DNA of 64,000 nt, taken from positions 1-64,000 of IMG/VR virus record IMGVR_UViG_3300020204_000048; one strand, given 5' to 3'. The notes beneath the pieces are model-generated. The model made no database searches and was not told the DNA's origin. It saw only the letters and a program-made list of their open reading frames with translations. Shown here one piece after another: positions 1 to 64,000 of the stretch. Source of the stretch: a virus. The position numbers and the translations under genes were made by a program. Every line of letters starts with the position of its first letter. Position 1 is the stretch's first letter.

Positions 1-99
1 TGATTATTACGTAGTCTTTTAGGCACGCTGGGTGCACTTACATCCTGACAAGGGACGCTGGTCTTATGCCTAACTTCCGGCAGCCAGATGAGGAGAATG

Positions 100-111
100 G
101 CCTATCCTCAA
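100..111 (-). repeat. 12-base tag GCCTATCCTCAA, left copy
   Basis: The twelve plus-strand bases GCCTATCCTCAA occur here and again, identical, at 340-351. On the minus strand (TTGAGGATAGGC) each copy sits directly downstream of a TTCG-loop terminator hairpin. The tag may belong to a repeated cassette boundary in this leftward small-gene cluster, for example a processing or initiation signal. Its function is unknown. Confidence 0.6.
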
Positions 112-142
112 AGAAAAAGATTCCCGAAGGAACCAATTTCTT
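108..142 (-). terminator. Rho-independent terminator with TTCG loop
   Basis: On the minus strand GGTTCC-TTCG-GGAATC forms a stem, with one G-T wobble, closed by a TTCG tetraloop and followed by TTTTTCTTT. The A- and T-rich flanks extend the stem imperfectly. It lies downstream of the 30-residue gene at 207-299 and probably ends its transcript. Confidence 0.65.
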
Positions 143-206
143 TTAGTGATTATTCTGTTCCCAAGCGTCACTACTGCTTGGCCACCCGTGTCGTGGCAGT
201 TTCAGA

Positions 207-299
207 TCAGTCCTTCTTCTTGAACAGATCCACGAAAAACGTGACCTGTGCAAAGAGGATGACGCTGATCCCGATGATGTACATCGGAATCTGCAACAT
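207..299 (-). CDS. Small single-pass membrane protein, 30 aa
   Basis: This ORF encodes 30 residues starting MLQIPMYIIGISVILF and ending DLFKKKD. It is preceded by an excellent Shine-Dalgarno site (AAAGGAGG, 6 bases before the ATG). Residues 4-24 form one hydrophobic helix followed by a short basic tail, which predicts an inner-membrane micro-protein with the tail in the cytoplasm. It lies between two TTCG-loop terminators (108-142 and 350-390), so it may be a separate small transcription unit. The function is unknown; phages often encode such micro-proteins among early host-takeover genes. Local GC content is clearly higher than in the rest of the window. Confidence 0.6.
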   Translation of the reverse strand: MLQIPMYIIGISVILFAQVTFFVDLFKKKD

Positions 300-339
300 T
301 GCACACCTCCTTTCTTTGGTGCAGTGGACATGGCTGGAT

Positions 340-351
340 GCCTATCCTCAA
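340..351 (-). repeat. 12-base tag GCCTATCCTCAA, right copy
   Basis: This is identical to the copy at 100-111, 240 bases away. It again lies just past the T-run of a TTCG-loop terminator on the minus strand and upstream of the next small gene. Confidence 0.6.
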
Positions 352-390
352 AAAAGAAGTTCCCCCAGGATCCGAAGATCCCAGGGGAAC
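350..390 (-). terminator. Strong rho-independent terminator, 14-bp stem, TTCG loop
   Basis: Positions 359-390 hold two 14-base arms (GTTCCCC... and ...GGGGAAC) that pair with two G-T wobbles around a TTCG tetraloop. On the minus strand the stem is followed by TTCTTTTTT. It lies 34 bases downstream of the leftward gene ending at 425 and is one of the clearest terminators in the window. Confidence 0.85.
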
Positions 391-424
391 AACTCTTTGT
401 GCACCTGCCCTACCAGGTGCTTTG

Positions 425-751
425 TCAGGCAGCGTGGACTGTGTTGTACCAGTACCACATTTGGTTCTGGTAGTCCCACTTGCGCTGGCTCCTGACGGTG
501 ATCATGCGACCACCGAACTCCCGGGCGAACCACCCGGTGTTGCCGTGTACATGCCCGAAGATGAGCACGTCCGAGCTGTCCCCACTCGGAGACTTGATCC
601 AGACTTCAGTGCCCGTGTGGGCGACAAAAAGTCCGGTCACCTCCTTGTGATAGGGAAGGGTGTTTCCGTTCATGTCAACGGCATACTTGCCGATGACATC
701 GTTGATGCATGTTATCATGTTGATGATCCTTTCATTAACATGGCTACACAT
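425..751 (-). CDS. Hypothetical protein, probably N-terminally extended by a frameshift
   Basis: The longest intact ORF gives 108 residues of unknown function, with IFGHVHG near residue 68 and an aromatic C-terminus (WDYQNQMWYWYN). GHVHG recalls a metallophosphoesterase metal motif, but the rest of that fold is absent, so I assign no function. The start is uncertain. The ATG at 718 has a good site (AAAGGA, 8 bases upstream); the ATG at 751 has only a weak one. Upstream, the reading frame continues protein-like to a TAA next to a run of four A. An ATG at 836 with an AGGA site 6 bases upstream enters the same sequence if one base of that run is removed, giving a protein of about 136 aa. The true gene may therefore be 425-836 with a frameshift. 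A strong terminator follows at 350-390. Confidence 0.55.
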   Translation of the reverse strand: MCSHVNERIINMITCINDVIGKYAVDMNGNTLPYHKEVTGLFVAHTGTEVWIKSPSGDSSDVLIFGHVHGNTGWFAREFGGRMITVRSQRKWDYQNQMWYWYNTVHAA

Positions 752-1137
752 TTCTTTTACGATGGTAACGTGTTCATCGGAGCTGTCCTTTTATGCGGGA
801 TACCTGCACCACTGTAGGGAGTGGACGACCGCTCATTGTCGTTCCTAGCAAGCACATACCCCATGGGGGGGTGGCCTCGTTAAAAGTCTGAAGCCACAAC
901 ATGTACTCATTATCTCCCCCCCATAAATTTTTCCTGATATTATCCCTTATTAAACTTATATAATCTTATATAAATCAGTGTTGTTTCTGATCGTAAAAGT
1001 CGCCCGCAAGAAATTTTTTGGATATTATTCGCATATGTGTTGCAAGCAATGCTGTGGATGGCTATATTTCTACATGTCCGGTTATTGACGCCGGCAAACA
1101 TCACTCACTCAATGCCTAACAAAGCAAAGGATAAAAT
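752..1137. other. Divergent intergenic region
   Basis: This stretch separates the leftward gene set from the rightward gene at 1138. Positions 752-836 probably code for the N-terminus of the frameshifted gene to its left. The rest holds G7 and C7 runs near 865 and 915, and two tandem copies of CTTATATAA (955-963 and 965-973) in an AT-rich stretch that could hold promoters. On the minus strand a possible 21-codon leader starts with MSTCCGF after a G-rich site. I see no convincing -35/-10 pair and no gene longer than 25 codons apart from the extension. Confidence 0.4.
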
Positions 1138-1356
1138 ATGAGTTCATATATGGATTGCCCACACTGTGGTTCGGAGTTTATTATTAGCGAAGAACTAATT
1201 GGGCTAAGTGTACGTTGTCCGGACTGTTTCCAATGGATTAATCAGTTTGGCGGTATAGCTAATGTAGAGTTTGCTGTTCTAGATCAGTATAATTCCTATG
1301 TATCCAGCAATGAATTGTACGAAGAAATGGGCTGGGAGTCTGGTTACGACTACTGA
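1138..1356 (+). CDS. Zinc-ribbon small protein, 72 aa
   Basis: Two CxxC knuckles, CPHC at residues 7-10 and CPDC at 27-30, sit 16 residues apart and predict a single zinc ribbon. The tail is acidic and rich in Tyr (EEMGWESGYDY). The start is supported by AAAGGA 6 bases before the ATG. It is monocistronic and ends at the bidirectional hairpin 1387-1424, which it shares with the convergent recA operon. The fold resembles zinc fingers found in small regulatory and nucleic-acid binding proteins, so binding to RNA polymerase or DNA is possible but not shown. No enzymatic domain is visible. Confidence 0.75.
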   Translation: MSSYMDCPHCGSEFIISEELIGLSVRCPDCFQWINQFGGIANVEFAVLDQYNSYVSSNELYEEMGWESGYDY

Positions 1357-1386
1357 GTTTTTCTTTACTGTTTCTAAATACAACAA

Positions 1387-1436
1387 AAGGGGTAGGAGCA
1401 ACGTTACTGTTACTCCTACCCCTTAAAAATTTTTTA
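1387..1436. terminator. Bidirectional rho-independent terminator
   Basis: AAGGGGTAGGAG (1387-1398) pairs perfectly with CTCCTACCCCTT (1413-1424), giving a 12-bp GC-rich stem with a 14-base loop that can pair further (AAC/GTT). The plus side is followed by AAAAATTTTTT and the minus side by TTTTGTTG. It separates the convergent gene at 1138 from the recA operon ending at 1455. Confidence 0.9.
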
Positions 1437-1454
1437 CCGGCGAATGACTATATT

Positions 1455-2915
1455 TTATCCTACTTGTTCTTCTCCTCGTTTTTTATTGAGTCCGTATAGT
1501 AGAGCTGCTCCTCCGGCTGCTAGTCCAGCTGATAGGCTGTGTGAGGATATGATTTTTTCTAGTGTTTTCGCTGAGATAGCTTTTTTTCTAGTGACTTTGT
1601 TGATGGCTTGGGCAGAGTCTTCTAGCATGTTCCCAGATGATGATAACGCTGAAGAGATTTGTGCGGCAACCATAGCGGAGTCGTCTGCAGCTGCGCTGGC
1701 TACGCCAGCAGCTTTATTAGCCATTCTGCGCATGTAGGCTTCATCTAACGATGATTCTATGGCAGAGTATCCTGGATGATAGCTTATATCACCCATAGCG
1801 ATACCTCCTCGTAATTTTTCTCCGGCTTTTGCTAGTTTGCCGACGATTCTGCTGTCACCAAGCTCTAATCTTTCGTATTGTTTCAAATATGTTGCGGATA
1901 AATCTAAAACCTGTCTATCAGAGATATTGTTGATAGGAACTCTTTTTCCACCAACGTTCCTGCTTCTTTGACCTTGAAAAACTTGTAAACGTTGTTCTGA
2001 AGTCATTGAAGCCAAACGTTCAAATTCCTCATATGCATATGTGTCTACGTAATAATTCCGTATTAAGTCTCTGTTCATCTCTTCGCCAATATTGAAAAGA
2101 GCTTCATCGCTGTAAGTTGACATTTTTTTTGCTACCAAACTTCTTAACTTTGTTTTACTTATGTTAGGATTCTCTTCTTGAATCCTTGCACGCAACAAAG
2201 AGCTCGTATTATCTCTTCCTTCTTCTATAAAGAAATCCCTATTAGTTACAGCATCAATATATCCTTGTTTAGACTTTGGACCAGGACTAGGCTTACCTAA
2301 AGTACCTTTAGCAGATTTGACTATCTTACTATAGCCAGATGCACCTTTTCTCATTCCAACAGATCGAGAAATGATACTCATCATTTCCTGTTCAGCATCA
2401 GGATTATTGGCAAGCTTGATGATAGCTGCACTACGATCAATAGAAGCAGACGTCCTTTTACCAGTTTTTAAAGTAGTGTCCTTTTTTGTACTTTTACTTT
2501 TCGGATTTTTTAAAGCATCATCGATTGTTTTAGTCGACGGATTCACCTGTTGAGGATCAATAACATTTTGTTGAACACCAGCAGCAGCAGCACTACTAGA
2601 AGGCTGCGTTTGAGTAATTGTACCCTGCAACACAGGAGTATTAGCAGGCTGAGAAGCCACAGTTTGAGAAACAGCAGCAACAGGCGCTTGTGAAGGAGCA
2701 TTGGCATTTCTTAAAGAAGTCAACTCAACTTTAGCCTGTTTAATGTTTATCTCACCAATACCACCCTGATAAAAAACAAGCTTACCCTTTTTATTTATAC
2801 CACCAATAACCTGACCAGGAGAAGCGTTAGCCGTAGCAGCAGCATAGTCTTTCCAGTTATCAAAATACTGTAAACCAAGCTTATTCAGCTCATCCAACTT
2901 AGGATTCGTAGCCAT
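1455..2915 (-). CDS. Virion-type protein with C-terminal membrane anchor, 486 aa
   Basis: No family is recognised. Residues 1-90 look globular. Residues 90-175 are a low-complexity linker rich in Ala, Gln, Ser and Thr. Residues 180-440 are mostly helical and charged. Near the C-terminus one hydrophobic Gly/Ala helix (LSAGLAAGGAALLYGL) is followed by a short tail (NKKRGEEQVG). Several rightward structural-module proteins here have the same soluble body plus C-terminal helix. It is the last gene of the recA operon: its ATG lies 2 bases after the stop of the 96-aa gene, so translation is probably coupled. A virion-associated or membrane-targeted role is inferred from architecture only. Confidence 0.75.
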   Translation of the reverse strand: MATNPKLDELNKLGLQYFDNWKDYAAATANASPGQVIGGINKKGKLVFYQGGIGEINIKQAKVELTSLRNANAPSQAPVAAVSQTVASQPANTPVLQGTITQTQPSSSAAAAGVQQNVIDPQQVNPSTKTIDDALKNPKSKSTKKDTTLKTGKRTSASIDRSAAIIKLANNPDAEQEMMSIISRSVGMRKGASGYSKIVKSAKGTLGKPSPGPKSKQGYIDAVTNRDFFIEEGRDNTSSLLRARIQEENPNISKTKLRSLVAKKMSTYSDEALFNIGEEMNRDLIRNYYVDTYAYEEFERLASMTSEQRLQVFQGQRSRNVGGKRVPINNISDRQVLDLSATYLKQYERLELGDSRIVGKLAKAGEKLRGGIAMGDISYHPGYSAIESSLDEAYMRRMANKAAGVASAAADDSAMVAAQISSALSSSGNMLEDSAQAINKVTRKKAISAKTLEKIISSHSLSAGLAAGGAALLYGLNKKRGEEQVG

Positions 2916-2917
2916 AA

Positions 2918-3208
2918 CTAGCTCATATCCCGAGGATCAACAACAATGTTCATCACAGCATTATCATCAGCAAGTTCACGAACAACATCGCAAGCATTAC
3001 GGCTCGTCAACTCACAAATATCAACAACCATAGTCCACTCATCATAAGAGAAGACACAAAAGATCAAATAACCATTAGGTTCACTATGGACAGTAATAAC
3101 GTATTCAGATTCATCCTTCTCAAAAAAATGTGCAAACGAATAAAACTCTGAAGAATTAACGTTAACTTTATTTTTAAATAAATCTAGTATCCTTCGAACA
3201 AAATCCAT
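2918..3208 (-). CDS. Hypothetical protein, 96 aa
   Basis: A small acidic, probably alpha/beta protein with no recognised family. It starts MDFVRRILDLFKNK, has a beta-rich middle (YVITVHSEPNGYLIFCVFSY) and ends DPRDMS. The start is supported by AAGGGTGG a few bases upstream of the ATG. It lies in the leftward recA operon between two micro-genes and the membrane-anchored 486-aa gene, with only 2 bases to the latter. A role in DNA metabolism is possible from context but nothing in the sequence shows it. Confidence 0.7.
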   Translation of the reverse strand: MDFVRRILDLFKNKVNVNSSEFYSFAHFFEKDESEYVITVHSEPNGYLIFCVFSYDEWTMVVDICELTSRNACDVVRELADDNAVMNIVVDPRDMS

Positions 3209-3244
3209 AACACCACCCTTAGTTACGGAATATAGTACCTAAAA

Positions 3245-3337
3245 TTAATCGATAATATCACGAACAGCATCAAACAACAAAAAAACTCTCATATACGTTG
3301 CAATCTGTAAGGTAGCCTCATTTATCATCTGAGTCAT
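3245..3337 (-). CDS. Micro-protein, 30 aa, overlapping the zinc-ribbon gene
   Basis: This 30-residue ORF (MTQMINEATLQIATYM...VRDIID) overlaps the last 20 bases of the 50-aa zinc-ribbon gene in another frame. A very strong Shine-Dalgarno site (GGGAGGAAGCTG-ATG) lies inside the upstream gene, a spacing that would be unlikely by chance. The product is predicted to be a single amphipathic or hydrophobic helix (MRVFLLFDAV). It is part of the leftward recA operon. Function unknown. Confidence 0.55.
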   Translation of the reverse strand: MTQMINEATLQIATYMRVFLLFDAVRDIID

Positions 3338-3470
3338 CAGCTTCCTCCCAGCAATCACCACAATCTCTGCATTTTATAAAAAAAATTTTTTGACCGTTGT
3401 CATTTCCCATGGTAACAATAAATCTAGGTGGATAAGAGCATTCCGGGCAAGTTGTTGGTTCAAACTTCAT
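3318..3470 (-). CDS. Zinc-ribbon micro-protein, 50 aa
   Basis: Fifty residues with CPEC (8-11) and CRDCGDC (34-40), a spacing that fits one zinc ribbon with an extra Cys, followed by an acidic tail (WEEADDSDDK). The ATG lies 2 bases after the recA stop, so it is probably translated by coupling. Together with the genes at 1138, 6873 and 7276 it makes a set of small zinc-binding proteins in the first 7.5 kb. Function unknown; nucleic-acid or polymerase binding is the usual role of such ribbons. Confidence 0.7.
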   Translation of the reverse strand: MKFEPTTCPECSYPPRFIVTMGNDNGQKIFFIKCRDCGDCWEEADDSDDK

Positions 3471-3472
3471 TG

Positions 3473-4492
3473 TTAGCCTTTTATTATACTCACTATTTCT
3501 GGAGAACTTTTTAATTTTTCAATAGCATTATCTCGCCCTTGAGAAAAGTTTTCTCCATTATAGTAAACCCATGGGCCCTTTTGATTAAGAATTCCTTTAT
3601 TAATTGCAAGATCGAAGATGCAACCAAACTCATCGATGCCCCGAGCATACATAATATCAAATTCCACTATCTTCATCGGCGGAGCCATTTTATTCTTGAT
3701 GATTTTAGCTTTGACTCTAATACCAGTCGGATCACCATGCTTGTCCTTCAAATCTTCTTTCTTGCGCACATCAATTCGAACAGAGGCTGCATACTTTAAA
3801 GCGAAGCCCCCAGGCGTTGTTTCTGGATTACCAAACATTACACCAATCTTATTTCTTAGTTGATTAACAAAAATAATTAAAGTATTATGCTGAGCAGCTA
3901 ATCCCGTTAGCTTTCGCATAGCTTTTGCCATCATGCGTGCCTGTAAGCCCATCTGTTGTTGCTCCATTTCCCCTTCAAGCTCAGCCTTAGGAACAAGTGC
4001 CGCAACAGAATCAATGACAATCAGGCCAATATCACCTGTACGCAGCAATGTATCGGCAATATCAAAACCTTGCTCGCCATAGTCTGGTTGAGCTAGCAAG
4101 AGGTTGTCCAAATCGATTCCAACGGCCTGCATATACACTGGGTCAAGAGCGTGCTCAGCATCGATATAGGCGCATGTAAGGCCTATTTTTTGAGCTTTGG
4201 CCACAGCAGTAAGAGCAATGGTAGACTTACCTGAAGACTCTGGACCAAATATTTCTACGACTCTACCACGTGGTAACCCACCAATACCAAGAGCATGGTC
4301 AAGGGTTAAGGCTCCAGTGGGAATTGAAGCCCAAGGTTTTACATTAGTGGAACCAAGTTTAATAACTGCCCCTGAACCATACTGCTTCTGCAGTTGTGCG
4401 ATTGCAAGCTCTAAAGCTTTTGAATCCTCTTTCAAAACTTTTTTACTTGCCAATGCGTTTTCATTTTCCGCCACTACTGTCTCTTCTGTCAT
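3473..4492 (-). CDS. recA: RecA recombinase
   Basis: RecA forms ATP-dependent filaments on single-stranded DNA and drives strand exchange in recombination-dependent replication and repair. The match is clear along the whole length. Walker A is GPESSGKST (83-91), Walker B is LIVIDS (157-162), loop L1 contains EMEQQQMGLQARMM, and the Gln switch is NQLR (210-213) followed by the L2 segment GNPETTPGGFALKY. At 339 residues it lacks the long acidic C-terminal tail of many bacterial RecA proteins. An AGGA site lies 5 bases before the ATG. A sigma70-type promoter (4528-4556) drives it, and it heads a leftward operon. It is close in style to bacterial RecA rather than to T4 UvsX. Confidence 0.97.
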   Translation of the reverse strand: MTEETVVAENENALASKKVLKEDSKALELAIAQLQKQYGSGAVIKLGSTNVKPWASIPTGALTLDHALGIGGLPRGRVVEIFGPESSGKSTIALTAVAKAQKIGLTCAYIDAEHALDPVYMQAVGIDLDNLLLAQPDYGEQGFDIADTLLRTGDIGLIVIDSVAALVPKAELEGEMEQQQMGLQARMMAKAMRKLTGLAAQHNTLIIFVNQLRNKIGVMFGNPETTPGGFALKYAASVRIDVRKKEDLKDKHGDPTGIRVKAKIIKNKMAPPMKIVEFDIMYARGIDEFGCIFDLAINKGILNQKGPWVYYNGENFSQGRDNAIEKLKSSPEIVSIIKG

Positions 4493-4527
4493 TAAATCCT
4501 ACCGATCTTCATCTTAATGATGTATAG

Positions 4528-4556
4528 ATTATATCACAAAAAAACACAGATGTCTC
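4528..4556 (-). promoter_or_regulatory. Promoter of recA operon
   Basis: On the minus strand a perfect TATAAT (4528-4533) is preceded by TGA, giving the extended -10 TGATATAAT. A -35-like GAGACA (4551-4556) lies 17 bases further upstream. The -10 is 36 bases from the recA ATG. Confidence 0.75.
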
Positions 4557-4577
4557 CGACTCAATGTGCAGGACTAA

Positions 4578-4586
4578 TGATATAAT
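4578..4586 (+). promoter_or_regulatory. Extended -10 promoter for the 53-aa gene
   Basis: The extended -10 TGATATAAT lies 37 bases upstream of the ATG at 4623. No good -35 is visible, as is common for extended -10 promoters. It diverges from the recA promoter, with about 40 bases between the two -10 elements. Confidence 0.65.
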
Positions 4587-4622
4587 ATTACAATAGTTTT
4601 TATATTACAAATTAGGAGCGTT

Positions 4623-4784
4623 ATGCAAAAAAAAATTAAAGTTAACGAGCAGTTGCATTTAGCATTGTATCTTCTAAACAACCGCTTTAACACACCGGTA
4701 GATCTTATTAGGTACTGGGCTTTTTCCGGGCCGTGCCTAGAGGATCATCCGTGGATAGAGGATTATTCATCAAAAAAAGATTGA
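4623..4784 (+). CDS. Hypothetical protein, 53 aa
   Basis: This 53-residue ORF starts MQKKIKVNEQ and continues with a helical core (LHLALYLLNNRF) and an acidic C-terminus. The Shine-Dalgarno site is excellent (TTAGGAGCGTT-ATG) and an extended -10 promoter lies upstream at 4578-4586. Codons 2-4 include a run of nine A, a possible slippage site. It is divergent from recA and stands alone before a 180-base intergenic region. No family recognised; small size and its own promoter fit an early-expressed phage protein. Confidence 0.7.
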   Translation: MQKKIKVNEQLHLALYLLNNRFNTPVDLIRYWAFSGPCLEDHPWIEDYSSKKD

Positions 4785-4840
4785 CTATATTGTCACTATG
4801 TGTTGGCTTGACTTGACACAGTATGATAAGCTAGCCATGA

Positions 4841-4863
4841 CCCCCCCTTCCCCCCTTCCCCCC
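4841..4863 (-). other. G-quadruplex-capable tract
   Basis: The plus strand has C7-TT-C6-TT-C6. The minus strand therefore has three G tracts of 6, 6 and 7 joined by AA; because tracts this long can supply two G-triplets each, a four-stranded quadruplex is feasible. It lies between the 53-aa gene and the AAA+ gene, directly before an AT-rich zone with repeated TACTATATAC-like units, so replication-origin or regulatory use is possible. Confidence 0.5.
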
Positions 4864-4940
4864 TTTACTATATACATATATAGTTACTATATACCTATAT
4901 ACTTATATGGTAACATATAATAATATACTCTATATAAGAG
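4864..4940 (+). promoter_or_regulatory. AT-rich leader with TTACTATATAC repeats before AAA+ gene
   Basis: TTACTATATAC occurs at 4865-4875 and again at 4884-4894, followed by more near-copies of TATATAC and TATAATAATATAC. The motif resembles TTACTATWA found before other structural genes. These may be promoter elements for the long rightward operon beginning at 4966, or unwinding elements. No single -35/-10 pair stands out. Confidence 0.4.
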
Positions 4941-4965
4941 AACGTGCCCACGAAAGAGATAGCCG

Positions 4966-6375
4966 ATGAACATATATCAGATATTCATACCTGAGCTAGG
5001 CACTAATGTTAAGTTTAAAGTTTTGCCAGTAAAAGATTTAGAAGACTTTGTTAAGAAGAATAAAGCCGCAAAAGACTTAAGAAAAAGAATATTACAATTT
5101 ATTGTTTATAATTTAACAACAGATGTTGCCGCTGCTTTAGCGTCGATGTCTAGGGACGCAGCAGAAAGAGCGCTAGAGGCAGTTTATGCCGGCTGTATTA
5201 TGTTAAATCCTGGCCTGGATATTGATTACTGGTTAAATATCGCATACTCAACAAATCCAGCTAAATTTTCTGATGGTATTGGAAAAGATTATAATATTGA
5301 TCAAATTAAGAAATTTTTACGTCAAGCTGAAAATAAAAGTAAAAATAGTTCTGCGCCCTCTAAGATAAAAAAACTTAACAAGCAAAAGTTTTTAGGATTA
5401 GAGCAATATCTTAAAAGTAATGTCATAGGTCAAGATGAAGCAATTGATGAGGTTATTTCTGCGCTGTTCAGATCTCAAGCTGAACTAAATGATCCTAATA
5501 GACCTTTGGGTGTCTTTTTGTTTGCGGGAAGTTCTGGTGTCGGAAAGACCCATTTAGCTAATGCACTGCACAAATATCTTTTTGACAGCAATTCCTCCAT
5601 GGTTAGAATAGACTGCGGAGAATATCAACATAAACATGAAAATCAAAAGCTTTTAGGTTCACCACCGGGCTACATAGGTCATGATGATGGGGGTCAATTA
5701 ACTAACCAAATCAAGAAAAATCCAAATACCGTTGTGCTGATTGATGAAGTCGAAAAAGCACATGCTGACATATGGAACACCTTCTTAAGAATATTTGATG
5801 AAGGTATGGTTACAGATTCTAAAGGTGAAAGCGTTAACTTCAGAAATTGTATTATTATATTAACGACCAATCTAGGAAACGATAAAACAGTTGATCATAT
5901 AATTTCTACTGGTGCTGGCTTCACAAGAAATGTTGTTTTTAAAAGAGAAACAAAAGAAGTACCACCAAGATCTGTTGTACAAAGAAACGCTCACGAGGCT
6001 ATTAATAAATATTTTAAAGTAGAACTAATTAACCGATTAGACAAAATTGTTATATTTAATCATTTGAATTATGAAAACTGTCAAAAAATAGCAGAAATGG
6101 AAATGAGCCTTATAGCTGACAAGCTTTCCAGAAAAGGGCTATCAATTGCTTACACTGACAATGTTATAAATGCCCTGATAGATAAAGGGATAGATACAGT
6201 TAAAGGCGCACGAGGCATCTCTCAGGTGAGACGTGATGTTATAGAAACACCACTTGCTAAAACTATTGTTAATAGCAGCATACCAAAGGGTACTATATTT
6301 TATATTGACTATCTTAATAATAGTTTTACTTTTGATTTTCAAAAGCCAACAAAAAGAAAAGCAAATATAGAGTAG
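4966..6375 (+). CDS. ClpB/ClpA-type AAA+ ATPase with a novel N-terminal domain
   Basis: Residues 150-440 are a class D2 Clp/Hsp100 unfoldase module: Walker A GSSGVGKT (188-195), pore loop GYIG within GSPPGYIGHDDGGQLT (231-246), Walker B VVLIDE (256-261), sensor-1 TTN (300-302), arginine finger in NRLDK (356-360) and sensor-2 GAR (414-416). The first AAA module and normal N-domain of ClpB are missing (469 residues against about 860). Instead residues 1-95 (FKVLPVKDLEDFV..., ending in NPGLDIDYW) resemble in pattern the tail chaperone-like genes at 39173 and 39729. It begins the rightward operon of virion genes. ATP-driven remodelling during virion assembly is a reasonable inference, not shown. 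The start has only a modest site (AAAGAG). Confidence 0.85.
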   Translation: MNIYQIFIPELGTNVKFKVLPVKDLEDFVKKNKAAKDLRKRILQFIVYNLTTDVAAALASMSRDAAERALEAVYAGCIMLNPGLDIDYWLNIAYSTNPAKFSDGIGKDYNIDQIKKFLRQAENKSKNSSAPSKIKKLNKQKFLGLEQYLKSNVIGQDEAIDEVISALFRSQAELNDPNRPLGVFLFAGSSGVGKTHLANALHKYLFDSNSSMVRIDCGEYQHKHENQKLLGSPPGYIGHDDGGQLTNQIKKNPNTVVLIDEVEKAHADIWNTFLRIFDEGMVTDSKGESVNFRNCIIILTTNLGNDKTVDHIISTGAGFTRNVVFKRETKEVPPRSVVQRNAHEAINKYFKVELINRLDKIVIFNHLNYENCQKIAEMEMSLIADKLSRKGLSIAYTDNVINALIDKGIDTVKGARGISQVRRDVIETPLAKTIVNSSIPKGTIFYIDYLNNSFTFDFQKPTKRKANIE

Positions 6376-6391
6376 AGGAAAAACGATAGAC

Positions 6392-6853
6392 ATGCCACAA
6401 ATGCAATTACCAGGATTTGAAACACCCACGAGAGGGCCAATGGTCGGGCCACATTCCGCCGCTGCAAGAAATGCACGAGCAAGAAGGCCAGTTCCAGTAA
6501 CCATGGGCCCATCAAGACCGCGACAACCCTTTTTGCCAGGTTTTAATCCAGCGAATGCACCGGGGTCAGCAAGAGATGCAAAAAGAACAGTTATGACACC
6601 AAAGAGAATGGCTGGAATTGATGCAGCAAGAGCAAGGCAGTCATCAATGAGACAGGCAGCTGCAAAATTAGGTGGCGTTGACACGGGAATGATGCACGGT
6701 CCCTCGGTTCCCCCGGTTACTACTAAGGGGATGAAAATGAGTAAAAGAAGTCTTTTGGGCATAGGTCTTGGCCTTGGTGTTGCAGCTGGAGTAGCAATGA
6801 ACAGAAGAGGAGAAGGCGCTTCCTCTGGAAGACAGTCAATGTATAGATATTAA
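6392..6853 (+). CDS. Arg/Pro-rich protein with C-terminal membrane helix, 153 aa
   Basis: No family recognised. The first 115 residues are basic, Pro-, Ala- and Arg-rich and probably disordered, with two LPGF motifs (MQLPGFETP and FLPGFNPAN). Near the end a Gly-rich hydrophobic helix (SLLGIGLGLGVAAGVAM) is followed by a short basic tail ending MYRY. This is the same soluble body, helix, short tail plan as the proteins ending at 11667 and 52145 and the leftward gene at 1455. It is 16 bases after the AAA+ gene; GAGGA is present but far (about 12 bases) from the ATG. A virion protein that can insert into membranes is inferred. Confidence 0.7.
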   Translation: MPQMQLPGFETPTRGPMVGPHSAAARNARARRPVPVTMGPSRPRQPFLPGFNPANAPGSARDAKRTVMTPKRMAGIDAARARQSSMRQAAAKLGGVDTGMMHGPSVPPVTTKGMKMSKRSLLGIGLGLGVAAGVAMNRRGEGASSGRQSMYRY

Positions 6854-6872
6854 AAAATAATAGTTAGGAATT

Positions 6873-7295
6873 ATGATGAATGATTGGAAGAAGTTTACAG
6901 ATGTTAATGGTGATTTTCAGTTAGCAAATTTTTTGTATAAGACAATAAATGATTTGATGAAACAGTCTTTAGATATGGGAACATTATTATCTAATGATCC
7001 GCAAAAGCTTAGAGCATTTAAAGAGCAGACAAAAAAATTGTTTAAGTCAAAATGGTTTGAAATAGCTGATTCATTAGAGTTTTTTGATTTAATTGAAAAG
7101 TGCACTTGTTTTAATGAGGAAAAAGATTTTTATTGCGAAATATGTAAGGGATCCAGATACAGGATATCGCCTTATCTAACCTCTGATGAAATTAGAGAAG
7201 TTGGCATTTTCTATAATGCAATTCAAAATGCAGAAGTAGCCAGTAAACTACAGAAGGGTTTAATGAAAGCTCTAGATGAATTGTCCCAGATGTAA
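6873..7295 (+). CDS. Hypothetical Cys-rich protein, 140 aa
   Basis: A mostly helical protein with CTC at residues 77-79 and CEIC at 88-91 followed by KGS, a spacing that could hold one zinc atom in a DnaJ-like knuckle. The start has TAGGAATT before two adjacent ATG codons at 6873 and 6876; either may be used. It overlaps the next gene by 20 bases. Its place just before the terminase region suggests packaging or assembly, but no motif proves it. Confidence 0.7.
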   Translation: MMNDWKKFTDVNGDFQLANFLYKTINDLMKQSLDMGTLLSNDPQKLRAFKEQTKKLFKSKWFEIADSLEFFDLIEKCTCFNEEKDFYCEICKGSRYRISPYLTSDEIREVGIFYNAIQNAEVASKLQKGLMKALDELSQM

Positions 7296-7461
7296 CGGCA
7301 TGGTTCAAGTTATAACTGAATATTTTGATTTCTCAAAAAGATATTTAACAAGAGACATGTATTGTTCTTACTGCAAAAGTGCTACAATAGAAAGATTTCA
7401 TTCTGATGGCTCCTATGATAGCGAGTGGATTGATTTAAATGAGCAACATAGAAAAGAGTGA
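7276..7461 (+). CDS. Zinc-ribbon small protein, 61 aa
   Basis: CPRC at residues 3-6 and CSYC at 30-33 form a zinc ribbon, followed by an acidic/basic tail (LNEQHRKE). Both ends overlap neighbours, by 20 bases upstream and 23 bases downstream, so it relies on translational coupling; no strong Shine-Dalgarno site is visible. No enzymatic function is evident; it is one of several Cys-knuckle mini-proteins in this part of the genome. Confidence 0.65.
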   Translation: MNCPRCNGMVQVITEYFDFSKRYLTRDMYCSYCKSATIERFHSDGSYDSEWIDLNEQHRKE

Positions 7462-8155
7462 CAAGGGAAAATTTTTACAAGATTTTGAATCCCTGCGTCC
7501 AGATTTGTTTTTTCCTGACAATTGGACAGATGAAGAAAAAGAAAAGGCTGTTGAATTAGTCCGGCCTCAGAAAACTAGAACATCCATGTTTTCTTCTATT
7601 CCTATGAATTGTGAGGCGCATAAATGCACTTTTGCAGACACATGTCCACTCCTCAAGGAAAATCTAGCACCACGCGGAAAGCCCTGTCCTATAGAAATGT
7701 CTATAGTTGCACAATTTACCAAGGAATACATGGAACAGCTAGATGTTCATCCAGACAATTTGGTTGAAGTTTCTATGGTTAGAGATCTTGTTGATCAAGA
7801 GGTTCAATATATTCGCAAAACAAAACTTCTTGCTAAAGAACATTTTGTGCAAGAAAATATTATTGGCGTTGATAGTGATGGCCAGCCAATCCTTAAAAAA
7901 GAGCTACACCTTGCAGTAGAACTGGAAGACAGATTACATAAGCGTAGAAAAGATCTAAGAAATCAACTGCTTGCCACAAGAGAAGCTAAAGCTAAGGTTG
8001 GACAAGCTCAGCTTGATAGCGCTCAAGCTATATCAGATATACTTTATAAAGTTCAGTCTTTAGAGAATCAAAGAGAAAAAGTTCTTAAACAAAAACTGGG
8101 CATTTATGATAAAGATGATTATATTGAAATAGATTCACCAAAGGACATCGACTAA
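7439..8155 (+). CDS. Cys-motif helical protein, possible small terminase subunit
   Basis: Residues 55-85 carry four Cys in a C-x4-C-x5-C-x13-C arrangement (C58, C63, C69, C83) ending in KPCPIE, which could bind zinc or an iron-sulfur cluster. Residues 150-225 are a long charged coiled coil with RLHKRRKDLRNQLLATREAK. Such an Arg-rich helix with an ATR motif, four genes before the large terminase, recalls small terminase subunits, which recognise phage DNA for packaging. I make this a tentative call; a classical helix-turn-helix is not evident. It overlaps the previous gene by 23 bases and shares TAATG with the next. Confidence 0.6.
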   Translation: MSNIEKSDKGKFLQDFESLRPDLFFPDNWTDEEKEKAVELVRPQKTRTSMFSSIPMNCEAHKCTFADTCPLLKENLAPRGKPCPIEMSIVAQFTKEYMEQLDVHPDNLVEVSMVRDLVDQEVQYIRKTKLLAKEHFVQENIIGVDSDGQPILKKELHLAVELEDRLHKRRKDLRNQLLATREAKAKVGQAQLDSAQAISDILYKVQSLENQREKVLKQKLGIYDKDDYIEIDSPKDID

Positions 8156-11100
8156 TGTCAGAAGAGCTTTTTCAAAGACTATCTAGATTAGTCGACAAAA
8201 GTACTCAATCCTTTCCTTTTAAGAAAAACAAAGGTATTGGCGAAGTGATCTTAAATGATCAAACAGCAACAGGCATATACGGGACTGCAGATGAGTTTAT
8301 GCAGTCACAAAAAGAGTTTGAGAATATGTATTACAGGATGTTGTCTGATCCAGAAAAGCTTAAGCCTGGAATGGTAAACGTTGTAGATGTAGAGCATCTT
8401 CGTAAAATGGGTAAAATTGATTTATCTTATTTTAATTATCAGGCAAGACAAGAATTAATATCTAATTATAGAACTAAGGTTGTTAAATTGGGTGATCTAA
8501 TATCAAATGTTGGCTTCCCCAATATTGCCTTACCAGAAGGTGCTAATGATGTAAGAGTTGGTTTAATGTTTGACATAAACCAAAAAATGGAACATCCTGT
8601 TTTTTCAGTTTTAAATAAAATGATATTTAACGTTGACCCTATGTCTGAGTCTATATCTGACATGACATTCAATACGCAAAACATCATGTCTTCCTCGCAG
8701 ATACAAAGAAACATGTCTCAGATATCTGCTATTGCTAATGGAAGTCTTTTTACTCAAACTTCAAAAATAGCAACGATAGACATTGAATCTACTGGACTAA
8801 TGTTTGGCTCTCAGGCTAGATCTGTTTCTTTGATACAGAGAACTGGTTTGGATGAGGCAGCTAAAATGGTTAAGGTTGCCGAAGAAGGCATGGATTTTAT
8901 GTATGACTCACCAAGACTTGCGGGTGTTCTGGCTAGTGATAGTCAAACTTTGAGCCAGTTTATAGCTGAGCAAGAAGGGTTTGACAAATTAGGAAATATT
9001 ATTGGTAATGAAGATGAGTTTATGGAAAGGATGACAAAATTATTTGGTTATCTTTCTGATGAATCTGAAGTTGATTTTCTTACTGGACACAACATTCAGT
9101 ATGACATAAATACATTGCTCGATACAGCTAGGTCAATGAGGGGCTACAAGCAGAATGCTTCACTTAATCTGGTAGTTAATAAGTTTTTAGATAGAGTAGA
9201 TAATAATCCCAATTTCATGATAGATACACTTGAAATTGGTCGTCAATATATGAGAAATCTATTTCAGCAAACTGAAGGTTTATCGCCTGATGATGCTATT
9301 GCTAGAGGAGATAGATTTATAAAAAGCTTTTTTGCGGAAGAAACCTTAGCTGATATTTCTCGTGGAGGAAAAGCTACATATGCCGCTATGGAAAACTTCA
9401 TCATGAATACAAATCTATTGGATTTAATAGCTGCCGAAGATCATGCGCCTGAGGTTTTTGCAAAAATATTTGAAGGTTCTCACGTAGCTGAAACTGACAC
9501 AATTATGCAGGACTACATGTTGAAGTATATACATCAGGGTAAATTAGATTTTCGTAATCCGAAGACAAAAGAGCCCGGTGCAAAAATATCTAAAGATATC
9601 ATAGATATGGCGAGATTAACAGCGCTAAAGTCCTCAGCAATTGTACCAGAAGCAAACATATCTGATCCGCGACAGTTGTCTCAAGCAGCTCTTAGATACA
9701 TACAAACAGATGAGGGACTGGCTAGCACAAGCATTATGATTGATGCGCAGGAAGCAAAAAAGACTTTTGGTGTAGATTTTGGTGCAGATATTGAAAAAGG
9801 CTTTATAAAGTATGATCAGGGTTCGTATAAGATTTTCACTGGACAAGGAAGCCCAATAGAATTAGATAAGGTTCAAGCAAAAGAATATTTAAGAAGTGTC
9901 ATTACAGGAGCTCAAGATACACAGTATGACAAAACAATTAATTTAACCCCACAAGGGGCAGCTCCTTCGATTACGAGAAGAATAAACCCATTTGAAAAAC
10001 AAATAATGAGCTTGGGTTTAACAAGAAGAGAAAATTCAAATATTCTAATAGCACAAGAACTAATAGATCAAATCGGCATGCCAACAAATATTAGTCCTGT
10101 AGATGTGGATTCTTATATTCACAATGTTGGTAATTTTTATGAAAACTTTGCAGATAATCCCAGGGTAATAGGCGGAGATTCACCTGGTACAATCAGGGGT
10201 GTTGTTGGGCAAATTCGCTCTTTAATGAATCCCTCAAAAACACCAACGTTCTCTATGGGATTCAATATGAATGCACGCAGTTCTTCTGAGATATTGGCTC
10301 AATATGTTTCTCATGGTCAGACAATGTCTGGTTTAGGAATGGCTAACTCTATCTTAGGTCCTACTGAATTGGCTTTTGGCGATATGATGTCAAGGGCAAC
10401 CGGTGGTGTGGCTAGAGAAAGATTCCAGACTTTAAGCACCCAGCCAAAGGCTGGTGTAAGTGACTCATATTTATCTCAATTCAGAACTTCAATGAGATAT
10501 GGAGCATCTGAAGAGATAGGTGATGTTGTTTCTCAGTTTGGTGTATCGCACTTTAAATTCCAATCATCTTTGAGAATTATGGAATCTCAAACTCAGTCAT
10601 CTTTAGGAAAGAAGCTAATTCTTCCTTATGAGTACTTTAAATCAATTGAACTAGCTTCAGATCCAAGCATACCCGATATGGGTAAAGCTTTGGCTGAGGG
10701 TAAAGTTAATATGTCTCTTAGTTTTATTGAAACAGCAATAAAAGATGATAAAACTAATCAACATACAGTGCACAATATGTTAAACCTAACCTGGCAAGAG
10801 GGCAGAGATGATTCTGGTCTTACTTCAAAAAAAATAGCAGAAAAGTTATATGAAGATTTTGTTGAGACAGATAACTATAAGAATATCATAAAAGAACCAG
10901 ATTCTCGTTTGCGAGCTGAAATAGAAAACTTAAAAGTTCTTTTTGAGAAAAAAAGTAAAGAGTCTGCAGTAGCAGAATTAGAAGCTTTAGCTAAAAGAGG
11001 AGTTGTAGCAGGATTTATAGAAGATACTGGCGTAGATAGCCCAATAGCTAGATTAGTTCAAAATGCTTCATCCATGGGAGTAGATTTAACTAGAGATACT

Positions 11101-11667
11101 GGAAATAGAATTCTTGGTAATGTAATAGATGATTCTACTGATTTATTGAGAGTATTTTTCTTTGACGAAACTACAGCAAGAGCCACTGCTCCAGCTGGAA
11201 CCACATTTACCAGAAATATGAATGCCATTGCTAGATCTTCATTGAAGGGTGCTAATGATGTAGCAGAACGACTTGCTGGTGATAACGACCTGCTGAGAAC
11301 AGCTTTACAAAATATTAAAGCTGGAACTCGAAAGCAAGATATTTCAAAAAGTGTTGAAATATACAATAACATAAAACCACACGCTGGTTTGATTGCTATG
11401 GGTGCAGCAGCCATGGCTGGTGGTTACTATCTGTTTAGAAAAAAAGAAGAAAGAGATTTATATAACGAAACACTTGAACGGCAACCATTAGAAAACTATA
11501 ATCAAAATAGTGTTACGAATACCTACACTGCTTCCATGACTTCGTTGCCTTCCTCCAGGAGGGATCCATTGGTTACTGCTGGTGTTGTCGGAAATCTAGA
11601 TAGAAATAAAATTGGACATACAAAAATGGGAAACAATAAATATAATCATCTTTATGGAGGGCAGTAA
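8155..11667 (+). CDS. Giant protein with DEDDh exonuclease domain and C-terminal membrane anchor
   Basis: A 1170-residue protein with a DnaQ-like 3'-5' exonuclease signature embedded at about 200-460: motif I IDIEST (D209, E211), motif II GHNIQYDINTLLD (D317), an IDTLEIGR segment near 356-363, and motif III SHVAETD (H443, D448). All four acidic residues and the His are present, so activity is plausible. The 700 residues after it are unrecognised and rich in helix and Ser/Gln. Near residue 1070 a hydrophobic helix (GLIAMGAAAMAGGYYLF) is followed by RKKEER and a 95-residue polar tail ending YGGQ. Placement in the virion operon and the membrane helix argue against a replication proofreading role. 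It may be a virion component that enters the host. Confidence 0.8.
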   Translation: MSEELFQRLSRLVDKSTQSFPFKKNKGIGEVILNDQTATGIYGTADEFMQSQKEFENMYYRMLSDPEKLKPGMVNVVDVEHLRKMGKIDLSYFNYQARQELISNYRTKVVKLGDLISNVGFPNIALPEGANDVRVGLMFDINQKMEHPVFSVLNKMIFNVDPMSESISDMTFNTQNIMSSSQIQRNMSQISAIANGSLFTQTSKIATIDIESTGLMFGSQARSVSLIQRTGLDEAAKMVKVAEEGMDFMYDSPRLAGVLASDSQTLSQFIAEQEGFDKLGNIIGNEDEFMERMTKLFGYLSDESEVDFLTGHNIQYDINTLLDTARSMRGYKQNASLNLVVNKFLDRVDNNPNFMIDTLEIGRQYMRNLFQQTEGLSPDDAIARGDRFIKSFFAEETLADISRGGKATYAAMENFIMNTNLLDLIAAEDHAPEVFAKIFEGSHVAETDTIMQDYMLKYIHQGKLDFRNPKTKEPGAKISKDIIDMARLTALKSSAIVPEANISDPRQLSQAALRYIQTDEGLASTSIMIDAQEAKKTFGVDFGADIEKGFIKYDQGSYKIFTGQGSPIELDKVQAKEYLRSVITGAQDTQYDKTINLTPQGAAPSITRRINPFEKQIMSLGLTRRENSNILIAQELIDQIGMPTNISPVDVDSYIHNVGNFYENFADNPRVIGGDSPGTIRGVVGQIRSLMNPSKTPTFSMGFNMNARSSSEILAQYVSHGQTMSGLGMANSILGPTELAFGDMMSRATGGVARERFQTLSTQPKAGVSDSYLSQFRTSMRYGASEEIGDVVSQFGVSHFKFQSSLRIMESQTQSSLGKKLILPYEYFKSIELASDPSIPDMGKALAEGKVNMSLSFIETAIKDDKTNQHTVHNMLNLTWQEGRDDSGLTSKKIAEKLYEDFVETDNYKNIIKEPDSRLRAEIENLKVLFEKKSKESAVAELEALAKRGVVAGFIEDTGVDSPIARLVQNASSMGVDLTRDTGNRILGNVIDDSTDLLRVFFFDETTARATAPAGTTFTRNMNAIARSSLKGANDVAERLAGDNDLLRTALQNIKAGTRKQDISKSVEIYNNIKPHAGLIAMGAAAMAGGYYLFRKKEERDLYNETLERQPLENYNQNSVTNTYTASMTSLPSSRRDPLVTAGVVGNLDRNKIGHTKMGNNKYNHLYGGQ

Positions 11668-11669
11668 TA

Positions 11670-12536
11670 ATGCCAGTTAATTTGGGTTCTTTAGGTAAAA
11701 GAGTTACATCTTTATTTAATGATACCATAAAGCCAATGGCTGAAAGTCAAAGGGCATCAGCTTCTGCAAGAACAGCTGGTTTACGCGGCAGAGCAAGGCA
11801 AACGTTTGATGACGTTTCTGAATCAGTTGGCAAAAGAATAGATGAAGAGCTTATTCCAAAATTACAAGGAACAGCTCAAGGTTTTGCTCAAGGCCGTACC
11901 GGAAGGGCTGCTCGTGGAGCAGCAGCTGGTTTAGGGGGAGCCCTAGGCGAAGTTGCTTCAAGTAGGGCCGGGATAGCTGGTGTGACAATTGGCGCTGGCG
12001 CAATCGGCTTTGGTTCTTCTGTCGGTCCAGCTGTAAAAGATGCTGCGTTTGAAGCAGCTTTTAATGATACTGAAGCAGATAGATATTTTACTGGAAGAGA
12101 CCTAGATGCTAGATTTTTAGCTGGAACACTAATGGGTGGAGTTGGTGGACGCATGTTACAGGCGACTGCCCCAGGGGATTATTTTGCTGCGAATCCACCA
12201 ATAAATTCAGATACGTTTAGTGCCGCTATGGTTGCAGCAAGAACTGCAACCGGTCCAGTTACTGGAACGATGGGAGTAGCAGCTGGAGCATTTTTAGGTT
12301 CTGCATTTGGTAAAACTGGATCTAAAATAGGAAAAATTAGTGGCGGATTAGTTGGTGGTTTTGTTGGGGCAAACGTGGGAGTAGTTTTGCCAGCACTTGG
12401 CGTCGGAGCTTATATGAATAATAACAGAGAGTTTTTTCAAAATTCGCCATACTCCACAACAAGAAATACTCAGAGCACATTGAACGCTAGTGGAGATATT
12501 GTTCTCGGAATGCATAACTCTAGAAGGGGATACTGA
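11670..12536 (+). CDS. Gly/Ala-rich hydrophobic protein with glycine zippers, 288 aa
   Basis: After a charged N-terminal 80 residues there are at least four hydrophobic Gly/Ala segments (GVTIGAGAIGFGSSVG near 110, FLAGTLMGGVGG near 150, GVAAGAFLGSAFG near 200, LVGGFVGANVGVVLPALGVG near 225). Repeated GxxxG spacing suggests glycine-zipper membrane packing of the kind seen in channel-forming proteins. GGAGGGC precedes the ATG, which lies 2 bases after the preceding stop. No family recognised. With the next gene it may form or line a membrane conduit, or be an internal capsid protein; both are inferences. Confidence 0.7.
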   Translation: MPVNLGSLGKRVTSLFNDTIKPMAESQRASASARTAGLRGRARQTFDDVSESVGKRIDEELIPKLQGTAQGFAQGRTGRAARGAAAGLGGALGEVASSRAGIAGVTIGAGAIGFGSSVGPAVKDAAFEAAFNDTEADRYFTGRDLDARFLAGTLMGGVGGRMLQATAPGDYFAANPPINSDTFSAAMVAARTATGPVTGTMGVAAGAFLGSAFGKTGSKIGKISGGLVGGFVGANVGVVLPALGVGAYMNNNREFFQNSPYSTTRNTQSTLNASGDIVLGMHNSRRGY

Positions 12537-14014
12537 TGCCCTTAGGTGATCCAACTGGATATAGTCAGTCAATAGGCCCATTAAACGAGTCAACTTTTGT
12601 TGATACCCCTGATGTTCCTTTGGGCTTTAGGATGATGGAACATCTACCTGGTTTGAGTACAACTATTGCATTTGGTTCCATGAGAGGCTCAAATACAATG
12701 ATGTATGGCGGATTCATGGATGATCTTGGTGATCCTCAAAAAGTTTTAAGTGCAAGACGTCAAAAAAGATTAGCCAAAAGAGCTTCTAAGCACAGGATTA
12801 TGGTTGGCGGACACATGTCTGACGCCATGGATTCTCATTTTATGGGCTCTTCATCAAGACAAACTAGCGCTAGAGCTGCAGGAAAAACTCCATTTTTAAG
12901 ATCTTCAAGAGTTAATAATATAACAGCAAATCCTAGAGCTTTCTTTAGAGGTCATTCTCAAACTATTTTTGCTGGAGAAAAAGCTGGAGCATATTCAATG
13001 TTTGGTGGATATAAGCTCTTGAACAGTAAGCATGGACAAAGGCTAGCTGGCAAAATTTTAGGTAACAATCCTCTAGTTGAAGGAGAAAAGGCTTTTGGTC
13101 CAGGACTGCTTTCCGGCATATCCGCAGGAGTTAAAACAGACGCTTTAGAAAGAAGAGCACTTAAAGGATCTTCTCGGGCCGCAGCAAAACTTGGAAAAAT
13201 AGATACTGCCACTTCCTCGCTTTTAAGAATAAATTCACCAGCAGGCTTAACTGTTTCTGGTGGACAGTTTGGGCGGATTATACCTAAAAGTATGGGTATG
13301 GGAATTGTCGCTCCGGCTGGACAAACAGCAGCTCAAACAGCAGTTGGCTTAGGGGGATATAACGCAGCTACAGGAGCCGGCGCTCTTGGTGTTCGTGGTA
13401 ATCTTCAAGCTTCTGCTCTAGCGGGTGCAGCAACGGGATATTTAGCCGGATATTCTCGTGGTGCACTAGGTTTTGGTGGTCAACCTGGATTAGTTGGCAG
13501 AGCAGCACAAGGTGCAAAGGCAGCAGAAGATGCATTTGCTAAAGCTGTTCAATCTTTTGGTGACGATGGAATAAAGTTAGCAAGTGGTCAGGTTTTAAAA
13601 GGAGCAGACGAAGCGGTATCATTTCTTAGATCAACTGGAGGAGAAAAGTTTTTCTCTCAAGTTGGAGCAAGGACAGCATTAAAGCTTGGTGGTAAGGGCG
13701 CAGCTGGAATGATGGCAATGAGAGGGGCTGCACTAGCAATGCCCGGTCTTCAGGTCGTCGCTGCAGCATCATTGGCATACGACCTTGCTCGGCTCGGCGG
13801 AGAATTAGTTAAGAGTGGAATCAATTTTACAAGAGATGCAAATAAATCTTTACAAGGTTCTATAGCCAAACCAACATTTGGAATGGGCTTTAGGGATACC
13901 GAAGCTGCAGCAACTTCTAGAGCTAGAGGTGTTCAGGCAATACAAAATTCTAGACTAAACGCAAGAAGCATGCTAGGTACAGAGGGCGCAATGATGGCTG
14001 CGCATTATGGATAA
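12536..14014 (+). CDS. Gly/Ala-rich virion-type protein, 492 aa
   Basis: A basic, Ala/Gly/Ser-rich protein with an Arg-rich region at 80-100 (RRQKRLAKRASKHR) and several hydrophobic Gly/Ala stretches (PGLQVVAAASLAYDLARLGG near 400). The C-terminus (QNSRLNARSMLGTEG) is a compact basic/aliphatic motif. The ATG overlaps the previous stop (TGATG), so the two proteins are probably made in equal amounts and act together. No enzyme motif was found. It directly precedes the large terminase; a role as an internal head or DNA-ejection protein is inferred from composition and position. Confidence 0.7.
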   Translation: MPLGDPTGYSQSIGPLNESTFVDTPDVPLGFRMMEHLPGLSTTIAFGSMRGSNTMMYGGFMDDLGDPQKVLSARRQKRLAKRASKHRIMVGGHMSDAMDSHFMGSSSRQTSARAAGKTPFLRSSRVNNITANPRAFFRGHSQTIFAGEKAGAYSMFGGYKLLNSKHGQRLAGKILGNNPLVEGEKAFGPGLLSGISAGVKTDALERRALKGSSRAAAKLGKIDTATSSLLRINSPAGLTVSGGQFGRIIPKSMGMGIVAPAGQTAAQTAVGLGGYNAATGAGALGVRGNLQASALAGAATGYLAGYSRGALGFGGQPGLVGRAAQGAKAAEDAFAKAVQSFGDDGIKLASGQVLKGADEAVSFLRSTGGEKFFSQVGARTALKLGGKGAAGMMAMRGAALAMPGLQVVAAASLAYDLARLGGELVKSGINFTRDANKSLQGSIAKPTFGMGFRDTEAAATSRARGVQAIQNSRLNARSMLGTEGAMMAAHYG

Positions 14015-14016
14015 TT

Positions 14017-15873
14017 ATGAGTATATTTACAAAAACACAAGAATTTAGAAGTGCCTTACAAAAATTGTCTAGAGAAGATTTACTTGAAATAATTCGCATC
14101 CAAGATCCTGAACTTATTAAGCAAGTCAACAGAATTGAATGGGTATTTAAAAATAAATTATCTCACCTATCGTGGAACAACGGAATGCCTGTTATAGAAA
14201 GAGAAATAACCAACAGAGAATTAGCTCTTTTAATTGATGAACCATTTGAAATTGATTTAGATTTATTGGCAGATGGAATTAGCGCAGATCATCAACGACA
14301 GTTACATGTTTCTAAAGACCCTGTAGTTTGGGCAAAACAATTTTTGGAAGCCAACCTTCGTGTGTATCAAATATTAATATTAAGAGACCCTTCTTTAAGA
14401 AAAGTTTTAAGAGCTGGTCGTCGTTTAGGTAAAACATTTAGCCTAGCAGTGCAGCTATTGCATTACAGTTATACTCATAAAGATGGTAGATCTTTAGTTA
14501 TTGCACCAATGAAAACGCAAGTAGAACTTATCTATCAGGAGATTCTTAGAATTGCCTCTAAGAATGAAGTTGTTATAGATTCTATAACAAGAAAAGTAAC
14601 TAGTCCTCAATTTATGATTCAATTCTCAAATGGTTCTACAATTAGATTTTTCACTTCAGGAATGAAATCAGGAGGCAAGTCAGATGTTGCTCGTGGTCAA
14701 GAAGCGCATTTAATTATTCTTGATGAAATGGACTATATGCATGCAGATGATCTCGATGCCCTATACGCCATGCTTCAAAAAACAGCAGAAGATCAACCTG
14801 ATAAAGTGATGATTGGAGCATCTACTCCAACTGGAAGGCGGGAAAGATTTTGGGAATGGTGTAGATCACCTAGGTTTACCGAATTTTGGTTTCCGAGTTA
14901 TTGCAATCCATATTTTTCTAAAGAGCAAGAAGAAGAATTTAGGGAGCAATATTCGCCCAATGGATATAGGCATGAAATTGAGGCTGATTGGGGCGAAGAT
15001 TCCGAAGGTGTTTATCCTAGAAAGTTTGTTGATAGGGCTTTTATTTCTCCTTCCTGGAATTATACTCCAGAAATAACATCTGCTAGATCATTTCATACAA
15101 TTGGCGTTGACTGGGATAAATACGGTGCCGGAACAAATATTGTTGTTGTAGAGGTATGTTCTGAGAATTATGAAAATTCTACATTTAGAGGCAAAACAAA
15201 AATTTGTTATCGAGAAGAAATTGCTAGATCAGAATATACTTTGACTAAAGCGGTAGATAGAATTATTGAACTTAATCAAATATTTAATCCAAAACACATT
15301 TATGTAGACCGTGGATATGGAGAGGTACAAGTAGAGCTTTTGAAGAAACATGGTGTTGAGAACCCTAGATCCGGATTGAAAGAAAAAATAAAAGGTGTTG
15401 CATTTGGTGAAAGTATTGACGTAAGAGATCCATATACTAAGTTAATGGTTAAAAAGGAAATGAAACCATTTATGGTCGATAACCTTAGACAGTTTTTGGA
15501 AAAAGAAAAATTAATGATTCCAGACTCTGACGAAGAGCTATATATGCAGCTAATATCTTATGTTGTTGTTCGCACAACTCAAACTGGTCGACCAGTTTTT
15601 GAGGCTGCAGGATCTGCGATGGATCACGCACACGATGCTTTAATGCTAGCCTTGTTGGCTATTACGCAAAATTATGGAGAGTTTTCTCAGGGGCAGTATG
15701 CAACAAATACTGAAACTTTCTCTAATCATTTTTTTGTTCCAGACAATAAAAAAGTAGATAAAGAAGATGATGAAAAAAATAAAGTTATAATTAGTGGTCG
15801 AGTTGATGCACTGAATCCTTCAACAGGTTTTCGTAGATCTACTTCTTCTAAAAGAGTAAGAAGGATGTTTTAA
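14017..15873 (+). CDS. terL: Terminase large subunit (packaging ATPase and nuclease)
   Basis: TerL pumps DNA into the prohead and cuts the concatemer. The N-terminal ATPase has Walker A AGRRLGKT (133-140), Walker B LIILDE (232-237) and a coupling motif GASTPTG (267-273). The C-terminal RNase H-like nuclease has GVDWD (363-367, D365), YVDRGYGE (429-436, D431) and DHAHDALML (536-544, D540), the expected three acidic sites. Length (618) is typical. It lies 2 bases after the upstream gene and overlaps the next (TAATG). The nuclease order and the D-K-Y-G-A-G segment match the general contractile-phage type; I do not assign a packaging mode. Confidence 0.96.
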   Translation: MSIFTKTQEFRSALQKLSREDLLEIIRIQDPELIKQVNRIEWVFKNKLSHLSWNNGMPVIEREITNRELALLIDEPFEIDLDLLADGISADHQRQLHVSKDPVVWAKQFLEANLRVYQILILRDPSLRKVLRAGRRLGKTFSLAVQLLHYSYTHKDGRSLVIAPMKTQVELIYQEILRIASKNEVVIDSITRKVTSPQFMIQFSNGSTIRFFTSGMKSGGKSDVARGQEAHLIILDEMDYMHADDLDALYAMLQKTAEDQPDKVMIGASTPTGRRERFWEWCRSPRFTEFWFPSYCNPYFSKEQEEEFREQYSPNGYRHEIEADWGEDSEGVYPRKFVDRAFISPSWNYTPEITSARSFHTIGVDWDKYGAGTNIVVVEVCSENYENSTFRGKTKICYREEIARSEYTLTKAVDRIIELNQIFNPKHIYVDRGYGEVQVELLKKHGVENPRSGLKEKIKGVAFGESIDVRDPYTKLMVKKEMKPFMVDNLRQFLEKEKLMIPDSDEELYMQLISYVVVRTTQTGRPVFEAAGSAMDHAHDALMLALLAITQNYGEFSQGQYATNTETFSNHFFVPDNKKVDKEDDEKNKVIISGRVDALNPSTGFRRSTSSKRVRRMF

Positions 15874-17654
15874 TGAGTGATATTGGTGTAAATTATCAGG
15901 AATCTTATTCACAAGTTCCAAATAATATTTATGGGGATTATAAATTCCAAGATGCTCCATTTACAAATCCCACAGGAGCAGAAGCCTATAAAGCTGTAGG
16001 AGAAAAAGCCTATAATAGAACAGCAGAATCTGGAATTAAACAGGCATATTCTATACCTATAGATTTTGTTAGAAAAGAATCAGAATCAGCTCAGATGCTC
16101 ATAACTGACACGATTAATGATATTGAAAACTTGATGAAAAAAGTTTATATTAATCCTAATATCAATAATGATCTTTTGGTGGCACATCAAAATCTTTGGA
16201 ACGAACTGCATAGAAACCTTTATACAACACAGCCTCAAGCTGTAGCAGTTTATAATCAGCGTGTAGCAGATTCTTTAAAGATAAATTCATCGCAAAATTT
16301 ACCACAATCAAATGAAATAGATGTGTCAGAAAAAGATCTAGAAGAATCTGATGACATTGCTACAATACTTCCTTATCCACCTCCAAACAGCGATGTGTAC
16401 AAAGATCGTAAAGACGAAATGGTAAAGTTGAGAATACCAATTCCTGGTCATATCAATTTTCAACAAATAATGTTTGCGGAAAAGTTAAACTCTACCTCTT
16501 CAAGAAAATTTTTAGAAGAGTTTTATTATTCTATAGCTCACTCTACCTTTTCATATTTTCTACAATTCAGAAAATTATTAAAGTCTCTTCAGAGAGAAGT
16601 ATATGCAATACAATTATCTTTAAACCAAGATTTTAGGGAGGTTTATGAAAACGAACTGCAGCAAAAAGTCGCATCGCACTACGACTCATGGTGTAAAACG
16701 GCCAAACATTATTCGAGCAGGATTGCAAAAACAATCGTATCCAAACCAGGAGCGATTCCCTCAACCGAATTGGATAAAATCTCAAAAGAACATGCCGCAA
16801 AATTTCAAGCTTTTTTTGCGATTAAATTAAACGCTGTAGATTCAGAAATAGAAGACATATTACAATCATTAAAGAGAGATTTAGAAGAGAACTCTGTAAT
16901 TTTTTATACAAGATATTTAGCTCCTGGATTAAAATTTTCTTCTGAAATAGGAAGTCCCTTTGATTTGGATTATGAAACAACTTCTTTTAAGAAAAGATTT
17001 CCATTTTTAACTGAAGAAATGTTACTGGCTTCAATTCTTTTAAAGGGTAATTTTACTTCAATCATGGCTGATGTTGTAGATAGACATCATATAGTTATGG
17101 GAAAAACAGATTCCCTTATGCAGTTAATTCATGAAAAAAGAAAATATGCCAACTATATATCTCAGCTTTCCGTTAAGGGGTTGCCAAAGCCAAATGTTCT
17201 GCTGAATGTAGATAATGACGTATATGCTCAAATATTTGATGGAGCAATTATTTCCTTAACAAGAAAAGATGTAGTTCAATCAGATCACCAACTTTTATCT
17301 GGATTAGATCAAAATGATCATCCTCAATATTTATTAAAAGATGGTGGGAAAATTATTGGTGATATAGAAGTTGCAGAAGGTATTACTATAGATGGAGTAG
17401 ACCTAAGTGATCATGCGCATACTGGCGCAGATGGCTCTAAGAAGATATCTTCTTTGGATATTGATTATAGTTTGGCTAGAAGTGTAGATTATAGCCTAGA
17501 TGCTGCGAAGAAGCCAGTATCAATAAGTGTCAGCCAATTTATTGTAGATATTGTTAATGGTTTACCTAGGTGTGATGCAGTTCTGAATATAGAAGTAGTT
17601 GATGATATAATAGATAATTATGAATATGAAATTATTTATACGGAAGTAACTTAA
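15873..17654 (+). CDS. Appendage protein with fiber-like C-terminal domain, 593 aa
   Basis: Residues 1-430 are helical and charged without a recognised domain. Residues 465-530 carry a fiber-type segment with HQLLSGLDQNDHPQYL and DGGKIIGDIEV, a pattern frequent in collars, whiskers and tail fibers that often sits where fiber proteins trimerise. It overlaps terL by one base (TAATG) and is followed 2 bases later by another unrecognised gene and then a chaperone-ended fiber, so it is probably the base or adaptor of a virion appendage. Location between terminase and portal suggests head fibers rather than tail fibers, by inference. Confidence 0.65.
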   Translation: MSDIGVNYQESYSQVPNNIYGDYKFQDAPFTNPTGAEAYKAVGEKAYNRTAESGIKQAYSIPIDFVRKESESAQMLITDTINDIENLMKKVYINPNINNDLLVAHQNLWNELHRNLYTTQPQAVAVYNQRVADSLKINSSQNLPQSNEIDVSEKDLEESDDIATILPYPPPNSDVYKDRKDEMVKLRIPIPGHINFQQIMFAEKLNSTSSRKFLEEFYYSIAHSTFSYFLQFRKLLKSLQREVYAIQLSLNQDFREVYENELQQKVASHYDSWCKTAKHYSSRIAKTIVSKPGAIPSTELDKISKEHAAKFQAFFAIKLNAVDSEIEDILQSLKRDLEENSVIFYTRYLAPGLKFSSEIGSPFDLDYETTSFKKRFPFLTEEMLLASILLKGNFTSIMADVVDRHHIVMGKTDSLMQLIHEKRKYANYISQLSVKGLPKPNVLLNVDNDVYAQIFDGAIISLTRKDVVQSDHQLLSGLDQNDHPQYLLKDGGKIIGDIEVAEGITIDGVDLSDHAHTGADGSKKISSLDIDYSLARSVDYSLDAAKKPVSISVSQFIVDIVNGLPRCDAVLNIEVVDDIIDNYEYEIIYTEVT

Positions 17655-17655
17655 T

Positions 17656-18594
17656 ATGGCGTGGTTTAAATATTTTAAGTTAGATCAAAGCATTAGTTCT
17701 GCAACTCCTAATTATAGCTATTCATATCCCTACTGTAAAAGGGCTATTTCTAAATTTACACCCAGGGATACGTTGTCTGCTGATTTTTGGCTTTTTGCAA
17801 ATATAAAAGATTTAAATATAAATACATACAAAAGTTCAACGCTGGAAACTTTGGAAGACGCCAATTCTTATGTTGTTGTGTATGAAAAAGGTATAACTTT
17901 TAATCCTGTTAAAACAGTTATTAATGGAGACTATATATATTTCGAAACAGCAGAAGAACATACAGCCGTAAATGAAATTCAAGGTAGCTACTTTGTTTAT
18001 TATGCAACGCCAAATCTTAGAAAGCTTAATGAAGTTGATAATGCTGGAACTAATGATTATCAAGTTAATTTATCACCTCCTAATCCATATTGCGGACTTT
18101 ACTCTGAAGTTTCAACAGATCAATATGAAGTTAATTTAAATTCAGATTCAAGTTATAATTTTTCTTTCATTAATTCAATGACAGATTGGGACAATGGCTT
18201 GTCAAATAAACCCGGATCTAAATTATATATTAATTTTTCTGGGCCAAAGTTTACGTTGTATGGTTCAAAGGGAATTAACTATGGAAAATTTAGAATTAAA
18301 TTTACAGCATTACAAAATGCCGAAACACCAGCAGTGCTTGCATTAGATTGGCAAACAATAGATTGTTTTTCTTCAAGTTTTTCAGATAATATAGAATTAT
18401 TTTCAAAATTAGATTTTGAAGAAAAAGATCACGTAGCTGAACTAGAAGTATTATATGAAAAAAATATTGGTTCTAGAGGAAATAATATTAAAATATCTAA
18501 ATATTCTTTTAGCTATAATCTTTATCTTAAAGTCGGAACCGAATTAATAAATCAAATAGATAATAGTTTTACAAAGATAGGTGGGCTTAGATAA
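17656..18594 (+). CDS. Hypothetical beta-rich structural protein, 312 aa
   Basis: No family recognised. Short beta strands rich in Tyr, Asn, Ser and Phe (YSYSYPYCKRAISKF; YKSSTLETLED; FGKFRIKF-type segments) suggest a beta-sandwich surface protein. It is between two fiber-type genes, its ATG 2 bases after the first and its stop overlapping the ATG of the second (TAATG), so all three are probably parts of one appendage. GGAAG lies upstream of the start. A TGATATAAT sequence at 17603-17611, within the end of the previous gene, could also initiate transcription here. Confidence 0.65.
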   Translation: MAWFKYFKLDQSISSATPNYSYSYPYCKRAISKFTPRDTLSADFWLFANIKDLNINTYKSSTLETLEDANSYVVVYEKGITFNPVKTVINGDYIYFETAEEHTAVNEIQGSYFVYYATPNLRKLNEVDNAGTNDYQVNLSPPNPYCGLYSEVSTDQYEVNLNSDSSYNFSFINSMTDWDNGLSNKPGSKLYINFSGPKFTLYGSKGINYGKFRIKFTALQNAETPAVLALDWQTIDCFSSSFSDNIELFSKLDFEEKDHVAELEVLYEKNIGSRGNNIKISKYSFSYNLYLKVGTELINQIDNSFTKIGGLR

Positions 18595-20540
18595 TGGCTA
18601 TTATACCTGTAAATATAGAAAATCTAAAACCAAATAAAGAATATATTGTTACAGTTAGAAGCAAGAACAATGATGTCAATGTTGTTTCGGCATATACTGA
18701 TTCTGTAAGATTTTCTACACCAACAGATTCTACTATTCCAAATGCTCCAACCAACCTAGTTTTAGCGGCGTCATTCTTAAATGTTTTATTTAAATATACT
18801 GATAGTGTTGACGAAGATACAGCTAAATACGAATACGAACTTTATAAGCAGGAGCAAATAGAAAGTGTTGGAGGCGGGTATCAAGTTATTTCTGCTGCAA
18901 CTCCGCTAACTCCCCATAGAACTGGCTTTGTGCAAACAAATGTTTTTCTAGTATCAGTCGATGATAACAGCGCAACTACCAGCACTTCTTCTGTAACCAA
19001 TCCAGTTAAATACTACGGAAGGGTTCGCGCAATAGATAGCGCAGGAAATATTAGTGATTGGACTTCTATTGTAGCTTCTGGTGATACTCCTCTTATTGAT
19101 GAGGAATTCATTGGCTCACTCACCGCAGCAAAAATAACTGCAGGAACAATCGGTGCACATGAAATCATTCTAACTCAGCCAGGAACTACATACTCTTATA
19201 CTCCACCAGCAAATATGGCTGTATTAAGAACATCTAATTATCAGTCTGGTTCAACTGGTTGGTTAATTAGAGGTGATGGTTTAGCTGAATTTAATAATGT
19301 TACAGTCAGGGGAGCGGTTGTCGGTGCAACTATTGATATAGGTGGATCAGATTCAACATCCTTTCATGTAGATGCAAATGGTAACATGTGGCTAGGTAAT
19401 GCAAGCTACGCTTCCGCACCTTTTAAAGTTTCTAGCTCAGGTGCGCTAACTGCTACTGGAGTTACTGTCAGTGGTGAAATTAATGCTAGCTCAGGAACAT
19501 TTACCGGAACAATTACAGCAAGTGGCACAATATCTGGTGGTACAATATCTGGTGCAACAGTAACAGGCGGAACAGTTCAAACTGCATCTAGTGGCAAAAG
19601 AATTGTTCTCAGTGAGACTTCATTCAACTTATATTCTTCTGGTTCCGGTGATACATCAACTATTACTTTTAATCCAGCCAGCTCAACAGATTATGGATTA
19701 ATAACTAGTACTGGTGCTATCAAAGTGAGCGCTCAAGGTTCAACAATGAGTATTGGTTACTATCCTGGAGATATTGGAACAACTGGAGTAAGATTAGAAG
19801 CTGGAGCATATTTACAAGTCTTAGATGGAACCATAGATGTAAGAAAAAATGTAACCACAGATTGGAGAACCGCTAATATTATAGCCAGAGCTGATACAAC
19901 TGGAAACTGTTCAATAGCCTTTAGAGGGACCACTGATAACGATACGGGTCAAATACGTTCTGGCGGCGGTGCTAATTTTTTCTATTTTAGAAATTATAAC
20001 GACACAACAAATGTTAGAATTATTGCATCAGACCTTCATCTAGATACAGCTGCAAATGCAGCAGATGTCAACAGTGCCAATGTAATCATGAATACATCCA
20101 ATGCTAATGTTTCATTAGGTTTTAAAGCACAGAATGGAACATATTCTGCTCAAATTAGATTAGGTGGCAGCGACGCCCTATATTTTACAGAAGGTTTGAA
20201 TAATGCTGTGGGGGTTAATGTTTATGCAAAGGCATTTATTACGTTTTCCGATTATAGAATAAAGGAAAATTTTGAATCTATTATTGACTCATGTAGTTTA
20301 GTGAAAAAATTGAACCCCTTAAGGTTTACCTATCTACATAAACCAGAAGAGCAAGCAATTGGTTTTATAGCCCACGAAGTTCAGGAAATAATGCCCTACG
20401 CAGTGGTAGGTGTGAAAGATAAAATATCAGAAGATGGTCAACCAGTTCATCAAGCGTTGAACTATAGTATGATAACAACACTATTATCTTCAGCTGTTAA
20501 GGAAATAATAGAAAGATTAGAAATTCTAGAAAATAAGTGA
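18594..20540 (+). CDS. Fiber protein with FN3-like N-terminus and S74 self-cleaving chaperone
   Basis: Residues 5-110 contain a fibronectin type III-like repeat (VTVRSKNND; TDSTIPNAPTNLVL). Residues 200-540 are a Gly/Thr/Ser-rich repeating region (GTITASGTISGGTISG) typical of a trimeric beta-helix shaft and tip. Residues 551-648 are an intramolecular chaperone of the peptidase S74 family: SDYRIK (552-557) holds the Ser and Lys spaced five apart as in the known Ser-Lys dyad, followed by IGFIAHEVQEIMP and LNYSMITTLL. The chaperone folds the trimer, then cuts itself off. The protein is probably a host-binding fiber. Its stop overlaps a TGATATAAT promoter for the next gene. Confidence 0.9.
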   Translation: MAIIPVNIENLKPNKEYIVTVRSKNNDVNVVSAYTDSVRFSTPTDSTIPNAPTNLVLAASFLNVLFKYTDSVDEDTAKYEYELYKQEQIESVGGGYQVISAATPLTPHRTGFVQTNVFLVSVDDNSATTSTSSVTNPVKYYGRVRAIDSAGNISDWTSIVASGDTPLIDEEFIGSLTAAKITAGTIGAHEIILTQPGTTYSYTPPANMAVLRTSNYQSGSTGWLIRGDGLAEFNNVTVRGAVVGATIDIGGSDSTSFHVDANGNMWLGNASYASAPFKVSSSGALTATGVTVSGEINASSGTFTGTITASGTISGGTISGATVTGGTVQTASSGKRIVLSETSFNLYSSGSGDTSTITFNPASSTDYGLITSTGAIKVSAQGSTMSIGYYPGDIGTTGVRLEAGAYLQVLDGTIDVRKNVTTDWRTANIIARADTTGNCSIAFRGTTDNDTGQIRSGGGANFFYFRNYNDTTNVRIIASDLHLDTAANAADVNSANVIMNTSNANVSLGFKAQNGTYSAQIRLGGSDALYFTEGLNNAVGVNVYAKAFITFSDYRIKENFESIIDSCSLVKKLNPLRFTYLHKPEEQAIGFIAHEVQEIMPYAVVGVKDKISEDGQPVHQALNYSMITTLLSSAVKEIIERLEILENK

Positions 20541-20565
20541 TATAATAGACTCCTATTTAAGGAGT
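20538..20565 (+). promoter_or_regulatory. Extended -10 promoter with overlapping ribosome-site hairpin
   Basis: TGATATAAT (20538-20546) starts on the stop codon of the fiber gene. ACTCCT (20549-20554) can pair with AGGAGT (20560-20565), enclosing ATTTA and burying the Shine-Dalgarno site (AAGGAG, 20559-20564) of the gene at 20570. A transcript starting about 7 bases after the -10 would lack most of the left arm, so only read-through transcripts would have the blocked site. Confidence 0.5.
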
Positions 20566-20569
20566 AATC

Positions 20570-20755
20570 ATGAATAATGATCTTGATATTAATATATTGA
20601 TTCAAGTATTTAATGAGCGTATGTCTCAAATGATGACTGAAATAGTTATTAAAGAGGCAACAATTAAGCAGTTGACAGCACAGATTCAGCAGTTAACTGA
20701 AAACGTAAAGCCAGTAAAACAAACAAAAGTAGATAAACCAGAAGAGTTTAAGTGA
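20570..20755 (+). CDS. Small coiled-coil protein, 61 aa
   Basis: A strongly helical 61-residue protein. The heptad-like middle (EATIKQLTAQIQQLTENV) predicts a coiled coil, followed by a short Lys/Pro-rich tail. It has its own extended -10 promoter and an AAGGAG site 5 bases before the ATG that lies in a possible hairpin. It sits between the fiber and portal genes and overlaps the next gene's ribosome site. Dimeric or trimeric assembly helper, scaffold cofactor or appendage linker are all possible. Confidence 0.7.
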   Translation: MNNDLDINILIQVFNERMSQMMTEIVIKEATIKQLTAQIQQLTENVKPVKQTKVDKPEEFK

Positions 20756-20763
20756 GGATAAAA

Positions 20764-20964
20764 ATGTCACAGATAACAGAGGCAACAGAGGTACCAGAAG
20801 CAACTGAAGCGAAAAAAGAGTTTACAATTGAAATTAAGATTTCAGATGCAAACCTACAATATAAGAGTGATTTTAATGAAGCAGAAACTATTTTCTGGAT
20901 GGAATCTGTCAAAGCCCTCATTTTAAATAACGCATTTGCTAGATCACAGCAATCTGGCCAGTAA
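20764..20964 (+). CDS. Small acidic protein, 66 aa
   Basis: I choose the ATG at 20764 (GAGGATAAAA-ATG). An in-frame GTG at 20752 would add four residues but has no Shine-Dalgarno site. The first 18 residues are acidic and Thr/Ala-rich (ATEVPEATEAKKE), followed by a compact alpha/beta part (FTIEIKISDANLQY; FWMESVKALI). No family recognised. A hairpin terminator follows at 20986-21010, so the 20570 and 20764 genes form a small unit. Confidence 0.7.
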   Translation: MSQITEATEVPEATEAKKEFTIEIKISDANLQYKSDFNEAETIFWMESVKALILNNAFARSQQSGQ

Positions 20965-20985
20965 CTTATAAAAAAAAATCCAGAG

Positions 20986-21010
20986 AGCTACTATTACAGT
21001 AGCTTTTATA
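20986..21010 (+). terminator. Hairpin terminator before portal gene
   Basis: AGCTACT (20986-20992) and AGTAGCT (20998-21004) form a 7-bp stem around ATTAC, followed by TTTATATT. The T-run is weak, so partial termination is more likely than complete. The arm also contains CTACTATTA, similar to the TTACTATWA motif found before other structural genes. Confidence 0.6.
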
Positions 21011-21023
21011 TTGGAGAACACAT

Positions 21024-22688
21024 ATGGCAGTTGCTGATTTCTTGCCTTTTAGGCAAGTCGATAAAAAAAATAACTTTGTAGCAAAAGCTCTAAAGCCAGA
21101 AGAGATAAGTTCCATCAACAAAGCTATGAAAGTGGCTGCTCTCGCACTTGGTTTCCAGGGTAACACCTATTATTATAATAATAGAGCTACCTTTGAGCCT
21201 TCTCCCTATGATTTTGATAGGATTATGCAAGCAGCTGATACGGATTCTTATGTGAAGCAGGCAATAAATAAATATAAGGAATTATTCTGGAAGGAAAACT
21301 GGTCAATAGTAGGCGAAAATCCAGAAGCTGTATCGTATTTATATCAAAGAATAGATTATATGGAAATGGCTATGAAAAGACCATTTCTAGATTTTCTTAT
21401 TGAAATTACAGAACATATTGTTAAATATGCAAATGTGTTTATTGTTAAAGCTAGGGGTGATATATCTGAATATTTCCCAATATCAATATCAGGCGTCAAT
21501 GCAGCTCAACCAGTAGTTGGTTATTACTTAATTCCAACAGAACAGGTAAGAATTTTAAGAGATAAGTTTAATAGACCAAGATCATATCAGCAGGCTACGG
21601 ATCCATTAACCTATATGCCGTCAGAACGAGACCCTGTGTGGTCAGCTGATCGTGTCATACATATGTATTTGGATAAAAAATCTGGAAGAGCTTTTGGCAC
21701 GCCGTTCTTAAGTTCGGTTTTAGACGATGTTGTAGCTTTGCGTCAAATAGAGGAGGATATCCAAAATTTAGTTCATAGAGAACTATTTCCATTATACAAA
21801 TATATTATAGGTACAGCAGATCAACCAGCAGAGCCGCAAGAAATCTCTAACGCTGCGTCCGAGATAGAGTCCCTAAGATCGGAGGGGGGTTTAATACTTC
21901 CTTATAGACATAATATTGAGGTAATTGGAGCAAACAATACCGCACTAGATGCCTCAAAGTACCTGGAGCATTTCAAGGAAAGAGTTGCTGTTGGTTTGGG
22001 TGTTGCCCCTCATCACCTGGGTATGACGATGAATGGCGGAAACAGAGCAGTGTCAGATCGTCTCGACACCGCTCTGTACGATAAGATTAAACAGTATCAA
22101 AAAATAGTTGCAGAAATGATTAGGGTGCATATATTCAATGAACTTTTACTTGAAGGCGGATTTGATCCCGTAACCACTCCGCTAGAAGAAGGTTTATCTG
22201 ATAGGTGTTATTTTAAGTTTAACGAGATTGATGTTGATACCCAGGTTAAAAAGGAAACACATGTTATACAAAAATATGTCAATAATATGATTTCCATAAA
22301 AGAAGCAAGATTAGAACTGGGATTAAATCCTGATTATGAACAAGAGGAAATGTTTGCCGCTATACAGGGTAAAGTGCAGATGGATTTAGCAAAAAATCAA
22401 GCTGAGCTGACAATGACTAAGGCGGAACCAAAAGATGTGCTAAGAGATGGCGATAAACAGCCTTCTGCACAAAAGGGTCAAAGAAATCTACCAAATAACA
22501 GAAGAGGAGTTGGCAATGCAACTCGTCCCGCAAATCAGCAAGGTAGAAATATTTCACCAAACATAAGAAGATCCGATAATACATGGCTGACATTAGTTGA
22601 AAATGCCCTTGAATCAGAGTATACTATAGTTTATACAAAAGAGGAAAAGGAATATAATCATGTCGATCAACCCAACACTCAAGAATGA
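21024..22688 (+). CDS. Portal protein
   Basis: The portal is a 12-subunit ring at one capsid vertex through which DNA passes and to which the tail attaches. At 554 residues the length fits. Recognisable segments include AADTDSYVKQAINKYKELFW (residues 70-89), a clip/wing region with YLIPTEQVRILRD, and the conserved GVAPHHLGMTMNGGNRAVSD segment (about 332-351) followed by helices of the crown (YDKIKQYQKIVAEMIRVHI). The C-terminal 80 residues are a disordered Gln/Asn/Arg-rich tail. GGAGA lies 6 bases before the ATG. It follows terL after appendage genes and precedes the protease and capsid genes. Confidence 0.92.
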   Translation: MAVADFLPFRQVDKKNNFVAKALKPEEISSINKAMKVAALALGFQGNTYYYNNRATFEPSPYDFDRIMQAADTDSYVKQAINKYKELFWKENWSIVGENPEAVSYLYQRIDYMEMAMKRPFLDFLIEITEHIVKYANVFIVKARGDISEYFPISISGVNAAQPVVGYYLIPTEQVRILRDKFNRPRSYQQATDPLTYMPSERDPVWSADRVIHMYLDKKSGRAFGTPFLSSVLDDVVALRQIEEDIQNLVHRELFPLYKYIIGTADQPAEPQEISNAASEIESLRSEGGLILPYRHNIEVIGANNTALDASKYLEHFKERVAVGLGVAPHHLGMTMNGGNRAVSDRLDTALYDKIKQYQKIVAEMIRVHIFNELLLEGGFDPVTTPLEEGLSDRCYFKFNEIDVDTQVKKETHVIQKYVNNMISIKEARLELGLNPDYEQEEMFAAIQGKVQMDLAKNQAELTMTKAEPKDVLRDGDKQPSAQKGQRNLPNNRRGVGNATRPANQQGRNISPNIRRSDNTWLTLVENALESEYTIVYTKEEKEYNHVDQPNTQE

Positions 22689-23025
22689 ACAGTTAGTAGC
22701 TTATTTGGCAACAGATGATTCGATTGAAGCCTTAGAGAAAGCCGTAGAAAATGGTCAAACAAGACTTGCTCTTCAAGTCGTTTTGGATCTTGTTTCTGAA
22801 TTAACACAAAGAGTTATGGATTTAGAAGATATTGTTTATTCAGTTGATAATAGTATTTATAATGAAGCTGATGCACCTGAAAATACGCAAGATAAAGAGC
22901 CCATCGTACTAGACCAGCCTATGCAGTCTTATGTCAAAGAAGAGGTAAAAAAGGACGATATGCCTGTAATCGAAGAAGCAAAGGATGCCGAGATGAAGGC
23001 TGAGGAGACTAAAAATCCCCAATGA
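22660..23025 (+). CDS. Hypothetical acidic protein, 121 aa
   Basis: Residues 1-70 are helical (LEKAVENGQTRLALQVVLDL; LTQRVMDLEDIV) and the remaining half is acidic, Glu/Lys/Pro-rich and probably disordered. The start is preceded by GAGGAAAAGGAA. It overlaps the portal end by 29 bases and its TGA overlaps the next ATG (ATGA). A small head-assembly factor is a reasonable guess from position only. Confidence 0.65.
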   Translation: MSINPTLKNEQLVAYLATDDSIEALEKAVENGQTRLALQVVLDLVSELTQRVMDLEDIVYSVDNSIYNEADAPENTQDKEPIVLDQPMQSYVKEEVKKDDMPVIEEAKDAEMKAEETKNPQ

Positions 23026-23801
23026 AGCTTTTAATAGGTTGCCCAATGTATAAGAGATCCTGGATATTGCCTGACTGGATCCGATGTATTGCTAGCCAGT
23101 CTGTTTCACTTAAGGATATTGGTTTTGTATTTGAAGTTTCACCAGATGATACAGAAACAATAAATTGTCTTGAAGCTTGGAAGAAATACGATAATAGAAT
23201 ACCTTATTTTTATATAAACATAAGAGAAGACATACCTCATTTCCAGCATGAAAACAATGGAAGACAATGGACTATTTCTAAATATGAAAATATGGTGTCA
23301 CTAAGAAATTCTTTATTAAAAACAGTAAGAGATATCAATCCTGATTATTATTTTAGTTTAGATTCAGATATACTTCTAGTCAATCCAAACACAATAGAAT
23401 TATTAATAGCTCATATTAAATCTGGCGCAGATGCCGTTAATCCACTAATGTTCATGACTCCGTTTGGAACAATGTACCCCAGTGTTATGACATGGAGATC
23501 AGATGTCCCCGGAAAAGCTTTTAGACAAGAGCAGTATTCTCTTGGAACTTATTTTAAGTCTGATGTAATTATGGCAGCAAAAATGATGAGCAAAAAAGTA
23601 TACTCTAGTATAAACTATAGAATCCATGAGCAGGGCGAAGATGTTAGTTGGTCATGGTCTTGTAAAGAGGCAGGGTATAATTTGTACTGTGCCTCTTATA
23701 TATATGCTCCACATATAATGTCTGAAGTGATGTACCGTCAATATCTAAAGCATGGAGATGAGAGATCTGAATTAATTTTTGAAAACTATGCTAAAGTGTG
23801 A
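23022..23801 (+). CDS. Glycosyltransferase (GT-A fold, GT2-like)
   Basis: A 259-residue GT-A type nucleotide-sugar transferase. The N-terminus KLLIGCPMYKR and strand FVFEVSPDD fit the nucleotide-binding half, FSLDSDILL (residues 111-119) contains the metal-binding DxD-like DSD (114-116), and GEDVSWSW near 208-215 matches the acceptor-side ED motif. It lies inside the head operon, between the portal-linked small gene and the protease, overlapping the former by ATGA. That position suggests it modifies virion proteins rather than host surface sugars; the acceptor cannot be told from sequence. Modification of phage DNA bases is less likely since no base-hypermodification genes are visible here. 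Confidence 0.8.
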   Translation: MKLLIGCPMYKRSWILPDWIRCIASQSVSLKDIGFVFEVSPDDTETINCLEAWKKYDNRIPYFYINIREDIPHFQHENNGRQWTISKYENMVSLRNSLLKTVRDINPDYYFSLDSDILLVNPNTIELLIAHIKSGADAVNPLMFMTPFGTMYPSVMTWRSDVPGKAFRQEQYSLGTYFKSDVIMAAKMMSKKVYSSINYRIHEQGEDVSWSWSCKEAGYNLYCASYIYAPHIMSEVMYRQYLKHGDERSELIFENYAKV

Positions 23802-23840
23802 TATATTTATATAAAATTGTTCAATGTTATAAAAACAAAC

Positions 23841-23849
23841 TTACTATTA
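23841..23849 (+). promoter_or_regulatory. TTACTATTA motif before protease gene
   Basis: TTACTATTA lies 37 bases before the ATG at 23878 in a 76-base AT-rich gap. Similar TTACTATWA sequences precede the genes at 27512 (38 bases), 31454 (39 bases) and 35295 (53 bases). It may be the -10-like element of a late promoter. Confidence 0.4.
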
Positions 23850-23877
23850 AAATAGATATTAATCAATAGGGGAATTC

Positions 23878-25497
23878 ATGTCTTTTGATTTTGTGGAAAA
23901 CTTTATATTACAGCTTCCTGATTTTTCGAAATCAGATATAGATTTTTCGGAGTCATTTAACTCCAAGCACGGTTTAATAATCGAGGTTGCCGCAATACAC
24001 GAGGGTTTGACTGCTAATTATAACCACTATTCAGCTTTAGAGTTAGAAAAAGCTTTGCAGTCATGGGTTGAGCCTTATCCAAAACCCATCATTCTTAACC
24101 ACGATTTAAACGCAGAGCCAATTGGCAGGGTCATGGCAGCTAAAATGGATAAAGAGTCGGACGGAAGTGCATTTGTAAGATTGCAAATTGCAATCACTGA
24201 TCCTGTCGCAGCTCAAAAAGTTGTTGATAAAAGATATTTAACTGGCTCAGTTGGGGGAAGAGCTGCAAAAGCTGTTTGCAGCATATCTGGTGACGATCTA
24301 GCTACCGAAGATGATTCCGGTCGTCCTCGTATGCCAAAGTTTAAAAGAGGTAAGGTTTACAAAGGCAAACTTGCCTACATTGATATGCAAGATATATCAT
24401 TTAAAGAGTATTCATTTGTTAATCAACCAGCAGATCAAAAATCTGGAGTTAGATCTACAAAGATTCAAGACGGTAAAGCAGAGCTTTCAGATTCCGATGA
24501 CTGGATGGCAAAAAGCTCTGCTTTTATTTTAAGTATGGATAATGAAGATATTGTCTCAATTGAGGAAAATAGATCAATTTTTTCAGATATGAAAAAGAAA
24601 GAATCTAAACCAATTTATCTACACTTAAAGGGTGCATTTTTAACAGCGCTAGCCCTTCAAGAAAGTGAAAGTTATATAATTAATTCTAATTCATTACTAT
24701 CCAATGAAGATTCTGAAAAAAATAATTCTGAGGAGACTCATAGCATGAAAGATGTTAATAAAGAAGAGGATATTCTGGCTGTAGCCAAAGGCTTAAGCGA
24801 GGATCTCTCTAATATAGCAGCTTCTTCTTCCGAAGACACTTTAGGGGCAACCGATCAAGACGTTGCCGAAGGGTTTTCAGAAGAGAAAGCGGAAGAGGTT
24901 TCAGAAGAGTCTGCTTCAACAGATTCGCAAGAAAAGAACTCAGCTGACGATTCAGAAGAGGCGGATGTACAGATTGTAGATTCCGAAAATGCTGAAAAGC
25001 CAGAAGAGTCATTGGTCGAAATGACTGATGAGAATCAAGAAGAGGCCGAAGAGATTGATCAGCTCAGCGATAACAAAGAGGGCGTTGAGCAAGACATCAA
25101 TCCACTTAAGGCTAGAATTGAGCTTCTTGAAGAAGAAAATGCAAAGCTTAAGAGTGCTTTACATAGAACTTTGGTTGAAAGAGTTGTCGATACCAAGATT
25201 AGTCTAGGTTTTGAGTCTGTTGATGATCGCGAAAAGTTGATCGAAGAGCACGTTGCTCGCACGGCCTCATCACTAGCTGATACTCTTAGAGATTTGGCTA
25301 AGACTCCTGCAAAACTTAATAAAAGACTTTCTAATTTTGTTGGAATGCCAGAAGTTACTTCTGAGGCAGAGGTAAATAAGTTAGAGGATAATGTTTTGAC
25401 TCTTGGTAAAGAAGAAGAAATTGGCAAGCCTGTTTCTTCCGTAGATTCTTTTGAACAGGTTTTAGTAGATGCTCTAATGGGCAGACGTAAACTTTAA
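23878..25497 (+). CDS. Prohead protease fused to scaffold
   Basis: Residues 30-190 fit the U35/S78-type prohead protease fold: PKPIILNHDLNAEPIGRV (His75) and YLTGSVGGRA (Ser124), with an acidic residue (E177, in FKEYSFVNQPA) completing a possible Ser-His-acid site. It cleaves capsid and scaffold during maturation. Residues 215-400 are acidic and disordered and 405-500 are helical (ARIELLEEENAKLKSAL), typical of scaffold, so protease and scaffold share one chain. An internal ATG at residue 290 has a good ribosome site and may give the scaffold alone. AGGGG lies 6 bases before the ATG. The capsid genes follow. Confidence 0.85.
   Translation: MSFDFVENFILQLPDFSKSDIDFSESFNSKHGLIIEVAAIHEGLTANYNHYSALELEKALQSWVEPYPKPIILNHDLNAEPIGRVMAAKMDKESDGSAFVRLQIAITDPVAAQKVVDKRYLTGSVGGRAAKAVCSISGDDLATEDDSGRPRMPKFKRGKVYKGKLAYIDMQDISFKEYSFVNQPADQKSGVRSTKIQDGKAELSDSDDWMAKSSAFILSMDNEDIVSIEENRSIFSDMKKKESKPIYLHLKGAFLTALALQESESYIINSNSLLSNEDSEKNNSEETHSMKDVNKEEDILAVAKGLSEDLSNIAASSSEDTLGATDQDVAEGFSEEKAEEVSEESASTDSQEKNSADDSEEADVQIVDSENAEKPEESLVEMTDENQEEAEEIDQLSDNKEGVEQDINPLKARIELLEEENAKLKSALHRTLVERVVDTKISLGFESVDDREKLIEEHVARTASSLADTLRDLAKTPAKLNKRLSNFVGMPEVTSEAEVNKLEDNVLTLGKEEEIGKPVSSVDSFEQVLVDALMGRRKL
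24745..25497 (+). CDS. Probable nested scaffold protein (internal start of protease gene)
   Basis: An ATG at 24745 is in frame with the protease gene (residue 290, start MKDVNKEEDIL) and is preceded by GAGGAG nine bases upstream, a stronger site than chance would often give. It would make a 250-residue acidic, coiled-coil product identical to the scaffold half. Lambda makes its scaffold Nu3 from an in-frame start inside the protease gene C in the same way. Production of the nested form is inferred. Confidence 0.5.
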   Translation: MKDVNKEEDILAVAKGLSEDLSNIAASSSEDTLGATDQDVAEGFSEEKAEEVSEESASTDSQEKNSADDSEEADVQIVDSENAEKPEESLVEMTDENQEEAEEIDQLSDNKEGVEQDINPLKARIELLEEENAKLKSALHRTLVERVVDTKISLGFESVDDREKLIEEHVARTASSLADTLRDLAKTPAKLNKRLSNFVGMPEVTSEAEVNKLEDNVLTLGKEEEIGKPVSSVDSFEQVLVDALMGRRKL

Positions 25498-25515
25498 TAA
25501 TTAAGGAGATAGAAA

Positions 25516-26286
25516 ATGAGTTTAGCAAAGTTCCGTAAGGTTCATAGCAAGACAGGCGCTGGCCGGTTTGTTGTTTCTGAGGGCATAGCCCCCAGTGCAT
25601 ACCTGCTTCCCCACCCTGGTTTGCCAACATGGTATCTAGATAGCGAAGATGATCGTTTCGAGATTGTTATTCCTAAGGGTACCATTCTTTCCGTGGTTGC
25701 CGATAGCAACGGTGATGCCCGTGTGGTACCAGCGAATGGTACATCATCTAGCAAGAGCTATGGTGATGTAATGCCAAGCTGGAATCCACTAGACGGTGCT
25801 ACACCAACATCAACAACTGGTTCAAGTGACACAGTCACAGTTCCGGCTCGTTCAATTCCTATCGGTTGCGCACAATATGATCTCTATAGGCCATTTGATA
25901 AGGGCACATCACAAGGTGCTGGCTTTATCACCCATGGTTATGTAGAGTACCCCATGGTTGCTGGTATCAATGACGATGTAACAGTTGGGTCACTAATCCG
26001 TTCTGATTTTATGGGACGTCCAGTGGCTGCAGCTGCAGCTGATTTTTATAACAGTTCAGCTGTATACGCCTACCTACAGGTCGGTAAGGTTATTGAGGTT
26101 GAGAAGTTTGCTACAAACTTCGATGATGGCCTCCTTAGCTACATGCAGCTCCCATCAGATCCAGGTGCACTAAAAACCGTATACGAACTTACTCGTAGCG
26201 GAAGCCATAAGGGCAAGCTCGGTATCCGTGCCAACCTAGATGTATATAATGTCACTGGTGCTTTCCGCGTCAATTTGACACTCTAA
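25516..26286 (+). CDS. Capsid decoration or head-fiber type protein, 256 aa
   Basis: A Gly/Pro-rich beta protein between protease and capsid genes. The N-terminus (GAGRFVVSEGIAPSAYLLP) and mid-region (PIGCAQYDLYRPFDKG; GYVEYPMVAGI) look like a stabilising or decoration protein exposed on the capsid. The length exceeds that of small decoration trimers. AAGGAG lies 8 bases before the ATG. Codon use is striking: 10 of 11 Arg codons are CGN, whereas most genes here use AGA. That indicates high expression, comparable with the capsid protein. No enzymatic motif. Confidence 0.75.
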   Translation: MSLAKFRKVHSKTGAGRFVVSEGIAPSAYLLPHPGLPTWYLDSEDDRFEIVIPKGTILSVVADSNGDARVVPANGTSSSKSYGDVMPSWNPLDGATPTSTTGSSDTVTVPARSIPIGCAQYDLYRPFDKGTSQGAGFITHGYVEYPMVAGINDDVTVGSLIRSDFMGRPVAAAAADFYNSSAVYAYLQVGKVIEVEKFATNFDDGLLSYMQLPSDPGALKTVYELTRSGSHKGKLGIRANLDVYNVTGAFRVNLTL

Positions 26287-26301
26287 TCAAAACAATAACA
26301 C

Positions 26302-26316
26302 AGGAGGAATATTCCT
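26302..26316 (+). promoter_or_regulatory. Capsid-gene ribosome site overlapping a 12-base palindrome
   Basis: AGGAGG (26302-26307) is 12 bases from the ATG at 26320, longer than usual. It overlaps the perfect palindrome AGGAATATTCCT (26305-26316). A small hairpin (AGGA/TCCT with loop ATAT) could shorten the effective distance or compete with ribosome binding. Confidence 0.45.
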
Positions 26317-26319
26317 AAG

Positions 26320-27378
26320 ATGAGTAAGACAATCCAAGAGCTCCTCTGTGGTCTCCCAGCTTGGGAGACTGCAATGACTGAGGACGGGTATATCGATGCA
26401 GACAATAGAGTAACCATTAAGGAGGCTTTTGCTTCACCAGACGCAGCAGCTCTTTTCCCCAAAGTTCTCTCTCGTACGCTAAGAGAAGCAGCTGAGCCAC
26501 AATTGCTGGTTACGCCTCTTCTTTCTACAGTTCGCCTCGGCAAGGGGCGCTCTTTGGAGTTCCCAGCAGTCAATGCAATCCAAGCAGCAGAGATCCCAGA
26601 AGGACAAGAGTATCCAGAGCAAGCACTCGCTTTTGCAAAGCAGGTAGAAGGTAAGGTTTCAAAGAAAGGCGTTAAGCTCGCCTTTACAGAAGAGGTAATT
26701 GCCGATTCACTTTGGGACATTGTCGGTCTACATGTTCGTGCAGCCGGTCGTGCCATGGCTCGCTTGAAAGAGCAAATAGCACTTAGTCGCTTTAAGGACG
26801 CAGCTACTATCGTTTTTGACAATGATAGTGGTTCATATGATGATACAACAGGTTTTGACATTAACGGCGTTGCCAATAAGACAATTACCTGGGATAACAT
26901 TGTAGATATGGCTGCTGTTCTGATGGCTGAAAATCATGTACCAACAGACTTTATTCTTCACCCCCTAATGTGGTCGGTATTCCTTAAGGATTCCATCTTC
27001 CACGCCGGCGGTGCAGCTTCTGCTGTTGGCACAAGTTGGGGTTACCGTCCTCAGTCAGCTCAGGGCGCTCTTAATGCAACAGCCCCAATGGGATTAAACG
27101 TCCTTGTTTCGCCATTCGTAAGCTTTACCGCTAAGAGTGGTGCAAATGCAGCTAAGTCAGATTTGTTCCTGATTGACCGTAACGAGGTAGGTACACTACT
27201 GGTTAAGGACGACATGAGCACCGACCAATTCGATGATCCAAGCCGCGATCTTCGTTCGTTGAAGATGAAGGAGCGCTATGACATCGTAATGCTAGGTGAT
27301 GGTGAAGGTATTACTGTAGCCAAGAATGTCAGACTAAGCCGTAACTACGAAATCATGGTTACCAACGAGGCAACCTGA
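26320..27378 (+). CDS. Major capsid protein, HK97-fold type
   Basis: The major shell protein. At 352 residues, with an N-terminal helical arm (residues 1-60), an E-loop-like stretch (about 70-105; GRSLEFPAVNAIQAAEI), and P- and A-domain strands and helices (VIADSLWDIVGLHVRAAGRAM; TWDNIVDMAAVLMAENHVP; TDFILHPLMWSVFLKD), it fits the HK97 fold. The late basic strand ERYDIVMLGDGEGITVAKNV closes the A domain. 13 of 16 Arg codons are CGN, fitting very high expression. It follows protease/scaffold and a decoration-like protein and is ended by a strong terminator at 27421-27465. Confidence 0.92.
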   Translation: MSKTIQELLCGLPAWETAMTEDGYIDADNRVTIKEAFASPDAAALFPKVLSRTLREAAEPQLLVTPLLSTVRLGKGRSLEFPAVNAIQAAEIPEGQEYPEQALAFAKQVEGKVSKKGVKLAFTEEVIADSLWDIVGLHVRAAGRAMARLKEQIALSRFKDAATIVFDNDSGSYDDTTGFDINGVANKTITWDNIVDMAAVLMAENHVPTDFILHPLMWSVFLKDSIFHAGGAASAVGTSWGYRPQSAQGALNATAPMGLNVLVSPFVSFTAKSGANAAKSDLFLIDRNEVGTLLVKDDMSTDQFDDPSRDLRSLKMKERYDIVMLGDGEGITVAKNVRLSRNYEIMVTNEAT

Positions 27379-27385
27379 TAGACCT

Positions 27386-27465
27386 TAGGGTTGTTATAGT
27401 TGCGATTTAACCCTATAGCTAGGGGGTAGTAGAGAAATCTGCTACCCCCTATGCTTTTATTTGTT
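27386..27465 (+). terminator. Strong terminator after capsid gene, GAAA-capped stem
   Basis: Positions 27421-27450 form a 13-bp stem (one G-T wobble) closed by a GAAA tetraloop, followed by CTTTTATTTGTTTT. A second weaker hairpin (TAGGGTT at 27386-27392 with AACCCTA at 27409-27415) lies just upstream. Together they should stop most read-through from the highly expressed capsid gene and protect its mRNA end. Confidence 0.9.
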
Positions 27466-27473
27466 TTGGTTTG

Positions 27474-27482
27474 TTACTATTA
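27474..27482 (+). promoter_or_regulatory. TTACTATTA motif before 27512
   Basis: TTACTATTA, 38 bases before the GTG at 27512 and directly after the capsid terminator, repeats the motif seen before the protease gene. It would restart transcription for the appendage and connector genes. Confidence 0.4.
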
Positions 27483-27511
27483 AATTAGGTTTTATTAATG
27501 GAGTGTACTGA

Positions 27512-28285
27512 GTGAGCTTGTATTTAATAGACAACGCTACCGTAACTGTTAATACAGTTAATATTAAATTTGGTAGAACAATAAAAATAGCTTCTTTAGT
27601 AAACGCTAACTTTAAATTATTTACTGATGCTGCTACACCAGTTGAAATTAGTTCTGCTTTTAGAACTATAAATACAATAACTGATTATAATCAGATTAGT
27701 AGAACTTTAACTCTTTATTGGAATGTTGTACTATCTTCTGGTTCAGATTATATTATAAAAGTAGCTAATTTAGTAGATTCTTCTGGTTTAACTATTCCAG
27801 AAGAACAAATTAATTTTGCGAGTCAGACCAATTCCGCTACACCATCTATTCTCCAGGAGGTTCAGGGTACTGTTCTTAATGAGGTTTTAGTTGAAGATAA
27901 ATCAGTTAGGGTGGATATAGAGACTGGTTATCAGATTTTAGCAAAAAATCCAGATTTTTACATAATTTCAACAGATCCTTTAACTGGTAGTTTTTATATC
28001 TATAATGATGAAAACAACGGAAGAGTTACTATAAGCTTTAGCTCTCGCCCAGCTTCAAACTTTTTGACCTCAAAGTATTTTAAGGCTCAAAAAAAGAAAA
28101 TACAGAAAACACCATGTAGATGGGAAACTGTAGATACAGAAATATCAATGCATTCATGGAAAGCTGATGTATACATAGATTTTCCATCCGATGACGCTAC
28201 TCCAGTTTATAATACTGATAATAAAGAATACTTTGAATCAGGTTATAAGTATAGGTTAATTGTTTCTTCAGAAGTTGGCCCATGA
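27512..28285 (+). CDS. Structural protein with Ig-like N-terminus, 257 aa
   Basis: The start is GTG (27512), with GGAG 8 bases upstream; the only nearby ATG (27499) opens a six-codon dead end. Residues 1-110 resemble a bacterial Ig-like or Big_5-type beta-sandwich (NVVLSSGSDYIIKVANLVD; DSSGLTIPEE). Residues 120-257 are further beta strands without a recognised family. It is the first gene after the capsid terminator and overlaps the next by 4 bases (ATGA). It is probably a capsid- or neck-attached appendage protein; no host-binding motif is visible. Confidence 0.7.
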   Translation: MSLYLIDNATVTVNTVNIKFGRTIKIASLVNANFKLFTDAATPVEISSAFRTINTITDYNQISRTLTLYWNVVLSSGSDYIIKVANLVDSSGLTIPEEQINFASQTNSATPSILQEVQGTVLNEVLVEDKSVRVDIETGYQILAKNPDFYIISTDPLTGSFYIYNDENNGRVTISFSSRPASNFLTSKYFKAQKKKIQKTPCRWETVDTEISMHSWKADVYIDFPSDDATPVYNTDNKEYFESGYKYRLIVSSEVGP

Positions 28286-28695
28286 TGGCCAATGCACTTT
28301 ATGCCAAAGCCAAAGAAGCTTTACTTGAGGGTTTATTGGATCTAACTGATAATACAATAAAAATTGCTTTAGTAAAAAATAATTATTCTGTTAACTTAAA
28401 TACCGATCAATTTTTATCAGATATATCTAATGATGCTATTGCTGCAACTTCAAGTATTTTAACTGAAAAATCAACTTCTCTTGGTATTTTTGACGCAGAT
28501 AATATAACAATAGAAGATTATGGCAATTCTGGTTTTGCATATCTAGTTATTTACAGAGATACAGGTGTTGCCTCAACATCTAGATTAATAGCTTATATTG
28601 ATACAGCCACTGGTTTGCCCATATCTGCTACAGCAGAAACTATTTCAGTTACAATTAACTGGAACAATGACCAATATAAAATATTTAGCCTATAA
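28282..28695 (+). CDS. Conserved phage structural protein, 137 aa
   Basis: The pattern ALYAKAKEALLEGLLDLTDN followed by IKIALVKNNYSVNL and FLSDISN, then TSRLIAYIDTATGLPI and TVNWN-type strands, matches a small protein family found beside fibers and head genes in many phages; its precise job is unknown. A double ATG (MM) starts at 28282, overlapping the previous stop by 4 bases, and coupling is likely. It is probably a fiber-base or accessory fiber protein. Confidence 0.7.
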   Translation: MMANALYAKAKEALLEGLLDLTDNTIKIALVKNNYSVNLNTDQFLSDISNDAIAATSSILTEKSTSLGIFDADNITIEDYGNSGFAYLVIYRDTGVASTSRLIAYIDTATGLPISATAETISVTINWNNDQYKIFSL

Positions 28696-28703
28696 GGAGA
28701 ACA

Positions 28704-29042
28704 ATGCCTACGCTATATCCTGGTACATTGGATAATTTTGTTAATCCAACTTCAACAGATAAACTAAACTCAGCTACAGTGCCACATCATCAGCAGCATG
28801 CTGACCTAAATGATGCAGTAGAAGCTATTGAGACAGTTTTGGGTCTTAGTCCAGCTGGATCGCATTTAACAGTTAAAGATAGAATTATAGCAGCAGAATC
28901 AGCTATAACTACACAATCAGTTTTAAATGGTTTAACTGATGTTACTATCAGTTCAGTTGCGAACAATGATATATTAAGATATAACGGAGCTGTTTGGGTC
29001 AATGCGCCTGAAAAAGAAGTTACGGATGGAGGAAATTTTTAA
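28704..29042 (+). CDS. Fiber-associated N-terminal domain protein, 112 aa
   Basis: Contains HHQQHADLNDAVEAIETVLG, followed by SPAGSHLTVKDRIIAAE, a trimerising head-of-fiber domain often placed at the N-terminus of fibers and whiskers. The C-terminal 40 residues (VTISSVANNDILRYNGAVW) match a fiber motif. AAGGAG lies 4 bases before the ATG. The stop is directly followed by the ATG of the large fiber gene, suggesting they work as a two-part fiber. Confidence 0.75.
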   Translation: MPTLYPGTLDNFVNPTSTDKLNSATVPHHQQHADLNDAVEAIETVLGLSPAGSHLTVKDRIIAAESAITTQSVLNGLTDVTISSVANNDILRYNGAVWVNAPEKEVTDGGNF

Positions 29043-30971
29043 ATGGCTAATACAATTAGAATTAAAAGAAGAACAAGTGGAGCATCTGGCGCTCCGTCTG
29101 GTTTAAAAAATGCTGAATTAGCATTTAACGAGGTTGATGAAACACTTTATTATGGCAAAGGTGACTCGGGCGGAGATGCAACGTCCGTCCTTGCAATAGC
29201 CGGTCCCGGAGCTTTTGCAACACTAACTGGCACTCAGACAATTTCTGGTAATAAAACATTTTCAGGGACAGTAATAGTTCCGGCTCCCAGTTCCAGCACA
29301 CACGCTGTAACAAAAGGATATGTCGATACTGCTGTTGGAGCCGTTGCAACGTCGTTTACGGTAGCTGCAGACAGTGGCGCTAACCAAACGATAACTTCTG
29401 GCACAGACACTTTGACCATTTCTGGCGGTACAGGTCTTACATCAGTCGCTTCTGCAACAGATACAGTTACAATCAATCTTGATAATACAGCAGTAACAGC
29501 AGCCTCATATGGTTCAGCTACGGCAGTAGCAACATTTACTGTTGATGCACAGGGTCGTTTAACAACTGCCGGAGCAACAAATATTGCAATAGCATCTACA
29601 GCAGTTACAGACTTTAATGAAGCTGTAGCAGACGTTGTTGGAGCAATGGTGTCTTCAAACACAGAATCTGGAATTAACGTAAGCTACGACGATACTGATA
29701 ATACATTAGATTTTGATGTTGCCGACTTTACAATAACATTAGGAGGAGACCTTAGCGGTAGTGCTACTGTTACAAACCTCGGCAACGCAACATTAACAGC
29801 AACAATAGCTGCAAACTCAGTTGCCTTAGGGGCAGACACAAGTGGTGATTATGTTGCATCTCTTGTTGCTGGAACTGGCGTAACACTCAGCAACAACTCA
29901 GGGGAGACGGCAACTCCAACAATTGCTATAGGTCAAGCAGTTGCCACCTCTGATTCGCCAACATTTGCAGGGCTAACCATAAATGGTTCTTCTGTAGTTT
30001 TTGAGGGGTCAAGTTCAGACGATCACGAAACAACCATAACGGTTACTGATCCAACTGCAGATAGGACTATAACTATACCAAATGCAACTGGAACAGTAGC
30101 TCTTCTTGGCACAATAGCTCTTGGTACAGATACTACTGGCAACTATATGTCAGACCTTACTGCTGGAACAGGCGTAACCATTACCCATACTCCAGGCGAA
30201 GGATCAAATGCAACAATTGCAATTGGTCAAGCAGTGGCAACAAATAGTAATGTTCAGTTTAATAACGTATCTGCAGGTGGAGACGTAACAATTACTGGAA
30301 ACCTAACAGTAAATGGAACTACAACAACTGTCAACTCAACAACAATCACAGTTGATGATAAAAACTTGGAGCTCGGTTCTATAGACTCTCCAACTGACGC
30401 AAGTGCTGACGGCGGCGGTATTACTCTTAAAGGCGCTACCGACAAGACTTTTAACTGGGTTGATGCTACAGATTCGTGGACTTCATCTGAACACCTGAAT
30501 TTGTTGACTGGTAAAGAATTTAAAATTAATGGAACATCTGTTTTAAGTTCAACTACACTTGGTTCTGGAGTAACCGCTTCAAGCTTAACATCTGTTGGAA
30601 CAATTTCAACTGGCACATGGAACGGTACCGCTATTGCGATTGCCAATGGCGGTACTGGGGCAACAGATGCTGGAACTGCTAGAACTAATCTAGGGTTAGC
30701 TATAGGAACTGATGTTCAGGGATATGATGCAGAGTTGGCAGCAATTGCCGGACTCACATCTGCATCAGATAAACTTCCATACTTTACTGGTTCGGGTACT
30801 GCTGAACTGGCAACCTTCACATCATTTGGTCGTTCACTTATAGACGATGTAGATGCAGCAGCAGCAAGAAGCACCCTAAGTCTAGGAACTATTGCAACAC
30901 AAAACTCAAATAACGTTTCAATTACTGGTGGGTCAATTGATGGCATAACTATAGATTGTGGAACCTTCTGA
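29043..30971 (+). CDS. Large virion fiber, aquatic-phage type N-terminus
   Basis: Residues 1-50 ([36 protein letters not shown]) match an N-terminal domain widespread in fibers of aquatic, including T4-like cyanobacterial, phages. The following 590 residues are a Thr/Gly/Ala-rich repetitive beta structure with recurring units ([35 protein letters not shown]) seen in trimeric fibers. There is no S74 chaperone, unlike the fiber at 18594. It follows the preceding gene with no gap. It is probably a receptor-binding or capsid fiber. Confidence 0.85.
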
Positions 30972-30984
30972 TAAAGAGATTTAA

Positions 30985-31437
30985 ATGAAATATGATGGAG
31001 ATATAGCATATAGCCAAGAGCATTATCAATATAATGGCTTATATGTAGTATCTCCGCAGTCATTTGGTTTGACACTAAATTTTGGTAATTTAAATTTACT
31101 AAAAGTAATTGTTTTAAAGCCACCTTCTATTACCAGTACATTAGTTTTTCTTCCATCTTCATCATTAATAATTCCAACGGGTGTTATAGAAAATTCTGAA
31201 ACATCATCTTCCCTAGAATTTGCTGCATTTGATGGATATGGATCAATAGAATTTGATAAAATAAATGCAGAAGCATATGCTATAGCAAGCTCCCAGGGGA
31301 TTGACGCCGAGAGTTCTGGTTATGTTGCTATATCCGTAGATAAAAATGAATCTTACGCATTTGCTACAGCCGATACTATAGTTTTTGATAAAAATTCTGC
31401 TGGAACAATAGATATTACTATAATATCTAACGCATAA
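30985..31437 (+). CDS. Hypothetical structural protein, 150 aa
   Basis: Beta-rich with Tyr/Ser repeats, no recognised family. It starts MKYDGDIAYSQEHYQYN and is likely a small accessory to the preceding fiber. AAAGAG lies upstream of the ATG. The last codons contain TTACTATAA (31415-31423), the promoter-like motif, 39 bases before the next gene. It could be a fiber tip or a neck decoration; nothing in the sequence decides this. Confidence 0.6.
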   Translation: MKYDGDIAYSQEHYQYNGLYVVSPQSFGLTLNFGNLNLLKVIVLKPPSITSTLVFLPSSSLIIPTGVIENSETSSSLEFAAFDGYGSIEFDKINAEAYAIASSQGIDAESSGYVAISVDKNESYAFATADTIVFDKNSAGTIDITIISNA

Positions 31438-31453
31438 ATATATAAGGGGTTTT

Positions 31454-32356
31454 ATGTCTACAGATAAAATTGTTATAAATGATACAGTAAGAATAACTGT
31501 TAAATTTAAAGATATAGACAGTTCCGGCAATGAAGTTGATTTAGTACCAGTGGCACCTGTAACGGTTATTATTAAAAATTCAGAAAGTAATACAGTTGAA
31601 TCGGGAAACGCTACTGCAAGTTCTTCTTCTGTATATACATATGATTTTACTCCAACTTCAGCTGATACATACTCTGTTAAATTTACTGGTCTTTTAAACA
31701 GCGGCAACTCTGTTGTTGTTAACCAAAAATTATATGTTAGCTCGACTGTTACGGAATATCAGCCAAAAATCACACTTAAGTCTGAAGAAATAATTATTTT
31801 TGCTCCTGATCTTGCTCCTTTATATCTTAACCCAGAAGAACTTTTACCATATTTTCCAGACGCTTCATTGCTAGAAATAGGCGAGATAGTGCATAATTAT
31901 TCCAATGAAGTTAAGGCTCTATACAATCTTTTAGATGATGAAAATGGATCCGGCTTATCATTCACTGTATTAGAGTATATTAAGGCATCAACTGCGTGTG
32001 AACTTAGTAGAACGTATGGTTTTGGTGGAGACGACGAAATGTCAGTTAAATTAGGTGATTTTTCATTAACAAATAAATCCATTCCTAGATCTAAGGTAAC
32101 AAGGGATAATGCAACTACATGGTGCCAAATAGCGGCATCTTTGAGAAAAGAAATATTAGCCGGAAAAGTTGGCCCTAAGGGATTCCAAATGAAGGGTCTT
32201 CCTGGTAGCGGATTTGCGGTAACATCCGGAAAAATTCCAGAAGTGGAAACTGGAAAGATAGTTTATCTCTCAGACAGAGAACTGTATGGACCAGGAAGAA
32301 GTGTTCCGCCTCAAGATGACCCTATGCCAAGAAGGGGCCTCAAGAAGTATGATTGA
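31454..32356 (+). CDS. Head-tail adaptor with N-terminal Ig-like domain, 300 aa
   Basis: Residues 1-95 form an Ig-like beta-sandwich (DTVRITVKFKDIDSSGNEVD; TFTPTSADTYSVKF-type strands). Residues 110-200 (YLNPEELLPYFPDASLLEIG; VHNYSNEVKALYNLL) look like the helical bundle of a head-completion or adaptor protein that docks on the portal. The C-terminal tail is Pro/Gly-rich. AAGGGG lies 4 bases before the ATG and TTACTATAA lies further upstream. It precedes the head-closure-like gene, which it overlaps by 8 bases. Confidence 0.65.
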   Translation: MSTDKIVINDTVRITVKFKDIDSSGNEVDLVPVAPVTVIIKNSESNTVESGNATASSSSVYTYDFTPTSADTYSVKFTGLLNSGNSVVVNQKLYVSSTVTEYQPKITLKSEEIIIFAPDLAPLYLNPEELLPYFPDASLLEIGEIVHNYSNEVKALYNLLDDENGSGLSFTVLEYIKASTACELSRTYGFGGDDEMSVKLGDFSLTNKSIPRSKVTRDNATTWCQIAASLRKEILAGKVGPKGFQMKGLPGSGFAVTSGKIPEVETGKIVYLSDRELYGPGRSVPPQDDPMPRRGLKKYD

Positions 32357-32720
32357 TGTAAAAAGGAGTTTTAAAAAAGTTCTTCGAGAATGGGGTCATG
32401 ATATCTATATTCAAAGAATATTATTAAATGGAAATCATTCTAATAAATTTGAAAGAGTCACGACTAGGCAGGTAGGTCAATCAGGTGTAACCAATTCTCT
32501 TTCAGCCTCAGAAGCCCAAGATGGGCTATTCACAAAATACGATGCCGTATATTATTTCGAAGATAATATTAGCCCCAAAGAGGGTGACAGAATATACGAA
32601 AATTTTTCTTTGAAAGTAAACAAAAAATATACCATGTTTACAATAGATGCTGTTACTGCGGTAAGAGGGCGTATGGGTAAGGTAAGCTATTGGATTGTAG
32701 GCGCTACAAGAGAGAAATAA
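32349..32720 (+). CDS. Probable neck / head-closure protein, 123 aa
   Basis: I start at the ATG at 32349 (MIDVKRSFKKVLREWGHD), overlapping the adaptor by 8 bases. A frame-open ATG at 32286 would add 21 residues lying wholly inside the adaptor gene and is less likely. Beta segments (YDAVYYFEDNISPKEGDRIY; YTMFTIDAVTAVRGRMG) resemble small neck proteins that connect connector and tail. It is followed 2 bases later by the first sheath-family gene. Assignment rests mainly on order. Confidence 0.6.
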   Translation: MIDVKRSFKKVLREWGHDIYIQRILLNGNHSNKFERVTTRQVGQSGVTNSLSASEAQDGLFTKYDAVYYFEDNISPKEGDRIYENFSLKVNKKYTMFTIDAVTAVRGRMGKVSYWIVGATREK

Positions 32721-32721
32721 G

Positions 32722-34317
32722 ATGATAGTTTTATCAAAAGGACAGACAGCAGAATTTAAATTTGTTTTTACTGATTATGATGGATCTATTTATGATCCTG
32801 GCAATTTGTCTACTCCGGTAGATGTTGTTGTTTATGTTCTCAGGGGAGATACTGGCTCTGGGCCAGTAATCGATGGACCCTTCTCATTATTGCTAGACAA
32901 TGCAAATCAAAATAATAATTCTATAGTTAGATCTGCAGTTGGTGAGTACACGTTTACCTATAAGGTTCCACAAAACTTATATGAATACGTTTATACTATT
33001 ATAGCTAGAACAAGTAGCACTGTTCAAAATATAAATGCAACAGCAACTTTTCAAGTAAAAAACTCCACAAATGAAGTTTCATCAGTGACTATTGCCTCAC
33101 CAAAATCTTCTGTCATAAACTACAAGCCAACTTATCAGCAATTGGACAAAAGAAATACAAGCACTATACTACTTCTCGGTCACGCTGATGGAATGCAATT
33201 AAACTACCCAATTAGAATTAATTCCATTCAACATGCAGTAGATTTAATAGGTGCAAATACCAATAGTCCCCTTTTGAGGGGAGTGCTAGATGCCTATTCC
33301 TGTGGCGCTAGGGATATTATGATTTGTGCTGTTGCGCCAATGTCAGAATATGTAGAGGGTTACGCTCAAAAAAATTTATCAACCACAGTTTTTGCCATCA
33401 ATGATGCTACACCAGGCACTCAGAGTACTTTTTATGAAAGATACTATGATAGATTGACTCAAACATATGAGGATATAATCGATTTAGATTTTGTTGATAT
33501 AGTTGTACCATTGGAGACTAGTATTATGAATACTGGTGGAGTTGATTTTATTACTCAACTGGCAAACTATTGTTCGTCTTTTCATAATTCTACGGGATTT
33601 GTTCAGATGGGGATTATTGGTTCAAGATCAGATGGAATAAAGCCATCTGATATAGATATCTTAGAAGCTAATTCATTATTTACCAATAAATTTACCACCT
33701 ATTTGGACGGACAAATATCATCGGATAAAGGTAGGTATGTGATACCTATTTATGGCGAATTGGTTTTTCAACATCCACAACTTAAAATTAGCTACACGTC
33801 AGCTGCAGCTGCAGCTTACGCTGGGATGGTTGCGGCAAATCAACAGGCAAAAGCATTAATCAGAACTAGAATACCTGGCGCATTATCGCTATTTGGTTCA
33901 GATCTAACTTATTTGGAATATGAAAGATTGGAAACTCTAGGGATAAATACAGTTTACAGGGGAAGAAAAACTAGAAGAGCTATTCCTTTTGAAACTTATG
34001 CAACTAATGAATATACTATGGCAAATCAAGATTCTGTTTTTAGTAAACTATTCCAAATGAGATTAGTTGCAGCAGTTGTTAGCGAAATAAAAGGTATTGC
34101 AGCAGCTGGTCATGATTTATTGGCATTTGATAATATTATTGATGAGTCAAAGAAATATTTGCAATTTCTAAAGACTAATAAAGCTATTTTAGACTATTCT
34201 TTTAATGCAAAGTTCTCTGATTCAACAAAAGGTAAATTAATTTTTGATATAGAATTAATATCATATTTTGCTCTTAAGAAAATTAACTTTTCTTTAGCAG
34301 CTGGTCCAGGAGCTTAA
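32722..34317 (+). CDS. Sheath-family protein with N-terminal Ig-like domain, 531 aa
   Basis: Residues 1-115 form a beta-sandwich domain (GQTAEFKFVFTDYDG; GEYTFTYKVPQNLYEYV) like that of the gene at 31454. Residues 145-531 have the tail-sheath pattern: a strand and helix region (STILLLGHADGMQLNYPI; SIQHAVDLIGANTNSPLL; RGVLDAYSCGARDIMICAV), a central subtilisin-like alpha/beta layer and a C-terminal domain (GINTVYRGRKTRRAIPFETY; TKGKLIFDIELISYFALKKI). It is a paralog of the canonical sheath at 35295, so one may be the contractile sheath and the other a cap, neck or baseplate-proximal ring. GATAAG-type spacing of 1 base couples it to 32349. Confidence 0.7.
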   Translation: MIVLSKGQTAEFKFVFTDYDGSIYDPGNLSTPVDVVVYVLRGDTGSGPVIDGPFSLLLDNANQNNNSIVRSAVGEYTFTYKVPQNLYEYVYTIIARTSSTVQNINATATFQVKNSTNEVSSVTIASPKSSVINYKPTYQQLDKRNTSTILLLGHADGMQLNYPIRINSIQHAVDLIGANTNSPLLRGVLDAYSCGARDIMICAVAPMSEYVEGYAQKNLSTTVFAINDATPGTQSTFYERYYDRLTQTYEDIIDLDFVDIVVPLETSIMNTGGVDFITQLANYCSSFHNSTGFVQMGIIGSRSDGIKPSDIDILEANSLFTNKFTTYLDGQISSDKGRYVIPIYGELVFQHPQLKISYTSAAAAAYAGMVAANQQAKALIRTRIPGALSLFGSDLTYLEYERLETLGINTVYRGRKTRRAIPFETYATNEYTMANQDSVFSKLFQMRLVAAVVSEIKGIAAAGHDLLAFDNIIDESKKYLQFLKTNKAILDYSFNAKFSDSTKGKLIFDIELISYFALKKINFSLAAGPGA

Positions 34318-34318
34318 A

Positions 34319-35182
34319 ATGGGATATATTAATAGAGATTTTCCTAGTTTTTCCGAAAACCTTAGATATGCATATCCTCAGTTGCAGGCACCTGGGTACA
34401 GAAGACTAGATGAACATGGTATTGAGGAAATTTATTCTGGTAATTTAAGTTATTTAGAATTTATTGGTTTAGTTAAGAAAATATGGGAAGAAAGCTATCC
34501 AGCAATACCCATACTTCCATCGAGTGTAAATAGAGAAACTTATGTGACCTATAAAGATAATGGCGGGACAGATGTCACCTCTGGGGATCTATCTTCCGCT
34601 CCATCTTCGACCTATGTTGGTCTTGATGAATTCCCCGCAATCATAGGATATCATTTAGAGTTAAGAAAAGCACATACAACTGAACCCAAACCAAGAATGA
34701 GGCAAAATGTATTATCTAACACTGTGACCATTTATGGCCAGCGTTTTCAAAACATTATTGGTTTTACCGTTATGTCTAAAGTTGGCACTTTCCAAGGCGC
34801 CAATGGCTTAACTACCAGAGATGACCTTGATGCAGCGGTTTTATGTGATCAGGTAATTGAGGCATTTGAGAATTTTATGTTAGAATATACATCTATTTTT
34901 AAAGCTGCAGGCGCTTCTGAATTAGTTTACTCTAGGCGTTTATCTGACTCTGAAATTAACAGAGATGCTAAAGACGTTCATAAAAGAACTGTGACCTATA
35001 TGTTGACAACAGAAAAAACATTTGCGATGTCCAATAGAAGAATCGAAAAAATTGTTGTTGATGCAAGAACTTGGATGGCCTACGAGAAGGAGCTGTTAGT
35101 GAATCAGCTAGCAACGCCCAATTATCGAGGTACAAGTGGTAATATAATAGATCTGTTCCAGACGGCAACTCCAAACACGTGA
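34319..35182 (+). CDS. Probable tail terminator / neck protein, 287 aa
   Basis: An alpha/beta protein (NLRYAYPQLQAPGYRRLDEH; FQNIIGFTVMSKVGTFQGAN; DDLDAAVLCDQVIEAFENFM; YMLTTEKTFAMSNRRIEKIV) lying between the two sheath-family genes. This order suits a tail terminator or neck protein that caps the tube and sheath. No domain is firmly recognised. The ATG is 1 base after the previous stop. A 112-base gap with a promoter-like region follows. Confidence 0.55.
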   Translation: MGYINRDFPSFSENLRYAYPQLQAPGYRRLDEHGIEEIYSGNLSYLEFIGLVKKIWEESYPAIPILPSSVNRETYVTYKDNGGTDVTSGDLSSAPSSTYVGLDEFPAIIGYHLELRKAHTTEPKPRMRQNVLSNTVTIYGQRFQNIIGFTVMSKVGTFQGANGLTTRDDLDAAVLCDQVIEAFENFMLEYTSIFKAAGASELVYSRRLSDSEINRDAKDVHKRTVTYMLTTEKTFAMSNRRIEKIVVDARTWMAYEKELLVNQLATPNYRGTSGNIIDLFQTATPNT

Positions 35183-35221
35183 AATGGTATATATAAAAAC
35201 GCTCTGAAGGTAACTTTGTAG

Positions 35222-35251
35222 TTGTTTTTATAAGTTATGTGTTACTATAAT
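35222..35251 (+). promoter_or_regulatory. Promoter candidate for sheath gene
   Basis: TTGTTT (35222-35227) and TATAAT (35246-35251) are 18 bases apart in the gap before the sheath gene. The same stretch contains TTACTATAA (35242-35250). The start is preceded by GGAGG 11 bases upstream of the ATG. Confidence 0.5.
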
Positions 35252-35294
35252 TGAAGATTCAAAAAAGTTTATTATTTGGAGGATTGAAACTAAT

Positions 35295-36557
35295 ATGGCT
35301 ATACCTGGAGTAAAAACATTAATTAGAGATCGCTTCTACAGTGTATCACGTCAGGATACACCTGTTGGTCCTAGAATAGTTGCAATAGCACGTCGTAGCA
35401 CAGCAAATAATACTGGTTCAGTAGCAGATCTTGACGTCGTCAGAGTTACCAATGAGGCAGATGCTATCACCGCATTTGGTGACGGCTCAGACGCTCACCG
35501 AGCTTATTTGGAGCTTGTTTTAGCTGGAGCTGGAAGAATTTTTATTGTTCCACTTCCTTCTGACACCAAATGGGATACCGACCCCACTAGCCCTGCAGCC
35601 ACAGGAACTGTAACAAGTTCTTCTTATGGTGGATCAGTTTTCGATGCAGCATTTACTGCTGCCGAAGCTGCTATCCCAGACATGATTATTCCTTGGGGTA
35701 GAGGGGCTCATCCAAACGACTGGCAAAACCCAGCTACACCCAGCGATGATGCATCATACGGCTTCGTTGCAGACAATACCTCAACAGTTCTAAGCAACTG
35801 GGCTTACCAGGTCGCCGCAAAAGTTAAGGATATCTCAGAAAATATTAATCCTTGCATTGCAATTATGGGCATAAAGCCATACTACAGCACAACAGAGGTT
35901 ATGACACCCGGTCAGGTTTCTGCGCACTTAGCTTTGACAGACCTACCTAACAGAAACGCTAGCGCGCTTTTCAAGGAAACTGGACCATATGTTGTTGTAG
36001 TCGCAGCAGAGATTAAGCCTGTAAATTACCAGTCTGGTACAACAGAGTTTGGTTACTCTAACGGTGCAGCCCATGTAGCTGGCGCTCTAAGTTTACTTCC
36101 TTCATTTAGTTCACTAGTAAATAAAGCTCTTTTCAACGTAGAGGCTGTTCGTTATGCCCCCTCAAGAACTCAGCAGAGCACTCTTGGAGGCAAGGGCGTA
36201 AATACTGTTATTATAAACTTTAATAAGATTCCAGTATTCGGAGAAGGCTTAACATTTGCTTGGGCAACATCAGACTATACTCGTCTTTCAACAAAGAGAA
36301 TTATAGACGACGCAACATCTATTGTAAGACAAGCTTGCCAGAGATTTGTTGGCGAACCATCAAACATTCAAACAAGAAATGCGATGGAAACAGCTATCAC
36401 TTCTGGCTTGAGAGGTATGCAAATCGTAGGAGCCTTGCTTGGTAGCGACTTTACAGTATCATACATACCAAACGAAAACAAGGCGATTGTAGACCTCATT
36501 TTAACACCTGCCTTCGAGCTCAAGGAGATCGAAGTCAGAGTAGCCATTAATCTATAA
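35295..36557 (+). CDS. Tail sheath protein
   Basis: The contractile sheath subunit that drives the tube through the host envelope. N-terminus AIPGVKTLIRDRF and the middle region (YLELVLAGAGRIFIVPLPSD; AAIPDMIIPWGRGAHPNDWQ) with the C-terminal GVNTVIINFNKIPVFGEGLT, RLSTKRIIDDATSIVRQACQ and a final strand (KEIEVRVAIN) fit sheath architecture. Length 420 is short but within range for sheaths lacking extra domains. The GGAGG site and a promoter in the gap before it suggest independent high-level expression. The tube gene follows. Confidence 0.92.
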   Translation: MAIPGVKTLIRDRFYSVSRQDTPVGPRIVAIARRSTANNTGSVADLDVVRVTNEADAITAFGDGSDAHRAYLELVLAGAGRIFIVPLPSDTKWDTDPTSPAATGTVTSSSYGGSVFDAAFTAAEAAIPDMIIPWGRGAHPNDWQNPATPSDDASYGFVADNTSTVLSNWAYQVAAKVKDISENINPCIAIMGIKPYYSTTEVMTPGQVSAHLALTDLPNRNASALFKETGPYVVVVAAEIKPVNYQSGTTEFGYSNGAAHVAGALSLLPSFSSLVNKALFNVEAVRYAPSRTQQSTLGGKGVNTVIINFNKIPVFGEGLTFAWATSDYTRLSTKRIIDDATSIVRQACQRFVGEPSNIQTRNAMETAITSGLRGMQIVGALLGSDFTVSYIPNENKAIVDLILTPAFELKEIEVRVAINL

Positions 36558-36585
36558 CAATTACCGATTAGGAGGGTAAAACAAA

Positions 36586-37248
36586 ATGGCAGCAGAGGAA
36601 TATACATCAGTTAACAAGTATCTTAATACTTATACCACATTCTCAGGTGCAGACATTGTAGCTACATTTGGTGGAGTAGAAATAGGTGCCCTTTCCGGCA
36701 TTACTTTCTCGGTCACCAGAGAAAAGGCCCCAATCTACACCATGGGATCACCTAACCCACGCTCTTTTTCGAGAGGCAAAAGAGGTATCGCTGGTTCATT
36801 AATTTTTACAGTCTTTGATCGCCCAGCTCTATACAAGATGTTAGATCAGAACTACTCGCAAAACAGACCTATGGACTTCTATACCAGAAGTCACAATACC
36901 CTTCCTGGCGATAATGGCCATAGAAGAGGCATCGCTGAAGTAAACGAGCAGAAGACTGGAGTAGTTAGAAAGGTTCCTTTCTACGCTGACCAAATTCCAC
37001 CCTTTGACATTACTGTAACATTTGCCAATGAGTATGGCCAGGCTGCCGTTAGATCGATCTTCGGTGTAGAGCTTCTCAACGAGGGTTCTGGCGCCTCAAT
37101 GGATGACATTGTTATCGAAGAAACAATGACATATGTTGCCCGTGAACTTGGTCCCATGTACACAATTAGAAATGACACTCTTGTTGATCCAACTAACTTG
37201 GCAGGAATACCACCTGAGGGATTGAACACAACAATCATCAGACCCTGA
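36586..37248 (+). CDS. Tail tube protein
   Basis: A 220-residue tube subunit, the inner rigid hollow tail. Pattern FSGADIVATFGGVEIGALSG, VTREKAPIYTMGSPNPRSFS, RGKRGIAGSLIFTVFDRPAL, PPFDITVTFANEYGQAAVRS and IVIEETMTYVARELGP recurs in the two genes that follow, so this family has three members. The combination of a small beta-barrel and an N-terminal extension (SVNKYLNTYTTFSG) fits tail tube proteins. AGGAGG lies 10 bases before the ATG and a terminator follows at 37267-37311, favouring more tube than paralogs. Confidence 0.88.
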   Translation: MAAEEYTSVNKYLNTYTTFSGADIVATFGGVEIGALSGITFSVTREKAPIYTMGSPNPRSFSRGKRGIAGSLIFTVFDRPALYKMLDQNYSQNRPMDFYTRSHNTLPGDNGHRRGIAEVNEQKTGVVRKVPFYADQIPPFDITVTFANEYGQAAVRSIFGVELLNEGSGASMDDIVIEETMTYVARELGPMYTIRNDTLVDPTNLAGIPPEGLNTTIIRP

Positions 37249-37266
37249 TAATTTCTAGTGTCGCCG

Positions 37267-37311
37267 AAATAAGTGCATGGGAGGTATCTTCCATGCATTT
37301 ATTTATTTTTT
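37267..37311 (+). terminator. Terminator between tube gene and its paralog
   Basis: A 14-bp stem (37267-37280 with 37291-37304, one G-T wobble) with a 10-base loop, followed by ATTTTTT. Placement after the tube gene means downstream tube-like genes receive fewer transcripts. Confidence 0.85.
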
Positions 37312-37321
37312 GGAGATTTTA

Positions 37322-38119
37322 ATGGGACAAATTAAAACATATACTTTTAGAAAAAGTAAACAACAAGAACCCGCTCCGCAAAGTGGCAATGATCTTTATG
37401 ACTGGGAAAAATATTTATCTACAATGTCATATTCTGGCGCAGACGCTGTTGCCACAATTGTTTTACCAGTAATAGGTCCAGATGGAAATGTCGAGTCTCA
37501 AGGAGATTCTATAAATCTTGGAGAACTGCAAACAATTTCCTATTCTATACACAGAGAGAATTCTCCAGTAAGAACGCTAGGTCATGTTAACGTTAGGGGA
37601 TTTATAAAAGGTGGCAGAACAATTGCTGGAAGCTTAATATTTACAGTTTTTAACGAGTACGCTTTTTATCGTATAAAAGAATTTAAGCAATATTTAGCAA
37701 GAAAAACCGGGTACTTTGCTCCATTGGCAGATATGTTGCCCCCATTTGATATTGTTATAACATTCTTCAATGAATATGGTATTGGTTCAAAGATGAAAAT
37801 ATTTGGAGTAACAATAGTCGATGAAGGGCAGACTCTATCTATAGATGACTTAATTACCGAACAAACATACACCTATATGGCTAGGGGCATACAACCTCTG
37901 GTCAGAATGCCTGATGATAGTACAGTTTCCAGGGACACATCCTACACTGATGAGATGAAAGCTAGGGATCAAATCAGTACAAATGTTTTTGGTGATTTAA
38001 TTATTGCTGATCTAGCTGCTCTGCAGGAGCAAGTTGAAGAAACTGAATATTATAATACAAACTACAATAGACCAACAGTTCCGGTTGAGGTTGTGCCTCC
38101 TCGAAGATTCCGTCTCTAG
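37322..38119 (+). CDS. Tail tube paralog, 265 aa
   Basis: I start at the ATG at 37322 (MGQIKTYTFRKSK), with GGAG 6 bases upstream; an upstream ATG at 37277 lies within the terminator stem. The core repeats the tube pattern: YSGADAVATIVLPVIG, SYSIHRENSPVRTLGHVNVR, GGRTIAGSLIFTVFNEYAFY, PPFDIVITFFNEYGIGSKMK, TEQTYTYMARGIQP. Length and the longer C-terminal tail differ. It is probably a tube initiator or distal or baseplate-proximal ring, as tube paralogs in contractile tails often are; which one is unknown. Confidence 0.8.
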   Translation: MGQIKTYTFRKSKQQEPAPQSGNDLYDWEKYLSTMSYSGADAVATIVLPVIGPDGNVESQGDSINLGELQTISYSIHRENSPVRTLGHVNVRGFIKGGRTIAGSLIFTVFNEYAFYRIKEFKQYLARKTGYFAPLADMLPPFDIVITFFNEYGIGSKMKIFGVTIVDEGQTLSIDDLITEQTYTYMARGIQPLVRMPDDSTVSRDTSYTDEMKARDQISTNVFGDLIIADLAALQEQVEETEYYNTNYNRPTVPVEVVPPRRFRL

Positions 38120-38131
38120 AAAGGTAATATC

Positions 38132-39133
38132 ATGCCAGCACCAATTGCACAGGTTTTTCCTGGAATTTTTTCCAGTAACGCTAGAAAAGAATTTAATCCA
38201 ATCAATGAAAGACTAGACTTAACTTGGAGTGGTGGTAATTCTACAGATCGAAGATTTAGCAACTATTACGATTATTACTTTAGCGGAGAGGATATCAAAA
38301 TTTTTATTGATGGATTATTTGATCCCAATGATGAATTAGATATAGCAACTTTTGCTTTCAATGTACGTCAAGAAAAACAGCCATTATATGGATTTTGGTC
38401 ATACAATTACGATGCTATAATGTATGGAACTAGAATTATAACTGGAGAAATAGCCTTATACACTAGATACCCGAGAAGGATGACGGAATTACTAGAGAAG
38501 GCAGCATCAACTAGATCTGCACTAGCAAATAACAAAAGTGCTCCAGGCAGAGTTCTATCTAATTTAAGAAGCCAATTAGAAACAGAAGAAGATGAGGCTT
38601 TAATTGATAAATATTGGGAAAGAGGTCAGTTAGACAGAATTACAGATGATCCATATTTTAAGAATATCATAGACTCTAATAGAAATATATTTAGCGCACA
38701 TCCTCCTTTTAACCTTGTTATAGTTTATGGCATGGAGGAAGTCGCTTTGTCGCCCAAAAACCTATTTCAGACAGATACAAATGATCTAGAATTTAATGGT
38801 TCTTTAGATAATCTTTCTAGAACAATGCTTTCTGACGTTAATCAAAGAGTGGTTAAATCCACTTCTTTAAGTTCTCCAATGAAAATTGTAATACAAGAAG
38901 TAAACCTGATTAATATGTCAACAGTATATGCCCCAGGTGGGCAGCCAGTTGTGGAAACTTATCAATTTATGGCAAGAGATCATTATTTCACAGAGGTAGA
39001 CACAACTTTTATAAAGAGAGCTTCGGCTGAAAATGTTTCTTCTGGTCCGTTGGCACCTTTGGCAATTGCGGAGAATTTAAATTATGTAACAAATTTGGGT
39101 CAAACACTAGGTGGTTTAGCTCCTATAATATGA
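38132..39133 (+). CDS. Tail tube-like protein with large insertion, 333 aa
   Basis: Third member of the tube family. Matching segments are FSGEDIKIFIDGLFDPND, FAFNVRQEKQPLYGFWSYNY, ARIIT-type GTRIITGEIALYTRYPRRMT, PPFNLVIVYGMEEVAL, and QEVNLINMSTVYAPGGQ followed by ETYQFMARDH. Between the barrel halves sits a long insertion (about 120-195) rich in charged residues. AAAGG lies upstream of the ATG. Probably a baseplate or tail-tip ring that joins tube to the giant baseplate protein. The last codons are followed by an extended -10 promoter. Confidence 0.7.
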   Translation: MPAPIAQVFPGIFSSNARKEFNPINERLDLTWSGGNSTDRRFSNYYDYYFSGEDIKIFIDGLFDPNDELDIATFAFNVRQEKQPLYGFWSYNYDAIMYGTRIITGEIALYTRYPRRMTELLEKAASTRSALANNKSAPGRVLSNLRSQLETEEDEALIDKYWERGQLDRITDDPYFKNIIDSNRNIFSAHPPFNLVIVYGMEEVALSPKNLFQTDTNDLEFNGSLDNLSRTMLSDVNQRVVKSTSLSSPMKIVIQEVNLINMSTVYAPGGQPVVETYQFMARDHYFTEVDTTFIKRASAENVSSGPLAPLAIAENLNYVTNLGQTLGGLAPII

Positions 39134-39136
39134 TTA

Positions 39137-39145
39137 TGATATAAT
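39137..39145 (+). promoter_or_regulatory. Extended -10 promoter for chaperone genes
   Basis: TGATATAAT, 36 bases before the ATG at 39173, matches the extended -10 sites at 4528-4536 (minus), 4578-4586 and 20538-20546. A second TATAAT lies at 39124-39129. No clear -35. Confidence 0.6.
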
Positions 39146-39172
39146 GTATAATGATTAGTTCAAGGAGATATG

Positions 39173-39727
39173 ATGGAAAATAAAAGAAAAGTTGTTTTAC
39201 AGAATCTAGAAATAGAAGATACAAATACTTCTCAGGAAATTAATTTTACCCTTTCAGGATCTGATGATATAAATTCTATGGATGTTGAATTGGAAGATGA
39301 TGAGCAGTTTTTGGCAGATATCGCTGAAGAGGAACAAAAGCAGTATACCGACATAGAACAGGTCCCAGACGAAGAAGAAATCTGGAAAGACGGTCCTAAA
39401 GCCGGTATTGTCAAAGAGTGGAAAAAGCAGTACGGCGACATTTATGTCACCTCAATCACATATGATAAGCATGTTGTGTGGCGTGTTCTTAATAGAGCTG
39501 AATACAAGCAAATTGTTAAGAAGATGGAGCAATTGGTTCAGTCTGGTCAGTTATCTACAGCTGAGGCTAATCTTTGGAACGAAGAAACTATAGCTGAACT
39601 GTGTATGCTCTACCCTAGATTTGATAAGACCAATGCAGTAGGGTTTATGGCTGGCTTGCCATCACTAATATCCCAGGAGGTATTAGAGGCTTCTGGATTC
39701 GTAGCGCTAGAGGTAAGACAGTTATAA
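39173..39727 (+). CDS. Tail assembly chaperone-like protein A, 184 aa
   Basis: I choose the second of two adjacent ATG codons (39173) because AAGGAG lies 5 bases before it against 2 for the first. The N-terminal 60 residues are acidic and disordered; residues 75-185 share a pattern with the next gene (WKKQYGDIYVTSITYDKHVV; WRVLNRAEYKQIVKKMEQLV; YPRFDKTNAVGFMAGLPSLI; EVLEASGF). Position right before the giant tape-measure candidates fits tail assembly chaperones, which in many phages are a pair linked by a frameshift. Here they are separate genes 1 base apart. Confidence 0.7.
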   Translation: MENKRKVVLQNLEIEDTNTSQEINFTLSGSDDINSMDVELEDDEQFLADIAEEEQKQYTDIEQVPDEEEIWKDGPKAGIVKEWKKQYGDIYVTSITYDKHVVWRVLNRAEYKQIVKKMEQLVQSGQLSTAEANLWNEETIAELCMLYPRFDKTNAVGFMAGLPSLISQEVLEASGFVALEVRQL

Positions 39728-39728
39728 A

Positions 39729-40358
39729 ATGTTAACAGCTGATTTTATTTTTTCTTTGAAAAATAAATACGGCAACATTTATAGTGTTAATATAAAAAAT
39801 GAAACTGTTGTTTTCAGAGAATTAACCTTCAAAGAATACGATAAAATTCTTTATCTAAAAACCCTAGAAGATGTTGACTCTTCTGACATCGAAGATATTA
39901 TTCTCGAATTTGCCGTAATATACCCGGAGGGTTTCGATACGATGACGATACCCCCGGGTATTGTTGCCAACTTGTCTTCCGAAATATTAGATATATCTGG
40001 CTTCTTCAGTGCTTCAATTGCTAAGAGAATTCTTGATGAAAAAAGGTTTGAAGCAACTGAAGTTAAAAATTTAATGAAAGCATTTGTTTTAGCTACTATA
40101 ACATCATATACTCCAGAAGATTTGGAGAATATGACTTTCTCTGAATTAGCAGAAAAAGTAGCTTTATCTGAAAAGATAATTGAAATAAAACAAAATGCTA
40201 ATGGTATGGAATCTACTGACTTAAAGATTCAGTTGATAGATCCCGAAGAAGAAGAGCAAAAACAGAAGATTTCTGCAGCTAGACATAATCTTTCCAAGAA
40301 AGATGGCGAGGCTGTATATGAAGATCCTATTGCCCAAAAGCTGTGGGGTATAAGATAA
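39729..40358 (+). CDS. Tail assembly chaperone-like protein B, 209 aa
   Basis: Paralogous to the preceding gene in order and pattern: KNKYGNIYSVNIKNETVVF, RELTFKEYDKILYLK, YPEGFDTMTIPPGIVANLSS, EILDISGFF. It has a longer C-terminal helical tail (AEKVALSEKIIEIKQ). No classical slippery sequence links the two, and a stop in the downstream frame at 39714 limits where a shift could occur. It probably coats the tape measure until the tube assembles. The next gene starts at a TTG. Confidence 0.7.
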   Translation: MLTADFIFSLKNKYGNIYSVNIKNETVVFRELTFKEYDKILYLKTLEDVDSSDIEDIILEFAVIYPEGFDTMTIPPGIVANLSSEILDISGFFSASIAKRILDEKRFEATEVKNLMKAFVLATITSYTPEDLENMTFSELAEKVALSEKIIEIKQNANGMESTDLKIQLIDPEEEEQKQKISAARHNLSKKDGEAVYEDPIAQKLWGIR

Positions 40359-40371
40359 GTAGGGAAAGAAA

Positions 40372-43300
40372 TTGATTAGAGATCCGGGACCTATTCATAA
40401 TCTAGGCTACAGCGTGACGTCTAGAGACGTCCCAACTATGGTTGATGAAGAAAGGGGAGATGCCCCTAATTCGTCTTTTATTACAAAAGCTTTAAATGAT
40501 CACCCTGTTCTAAGATTTATATCTACTGCAGCAACAACAATGGCTTCGGCTTTTGTTTTGTCAAAGCTAACAAAAGAGGGTGGACTAAGGCTGGCCAAGA
40601 CTGTTCAGGATAGAGCTGACAGTGGTGCTAGCAGATTTTCTTCTAATATTGTTAATGTATTTCCTAAAATCAGAAAAGAGTTAGACGAGCTTTCTGGTGT
40701 TAGCCGAATGATTGATGGGAATACTCCCGATCAACTAGATCCGTATTCCCGACTTGTCTTTGAGACAGCAGAAGGCAAGCTTACTACCGGCGTGATCAAG
40801 CACACAGACAGAGGTTATCACTGGACTGCTGGAGAAATTAGAAGAAGTGGAAAAGGGATAGAGTATGAGACAGCTGGAGTATGGGGTTTCCGAGAGGAAT
40901 CTCAGTCTCGCTTAGTCTCTATGGCCCGTAGAATGCCCTACGAACTGCCGGCGATGTATGTTGGTCAGAAAGCTATAGTTGATCCAATTTTTGGCGGTAG
41001 AGACGATTCTAAGGTTAAATGGTATAATCCTGTTGACGTAGTTACAGATTTTGTTAAAGATTCCACAATTAACCTAGTCTCAATGATGATTCCGTTCGAA
41101 GTCGGTGGCGCTGCCATCGGGAATGCTAGATCTTCACTGTCTAATTTTAGATATTCAATGTCAGACTTGGCAAGGTCGACTGGCACGACAGATCTGAAAA
41201 CAACTTCTTCAAGAATGTTTGTTAATTTGGCAGATATTATGTCTGAAGTTGGTCATGATTTAGCAAATATAACTCAAAAAGCTATAAAAGTTTCTGCTCA
41301 AACCAGTGGAGCGATAAAAGCTGCTACTACAGAATATAATCAACAAAGAGTTGATATTAATACGATTCTTTCAAGAACAAGAAATCTTAGAGCAAAGCAA
41401 ATCTATGAAGATTCCAAGGGGTCTAAGCTTAAAAGGGCAAGAAATGTAGCGACCCAATACGCATTTGGTAATGACGTTAATGGAAATTCTGGATATATAG
41501 ATTTATTTCCTGGACTTAGAGGCGTTGGCAGTGCCGTTAGACAGGGTATAAATCAATTCCGTAAAGTAGGTCAAGGTTACGATGTCGTAACTAGAGCCAT
41601 TGACTTTGATGCTGCTGTTCAAAAATATGGCGCTGCAAATCCTGACGCCTACAGAAGGCAGCTAAAAGGAATTATAGAAAATCTTCAAGCTAACTCTTCC
41701 AATAGAATGGCCACTATGGCTAGCAAAATGGCTAGAACATTTGGTGGACCAATGGGTTCTGAGAGTTTTTATTCGTCAGAGTTCTATAAGGGAATAGAGC
41801 AAACCGAGTATAAGAAGGTCTTATATAGATCTTTGATGGAAAAAACTGCAACGTCAGATAGAGATGATTTTGCAAAAACTATAGCAAAGTTTATTGACGA
41901 TATAGATATCAATAAAACCGCTATGGAGCCATCAAGAAGAATAACTATAGGCGAAACTAAAATACTCCTTGATGGCGATGAGCCATTTGACGAAATAATA
42001 AATAGATTTAAAGGAACTTTATCAAAAAATAGAGCAGATGAATTTGTTCAAAAAGTTGGCAATTCTGATGTTCTACAGCAATCAATCATTGATGCAAACA
42101 GACTCTTCGCAGGAGCAGAGTTTCAGGCCGCCATAAAAGCTAAAGCCACAAAGGGGTATAAGGCATTCCAGGAACAAGGAATGTTTAAGGTAGCTGGAAA
42201 AGTTTTAAAAACTAAGAAAGCAGATTTTGAAGATTTTCTTGATTTGGATAACTTATCTTACGCACAAAAAGATTTTCTAATTAAAAGATCTGCTCAAAGA
42301 TTAGGAATGAAACTAAAATCAGCTGATGGCACAGACTTAACTAGGGGTGAGTTAGGGGAGTCTTTAGGTAAGGTTGGTCTTGATGTAAAAAACCTTGGTC
42401 AGCTAAGAAGTTTTCTTGTTAGAGAAAAGCAAATAAGCTCTGGTGTTTTTGCTAGCGGTTTTAATCTTTTAGGTTTAAGGCAAATAACTGTTGACGAGGC
42501 AACTCAACGTGGAGTGTTCGCAAATCTAGATGAGGAAACTCAAAGTTTTATTAATCAATTATCATCCAGTATGGTTAGGGCTGATCCAACAAAAACAGCT
42601 TCGAGTGTTTCTGTTCTTCCTGATATCTTTATCACTAAAACAGGTAATATTTTAGATGTTTCTGGAATAAAACAGTCTGTAAGAAATGTTGGAAACTTTT
42701 TAGCTAATGATTTAAGAATACCAGTTCTTGGTTTTAATCCAGCAGATTTAGCCGCTAAGCAGTCGTTTAATGAAATGTCTGGACGAGCACCATTCCAATT
42801 TATCCAAGGTAAAATTTCTCAGCCGTTTTTGCAGGAAGCAGATAAATCTGCTGACTTCTATTTATTTTTTAGTGGTGGAAAAACCAAAGGCAATGTTATG
42901 GCGTTTAATTACAACGTCATGGCTCAACAATACACTTCTAGAACATTAGATGGAACTTTTAGACCTTTAAAGAAAAACAGTTCGCAGCTTTTAACTCGTG
43001 CAGCCAGAAACGCTGCTGCCGAAAGAGATGCTGAGTCACTTAACTCTTTAAACTATCAGGAAAATACATTTAGAAGTAAATTCTTTTCTGCTCTATCTAG
43101 ATTTGGTGTAACGCCAGAAAAAGAATTGAGATTTAGACAAGCTTTTGATATAAACTATGACCAGCCAAACTCAATATTTGGTTTCATGTCTAGATTTTCT
43201 AGAAGAAATATCGATCCAGAAAATCCTAGATTTTTTGCAGAAGTAATAGCCGGAAAAGATATCATCACAAAAGCCGGCACCTTAAGAAGGAACATCATTA

Positions 43301-46300
43301 AAGATGTAGATGGCAATGTTCAAAAGGTAAATGTAATCAATGCCGAAACTGGTCAAGAAATGGTTTCAGAAAAAGCTTTGCTAGAAGCTTTTGAAGGTTT
43401 TAGAAGAAGAACATTTAAAGCCGGTTTTTCTCGACGTGCAATGCAAAAAATTGAAGTAGCAGATCCGGCCTTAGCTACATTTAATGGTAGGAGAATAACT
43501 GATCTTCAGAATGTGCAAGACAAAATAGACTTCGCTAATGTCTTACTTAGAAATATCGAAAGAGATGCAAATGTTTTAAGAAGACAGGGCATTGATCCCG
43601 CAACGTTGTACCAAAGTGAATCTAGAATTAGGAAAGTATTAGAAGAATCAGATCTTTTATCTGGTTCACAAATTCGTTCGGTTAGCCCAACAATTATTAC
43701 AAGAGAAGATGAGTTAACAAACGAATTATTTAAGTTTTTAATTCAAAGAAATGAATTAATTGCAAATAGTACGAGTCAAACATTTGGTCAAAATTTTATT
43801 AAAATAAACCAAGCTTTAGCACAGATGGCTAAAGAAATGCCAGCTGGCGAATTGGCCGAAGCACAAGCCGCAGCATTTGGAGCTCTAACCAATCTAAACT
43901 CAGTAAGAGCTAACAGATCCTTTCTAAAAGAAATTCAGGTTCAAAGAAGAGCACTTGCAAATACAATAGAATCATTAGAAGCTGCCCCTGAACTAATTCA
44001 GCCATTTGCAACAGGTTCAATTGAAAGAGTTGGAGAAATAGGTAAGCTGGGTTTAGCTAAAAAATTATTATATCCCTCACTAAGCACCGCATCGTTTAAG
44101 ATATCTCATTTAGCTACAGACCCACTGGGTTCTGCTACTGGGCCTGGAGCAGACGTTTTATTGGTTCCTACTTTTGGTAGCGTATTTTCTAGAAATCCTG
44201 TAGGCGCATTAAAGAGTGTTGCAGGGATAAATACTTATAGTAGTCCGGAAAATTATTCTAATCTCTCTGCCGCAGTTTCTCATGGTGTGGAAAGATTAAA
44301 TAAATATTTTGGCACAGTTGGTTTGCAACTAGACGTAAATCAGTATGGCTCTCCATTGGATCTTTTTGCGCGAGGTATGATAGGCAAAAGAGTATTACCA
44401 CTATATGCCGGTGGATTAGCGTTTATGACTGCTGATAGAACAATTGGTGGAATGGTAAACGAAAAAGATGCAAGAGGAGAAAGGGTTTATTCTCCATTCT
44501 TTGTTGGCGCTGCCGCAAAAGCTGTAGGCGAAGTTCATGCATTAGGTGCGGGAATTATGCCTGGCGGAATGAGCTATGAAGAAAAAAGAGAACAGCTTTT
44601 TGAGGGCGAAGTACCCATAAGACAAGGTCGTTTTTGGCCATTAGGTAATACGCCTTTTATGGGCGGAAAGATAATGTATTATAGGCCTAGCATTTATCGT
44701 AAGATTGAAACAGGGTCGATGTTTACTTCTGACACGTATGGTTCACCTATTGAAAGAGCGTTATTTTATACAGATGTATCTCCACTGCGTCCATTGGATC
44801 CATATCGTTTTGAAAGAAAACATTATGAGGACAGACCTTATCCTGTGAGTGGAGAGTATTTTTCTGGTCCTTTTGGTCCGCTAACTCCTGCTCTAAATGC
44901 CACTTTGGGTAGAGTATTAAAGCCTCAAGTAAAAATGCACGAACAAGAAGTTTCCCAAGCCTTATCAAACTATGCTCCAGCAGGGCAGTCTGGAGCATAT
45001 GATGCAAGCGCTTATTTGCAGCAAGCAGCCATGCCAATGCTGCCAGGGCAAGCTGCGCAGCAGCAATCTGGTCAAGCTTTTATTGGCGGATCAGCGCAGG
45101 GGGGAATGCCTATGATGTCAATGGGTGTTTCTTCTGGTGGGCCCGGACCAGGAATGCAGGCATCAATAAATGCTCAGTTGGCAGGCAGGGCAGGAGCTTT
45201 AAATACTGCTAAATATTCGACTATGCAAAATATAGGTCAAATAAATAATCAGTATACTCAGATGGCATATGGTCCACCAAAAACTCCTGGGATGATGCCG
45301 CCAAGAATTGTTGGTGCAGGTTCGCCAATTTCAGTTAGCGATCCACAGGTGCAGCTTCAAGAATTTGGGTACAGAACCCAAGAGGCCTTAGGTATCTATG
45401 GTTTTGCTAGCGCAACATTCAGAGAATCTTTTGGATATGGTCAAGGAGACTTTGAACCACAAAGAGCTGTTCTACAGTCTGCCTCTAAAGCATACGGTAT
45501 GAGTAGGCAGTTCTGGGATTATAATCTTGGTGGACTTGGCGACGTTCCAATGTTGGGTGGAAGAAATTTTGGTTCGATAGAATTTTCCGAAATAACTAGA
45601 AGATTTATACCAAAAGAAAGAACTGGTGTGGATTACCTTAATCCAATACAAAACACCATGGGCAAACAGTATCCATTTTTGCCAGGACCAGAATATTATT
45701 TAGATTTTACTAGGGGAGATCCTTTTACAAAAGTTCAAGAAGGCGAATTGCGTTTACCCGGAGTCGCTTATGAAAGATTAAACCAGTTACATTCAGACGA
45801 AACTGGAAGATATGGTTTATTGGATCAGTTTAAAATACTTGGTGATGTCGCTCCATATTCTAAGCAGTATAGATATTTAGATAAAAAAATTAACAGCTAT
45901 TTAGATGATCCATCAGAAAGACTGCAAGCAGACAGCATTAGAGAGAGAGTGGCATCTATACAGCAGAAGGAAAGCTTTTCTGAATACAGTCATGTGGGCA
46001 AAACCGCTCAAGAAGCTGGAACTAATCCATTAGTCCACAATCTATCCAGAGCTGCAGAATACATTGCTCACAGAGATACTTTTATCAATAGAAAATTTAT
46101 TAATAAACAGACAGCAGTAGAAGATTGGGAAAGAAATAATGTTTATGGGGCTACATTCCCCGAATGGCAAAGGCCATTTGAAAGCTTTATAGAACCAATG
46201 CTTAACAAAGCTGCAGATAGAAATCCATTAGCTGCTTCTGCAAGCTTAGCTGCTTTCGGACTCTTTGCAGGTAGAACGCAGCCTGGAAAATTAGTCATGT

Positions 46301-47067
46301 CTGGCCTAGGTGCCGCGACTGGTTTAGTAGCTTCTACTGGGGCAAATCTTCAAGAGGCAATAACTGGAGATAGATTTATACCAATAGAAAGAAAAAAGGA
46401 ATTAGCCCTTGAAGAGTATGCTGATATTCTAAGTTATGTAAAAAATACAAGGTTAGCTAACATGGCAGAATCTTCCGGAGACGCAGCAGCAGCTTTTCAG
46501 TTTAGATCAGCAGCAAAAAGAACAATGTATGGAGCACCAATAGAAGCTATTGGTACAGGTAAATATGGAAGTGATGTAGAATCTTTATCTTTAGCGATTC
46601 CAAAAAGGAAGAGAGAGCATTTTAAGGCAATGATTAATGCTCCAGAAGAAGATAGGGAAAGGATACTTTCTACAGCTGGAAGATTAGAAAGAAGAATATA
46701 CGAAGCAGCATGGGGGATGCCTGTTGAGAAGCGTCCAGAGTTAACAGATTATTTTAGTAGACACGAACTTCCCGGTGAGGGGTGGGAGGGCTGGCATCCC
46801 AATACAAATATGGACTCTGTTAAGATTAAAATAGGTCAGCACATGGGTCTTGAAATGTCTCAAATGGGTTACTATCCTCAACAAATAAGAGAAGCTAATT
46901 TGGCTAATCCGAGTTATCCTCGGTTTGACTACTCTTCGAACTCCAATGCTGATGTGTCATATAGGTTGCGCTCTTTAATGAATGGCATGGGAGTTAGCGG
47001 TTCTGTTACTCCGGTAATGAATCCATTTGGTGGTCAACAAATTGACATAAGTGCAGGGGTTAGATAA
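40372..47067 (+). CDS. Giant virion protein, tape-measure candidate, 2231 aa
   Basis: The start is probably TTG at 40372, with AGTAGGGAAAG upstream; the next in-frame ATG (40438, residue 23) has no ribosome site. The protein is long, mostly helical, basic in places (about residues 870-970) and has a hydrophobic segment near the N-terminus and near residue 1960 (SASLAAFGLFAG). Residues 1420-1540 are proline/aromatic rich (PLRPLDPYRFERKHYEDRPY; VSGEYFSGPFGPLTPALN), followed by a low-complexity Ala/Gln/Gly stretch around 1560-1620. Position right after chaperone genes suggests a tape measure; by the rule of about 0.15 nm per residue it would give about 330 nm. No catalytic motif was found. Confidence 0.7.
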   Translation: MIRDPGPIHNLGYSVTSRDVPTMVDEERGDAPNSSFITKALNDHPVLRFISTAATTMASAFVLSKLTKEGGLRLAKTVQDRADSGASRFSSNIVNVFPKIRKELDELSGVSRMIDGNTPDQLDPYSRLVFETAEGKLTTGVIKHTDRGYHWTAGEIRRSGKGIEYETAGVWGFREESQSRLVSMARRMPYELPAMYVGQKAIVDPIFGGRDDSKVKWYNPVDVVTDFVKDSTINLVSMMIPFEVGGAAIGNARSSLSNFRYSMSDLARSTGTTDLKTTSSRMFVNLADIMSEVGHDLANITQKAIKVSAQTSGAIKAATTEYNQQRVDINTILSRTRNLRAKQIYEDSKGSKLKRARNVATQYAFGNDVNGNSGYIDLFPGLRGVGSAVRQGINQFRKVGQGYDVVTRAIDFDAAVQKYGAANPDAYRRQLKGIIENLQANSSNRMATMASKMARTFGGPMGSESFYSSEFYKGIEQTEYKKVLYRSLMEKTATSDRDDFAKTIAKFIDDIDINKTAMEPSRRITIGETKILLDGDEPFDEIINRFKGTLSKNRADEFVQKVGNSDVLQQSIIDANRLFAGAEFQAAIKAKATKGYKAFQEQGMFKVAGKVLKTKKADFEDFLDLDNLSYAQKDFLIKRSAQRLGMKLKSADGTDLTRGELGESLGKVGLDVKNLGQLRSFLVREKQISSGVFASGFNLLGLRQITVDEATQRGVFANLDEETQSFINQLSSSMVRADPTKTASSVSVLPDIFITKTGNILDVSGIKQSVRNVGNFLANDLRIPVLGFNPADLAAKQSFNEMSGRAPFQFIQGKISQPFLQEADKSADFYLFFSGGKTKGNVMAFNYNVMAQQYTSRTLDGTFRPLKKNSSQLLTRAARNAAAERDAESLNSLNYQENTFRSKFFSALSRFGVTPEKELRFRQAFDINYDQPNSIFGFMSRFSRRNIDPENPRFFAEVIAGKDIITKAGTLRRNIIKDVDGNVQKVNVINAETGQEMVSEKALLEAFEGFRRRTFKAGFSRRAMQKIEVADPALATFNGRRITDLQNVQDKIDFANVLLRNIERDANVLRRQGIDPATLYQSESRIRKVLEESDLLSGSQIRSVSPTIITREDELTNELFKFLIQRNELIANSTSQTFGQNFIKINQALAQMAKEMPAGELAEAQAAAFGALTNLNSVRANRSFLKEIQVQRRALANTIESLEAAPELIQPFATGSIERVGEIGKLGLAKKLLYPSLSTASFKISHLATDPLGSATGPGADVLLVPTFGSVFSRNPVGALKSVAGINTYSSPENYSNLSAAVSHGVERLNKYFGTVGLQLDVNQYGSPLDLFARGMIGKRVLPLYAGGLAFMTADRTIGGMVNEKDARGERVYSPFFVGAAAKAVGEVHALGAGIMPGGMSYEEKREQLFEGEVPIRQGRFWPLGNTPFMGGKIMYYRPSIYRKIETGSMFTSDTYGSPIERALFYTDVSPLRPLDPYRFERKHYEDRPYPVSGEYFSGPFGPLTPALNATLGRVLKPQVKMHEQEVSQALSNYAPAGQSGAYDASAYLQQAAMPMLPGQAAQQQSGQAFIGGSAQGGMPMMSMGVSSGGPGPGMQASINAQLAGRAGALNTAKYSTMQNIGQINNQYTQMAYGPPKTPGMMPPRIVGAGSPISVSDPQVQLQEFGYRTQEALGIYGFASATFRESFGYGQGDFEPQRAVLQSASKAYGMSRQFWDYNLGGLGDVPMLGGRNFGSIEFSEITRRFIPKERTGVDYLNPIQNTMGKQYPFLPGPEYYLDFTRGDPFTKVQEGELRLPGVAYERLNQLHSDETGRYGLLDQFKILGDVAPYSKQYRYLDKKINSYLDDPSERLQADSIRERVASIQQKESFSEYSHVGKTAQEAGTNPLVHNLSRAAEYIAHRDTFINRKFINKQTAVEDWERNNVYGATFPEWQRPFESFIEPMLNKAADRNPLAASASLAAFGLFAGRTQPGKLVMSGLGAATGLVASTGANLQEAITGDRFIPIERKKELALEEYADILSYVKNTRLANMAESSGDAAAAFQFRSAAKRTMYGAPIEAIGTGKYGSDVESLSLAIPKRKREHFKAMINAPEEDRERILSTAGRLERRIYEAAWGMPVEKRPELTDYFSRHELPGEGWEGWHPNTNMDSVKIKIGQHMGLEMSQMGYYPQQIREANLANPSYPRFDYSSNSNADVSYRLRSLMNGMGVSGSVTPVMNPFGGQQIDISAGVR

Positions 47068-47069
47068 AA

Positions 47070-50000
47070 ATGTTGGGGAAAATAGCTAGTTTTCTAGAAA
47101 AACGAAGACAAGAGATTCCTGAGTATGAATCCTTTAGCGACTATTTGTCTGCGTACTTGTCTCCTTTATCTCCAGAGAAACAAGTTAGAGCAGCTAGAAG
47201 AATAATAGGAAAAATACCTACTGGCCAAAAAAGGTTAATAGAACCGTTTGTCGATCCAGCAGATAACATTTTAAAATATAGGTCATCTTATTTTGATCCA
47301 GATGAAGGCAGGAAAGTATTTAACTCTGTTAACGACGCTATAGAATATTTTTCTTCGCTGCATATTACTGAAGTTTACAGATTATCAAAAGATGATGTCC
47401 CCGTTGTATATAGGGGATATGGTCAGGTTTTAAGGGATATGGAAAAAGTCGCCATACAGCAAAATCTTTTTGGTATAGAAGCTTTAGAGATGAATATCGC
47501 TATTCATAAAGGTGGACTAGATACTCAGCAGGGCACTGAAGCGCTAAAAGCCTTTTTTGATGCACAGAAGCAAAAAGGCTATGGTTTACTCTTACCTACG
47601 GATGATGGCGGAATTGCTTTGAACTTGGTTGCGACAATTGCTGGCAAAAAACAAGTTCTAGGTTTAGATCAAACATTGGAAGTGATGCAGGCAGCAAATG
47701 TATCTGCTATAGATCCAGATGTTTTAGAGGACGCTTTGAGGTCGGGAAATAAAAAAGTAGCTTCTTTAATTCAAAAGTTGGATAAAAGATTGCGTGGCGT
47801 TTTGTCTCCAAGAGAGGTTTCTGTTTCTGGTGGTGCTCTAGAATCAATATTGGATGAAGTTGGTAAGCCTGGGTTATCATTCGCTGATTCAATTCTTAAC
47901 ACTGATCCAGTTTTTGAGGCACTGGGGTTAGCTCTAGATATTGATACATTGAAAAATGTTTCAGGAATGAACAATGCAGAAAAAGCCGCAGACGCAGCGC
48001 AAAGAATAAGAGATTCTTGGATGATTGGGGGTCAAGATAGATCTAAGGATTTTTATAAAATAATTTTAGATGAGGTAATTCGTGGACAGACTGGGCCAGG
48101 GCCAATAAAAACTGAAGTATATTCTGATATTGGCAATTATCTAAAGATAGCTATGCAAGACGCTATAGACAGTGGAGATGTAGATATTACTGTTGGCAAA
48201 TATGGTACAGATGTTTTGAAAAGTAAGCTTGGTTTATTGAAAGATAGGTTAGAAAAAGGTGCAGCTGGCGATGAAAAGGCTTTAAGTGAAATAGATAAAA
48301 AGTTTAACATTATTGACGTTTTACTTGATGAGATGGAAAAGGGGTCAGATGGTTCTATGTTGATAAATGATTCCTATACTAAAGCTATTCGAAAAGGGTA
48401 TCAATCTGAGATAGATGAATTAGATAAACAGTATGCACAGGCTACTAGTAGATTAGAAAAACAAGATATTCTTTTGAAAAAAAGAGAAATTCAGAGATCC
48501 TCGAGCCAATTAGATAAATCTAAGGGCTTGTCTCAAATAACTGTTCGTGGAAATGTTGTCTTTGATGCGGGAGATCAAGCGCGCCCCGCTAGAATATTCT
48601 CTCTAAAAGGCGCAGCAATGAGTGTTGAGTTTACTGGAAGATATACAAAATATTCTATTATTGCACCAAAGGCAACAACGAAAAGAGAAACTAGAATATC
48701 TGGTTTAACAGACATTCTAAACATTTCTGGTACCGGAGAGTCTAAAGGTGCAGTCTATGCCGATCCTATGCTTGATGCGTTTCATGCAGCAGTATTTGGT
48801 TCGCCACAATCGCAACAATTGGGTAGAGAGTATTCTCTTGCTTTACAAAAAGAATTTAACGAGATGTTAAAAGCAAATAGGATTGATGAGAATGGAAAAT
48901 TTTATCAATCCCTATTAAGCGCTGCAAATTTCCAATCTGAAGATATATTAGACACTCAGCAATTTTCTCAACTAATGAATAGGAATATGGCGCAAGAGAT
49001 ACTTGAAATCCATAGAAGTGGCATTCCGCTAGATCAGCATCCCAGGGCTATGAATAGAATTATAGATTTTGCTCAAAAAGAATTTTTTAAGATTAAAAAG
49101 GGAATACCACTACCAGTAATGCCCGATGTGTATAGATTTGCTTTGAACGCAGAATCTACCCAGATTGGTATATCAAGTGGCAGAATGTTCTTGGATATGA
49201 CTGATCAAAATATAATGATGGATGAAGGATTCAGTCTCAGTACAACTCGTGTAAGATTTTCTAATCACAACTTATTAATGAGCGAAAGGGATGTTATTAG
49301 GTTCCACCATGCTCTTGGTGGATTCGACCTTGACGACAAAGGGCTACCAGTTTTGGGAACCTACATGTCTAATGGCAAAAGACGTTTGGCTATGGCCATG
49401 GCTCGTCAGCCCACGGGTGCAGGCGAAATGATTGGGTTTGTTCGCTTTAATGATATAGAAAGTTATCAAGAATTATTTGGTCATAACGCAGATTTTATGA
49501 AAACTTTAGATCAAATGATTTTAGATGAAAAAGAAAAATTGGCAGGTTCTGGTAGTTCTCCAACCTTAGACAGATTAAATATTTTACAGCAAAATTTATC
49601 TGGAAAATTCACATCAGAAGAAATGACACGAATTGATCAGTCTGCATTATTAGATGAACTTGAGGAAACAATTATAGATGTTAGAGATAGATTGTATGGT
49701 GGAAAAGCAAGAACTTTTGATAGAGCATATTTCGAATCACTAGGCGTCCTAAAGCAGGGTGCTAGTACAGTTGATTTTTTTGCAGGATCTAGATTAGTTG
49801 ATTTTGCTGGCGTTGATCCGGGCTTAACTTCCCTTGGCTTTCAAAAGTTAAAGACTGAAGTTATGGAAATGAATCTTGAAGATGATATTTATCGGATGTA
49901 TGAGCATCTTATGACAGATCAGCAAAAAACGCAACTAGGTGCTATCAGAGATCAGATACAAGCATTAAAAGGTCCGGCATATTCCGGTCAGTTTATACCT

Positions 50001-52145
50001 GGTTCTGTTTACGATGATCCAGTGCAGCTGGCGGCATTAGAACAGGCACAGGCAGATATAAAGAAAGCTTCAAAAGCTTTTCGTGAAACTTTAGATAGTT
50101 TTCAATTAGATAAAAATAAAAAAGCTATTGCATTTAATAAATTCTATCTTGAAAGCATGGAAAAAGCATCTACGGAAAACGCTAACAATCTTGGTAAGCA
50201 TGTTAACAGAGCTACGGTAATTGCAGATGGTTTGGCTCAATTTGAAAAAGCTTTTGGATCTGATCAAGCAATTAACGATGCACTTAGGCGATATGACAAT
50301 GGGAAAGGGCTATTGGTAGGTTTTCCATCATCGGAAACCGCAGTAGACATGACCCAAACATTTACTTCTGGAAGACTGAAATTAAAAATGGAGGCAGAAG
50401 CAGCAGCAGATACTAGATATGGCATGGATATTTTTAGAAGAATGTATGGAAATAATTTTGATCTAGAAACAAGCGGCGCAGAAGCTGTGAGTCAATATGG
50501 GGAAATGTTCGGATATCTACAACATAGAGGGGGGCAACAGTTTGTTCTCGACAAGGCTCTCATTGATTTTGGAAAGTTAAACAAAGATGACCTTACAGCT
50601 TTTGCTGAGAGTTATATAAAGGGCGCTGAGGCTAGGATTGCTGAAGGAATACAAACTGATGAAGATCTTAGTAAATTAAAGAATCTGTTTGAAGGCGGAG
50701 ATGCCCCTTCTAAAGCTAAAATAATAACGGCCCTAACAGATATAGGAGTTATTGGTAGAGGTAATCTTTCTAAAACAATTGAAATTGCTCAGCAAGCTCA
50801 AGATAGTTTCAACGCAGCGAGAAAAAGATTTGGCGATAATATGAAAGAACTAAGAGATACGCTTACTGCTGGCATGGGCAAAAACGCTACTGAAGCACAA
50901 TTATCTGCAAAAGCTATTTTAGATGCAAATCAGAATATTTTTGACGAACTTATGGAAGCCAATGCAGCTTATAGAGACGCACAAAAATTATTTAGAGAAG
51001 GCATAGAGGATGGACAGTTTATCGATGCTGCCAGAAGGCAAGAGCTATCTATGGGCTTTGAACAGGCTCGATTAAGAGCTGAAATATTAAAAACTGAATT
51101 AGGAGACAATTTATTAAGAGGAATTGATGAAGTTAGATCACAAAGACCTTTAACTGGATTTAATTTATTAAATGCACTTCAATTAGAAGCTTCAGATCGT
51201 GGAATGAGCTCATATGTTTTTGAGCAGTTAACTGATCTTACCGAGGATTCAAATGAAGAATTTGCTAATCTTTTTGCCAGACTTAACATGGCGAAAAGGA
51301 ATAAAGCAGCCTACACAAAGGCAACTTCAAATTTACAAGTCAAAAATATTGTTGACAATTTCTTTAGCGCCACATCATCCACGAGGGAGTTACTGCTTAC
51401 GGATATTATTGAAGGCAACACCAAACAAAGGGCTTTAGACCTTTCTCAATATGGCGATGTTTCTGGAATGTTTGCAGATTTAGGTATCGACATGCAACAA
51501 TTAAGTCAAGCTGTAGGAAAAGGTGTGGAAGATACTACAGATGAAACTATAAAAACCATATCTAATGCCATAAGATCTAGGGCTCTATATGAAAGAGACA
51601 TTTTGGATCCCGCAATAGACGATTTTTTGAATGGTCAAATATCTGCAGATAAAGTCGTCGGACGCAAAGATAAACCAAAGGGTATAGTTGGTAATGTTTT
51701 GAGAGATCTTGAAGATCAATCTCCATCCAATGTAAATCCATCTAAATTTAAACGTTTAGATATGGATTATTTAACAGAGCAGTTTTCTAAGCCATCTGTT
51801 CAAAAAACTGCCATCGCAGCAGGACTATTGATAGCGGGAAGCTTTTTATATCAAAATAAAAAAGATAAAACAACAGAAGACGCTGCGGGTCCTCCGCTTC
51901 TTCCTGGTGGATCAGCTTATGAGCAGGGATATCCAACTTCTAATGTTTCTGTTCCCCAAATTGGTGGACAGGCATCTGCTTCTGGAATGAGTTACAAGGT
52001 TTCCTTATATGGTTCTAGGCAGGATGTTGAAAGATTTCAACAAGCAGCTTCTGGACTTACTAATGGACCGATTAACAGTACTATGTATAATAGGATCCCA
52101 AGTGTGACGTCTGATCCATATCAGCAGCTCGCTAGCTCATTTTAA
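47070..52145 (+). CDS. Giant helical virion protein with C-terminal membrane anchor, 1691 aa
   Basis: The ATG is 2 bases after the previous stop. Long stretches are helical and charged (LDKQYAQATSRLEKQDILLK; EQAQADIKKASKAFRETLDS), as in tape measure proteins. Near residue 1590 a hydrophobic helix (TAIAAGLLIAGSFLYQ) is followed by NKKDK and a 95-residue polar tail ending QLASSF, the same plan as at 11667 and 6853. It may be a second internal or tail-lumen protein, or an ejected protein that inserts in the cell envelope. No nuclease or lysin motif was recognised. Confidence 0.7.
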   Translation: MLGKIASFLEKRRQEIPEYESFSDYLSAYLSPLSPEKQVRAARRIIGKIPTGQKRLIEPFVDPADNILKYRSSYFDPDEGRKVFNSVNDAIEYFSSLHITEVYRLSKDDVPVVYRGYGQVLRDMEKVAIQQNLFGIEALEMNIAIHKGGLDTQQGTEALKAFFDAQKQKGYGLLLPTDDGGIALNLVATIAGKKQVLGLDQTLEVMQAANVSAIDPDVLEDALRSGNKKVASLIQKLDKRLRGVLSPREVSVSGGALESILDEVGKPGLSFADSILNTDPVFEALGLALDIDTLKNVSGMNNAEKAADAAQRIRDSWMIGGQDRSKDFYKIILDEVIRGQTGPGPIKTEVYSDIGNYLKIAMQDAIDSGDVDITVGKYGTDVLKSKLGLLKDRLEKGAAGDEKALSEIDKKFNIIDVLLDEMEKGSDGSMLINDSYTKAIRKGYQSEIDELDKQYAQATSRLEKQDILLKKREIQRSSSQLDKSKGLSQITVRGNVVFDAGDQARPARIFSLKGAAMSVEFTGRYTKYSIIAPKATTKRETRISGLTDILNISGTGESKGAVYADPMLDAFHAAVFGSPQSQQLGREYSLALQKEFNEMLKANRIDENGKFYQSLLSAANFQSEDILDTQQFSQLMNRNMAQEILEIHRSGIPLDQHPRAMNRIIDFAQKEFFKIKKGIPLPVMPDVYRFALNAESTQIGISSGRMFLDMTDQNIMMDEGFSLSTTRVRFSNHNLLMSERDVIRFHHALGGFDLDDKGLPVLGTYMSNGKRRLAMAMARQPTGAGEMIGFVRFNDIESYQELFGHNADFMKTLDQMILDEKEKLAGSGSSPTLDRLNILQQNLSGKFTSEEMTRIDQSALLDELEETIIDVRDRLYGGKARTFDRAYFESLGVLKQGASTVDFFAGSRLVDFAGVDPGLTSLGFQKLKTEVMEMNLEDDIYRMYEHLMTDQQKTQLGAIRDQIQALKGPAYSGQFIPGSVYDDPVQLAALEQAQADIKKASKAFRETLDSFQLDKNKKAIAFNKFYLESMEKASTENANNLGKHVNRATVIADGLAQFEKAFGSDQAINDALRRYDNGKGLLVGFPSSETAVDMTQTFTSGRLKLKMEAEAAADTRYGMDIFRRMYGNNFDLETSGAEAVSQYGEMFGYLQHRGGQQFVLDKALIDFGKLNKDDLTAFAESYIKGAEARIAEGIQTDEDLSKLKNLFEGGDAPSKAKIITALTDIGVIGRGNLSKTIEIAQQAQDSFNAARKRFGDNMKELRDTLTAGMGKNATEAQLSAKAILDANQNIFDELMEANAAYRDAQKLFREGIEDGQFIDAARRQELSMGFEQARLRAEILKTELGDNLLRGIDEVRSQRPLTGFNLLNALQLEASDRGMSSYVFEQLTDLTEDSNEEFANLFARLNMAKRNKAAYTKATSNLQVKNIVDNFFSATSSTRELLLTDIIEGNTKQRALDLSQYGDVSGMFADLGIDMQQLSQAVGKGVEDTTDETIKTISNAIRSRALYERDILDPAIDDFLNGQISADKVVGRKDKPKGIVGNVLRDLEDQSPSNVNPSKFKRLDMDYLTEQFSKPSVQKTAIAAGLLIAGSFLYQNKKDKTTEDAAGPPLLPGGSAYEQGYPTSNVSVPQIGGQASASGMSYKVSLYGSRQDVERFQQAASGLTNGPINSTMYNRIPSVTSDPYQQLASSF

Positions 52146-52155
52146 GGTTGATTAG

Positions 52156-52602
52156 ATGATATTAAGTGTTAAAGATCAAAATAAAACTTTAGCCTCCGCT
52201 GCAAAACAGCCAAAAGATACATCTCATAGAAGCATTACAGCTAATAAGTATGCAGCAAAAATAGCTTCGAGTAAAAGCCCTACTAAGAATGTTGTGTCTG
52301 AGTCACGCCAAAAGATTCAAGCATCTGGTCAGTCGGATAAGGTTAGGGGCTCTTTTGAGGGTTTAGAGAATTCATCTCCCGCACATATTTTGATGGATGA
52401 AAGTGGTTATAGTGGCAAGAGACATCAAAAGGCTAGATATTCTAAAAATTTTAATACAAAATTAAGTGGTAATTTTAACTTTAATTCTTTTACAAAAGAA
52501 ACAAGAAGTAGTATAATAGATAATTATAGTTCTTCCACTATGAAAGATTCTTCTAGTGAAAGATTGTCTAAGATTATCAAAAATAATATGACGTTTACCT
52601 AA
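52156..52602 (+). CDS. Basic Ser/Lys-rich disordered protein, 148 aa
   Basis: A low-complexity basic protein with many Ser, Lys and Asn residues (SSSTMKDSSSERLSKII); no hydrophobic core is evident. AAGG lies 8 bases before the ATG. It sits between two giant structural genes. It may be a small baseplate, tail-internal or DNA-binding protein; the sequence gives no decisive clue. Confidence 0.6.
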   Translation: MILSVKDQNKTLASAAKQPKDTSHRSITANKYAAKIASSKSPTKNVVSESRQKIQASGQSDKVRGSFEGLENSSPAHILMDESGYSGKRHQKARYSKNFNTKLSGNFNFNSFTKETRSSIIDNYSSSTMKDSSSERLSKIIKNNMTFT

Positions 52603-52610
52603 GGTGAAGC

Positions 52611-55600
52611 ATGTCTAATATCGAACAATCGGAAAATCAAGAAGAACAGAATTTAAACTCCGCAGACCCATTGTCATATAATTACAGTCAAAAAGCTTTT
52701 GTGAATATGATGACGGTTGGTCCGCTTAATCTAACCGATGATTATTTACCTAAGTCTCGGTACAAAAACTCAGAAGAAGCTTTTGAAAGGTTTTTTTCTT
52801 TAACTAGGCCTGAAATTCTTCCCATACTTGATATAGATCATTATGCAACCCTTGCAGATTATTCATCTGGTCTGGAAGAAGCGAAAGATAACTATCAGAA
52901 AAGGGTAGAAGCTACTACTAGAGTTTTTACGCTTGGGGGCACATTGTCTTCAATCATTGACGACAATACTCTTCTGGTAAATTTGTATAAAAGGCTAGAA
53001 TCTACCGGCCTACTATATCTAGCATCATTCGCCTATGAAATAAGTGAATTGGGCAAGAAAAGACTACAAAATGTGTATATTACACAAAAGTCTTTAGATT
53101 ATCACATAGATCCAGCGGTTGATACCGAATGGCTTACTTTATTAAGCCAAGTAGTTTACAATCTTCAAGCGGATCCTATATCTTTCTCTATTATAAATCA
53201 CTACCTGCCGGGTTTAATGACGTTTGTTTTTGATGCGTTGGCTGTAACAGGCGACTACTCAAATGCAGGCAAGGGTGGCGGAAAAGAGGATACCCTCAAT
53301 AGGGAAGAGGATGCTATTGATGAATTGGAAAAAGCTTTTGGTCTTGCTCCAAATGGTGAGCCAATATTTACTATGGCTTTTAGAATTGGAGGTAACACTT
53401 CCGAAAGAATTCGTAAGGCAATAGAAGACTTTCCATATAGAGCTCATATACCTCCCAAAAAACCTGATATTTTTCATTTGCGTTTAGGCGCAGCTAATTT
53501 TTATGTACCGCCTATTTCTATCACGGTTAATTCTGCATTTAAAACTGGATCACTTACTGGCGGAGCAATCAGACAAAGAAATACTCCCAAATATAATGCT
53601 GGCTATAAAGAAACTTCAATCTCTTTAAGATTATTCTTTCCAAACTATGAAGAAATATGGGGCATGCATATAAGCGATGCTTCGGCAATAGATCTTAAGG
53701 AAAATTTTAAAATAGATTTTAAGAATACTGGAGATTCGGAAGAAAAAATAGATAAGTTTCTTTCTTCTTTGCGTGGATTAGTAGCAGCATTTAAATACTC
53801 TCCAATACTTCCAATAAAAAATGATTATATAAATTCTGTCCATGGAATTTCAGCTGTGGCATTATCTTCTATGTCTGTTTCTACAGTTCCTAATTATCCA
53901 TTTTCTTTAATGGTTGATTTAGAGCTGCTCGCTTATAATCACAAACCATTTTTGCCAATGCTCAAAGACTTTAATCAAGCAATTCATTGGGGTAAATACA
54001 GGCAGTACATGGGTAAAGCAGCGGGTGCAATGCATAAATACGCAAACGAATCCTTCTTACTAAAGACGTCCGATAATAAAAATGTCCAAGAGACAGAAGA
54101 TAATACTGGAATAATTCGTAGTGACTCATATATATATCAGAAAAATCCACATGGACCTATTTTAATCGATGAATCTGCGCTAGTAGATTCTTCTTTAACG
54201 GATGACACAGTAGAACTGCTTAACACGTATGAAAATGATGTTTTATATACCAATATAGTTGCTCAGTGGAGAGACGGTAGTAACTTAACTTTTTATACTC
54301 CAGCTGAAACTCAAACAAAAATGTTCTTACCTGATACTTCTTCTTTCAGAAGTGAGCAGGAAAAAATTCTTAATCAACAAAGTTTTGGACTGTGGAATGG
54401 TTTGCTGGCAAAATTCGGAATTGAAATTTCTCCAAATACACCAGCAATTCGTGATTTAGATCAAATCAAGTCTCTTTCTCTAGAGCCAACATTCCCCCCT
54501 TCTATTAAGACAGCTGTTAGGCAATCTGTAGATATAATTACTGCTGGTATTAATCAAAGTGACTACAGGGCTGGAATCTATAAATACAAGGTACAGTCAT
54601 TTATATCAAGCAACATATTAAAGTTGACGACACAAGAAAAAGAATGGTTGTTGAATTACCTAACTCCAGACCAAATGCCATTTGATGTAGACTACTTTAC
54701 CCTATATCCAACAGAAGGATCATATATATTGAATGATCCAGTTTTCAATAATAAAAATAATAGTGTTAGTTTAAACTTTATCAAAAAAAGTATTTGGGAT
54801 TCAGTTTATTCTTCTGGTAATATTATTGAAACTTTGATTGTCGAAGAGATTGAAAAAAGAAAAGTTTTAGGCACCGAAACAGCCGTGCCTGACGAAAAAA
54901 AAATTCGTCAACAAGTAACTGATGCATTCTTATTATCACTGTATGATCGCTTTTTTTCTGATGGCTATATCCAAAATCTTATGGAGGCAAAGCGTTTAAG
55001 GGAGGGAGATTACCATTTCCAGGAATGGGAAGTCCCAATGAACAGAGTTGATTTAGACCCTAAAAAAGCTATAGTTAATGGTGTAAGCGTAAGTCTTGGA
55101 AACAACCTTTCGAAGTTGCAAGTGCAAATGCAGGAGGAACCAACATATCAGTATATAGGTGGAAAAGATTCATATGTCAATATATCAATGACTGTTTTTG
55201 GTGAAAGAGAGCTTTATAAAATTAGAGCAATTTTTGATCATATCAATTCATTAGCAAGGCTTGAACACTCTACGGGAGTTATTGGTTTCCTTGGAATTAA
55301 AAATATTATTAGCGCACTATGTGGAATCAAATATGTTATTCCATTAAACTTCAAAGTCGATACAATACCAAATTATCCACATGTTTACAATGTTCAATTA
55401 AGTTTTGTTGACTTTGACATATTTCAGCAAAAAAGAGAAAAGCTTTCATCAAAGCAGCAAAAAGATTTTATTGACCACTTTGGGTCAAAAAGAAATCCAT
55501 TTTTAAGAATTAAGCAGTTGTGGGGAGCATTTAATGCATATCCCGATATGCCGCTGGAAGTTCGTGATAAAGAAAATGAAATAGTTGGCAATTTGGATCC

Positions 55601-58600
55601 AGACTTCTATTTTAGAAGTTTTGAAATGTTTGACAGAGATGTCATTAATAACTTTACTTATCAACCAGATATAACAAAAGATTTTAAATTTGATTATAGT
55701 GATAATTGGGCTAAGCTGGGAGATGCGCGTGGTATAGAAATAAGAAAAAATCAAGTTAAAAATAGAATTACAGATTTTCTTAGAAGATACGCTTATAAGG
55801 ATATTGCCAATGAGCCATTGCCGCAGCTTTTAAGAGCAAATAATAATAAAATATTAATTGACGAAATCATAGACTATGTGAACAGTAGCGGCATAAGCGT
55901 TCATAACTTTATTAGTCTTTTCCAAGAAGTGGTACAAGCAGAAACTTCTGAGTTTCAAACTTCAGAAAAGCAAGCCTTATTAACCGATTATGTTTTTATT
56001 TCTGCACAATCAACTGAAGATAATCCAGTATTTGAAGAAATTTCTGGAGCCGGTTATTCCGTTGGTAATGTAAATTATAGTAGTGCAGAAACGCTAAATT
56101 TAATCAAACAGGTTTTGACAAATTCTCATTTAGCAACTGAAACAGAAGTCAGCTTTAATCCAGATGAAGTTGATTTTCATAAAGTTATATACTTGATTCC
56201 AGCAACAAATCCGCAAGAAGCTGGATCCGGATCAGACATTCCGGCAATGATGCAATCAGCATTAGGGACTCATTTTGGCTATATTAATAAAGACAATGGA
56301 AGATTTTATTTAACAGTTGATGGAGCCAATGTTTTGATAGATGACCATGGAGACAAGAGACTAGTAGAGAATCAGGTTGAGGATACACAAACGCCAGATA
56401 GAGGTTGCAAAAATGCCCTTACCGGCGTAGAAGGTGTTCAGTCATTAAATAAGTATCAAAAAGCTTATGATGGATCCTTTGGTAGCCATATTCAAAAGAT
56501 GATGAACGATGTACAGTATAGAGATATATCTGGAAGAATGATCAGGGCATTTCCCACCTACATGTTATGGTTAATTGACGAAGGTGGTTTTTTTGCTGGT
56601 GTTAAATTATTCGATAACTTTTATGGGTTGCAGTCTATAGTAGATTTTTCCGTTGTTTCCTCAGAGGATCTCTTGGGTGATACTTTAATATTTAGAGTAT
56701 CAAATATGTATTCAAAATTGACTACACGTCCTTCTACTGAAATTTTTAATTCTAGAGATAACCAACCAAATGATGCTCCAATAGACTTTACTCAAGGTAT
56801 TGAATCTATTTTGGATAGAACTTTGAATATAGCTAAAAATATTGTCTCAGGAATGAGAAATGATTATGTTGTAGATATTAATAATATTAGATTAAAGCCT
56901 GGAGTTCGCGTTCATCTTAGGGTTGGATATGGTGCTAATCCAAACTCTTTGCAAACAGTTTTCAATGGTGTGATAACAAATGTGGAGCAAGGTGAAATTG
57001 TTACAGTAACAGCACAGTCTGATGCAATTGAGCTTAGTGCAATAGTTAACTCTACAAATAAAAAAGGCGACACAGGTAAAATAGATGGTGGCGTAGATAC
57101 TGGCATGTATTTGTCTGAACCTAGAGACCTAATGGTTAGATTGCTTTCAATGGGCGCATCAAGATTTAGGGAAGCTTTTGCTAGAGCTACAAATGGAACA
57201 GTCTTTTCTGAAAATAGATTTGGTATTAGACATTTTGGCTCAACACTATACGAACCATTAAGCGAATCAGAGAGGGCAAGAGCTGATGGAATAAGAAATG
57301 TTGTAGCAAGCGTTTATTCTAATCTTGGTCAAGGAGATGTTGGCGGAGCTGCCAATGCGGCATCATTCAAGTTGGCAACTAATGTTTTTACAAGAAACCC
57401 TGTTAGCACATTCTTTGGAGATGGAAGAATAATGACTAGCATGGGGCAGTTAATGTCTAACTTCTGTGCAGAGGTTGATTTAGAAATTTTCAAAAGAAAT
57501 ATTTATCCAGGAAATGGAACAGGCTTTGCTCAGTTCCTTGGTGGAGACATAGATGATGGATGGTTGACAGCTTCGTCTTTAGTGGAGGAAGATAGTAAAA
57601 AACTAAAAGGACAAGCGTATTTGGAAAGAGCCGGAGACAGATCTTGGAATCGTCTTATAGTAGAAGCTCAAAATGAGTCCGTGTCAGCCAAAACAGCAAT
57701 TTCAACAATGACTGCCGGAAATCAACTAGTATCTAGTGAGGGTAGGGCAAACGCAACTAAAAATATACTTATGGGTGGATTGGCTGGAGCTGTAGGTCTA
57801 ATACCTGGAGTAAATTTTGCTATAGGTTCTGGAATAGCTGGTGGTGGATTATTTGGAATATTAAGAGGAAGAGGTGGCACCAATCTTTTCCGAACAATGG
57901 GTATTATTTCACCAAACGATGATGATGACCTACCAGGTTTTGACGAAGTCTCCTTCAGGGCTCAAACATATATGAGAACTGTATGGGATTTATTCCAGGT
58001 TTGCGCTAGATTGTTACCCAATTATATTGTAGCCATTAGACCTTTTGAAGATAGATCTACAATATTTTATGGTAAGCCTCACTGGCTTTACACTTCGGGC
58101 GTAGTACCTGTAACTACTGGTTTTCCTAGTACGCAAAGAGGCTCTGAACTAGAATTACCTGGCTATCCAAAATATCGTTCGGCAGATGAAGATATTCAAA
58201 ATATTATGAGTAATATAAATAGATCCAGTAACACACTTGCTGATTATGAAGCATTTAAAAGATCTAATGAACTGTCAGATACAATGGCAAGCTTAGCTAG
58301 TGATCAAGTTAATTCACAGGGCATTTATAAGCCTACGGCATTTTTGAAAGAAAAATTAATTAACTTTAACTCACCATTAGCTTCAAGCTTTTCTGAAACA
58401 CAAGACGACGGAACTAAAGTGGTAGTAGCAAAACTACCAACAGTAGTTGGCTTAACAAGAGTTGGTTTCCACCTTCCTGTTGGAGATCCGACTACAACTA
58501 TTGCTCCAATGACAAAAGCCCATGCTCAGTTGGATAATCTTCCGCCAAGATTTAGGTACCCGTTTTACACAATCAATGAAACTATTATATTAGACTCTAC

Positions 58601-61600
58601 ATCTTATAGTATTAGAGACGGCGGAGTTTTTCAGAACGCAGCCAGTCATTTTAAGGATATTGGCAAATCTGGAAGAAAGTTTCTAGATAATGAAGGCGAA
58701 GTTCCAATGGACGCCGAAGAATTTCAAGGGTTTGTCAATGAGGCAATGGCAGAAGATAGAAGATCTTTTGGTGGCGCAACTTTTATGGCCAACATGTTTA
58801 CCCTGCTTCAGTATGAAAGCAAGTTCATTTTAAATAATGAACTAACTCTAGTGCCATCTTCTGGAATATTAGAGTTAGATCGTCCTTTGGGGTTCTCAAC
58901 TTTTATTGATAATATTATTGATGTAGATGGTTTGTCTTTTATTGGTGGAGCAAATACAAAGTATGTAAGAATGCCTCTGCCCTCTGTTTTAGCTAATAGA
59001 TTAAGCATATCTGTTGACCCAGCTGCAATTACACAATACTCAGTTAGCTCTTCTGAGGCAAAGAGAAATGCTGATGATTATTCGTTTGAGTATGAGATAT
59101 CAAATCAGATATCTTATGAAGAATGGGGATCTCCCGGTGACCTCCCTGCCTCTCAGCAAACAGCAGCAGAGGCAGAACAATTTTACATTGCTATGAAATG
59201 GCCATATAATCCTGGATTCTCTTCTACGCAAGCTCCTTCGGGCTTTAATAACATAACTGTCTATGATGAAACATTGGAAAAGTTCAAAGAAAAGTATGGA
59301 TTTACGGATTTATATGGAACAGCAGAAGATTATAAAAAGAGAAAAGTCTTAGTTTATAGTCCCAGAACTAATAGGGCTGTTGTTTGCGCTCCAGCATATT
59401 TCCTATGGGGAGATGATGATGATACGGCGGCAGCTGTAGTTTCTCCAGACGCTGCATGGTATTTGGGTAACTTCATATCAAAAAATTTAAGTTTTAAATT
59501 AACCGCTAACTCAGAGGAATCCGATATATTAAACCAATTGCCATCATGGATAAATACAATGGCAAGTGCAGCTGGCGCTGTAGGCAGCGCTGCAGGCACT
59601 GCGCTTGGTTATGCTTTAAACGTTTCGCAATATATTAGCGCTCCTATATATATAGGAAATAGAATTACCGATAGATTAAATGTATCTATTTTTGGTAATG
59701 AAGATGAGTTAAATTATGAAAATGAAAGTGGATTAAGTATAAATCCACAGCCAGTGGAATGTATGTTTGCATTTGTGCCAGACGATGTTCCTGTAGGTGT
59801 AATATCTTCAGCAGCAGCTCCGATAAAAAGATTCCTTGAAAGAGGAGCCAGATCTCCGGATGACAGCATGATCCTTGGTTTTGGAAATTACACAATGACA
59901 GAAGATGGTCAGTTATCAGAACTGACAGCAAGACGCACAACTTCTCAGGATTTAATAAATGAACTTCAAGGTGGAGCTGGCTCTAGATTTAAGGTTTATG
60001 ATGAGGACATGGTAGATCCTCCAAATATATTCTCGGAGTGGATTCCTATAAATGCGGAAATATCTTCTAGCAGATTTGATTTTGGCGGCAATGCTTTAGC
60101 AGTTCCAGACGGAAGAGATAAACCATTTATAGGTTACTTTAATGCACTATTAGATGCTACAAACTTTAATTCCTCAGCAGAGTCTGGTGGTTTAGGATCA
60201 AGTGAAGATTCCGATCTAGTAGGAAATGAACAACTTTCTAGAAGTTATTTATATGACGTTTTAGATGAAGAGCTGAGTACAACCGGAGATGTAAAGACAA
60301 GTAAGGGCAGAGCTGCATTCTTAAGTGTATATGACCCTTTGGACTCTGTTTCAGTTGAAGCTCGATCTTATTATGATGAAAATTTTGACCCGAATGTATC
60401 AGTTATAGCTGGTAATGGAAGAAATCTGAATCAAGCAAATGATATATGGGATCAGTTCAGATTTGGTTATCATACATATGATAGCGTTAAAGCTATTTTT
60501 GCAAGAATTTATGGAATGGACCCAGATTCAACGGACGCATTTCCAGAAGAATTTGCTAGAATATTAGGATCCTCAAACGAAAACTCATTTAGTAATTTTG
60601 AGGATTCAAACATTCCAATCGCAGGTTTATCTAACACTGAAAATACCGCAGTAGATGAATTAGCTATTTTGTTAGGTGCAGATTATTTTAATATACCCAA
60701 TAATCCACAGATGGGTGGTCAAGGTGTTCCGTCAACAAACGCTACTCAAAGAAGAAACGCAGTAGAGTTTATAAGAAAAAACTATATAGACTTAATAGCA
60801 GCAGAAAAAGAATCTGATACAGGGATAATACAATTTTTTAATGCTACTATTGCTGACGCTCTTAATGGAATCAAAGAAAACTTTTTTGAGTCTGGAGTTA
60901 CAAACTCGATATTAGAGTACGCTTTAGAAAATAAAAAAAATCCTGAAGAGGCTATTGCTCTAAGTGAAAAAATTAAAACTCCAAAACAATTATTTCTTTT
61001 AATGGTTGGAATATTTAGACAAAATCTTTGGAGTACAGCTTATGGTAGAGCATGGTTAGTATTAAAGCCCAACCGTAAAAGGGGAATTATAACAAGTGGT
61101 GGAGGCGGTTCTGAGGGGCAATGGTCATTCAAACCTGTTGATAAAATTTTTGAAGCTTTTATAAATCCTTATGGTGAATACGCTAAGGATAAAAATAAAT
61201 TTCTGAAGCTTTTAGTTTCCACAAAATCGGAAGGAACTGGTTCTTCTACTTTTATTAGTGGAATATCAGAAAGCGTTGGTAATTTCTATGATAGAAACAT
61301 AGGGCCAATTATGAGTGCAATAGGCGACGGTCTTTCTGGTCTTTTAGGTATGTTTAAATTGGCCATGATGCAAATGGGATATGCTATCACCGAAGTTGGT
61401 AATTTTAGTAGGCAAGCTCATATATTAAATAAAGTTCTAAATGATTCTATTTATTATTCGCTTGGAAGAGAGGGTAGCCTATTGAGGGCTGTAGATAATC
61501 CGTTTACTCGTGAGTATGGTGAGCCAGTTGTGGAAGTTAGGCAATCATTCCAAAGATTGCATTATTTAAGTTCATTTTCTCATATTATATCTAATCAGAT

Positions 61601-63767
61601 TCAAGAAAACCTAAATGGAGTTTCTACTGTTGTTACAGCTGTCTCAGATGGCAAGTATCCAATTACAGTAGCCCTAGACAAAGGCGCGCCAGCAGAGCGT
61701 CAAACTGAAAAAACTGTTGAAACAGGTTTGTATTACGATAATTTCGTTGGATCTGGATTTCTCGGTGTGCTGCATCCACTAATGCATCCCCTGGAAACAG
61801 TCAGGGGTATAGCAAAAAATATTCAGGGCACACCTGACGAACTATCTGCTAGAAGAATAGCGTTAGCGCACCTGAGAGAATCAATTAAAGATATATATGG
61901 TGGGGAATTAATTATAATCGGGAATGCTGATATACGTCCGCATGACCTGGTTTACTTGTCGGATGTTTATGAAAGAATGTACGGCATTTTTGAAGTTGAA
62001 CAAATAGTACATCACTTTACTCCAGAAATGGGCTATATTACATCGATTACACCAAATGCTTTGGTGACCGTTAACGATCCTGCCAGATGGTTTTTGAGCT
62101 CATGGATTAACTCATGGTTCACTGTGCAAAACCTAAGAAATGATACACGTTTCTATATGGATAATATAATGGCATCCAACAGCGGCATTAATTTAGGCGG
62201 AATGGTATCAGTAGATGCTTTATCCGACGCCTTAAGCCCCCAGATGATTGGTGGATTACAATACACTCATGGATCTACTGCTTTAATTAAGGATATTATG
62301 GCAAATCAAACAGCTACAACTCTTCCCCAAAAAGCAGAAGCTGTGATTAAGCAATATGGTTCTTCTGCTAGCAGATCTGTTTTTCAGGGAATGACTACTG
62401 CCTTAACTGGCGGAGTGGGCATCGCAGCGGCTGCAGCTGGCGCTGGCGCTACCGGAGTAGCAGGCTTTGCTATGGGTTTGTCTGTGCCAATAGTTGGTCA
62501 ATTGGCATGGAAGGGTTGGAAATGGATTAGAGACAATGTTCTTGACCAACACGGATGTTATGTTCAATATCTTAGCAAGAATGGTCAGCCGATGGATGCT
62601 GGACTATCTTATAATCAGGGTATGGTTGTTGGCAGGCATCACTCTAAAGTATTGCTCCCCGGCCTGCTCGGTGCAAGGACAAAAGTTAGAACACCAGAAG
62701 GAAATATTTTTATTAGAAGCGACGATCTTTTGAAGAGTTTAGGTTGGCAAGAAAGGCAGACAACAGATCTAATAAGATACATAGATTACGAGAATGCTCT
62801 AGTTCATGCAAGAGTGCTACAATTAAGTGGGCTAGGTCCAGATAAAACTAATCTCCAACCTTCACTATTTAGCGTTATTGCTAAAGTTATAAAATTTAAA
62901 GATGGTGACACATTTGATGTACAGGATGTTATTTCTGGGGCAAAATTTACTGTCAGATTTGATGGAATAGACTCTGGCGAAATTAATACATTTACTGTTA
63001 CATCAAATGATGGCGATTTAGGAGTTAGCTATAGTAATGACTCAACGCCATCAACGAAAATGACTGCAATCAATACTCCTGGTGGTAAAGCTAAGATATT
63101 CGTACAATCTAAATTAGAAAACAGATTAGTAGTTTTAAGAATAAGAATTAACAACGCAGCGTCGAGTTCTGTTATTTCTGAATCTGATTTCGAGGCTGGG
63201 GCAGAGCAAAATACTGTTGCAAACTATACTAAAGATGTTACAGAGTCAAATAGAATCCTTGGTACAGTATGGTATTATCAGCCAGAGTCTATAGTCCAGG
63301 CAGCAAAAGATTTTGTTGAAAAATGTTTTATAGATAATCAAATTGGCGCCGGCGCAGAGCAAAAAATAAAACAATTATTCTTTAACTCTATATATCAAGA
63401 TTCACCACTTTTTGTTAAGAAAGACTCAATATTAAATGCGCTTTCAGCATTAGGCTTAGTTTACACTTCGCCACTATCCATAACACTCGATACAAATACT
63501 AAATATGGATTATCCAATAGTGAAACAATTAAATTGTATAACGATTTAGTGCAGTATAAAGTACTAGAATCTACCTATAATAAAACTAGAGAATGGCCTA
63601 CTATATTCTGGGATGAATACTATGAAAATGGCCATCCTGTTACCCTAAATTGGGAATTGGTAACAAATAACTTGGCTACAGTATATACTAAGCAGCTTCA
63701 AATTGAGGGGAATTCTGTCATCAGTGCCGAAGAATCAGCAATAATGCCCGCAAGAGTTGGGCAATAG
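52611..63767 (+). CDS. Giant baseplate/tail-hub protein ending in an SNase-like nuclease domain, 3718 aa
   Basis: One ORF of 3718 residues, the longest here. Residues 270-460 and 800-940 hold two related units, each ending in a TVPNYPF/TIPNYPH segment, resembling tail-associated baseplate units. Residues 1420-1480 (GVRVHLRVGYGANPNSLQTV; FNGVITNVEQGEIVTVTAQS) and 3099-3152 (GNADIRPHDLVYLSD; FEVEQIVHHFTPEMGYIT) match gp27/gpD hub-type barrels. Hydrophobic Gly/Ala stretches lie near 1725, 2316 and 3265. Residues 3424-3615 fit a staphylococcal-nuclease fold: KDGDT (D3431, D3433), VRFDGIDSGE (R3449, D3454, E3457), SNRILGTVWY (R3548) and LNALSALGLVY. It probably forms the hub and carries a nuclease. 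AAGGTGAAGC precedes the ATG. Confidence 0.82.
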   Translation: MSNIEQSENQEEQNLNSADPLSYNYSQKAFVNMMTVGPLNLTDDYLPKSRYKNSEEAFERFFSLTRPEILPILDIDHYATLADYSSGLEEAKDNYQKRVEATTRVFTLGGTLSSIIDDNTLLVNLYKRLESTGLLYLASFAYEISELGKKRLQNVYITQKSLDYHIDPAVDTEWLTLLSQVVYNLQADPISFSIINHYLPGLMTFVFDALAVTGDYSNAGKGGGKEDTLNREEDAIDELEKAFGLAPNGEPIFTMAFRIGGNTSERIRKAIEDFPYRAHIPPKKPDIFHLRLGAANFYVPPISITVNSAFKTGSLTGGAIRQRNTPKYNAGYKETSISLRLFFPNYEEIWGMHISDASAIDLKENFKIDFKNTGDSEEKIDKFLSSLRGLVAAFKYSPILPIKNDYINSVHGISAVALSSMSVSTVPNYPFSLMVDLELLAYNHKPFLPMLKDFNQAIHWGKYRQYMGKAAGAMHKYANESFLLKTSDNKNVQETEDNTGIIRSDSYIYQKNPHGPILIDESALVDSSLTDDTVELLNTYENDVLYTNIVAQWRDGSNLTFYTPAETQTKMFLPDTSSFRSEQEKILNQQSFGLWNGLLAKFGIEISPNTPAIRDLDQIKSLSLEPTFPPSIKTAVRQSVDIITAGINQSDYRAGIYKYKVQSFISSNILKLTTQEKEWLLNYLTPDQMPFDVDYFTLYPTEGSYILNDPVFNNKNNSVSLNFIKKSIWDSVYSSGNIIETLIVEEIEKRKVLGTETAVPDEKKIRQQVTDAFLLSLYDRFFSDGYIQNLMEAKRLREGDYHFQEWEVPMNRVDLDPKKAIVNGVSVSLGNNLSKLQVQMQEEPTYQYIGGKDSYVNISMTVFGERELYKIRAIFDHINSLARLEHSTGVIGFLGIKNIISALCGIKYVIPLNFKVDTIPNYPHVYNVQLSFVDFDIFQQKREKLSSKQQKDFIDHFGSKRNPFLRIKQLWGAFNAYPDMPLEVRDKENEIVGNLDPDFYFRSFEMFDRDVINNFTYQPDITKDFKFDYSDNWAKLGDARGIEIRKNQVKNRITDFLRRYAYKDIANEPLPQLLRANNNKILIDEIIDYVNSSGISVHNFISLFQEVVQAETSEFQTSEKQALLTDYVFISAQSTEDNPVFEEISGAGYSVGNVNYSSAETLNLIKQVLTNSHLATETEVSFNPDEVDFHKVIYLIPATNPQEAGSGSDIPAMMQSALGTHFGYINKDNGRFYLTVDGANVLIDDHGDKRLVENQVEDTQTPDRGCKNALTGVEGVQSLNKYQKAYDGSFGSHIQKMMNDVQYRDISGRMIRAFPTYMLWLIDEGGFFAGVKLFDNFYGLQSIVDFSVVSSEDLLGDTLIFRVSNMYSKLTTRPSTEIFNSRDNQPNDAPIDFTQGIESILDRTLNIAKNIVSGMRNDYVVDINNIRLKPGVRVHLRVGYGANPNSLQTVFNGVITNVEQGEIVTVTAQSDAIELSAIVNSTNKKGDTGKIDGGVDTGMYLSEPRDLMVRLLSMGASRFREAFARATNGTVFSENRFGIRHFGSTLYEPLSESERARADGIRNVVASVYSNLGQGDVGGAANAASFKLATNVFTRNPVSTFFGDGRIMTSMGQLMSNFCAEVDLEIFKRNIYPGNGTGFAQFLGGDIDDGWLTASSLVEEDSKKLKGQAYLERAGDRSWNRLIVEAQNESVSAKTAISTMTAGNQLVSSEGRANATKNILMGGLAGAVGLIPGVNFAIGSGIAGGGLFGILRGRGGTNLFRTMGIISPNDDDDLPGFDEVSFRAQTYMRTVWDLFQVCARLLPNYIVAIRPFEDRSTIFYGKPHWLYTSGVVPVTTGFPSTQRGSELELPGYPKYRSADEDIQNIMSNINRSSNTLADYEAFKRSNELSDTMASLASDQVNSQGIYKPTAFLKEKLINFNSPLASSFSETQDDGTKVVVAKLPTVVGLTRVGFHLPVGDPTTTIAPMTKAHAQLDNLPPRFRYPFYTINETIILDSTSYSIRDGGVFQNAASHFKDIGKSGRKFLDNEGEVPMDAEEFQGFVNEAMAEDRRSFGGATFMANMFTLLQYESKFILNNELTLVPSSGILELDRPLGFSTFIDNIIDVDGLSFIGGANTKYVRMPLPSVLANRLSISVDPAAITQYSVSSSEAKRNADDYSFEYEISNQISYEEWGSPGDLPASQQTAAEAEQFYIAMKWPYNPGFSSTQAPSGFNNITVYDETLEKFKEKYGFTDLYGTAEDYKKRKVLVYSPRTNRAVVCAPAYFLWGDDDDTAAAVVSPDAAWYLGNFISKNLSFKLTANSEESDILNQLPSWINTMASAAGAVGSAAGTALGYALNVSQYISAPIYIGNRITDRLNVSIFGNEDELNYENESGLSINPQPVECMFAFVPDDVPVGVISSAAAPIKRFLERGARSPDDSMILGFGNYTMTEDGQLSELTARRTTSQDLINELQGGAGSRFKVYDEDMVDPPNIFSEWIPINAEISSSRFDFGGNALAVPDGRDKPFIGYFNALLDATNFNSSAESGGLGSSEDSDLVGNEQLSRSYLYDVLDEELSTTGDVKTSKGRAAFLSVYDPLDSVSVEARSYYDENFDPNVSVIAGNGRNLNQANDIWDQFRFGYHTYDSVKAIFARIYGMDPDSTDAFPEEFARILGSSNENSFSNFEDSNIPIAGLSNTENTAVDELAILLGADYFNIPNNPQMGGQGVPSTNATQRRNAVEFIRKNYIDLIAAEKESDTGIIQFFNATIADALNGIKENFFESGVTNSILEYALENKKNPEEAIALSEKIKTPKQLFLLMVGIFRQNLWSTAYGRAWLVLKPNRKRGIITSGGGGSEGQWSFKPVDKIFEAFINPYGEYAKDKNKFLKLLVSTKSEGTGSSTFISGISESVGNFYDRNIGPIMSAIGDGLSGLLGMFKLAMMQMGYAITEVGNFSRQAHILNKVLNDSIYYSLGREGSLLRAVDNPFTREYGEPVVEVRQSFQRLHYLSSFSHIISNQIQENLNGVSTVVTAVSDGKYPITVALDKGAPAERQTEKTVETGLYYDNFVGSGFLGVLHPLMHPLETVRGIAKNIQGTPDELSARRIALAHLRESIKDIYGGELIIIGNADIRPHDLVYLSDVYERMYGIFEVEQIVHHFTPEMGYITSITPNALVTVNDPARWFLSSWINSWFTVQNLRNDTRFYMDNIMASNSGINLGGMVSVDALSDALSPQMIGGLQYTHGSTALIKDIMANQTATTLPQKAEAVIKQYGSSASRSVFQGMTTALTGGVGIAAAAAGAGATGVAGFAMGLSVPIVGQLAWKGWKWIRDNVLDQHGCYVQYLSKNGQPMDAGLSYNQGMVVGRHHSKVLLPGLLGARTKVRTPEGNIFIRSDDLLKSLGWQERQTTDLIRYIDYENALVHARVLQLSGLGPDKTNLQPSLFSVIAKVIKFKDGDTFDVQDVISGAKFTVRFDGIDSGEINTFTVTSNDGDLGVSYSNDSTPSTKMTAINTPGGKAKIFVQSKLENRLVVLRIRINNAASSSVISESDFEAGAEQNTVANYTKDVTESNRILGTVWYYQPESIVQAAKDFVEKCFIDNQIGAGAEQKIKQLFFNSIYQDSPLFVKKDSILNALSALGLVYTSPLSITLDTNTKYGLSNSETIKLYNDLVQYKVLESTYNKTREWPTIFWDEYYENGHPVTLNWELVTNNLATVYTKQLQIEGNSVISAEESAIMPARVGQ

Positions 63768-63777
63768 GGAGTTTATT

Positions 63778-64000
63778 GTGTCATTTAATATTAATAATGA
63801 ATCTCTTTCTGATAGCGCATCTTTTGCTAAAACTATACATGGGGATTTTTACCCCGGTGGAAAATCACCAGTTTTAAACACTAGCGCTTCTTTAGCGCCT
63901 CCTGCCACAGGAAGAACATTAAGTTCTTTTGATGTAACTGGAGTTATGGCTGGAGATGTTTTAAATAGAAGTAAAAAATATCCTATAGCAGCCATGAATG
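63778..64000 (+). CDS. Partial ORF, continues past window end
   Basis: GTG start at 63778, preceded by AGGGAG 7 bases upstream, 10 bases after the giant gene's stop. The 74 visible residues (SFNINNESLSDSASFAKTIH; PGGKSPVLNTSASLAPPATG) are Ser/Gly/Pro-rich and may be a baseplate or tail-tip component. The frame is open to the end of the window, so the product and length cannot be given. Confidence 0.65.
   Translation, partial: MSFNINNESLSDSASFAKTIHGDFYPGGKSPVLNTSASLAPPATGRTLSSFDVTGVMAGDVLNRSKKYPIAAMN

Follow-up and report, generated by a model that had tools for sequence, protein, structure and literature searches.

A divergent domain of the staphylococcal nuclease fold at the C-terminus of a giant phage baseplate hub

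Introduction

To our knowledge, the enzymes known from phage tail tips degrade cell walls or capsules and are not nucleases. In 2007, a domain related to staphylococcal nuclease (SNase) was reported on a hub protein, RBTH_07687, encoded by the BtI1 prophage of Bacillus thuringiensis israelensis; in that report, its purpose on the hub is said to be not obvious (PMC2147016). The same paper describes gp147 of phage 0305phi8-36, the gp27-type hub from which the hub assignment of this lineage derives, as carrying transglycosylase, NLP and M23 domains, with no SNase mentioned in that text (PMC2147016). The fusion of effector domains to the C-terminus of VgrG is established (PMC7324665).

Here we analyzed a stretch of 64,000 nucleotides of viral DNA (positions 1 to 64,000 of the IMG/VR record IMGVR_UViG_3300020204_000048; hereafter, the window), all features of which are given on the plus strand. 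The fusion of a nuclease to a hub has been known since 2007, and the window holds a variant of it, not the first case. What is new here is a large clade with a divergent, C-terminal SNase that is not seen by Pfam.

Results

The window encodes a giant gp27-type baseplate hub

The gene located at 52611..63767 encodes a protein of 3718 aa, identified by its ORF, by PHROGs (phrog_20474, E 8.2e-121, a family labelled 'endolysin') and by tblastn and blastp. The tblastn matches included the baseplate protein of Bacillus phage KLEB27-3 (E 5e-32), a giant protein of Moorella phage MTATph1 (E 9e-29) and the hub of the Acinetobacter phage ME3 (E 1e-8), and blastp aligned the window protein with the MTATph1 and KLEB27-3 giants in five colinear blocks. 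No 0305phi8-36 record was among the tblastn matches, in a collection that may or may not include this phage.

An AlphaFold2 model of residues 2960-3180 (mean pLDDT 59.8, with blocks 141-190 at 81-87) placed a gp27-type hub domain at residues 2974-3173 (61530..62129). All 13 structure matches listed with Z of at least 8.0 were tail, tail-tip or baseplate entries, and the model matched Mu gp44 with Z 9.0, the pyocin R2 hub with Z 8.3 and the T4 puncturing device with Z 8.1. VgrG appeared in five rows at Z 5.5-7.6, in a search in which unrelated chains turn up at Z 6.5 and lower. On sequence and model, 52611-63767 is predicted to encode a baseplate hub that contains a domain of the T4 gp27 type.

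The surroundings of the gene are those of a hub. A tail sheath gene (phrog_16991, E 5.9e-20) is located upstream at 35295..36557, so this is a phage with a contractile tail. Downstream, as read in the relative contig L001, there is a weak match to a gp25-like wedge protein at 14369-14749 (phrog_120, E 3.8e-4), followed by a gpJ-like wedge gene with Baseplate_J at 14751-15920 (E 5.4e-11). Thus the set expected of the gp27-type lineage is present, with the sheath upstream of the hub and the gp25-like and gpJ-like wedge genes downstream of it.

The start of the next gene is found at 63757..63999, and the gene is complete in L001 as an ORF of 780 aa (L001:11013-13355). By eye, M15-like and transglycosylase-like motifs can be seen in its product; searches of Pfam, PHROGs, PDB sequences and NCBIfam returned nothing in support of a peptidoglycan hydrolase.

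The hub ends in a divergent SNase-fold domain

The initial annotation had proposed that this baseplate giant ends in an SNase-type domain. Three kinds of evidence confirm it: a match to the calcium-activated nuclease EcnA, an AlphaFold2 model and hhalign profile comparisons, which together with the structural alignments place the domain at residues 3418-3699 (about 62862..63707). It had been taken to stop at residue 3615, and in fact continues to about 3699, some 250 bases further on.

When the last 405 residues of the protein were compared with NCBIfam, the EcnA model NF047969 matched residues 3423-3509 with E 5.7e-8. The score of 32.9 bits is far under the 180-bit equivalog cut-off of this model, and by its sequence the domain is to be regarded as a homologue of EcnA, not as EcnA itself. 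The AlphaFold2 model, which was computed without templates, reached pLDDT 81-94 in 20 of the 27 ten-residue blocks of 3414-3683. The best 50 of its 564 PDB structure matches were all variants of SNase, with E down to 3.3e-4 and a probability of 1.00; 1syb, one of the matches listed, is an entry that we take to be SNase. The best structural alignment with SNase (Z 12.1) covered 107 residues at 3.2 Å and paired model residues 106-382 with SNase 7-120, many other rows paired 105-386 with SNase 6-117, and SND1 was matched with Z 10.9. Comparison with staphylococcal nuclease, which had been proposed as a check, therefore recovers the OB-fold SNase core, and the first two helices of SNase are present in the model. 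For the third helix there is no confident counterpart: most alignments end at SNase 117, and pLDDT falls under 50 after residue 3693.

Several sequence searches were silent, and this could be read as a chance resemblance of motifs in a fast-evolving tail protein that is not an SNase. Pfam PF00565 (SNase) gave no match for the window and a single one (E 0.12) among the 41 aligned sequences of the clade described below; no SNase was retrieved from the PDB sequences, either with the window protein, which had no match, or with the 41-row profile, whose single match was to an unrelated protein; and the PHROGs match of this kind was weak (phrog_452 endonuclease, E 0.018). Against this stand the EcnA match, the structural Z of 12.1 and the profile comparisons. 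The spliced core of the domain was aligned by hhalign to stand-alone and hub SNases with a probability of 97.8%, the segments adjoining the domain giving 0.04-0.06%, and to a wider mixed SNase set with 97.05%, for which 60 column shuffles reached at most 1.03%; with the phages' own stand-alone SNases alone, a very uniform set, the value was 13-40%. The shuffles and the neighbouring segments refute a chance resemblance for practical purposes, and we consider it extremely improbable. Since it falls short of the PF00565 cut-off, the domain is classed here as a divergent member of the SNase fold that the Pfam model does not cover. That an SNase fold sits on this hub is hardly in doubt.

We also searched the N-terminus of the window hub for the remnant of an SNase and did not find one (hhalign probability 0.14%). 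By eye, a degenerate N-terminal SNase seemed likely in the hubs of two relatives, L101 and L102; this candidate was dropped, the profile comparison giving 1.75% over 20 columns.

The catalytic residues are maintained across the clade

Of the 78 contigs through which the domain was followed, 72 have the three motifs together in a single frame; a pattern search detected 67 of these, and 5 that it overlooked were recognized by eye. In one group of relatives the SNase domain is broken by a frame change. For conservation we used an alignment of 41 rows, the window counted. It derives from 45 distinct C-termini listed, the window among them, from which three near-duplicates (L006, L045 and L051) and three incomplete sequences (L035, L037 and L038) were dropped and to which L024 and L055 were added; L025, L057, L058 and L082-L084 lie outside it. 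A scan of bacterial genomes for such hubs found no relative.

Residues of the window are compared with SNase using the SNase numbering (R35/D40/E43). The motif RFDGIDSGE (62955..62981) holds R3449, D3454 and E3457 as counterparts of R35, D40 and E43, in the R-x4-D-x2-E spacing of SNase; the Arg/Glu spacing claimed for VRFDGIDSGE was thus right. The DGDT motif, D3431-T3434 (62901..62912), includes D3433, the counterpart of D21, and R3548, the counterpart of R87, opens the strand RILGTVWY (63252..63275). The equivalents of Arg35, Glu43, Arg87 and Asp21 are found in 40, 40, 40 and 41 of the 41 distinct sequences, respectively, and without one relative (L080) all four belong to the 18 positions, out of 177, that do not vary. 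SNase position 40 is a Ca2+ ligand; here it is N in 36 rows, D in 4 and E in 1, and N is also found at this position in the phages' stand-alone SNases and in the SNase of the MTATph1 hub. In the window, the equivalents of both ligands, Asp21 and Asp40, are present (D3433 and D3454).

Between the R87 strand and the counterpart of the second helix of SNase there is a helical insertion of approximately 105 residues (about 3559-3663; 63285..63599), recognized from the model helices, with borders set by us. The structural alignments extend across it, and in the 41 rows it is poorly conserved except for its last residues. Four SNase motifs had been named in the initial annotation: KDGDT, VRFDGIDSGE and NRILGTVWY hold, but NALSALGLVY, taken for the helix motif, lies inside this insertion. 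A residue-level profile alignment, with the insertion columns omitted from the profile, placed the counterpart of the second helix and the following strand in GHPVTLNWELVTNNLATVY (residues 3674-3692; 63630..63686), the helix counterpart proper being LNWELVTNNLATVY (residues 3679-3692). The placement agrees with where the structural alignments stop and with the model helix 366-372, and G3674, N3680 and V3691 are invariant (41/41). A construct of residues 3415-3620, as had been suggested for expression, would lack this second-helix counterpart.

Is the fold kept for catalysis? Another possibility could be that it is a structural or a DNA- or RNA-binding piece of the hub, for instance for docking the product of the next gene or the end of the DNA that leads, and that catalysis is of minor importance or gone. 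In L080, R35, E43 and R87 are all replaced (K/R/N) and D19, T22 and E3669 are lost as well, while 12 of the 18 otherwise invariant core positions are retained; 13 of the 25 positions kept in at least 40 of the 41 rows cluster in the family-specific stretch Y3656-V3691, as an interface might; and position 40 is mostly N. The loss of the triad in this relative and the splitting of the domain in one group mean that catalysis is dispensable. However, a structural role gives no reason for keeping Arg35, Glu43 and Arg87 each in 40 of 41 rows, and the same R/E/R is present, by eye, in the hub SNases of MTATph1, KLEB27-3 and ME3 and of the plasmids pAD3 and pN497. Moreover, the joint loss in L080 is what one would expect if the three residues act together. 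We therefore regard a fold kept without catalysis as unlikely, and the domain as probably catalytically competent, judging from its residues.

Other hubs carry an SNase at the opposite side of the gp27-type domain

It had been stated that no phage hub with this fusion was described. This does not stand, given the BtI1 hub reported in 2007 (PMC2147016), and SNases are also present in the hubs of phages MTATph1, ME3 and KLEB27-3 (weaker in the latter) and of plasmids pAD3 and pN497, all homologous to the window hub. The pAD3 and pN497 hubs have 'nuclease' in their own record annotation. In contrast to the window, MTATph1, KLEB27-3, pAD3 and pN497 have the SNase N-terminal, at about hub residues 127-322, ahead of the gp27-type domain, and in ME3 it lies at 1126-1241, ahead of an M23 peptidase and the gp27-type domain.

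In the window hub the SNase comes after the gp27-type domain, at an end that in some sister hubs is taken by enzymes that cut the cell wall: pBL141-2 has Lysozyme_like C-terminal to its gp27-type domain, P. urinalis has Glucosaminidase there, and the MTATph1 hub ends in an M15/VanY-like domain (under the Pfam cut-off). The plasmids pAD3 and pN497, whose hubs bear an SNase, encode wall hydrolases separately, at a distance of one to three genes downstream of the hub. The stretch that separates the gp27-type domain of the window hub from its SNase contains a motif, HGCYVQYLSKNGQPMDAGLSYNQGMVVGRHHSKVLL (residues 3314-3349; 62550..62657), that is near-invariant in the 41 rows. With a loose pattern, a similar motif was found after the gp27-type domain in 12 of 12 hubs, in 8 of which the pattern had extra matches elsewhere, and outside the window's clade the profile of the motif reached at most 4.1 bits. 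Since the pattern is unspecific and the profile weak outside the clade, a shared cargo site rests on the position C-terminal to the gp27-type domain.

Discussion

Our results suggest that the C-terminal 300 residues of the hub form a divergent nuclease of the SNase fold, which would work, dependent on Ca2+, at the cell surface or in the envelope during attack; taken as a whole, we hold this proposal to be evenly balanced. The virion would carry a Ca2+-dependent nuclease as part of its tail tip. In the Ca2+-rich surroundings outside the cell or in its envelope this nuclease would be active, cutting DNA (or RNA) met by the tip on or under the surface. A tip nuclease needs control, because the phage's own DNA passes through the hub. 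In the Ca2+-poor cytosol the enzyme would be quiet, and for that reason the phage's DNA would be spared. Among the titles listed in our literature search, none described a virion-borne tip nuclease experimentally.

The alternative is an injected weapon, a nuclease domain that enters the target on puncture, is perhaps clipped off, and cuts cytoplasmic DNA or RNA of the host or serves to kill neighbours, much as an evolved VgrG does in type VI secretion. The hub domain does have the gp27/VgrG fold (the five VgrG rows above), effectors on the VgrG C-terminus are established, the catalytic residues are retained, and the stretch from the gp27-type domain to the SNase, partly of low confidence in the model, may be flexible. 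However, an injected nuclease would expose the phage's own DNA, and many sampled relatives have a stand-alone SNase gene (13 of 14 records, and 7 of 16 further records) whose product could serve inside the cell. Furthermore, SNase requires more Ca2+ than is found in the cytosol, where this need would not be met. Taken together, we judge injection somewhat unlikely, and prefer action at the surface or envelope over the cutting of host DNA or the attack of neighbours. That the action is mainly there falls just short of an even chance in our view; what points to it is the hub position and the general Ca2+ biochemistry of SNase.

More broadly, and tentatively, several lineages of large contractile phages may have swapped or added an active nuclease at the puncturing tip, the usual place of wall-cutting enzymes, at different hub ends and perhaps repeatedly. 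In the clade of the window it would have become a permanent virion component whose catalysis is maintained, and it would cut nucleic acid during attack, such as obstructing DNA of the surface or biofilm, or host DNA in the envelope. Why a hub carries an SNase has been an open question since 2007. It is now directly testable, because a maintained nuclease is found at the same hub end across a large clade, and SNases are present on the hubs of distant phages and phage-like plasmids. Annotation overlooks such domains: Pfam is blind to this SNase and PHROGs labels the protein 'endolysin'.

Compared with known systems, the window domain has in common with SNase and EcnA the OB-fold core, the Arg/Glu/Arg and the DGDT, and differs from them in the insertion of approximately 105 residues before the second helix, in the absence of a confident third helix and in the fusion to a tail hub. 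Evolved (specialized) VgrG likewise serves a contractile machine as hub/spike protein and bears an enzyme domain at its C-terminus; in contrast to the VgrG of type VI secretion, the window hub is a phage protein, encoded among sheath and wedge genes. As in the window, RBTH_07687 of BtI1 is a giant gp27-type hub of the 0305phi8-36 lineage joined to an SNase-related domain, but there, according to the 2007 paper, the SNase is N-terminal (PMC2147016), whereas the SNase of the window is a divergent one at the C-terminus, with a helical stretch inserted into it.

The hub gene and its neighbours

The hub gene (52611-63767, + strand) is an ORF of 3718 aa with the SNase domain at its end. The window is part of a 70,366-base virus record, and the last 340 residues of the protein show 100% identity to L001, a relative that is part of a 179,608-base contig. 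A tail sheath gene (35295-36557) lies upstream of the hub in the window, and in L001 two features follow the hub: a wedge match, which is weak, and a Baseplate_J gene.

The initial annotation placed the nuclease on a baseplate giant, and the homologues and gp27-type structural matches uphold the hub identity. The protein matched phrog_20474 (E 8.2e-121), and by tblastn it matched giant proteins in three phages: Moorella phage MTATph1 ('endolysin') and Bacillus phage KLEB27-3 ('putative baseplate protein'), both of which share five colinear blocks with it, and Acinetobacter phage ME3 ('baseplate hub protein'), whose record likens the protein to that of 0305phi8-36. An uncultured phage's 'Baseplate hub protein' in BFVD was 38% identical to the last 405 residues. 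The model of residues 2960-3180 was weak overall (pLDDT 59.8) and good across 3100-3149; all 13 listed matches with Z of at least 8.0 were tail, tail-tip or baseplate entries, including Mu gp44 (Z 9.0), the pyocin R2 hub (8.3) and the T4 puncturing device (8.1), with a few unrelated chains among the matches from Z 6.5 down. Note that PHROGs labels this hub family 'endolysin'; a Pfam scan of the window's hub gave no wall-hydrolase match.

Two giant ORFs of 2231 and 1691 aa (40372-47067 and 47070-52145) sit directly ahead of the hub. The former had no match in the Pfam scan and the latter none in the PHROGs scan; judged by position, both are likely tail proteins. The next gene after the hub (63757-64000 in the window; L001:11013-13355) carries, by eye, an M15-like SGHRDHIHLSF and a transglycosylase-like RESNCRPT..SLGFLQINMG, and these wall-hydrolase motifs found no support in Pfam, PHROGs, PDB sequences or NCBIfam.

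The hub ends in a divergent SNase domain

By predicted fold and profile comparison, the C-terminal domain of the hub is a real, divergent SNase domain. Pfam gave 0 matches in the window protein and just 1, at E 0.12, among the 41 aligned sequences, and PDB sequence searches with the window protein or the alignment profile found no SNase. PHROGs returned an endonuclease family for the window protein (E 0.018), and NCBIfam NF047969, the calcium-activated nuclease EcnA, matched residues 3423-3509 in a search of the last 405 residues (E 5.7e-8), far below the family's own cut-off. An AlphaFold2 model made without templates from the 41-sequence alignment had a mean pLDDT of 69.2; over 3414-3683, it reached 81-94 in 20 of 27 ten-residue blocks and 36-75 in the others. 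With Foldseek, the best 50 of 564 PDB matches were staphylococcal nuclease variants (best E 3.3e-4); 1syb, among the listed matches, is one that we take to be such a variant. The structure comparison with staphylococcal nuclease, proposed earlier as a check, aligned the model in a second program with Z 12.1 (107 residues, 3.2 Å), model residues 105-386 covering SNase 6-117 in many of the structural alignments; SND1 was also matched (Z 10.9).

In profile-profile comparison, the spliced core of the domain scored 97.8% against stand-alone plus hub SNases, compared with 0.04-0.06% for the flanking segment and insertion controls, and only 13-40% against stand-alone SNases alone. When the SNase set was widened, the unshuffled profile reached 97.05%, versus 1.03% for the best of 60 column shuffles.

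Reading the window protein confirmed KDGDT, VRFDGIDSGE and NRILGTVWY in their expected place and with the expected residues, and R3449 and E3457 were correctly numbered; the counterpart of Arg87, in SNase numbering, is R3548. NALSALGLVY, initially taken as the SNase helix motif, instead sits inside a helical insertion of ~105 residues (3559-3663, borders chosen by us) that follows the R87 strand. With the insertion left out, the profile alignment gives as the real counterpart of the SNase second helix and following strand GHPVTLNWELVTNNLATVY (residues 3674-3692); the structural ranges and a model helix at 3679-3685 agree with the second-helix assignment, and the third helix has no confident counterpart in the hub domain. 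Because the alignments carry SNase beyond the end first assigned, the domain spans ~62862-63707, and the 3415-3620 construct, proposed for expression, would be without the second helix.

The catalytic residues are conserved

The hub SNase is probably active. Among the 41 distinct rows, the window included, the positions of D21, R35, E43 and R87 hold D in 41, R in 40, E in 40 and R in 40; these rows are related, and therefore we give no probability for this conservation. The D40 position is N in 36, D in 4 (the window has D) and E in 1, Asn also being found here in these phages' stand-alone SNases and in the MTATph1 hub SNase. When row L080 is left out, no variation is seen at 18 of the 177 core positions, all four catalytic ones among them.

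A third reading is that the SNase fold persists without catalysis, and L080 shows that such a loss can happen: this contig (L080:5766-7097) has K, R and N in place of R35, E43 and R87, also lacks D19, T22 and E3669, and keeps 12 of the 18 otherwise invariant positions. Its SNase is a natural variant, likely inactive. In 72 of the clade's 78 contigs, the three motifs share one frame (67 by locus pattern scan; L012, L014, L034, L064 and L066, missed by the pattern, by eye). Besides L080, the remaining contigs have a frame-split domain (L035, L038, L039) or one truncated where the contig stops (L037, L077).

In all three split contigs, which represent two distinct sequences, the reading frame changes by +1 at one homologous site (~6555-6575 in L035, ~6570-6590 in L038/L039), and conservation of the R87 strand and of the LNWELV segment after it continues in the new frame. 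The change may be a programmed shift, a split gene or a shared lesion. In L082, L083 and L084, a frame change lies in the linker ahead of the SNase, whose motifs are in one open frame.

A proposed role at the tail tip

We propose that the SNase would stand in for an attack enzyme mounted on the tail tip. SNase requires Ca2+. Since the matched EcnA is also a named calcium-activated nuclease, activity would be expected outside the cell and in the envelope, not in the cytosol, and the phage's own DNA would be spared. The target may be DNA on the surface or in the matrix, or nucleic acid encountered under the wall. The main rival, injection of the nuclease into the cytosol, has a precedent in VgrG-fused effectors (PMC7324665, accessible text), but the clade's stand-alone SNase gene would be a more natural intracellular enzyme. 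This gene was above the Pfam cut-off in 13/14 and 7/16 clade records, which may be fragments, two matches being cut by the contig end. In L091-L099 and further clade records, it lies away from the hub and mostly has ~120-140 codons.

Relation to other hubs

The fusion had been presented as lacking a described precedent. However, the accessible text of PMC2147016 noted an SNase-hub fusion first, in 2007, in the prophage BtI1, and ME3, MTATph1, KLEB27-3 and the plasmids pAD3 and pN497 are further cases; the window hub is a new variant of it. The ME3 hub has a Pfam SNase at 1126-1241 (E 4.7e-14), N-terminal to M23; those of MTATph1 (34.9 bits) and KLEB27-3 (15.6 bits) fall above and below the cut-off. 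The records of pAD3 and pN497 give the hub the annotation 'nuclease', with a Pfam SNase below cut-off in pAD3 and no Pfam match in pN497. An SNase profile that drew in part on these five hubs, whose recovery was thus expected, places the domain at hub residues 127-322, and at 1095-1231 in ME3; the window, absent from the profile, was matched at 3420-3516 (22.4 bits; E 6.6e-8 in a search of only 12 sequences). Across 12 hubs, SNase precedes the gp27-type domain in 5, follows it in the window alone, and was not found in 6.

A degenerate SNase suggested by eye at the L101/L102 hub N-termini (~130-420) scored only 1.75% in the profile test. MTATph1 has a second SNase match (29046-29180) that falls short of the threshold at 15.4 bits; it lies in an open frame of 1953 aa situated upstream of the hub.

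PMC2147016 aside, the literature matches listed for tail or hub nucleases included no other paper on an SNase hub. SNase and baseplate are absent from the accessible main text of PMC7824862, and the word nuclease from the accessible texts of PMC5000817 (ME3) and PMC8026635, which describes pBtic235, an inducible plasmid prophage from the same host subspecies as the BtI1 prophage; that of PMC3482391 has nothing on SNase hubs.

Finally, the domains C-terminal to the gp27-type domain vary among hubs of this family. In the place of the window's SNase, an M15/VanY-like domain (E 0.0026, below cut-off) is found in MTATph1, Lysozyme_like (E 2e-33) in pBL141-2, Glucosaminidase (3.1e-14) in P. urinalis and, by record annotation only, a glucosaminidase in P. 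rhizovicinus. The L100-L102 hubs have a C-terminal tail with no domain recognised, whereas the KLEB27-3, ME3, pAD3 and pN497 chains end shortly past a short motif. Evidence that this motif is common to the hubs is weak: a loose pattern matches 12/12, but also other places in 8, and its profile reaches at most 4.1 bits outside the window's clade. The wall hydrolases of pAD3 and pN497 are encoded apart from the hub, by genes one to three positions downstream of it.
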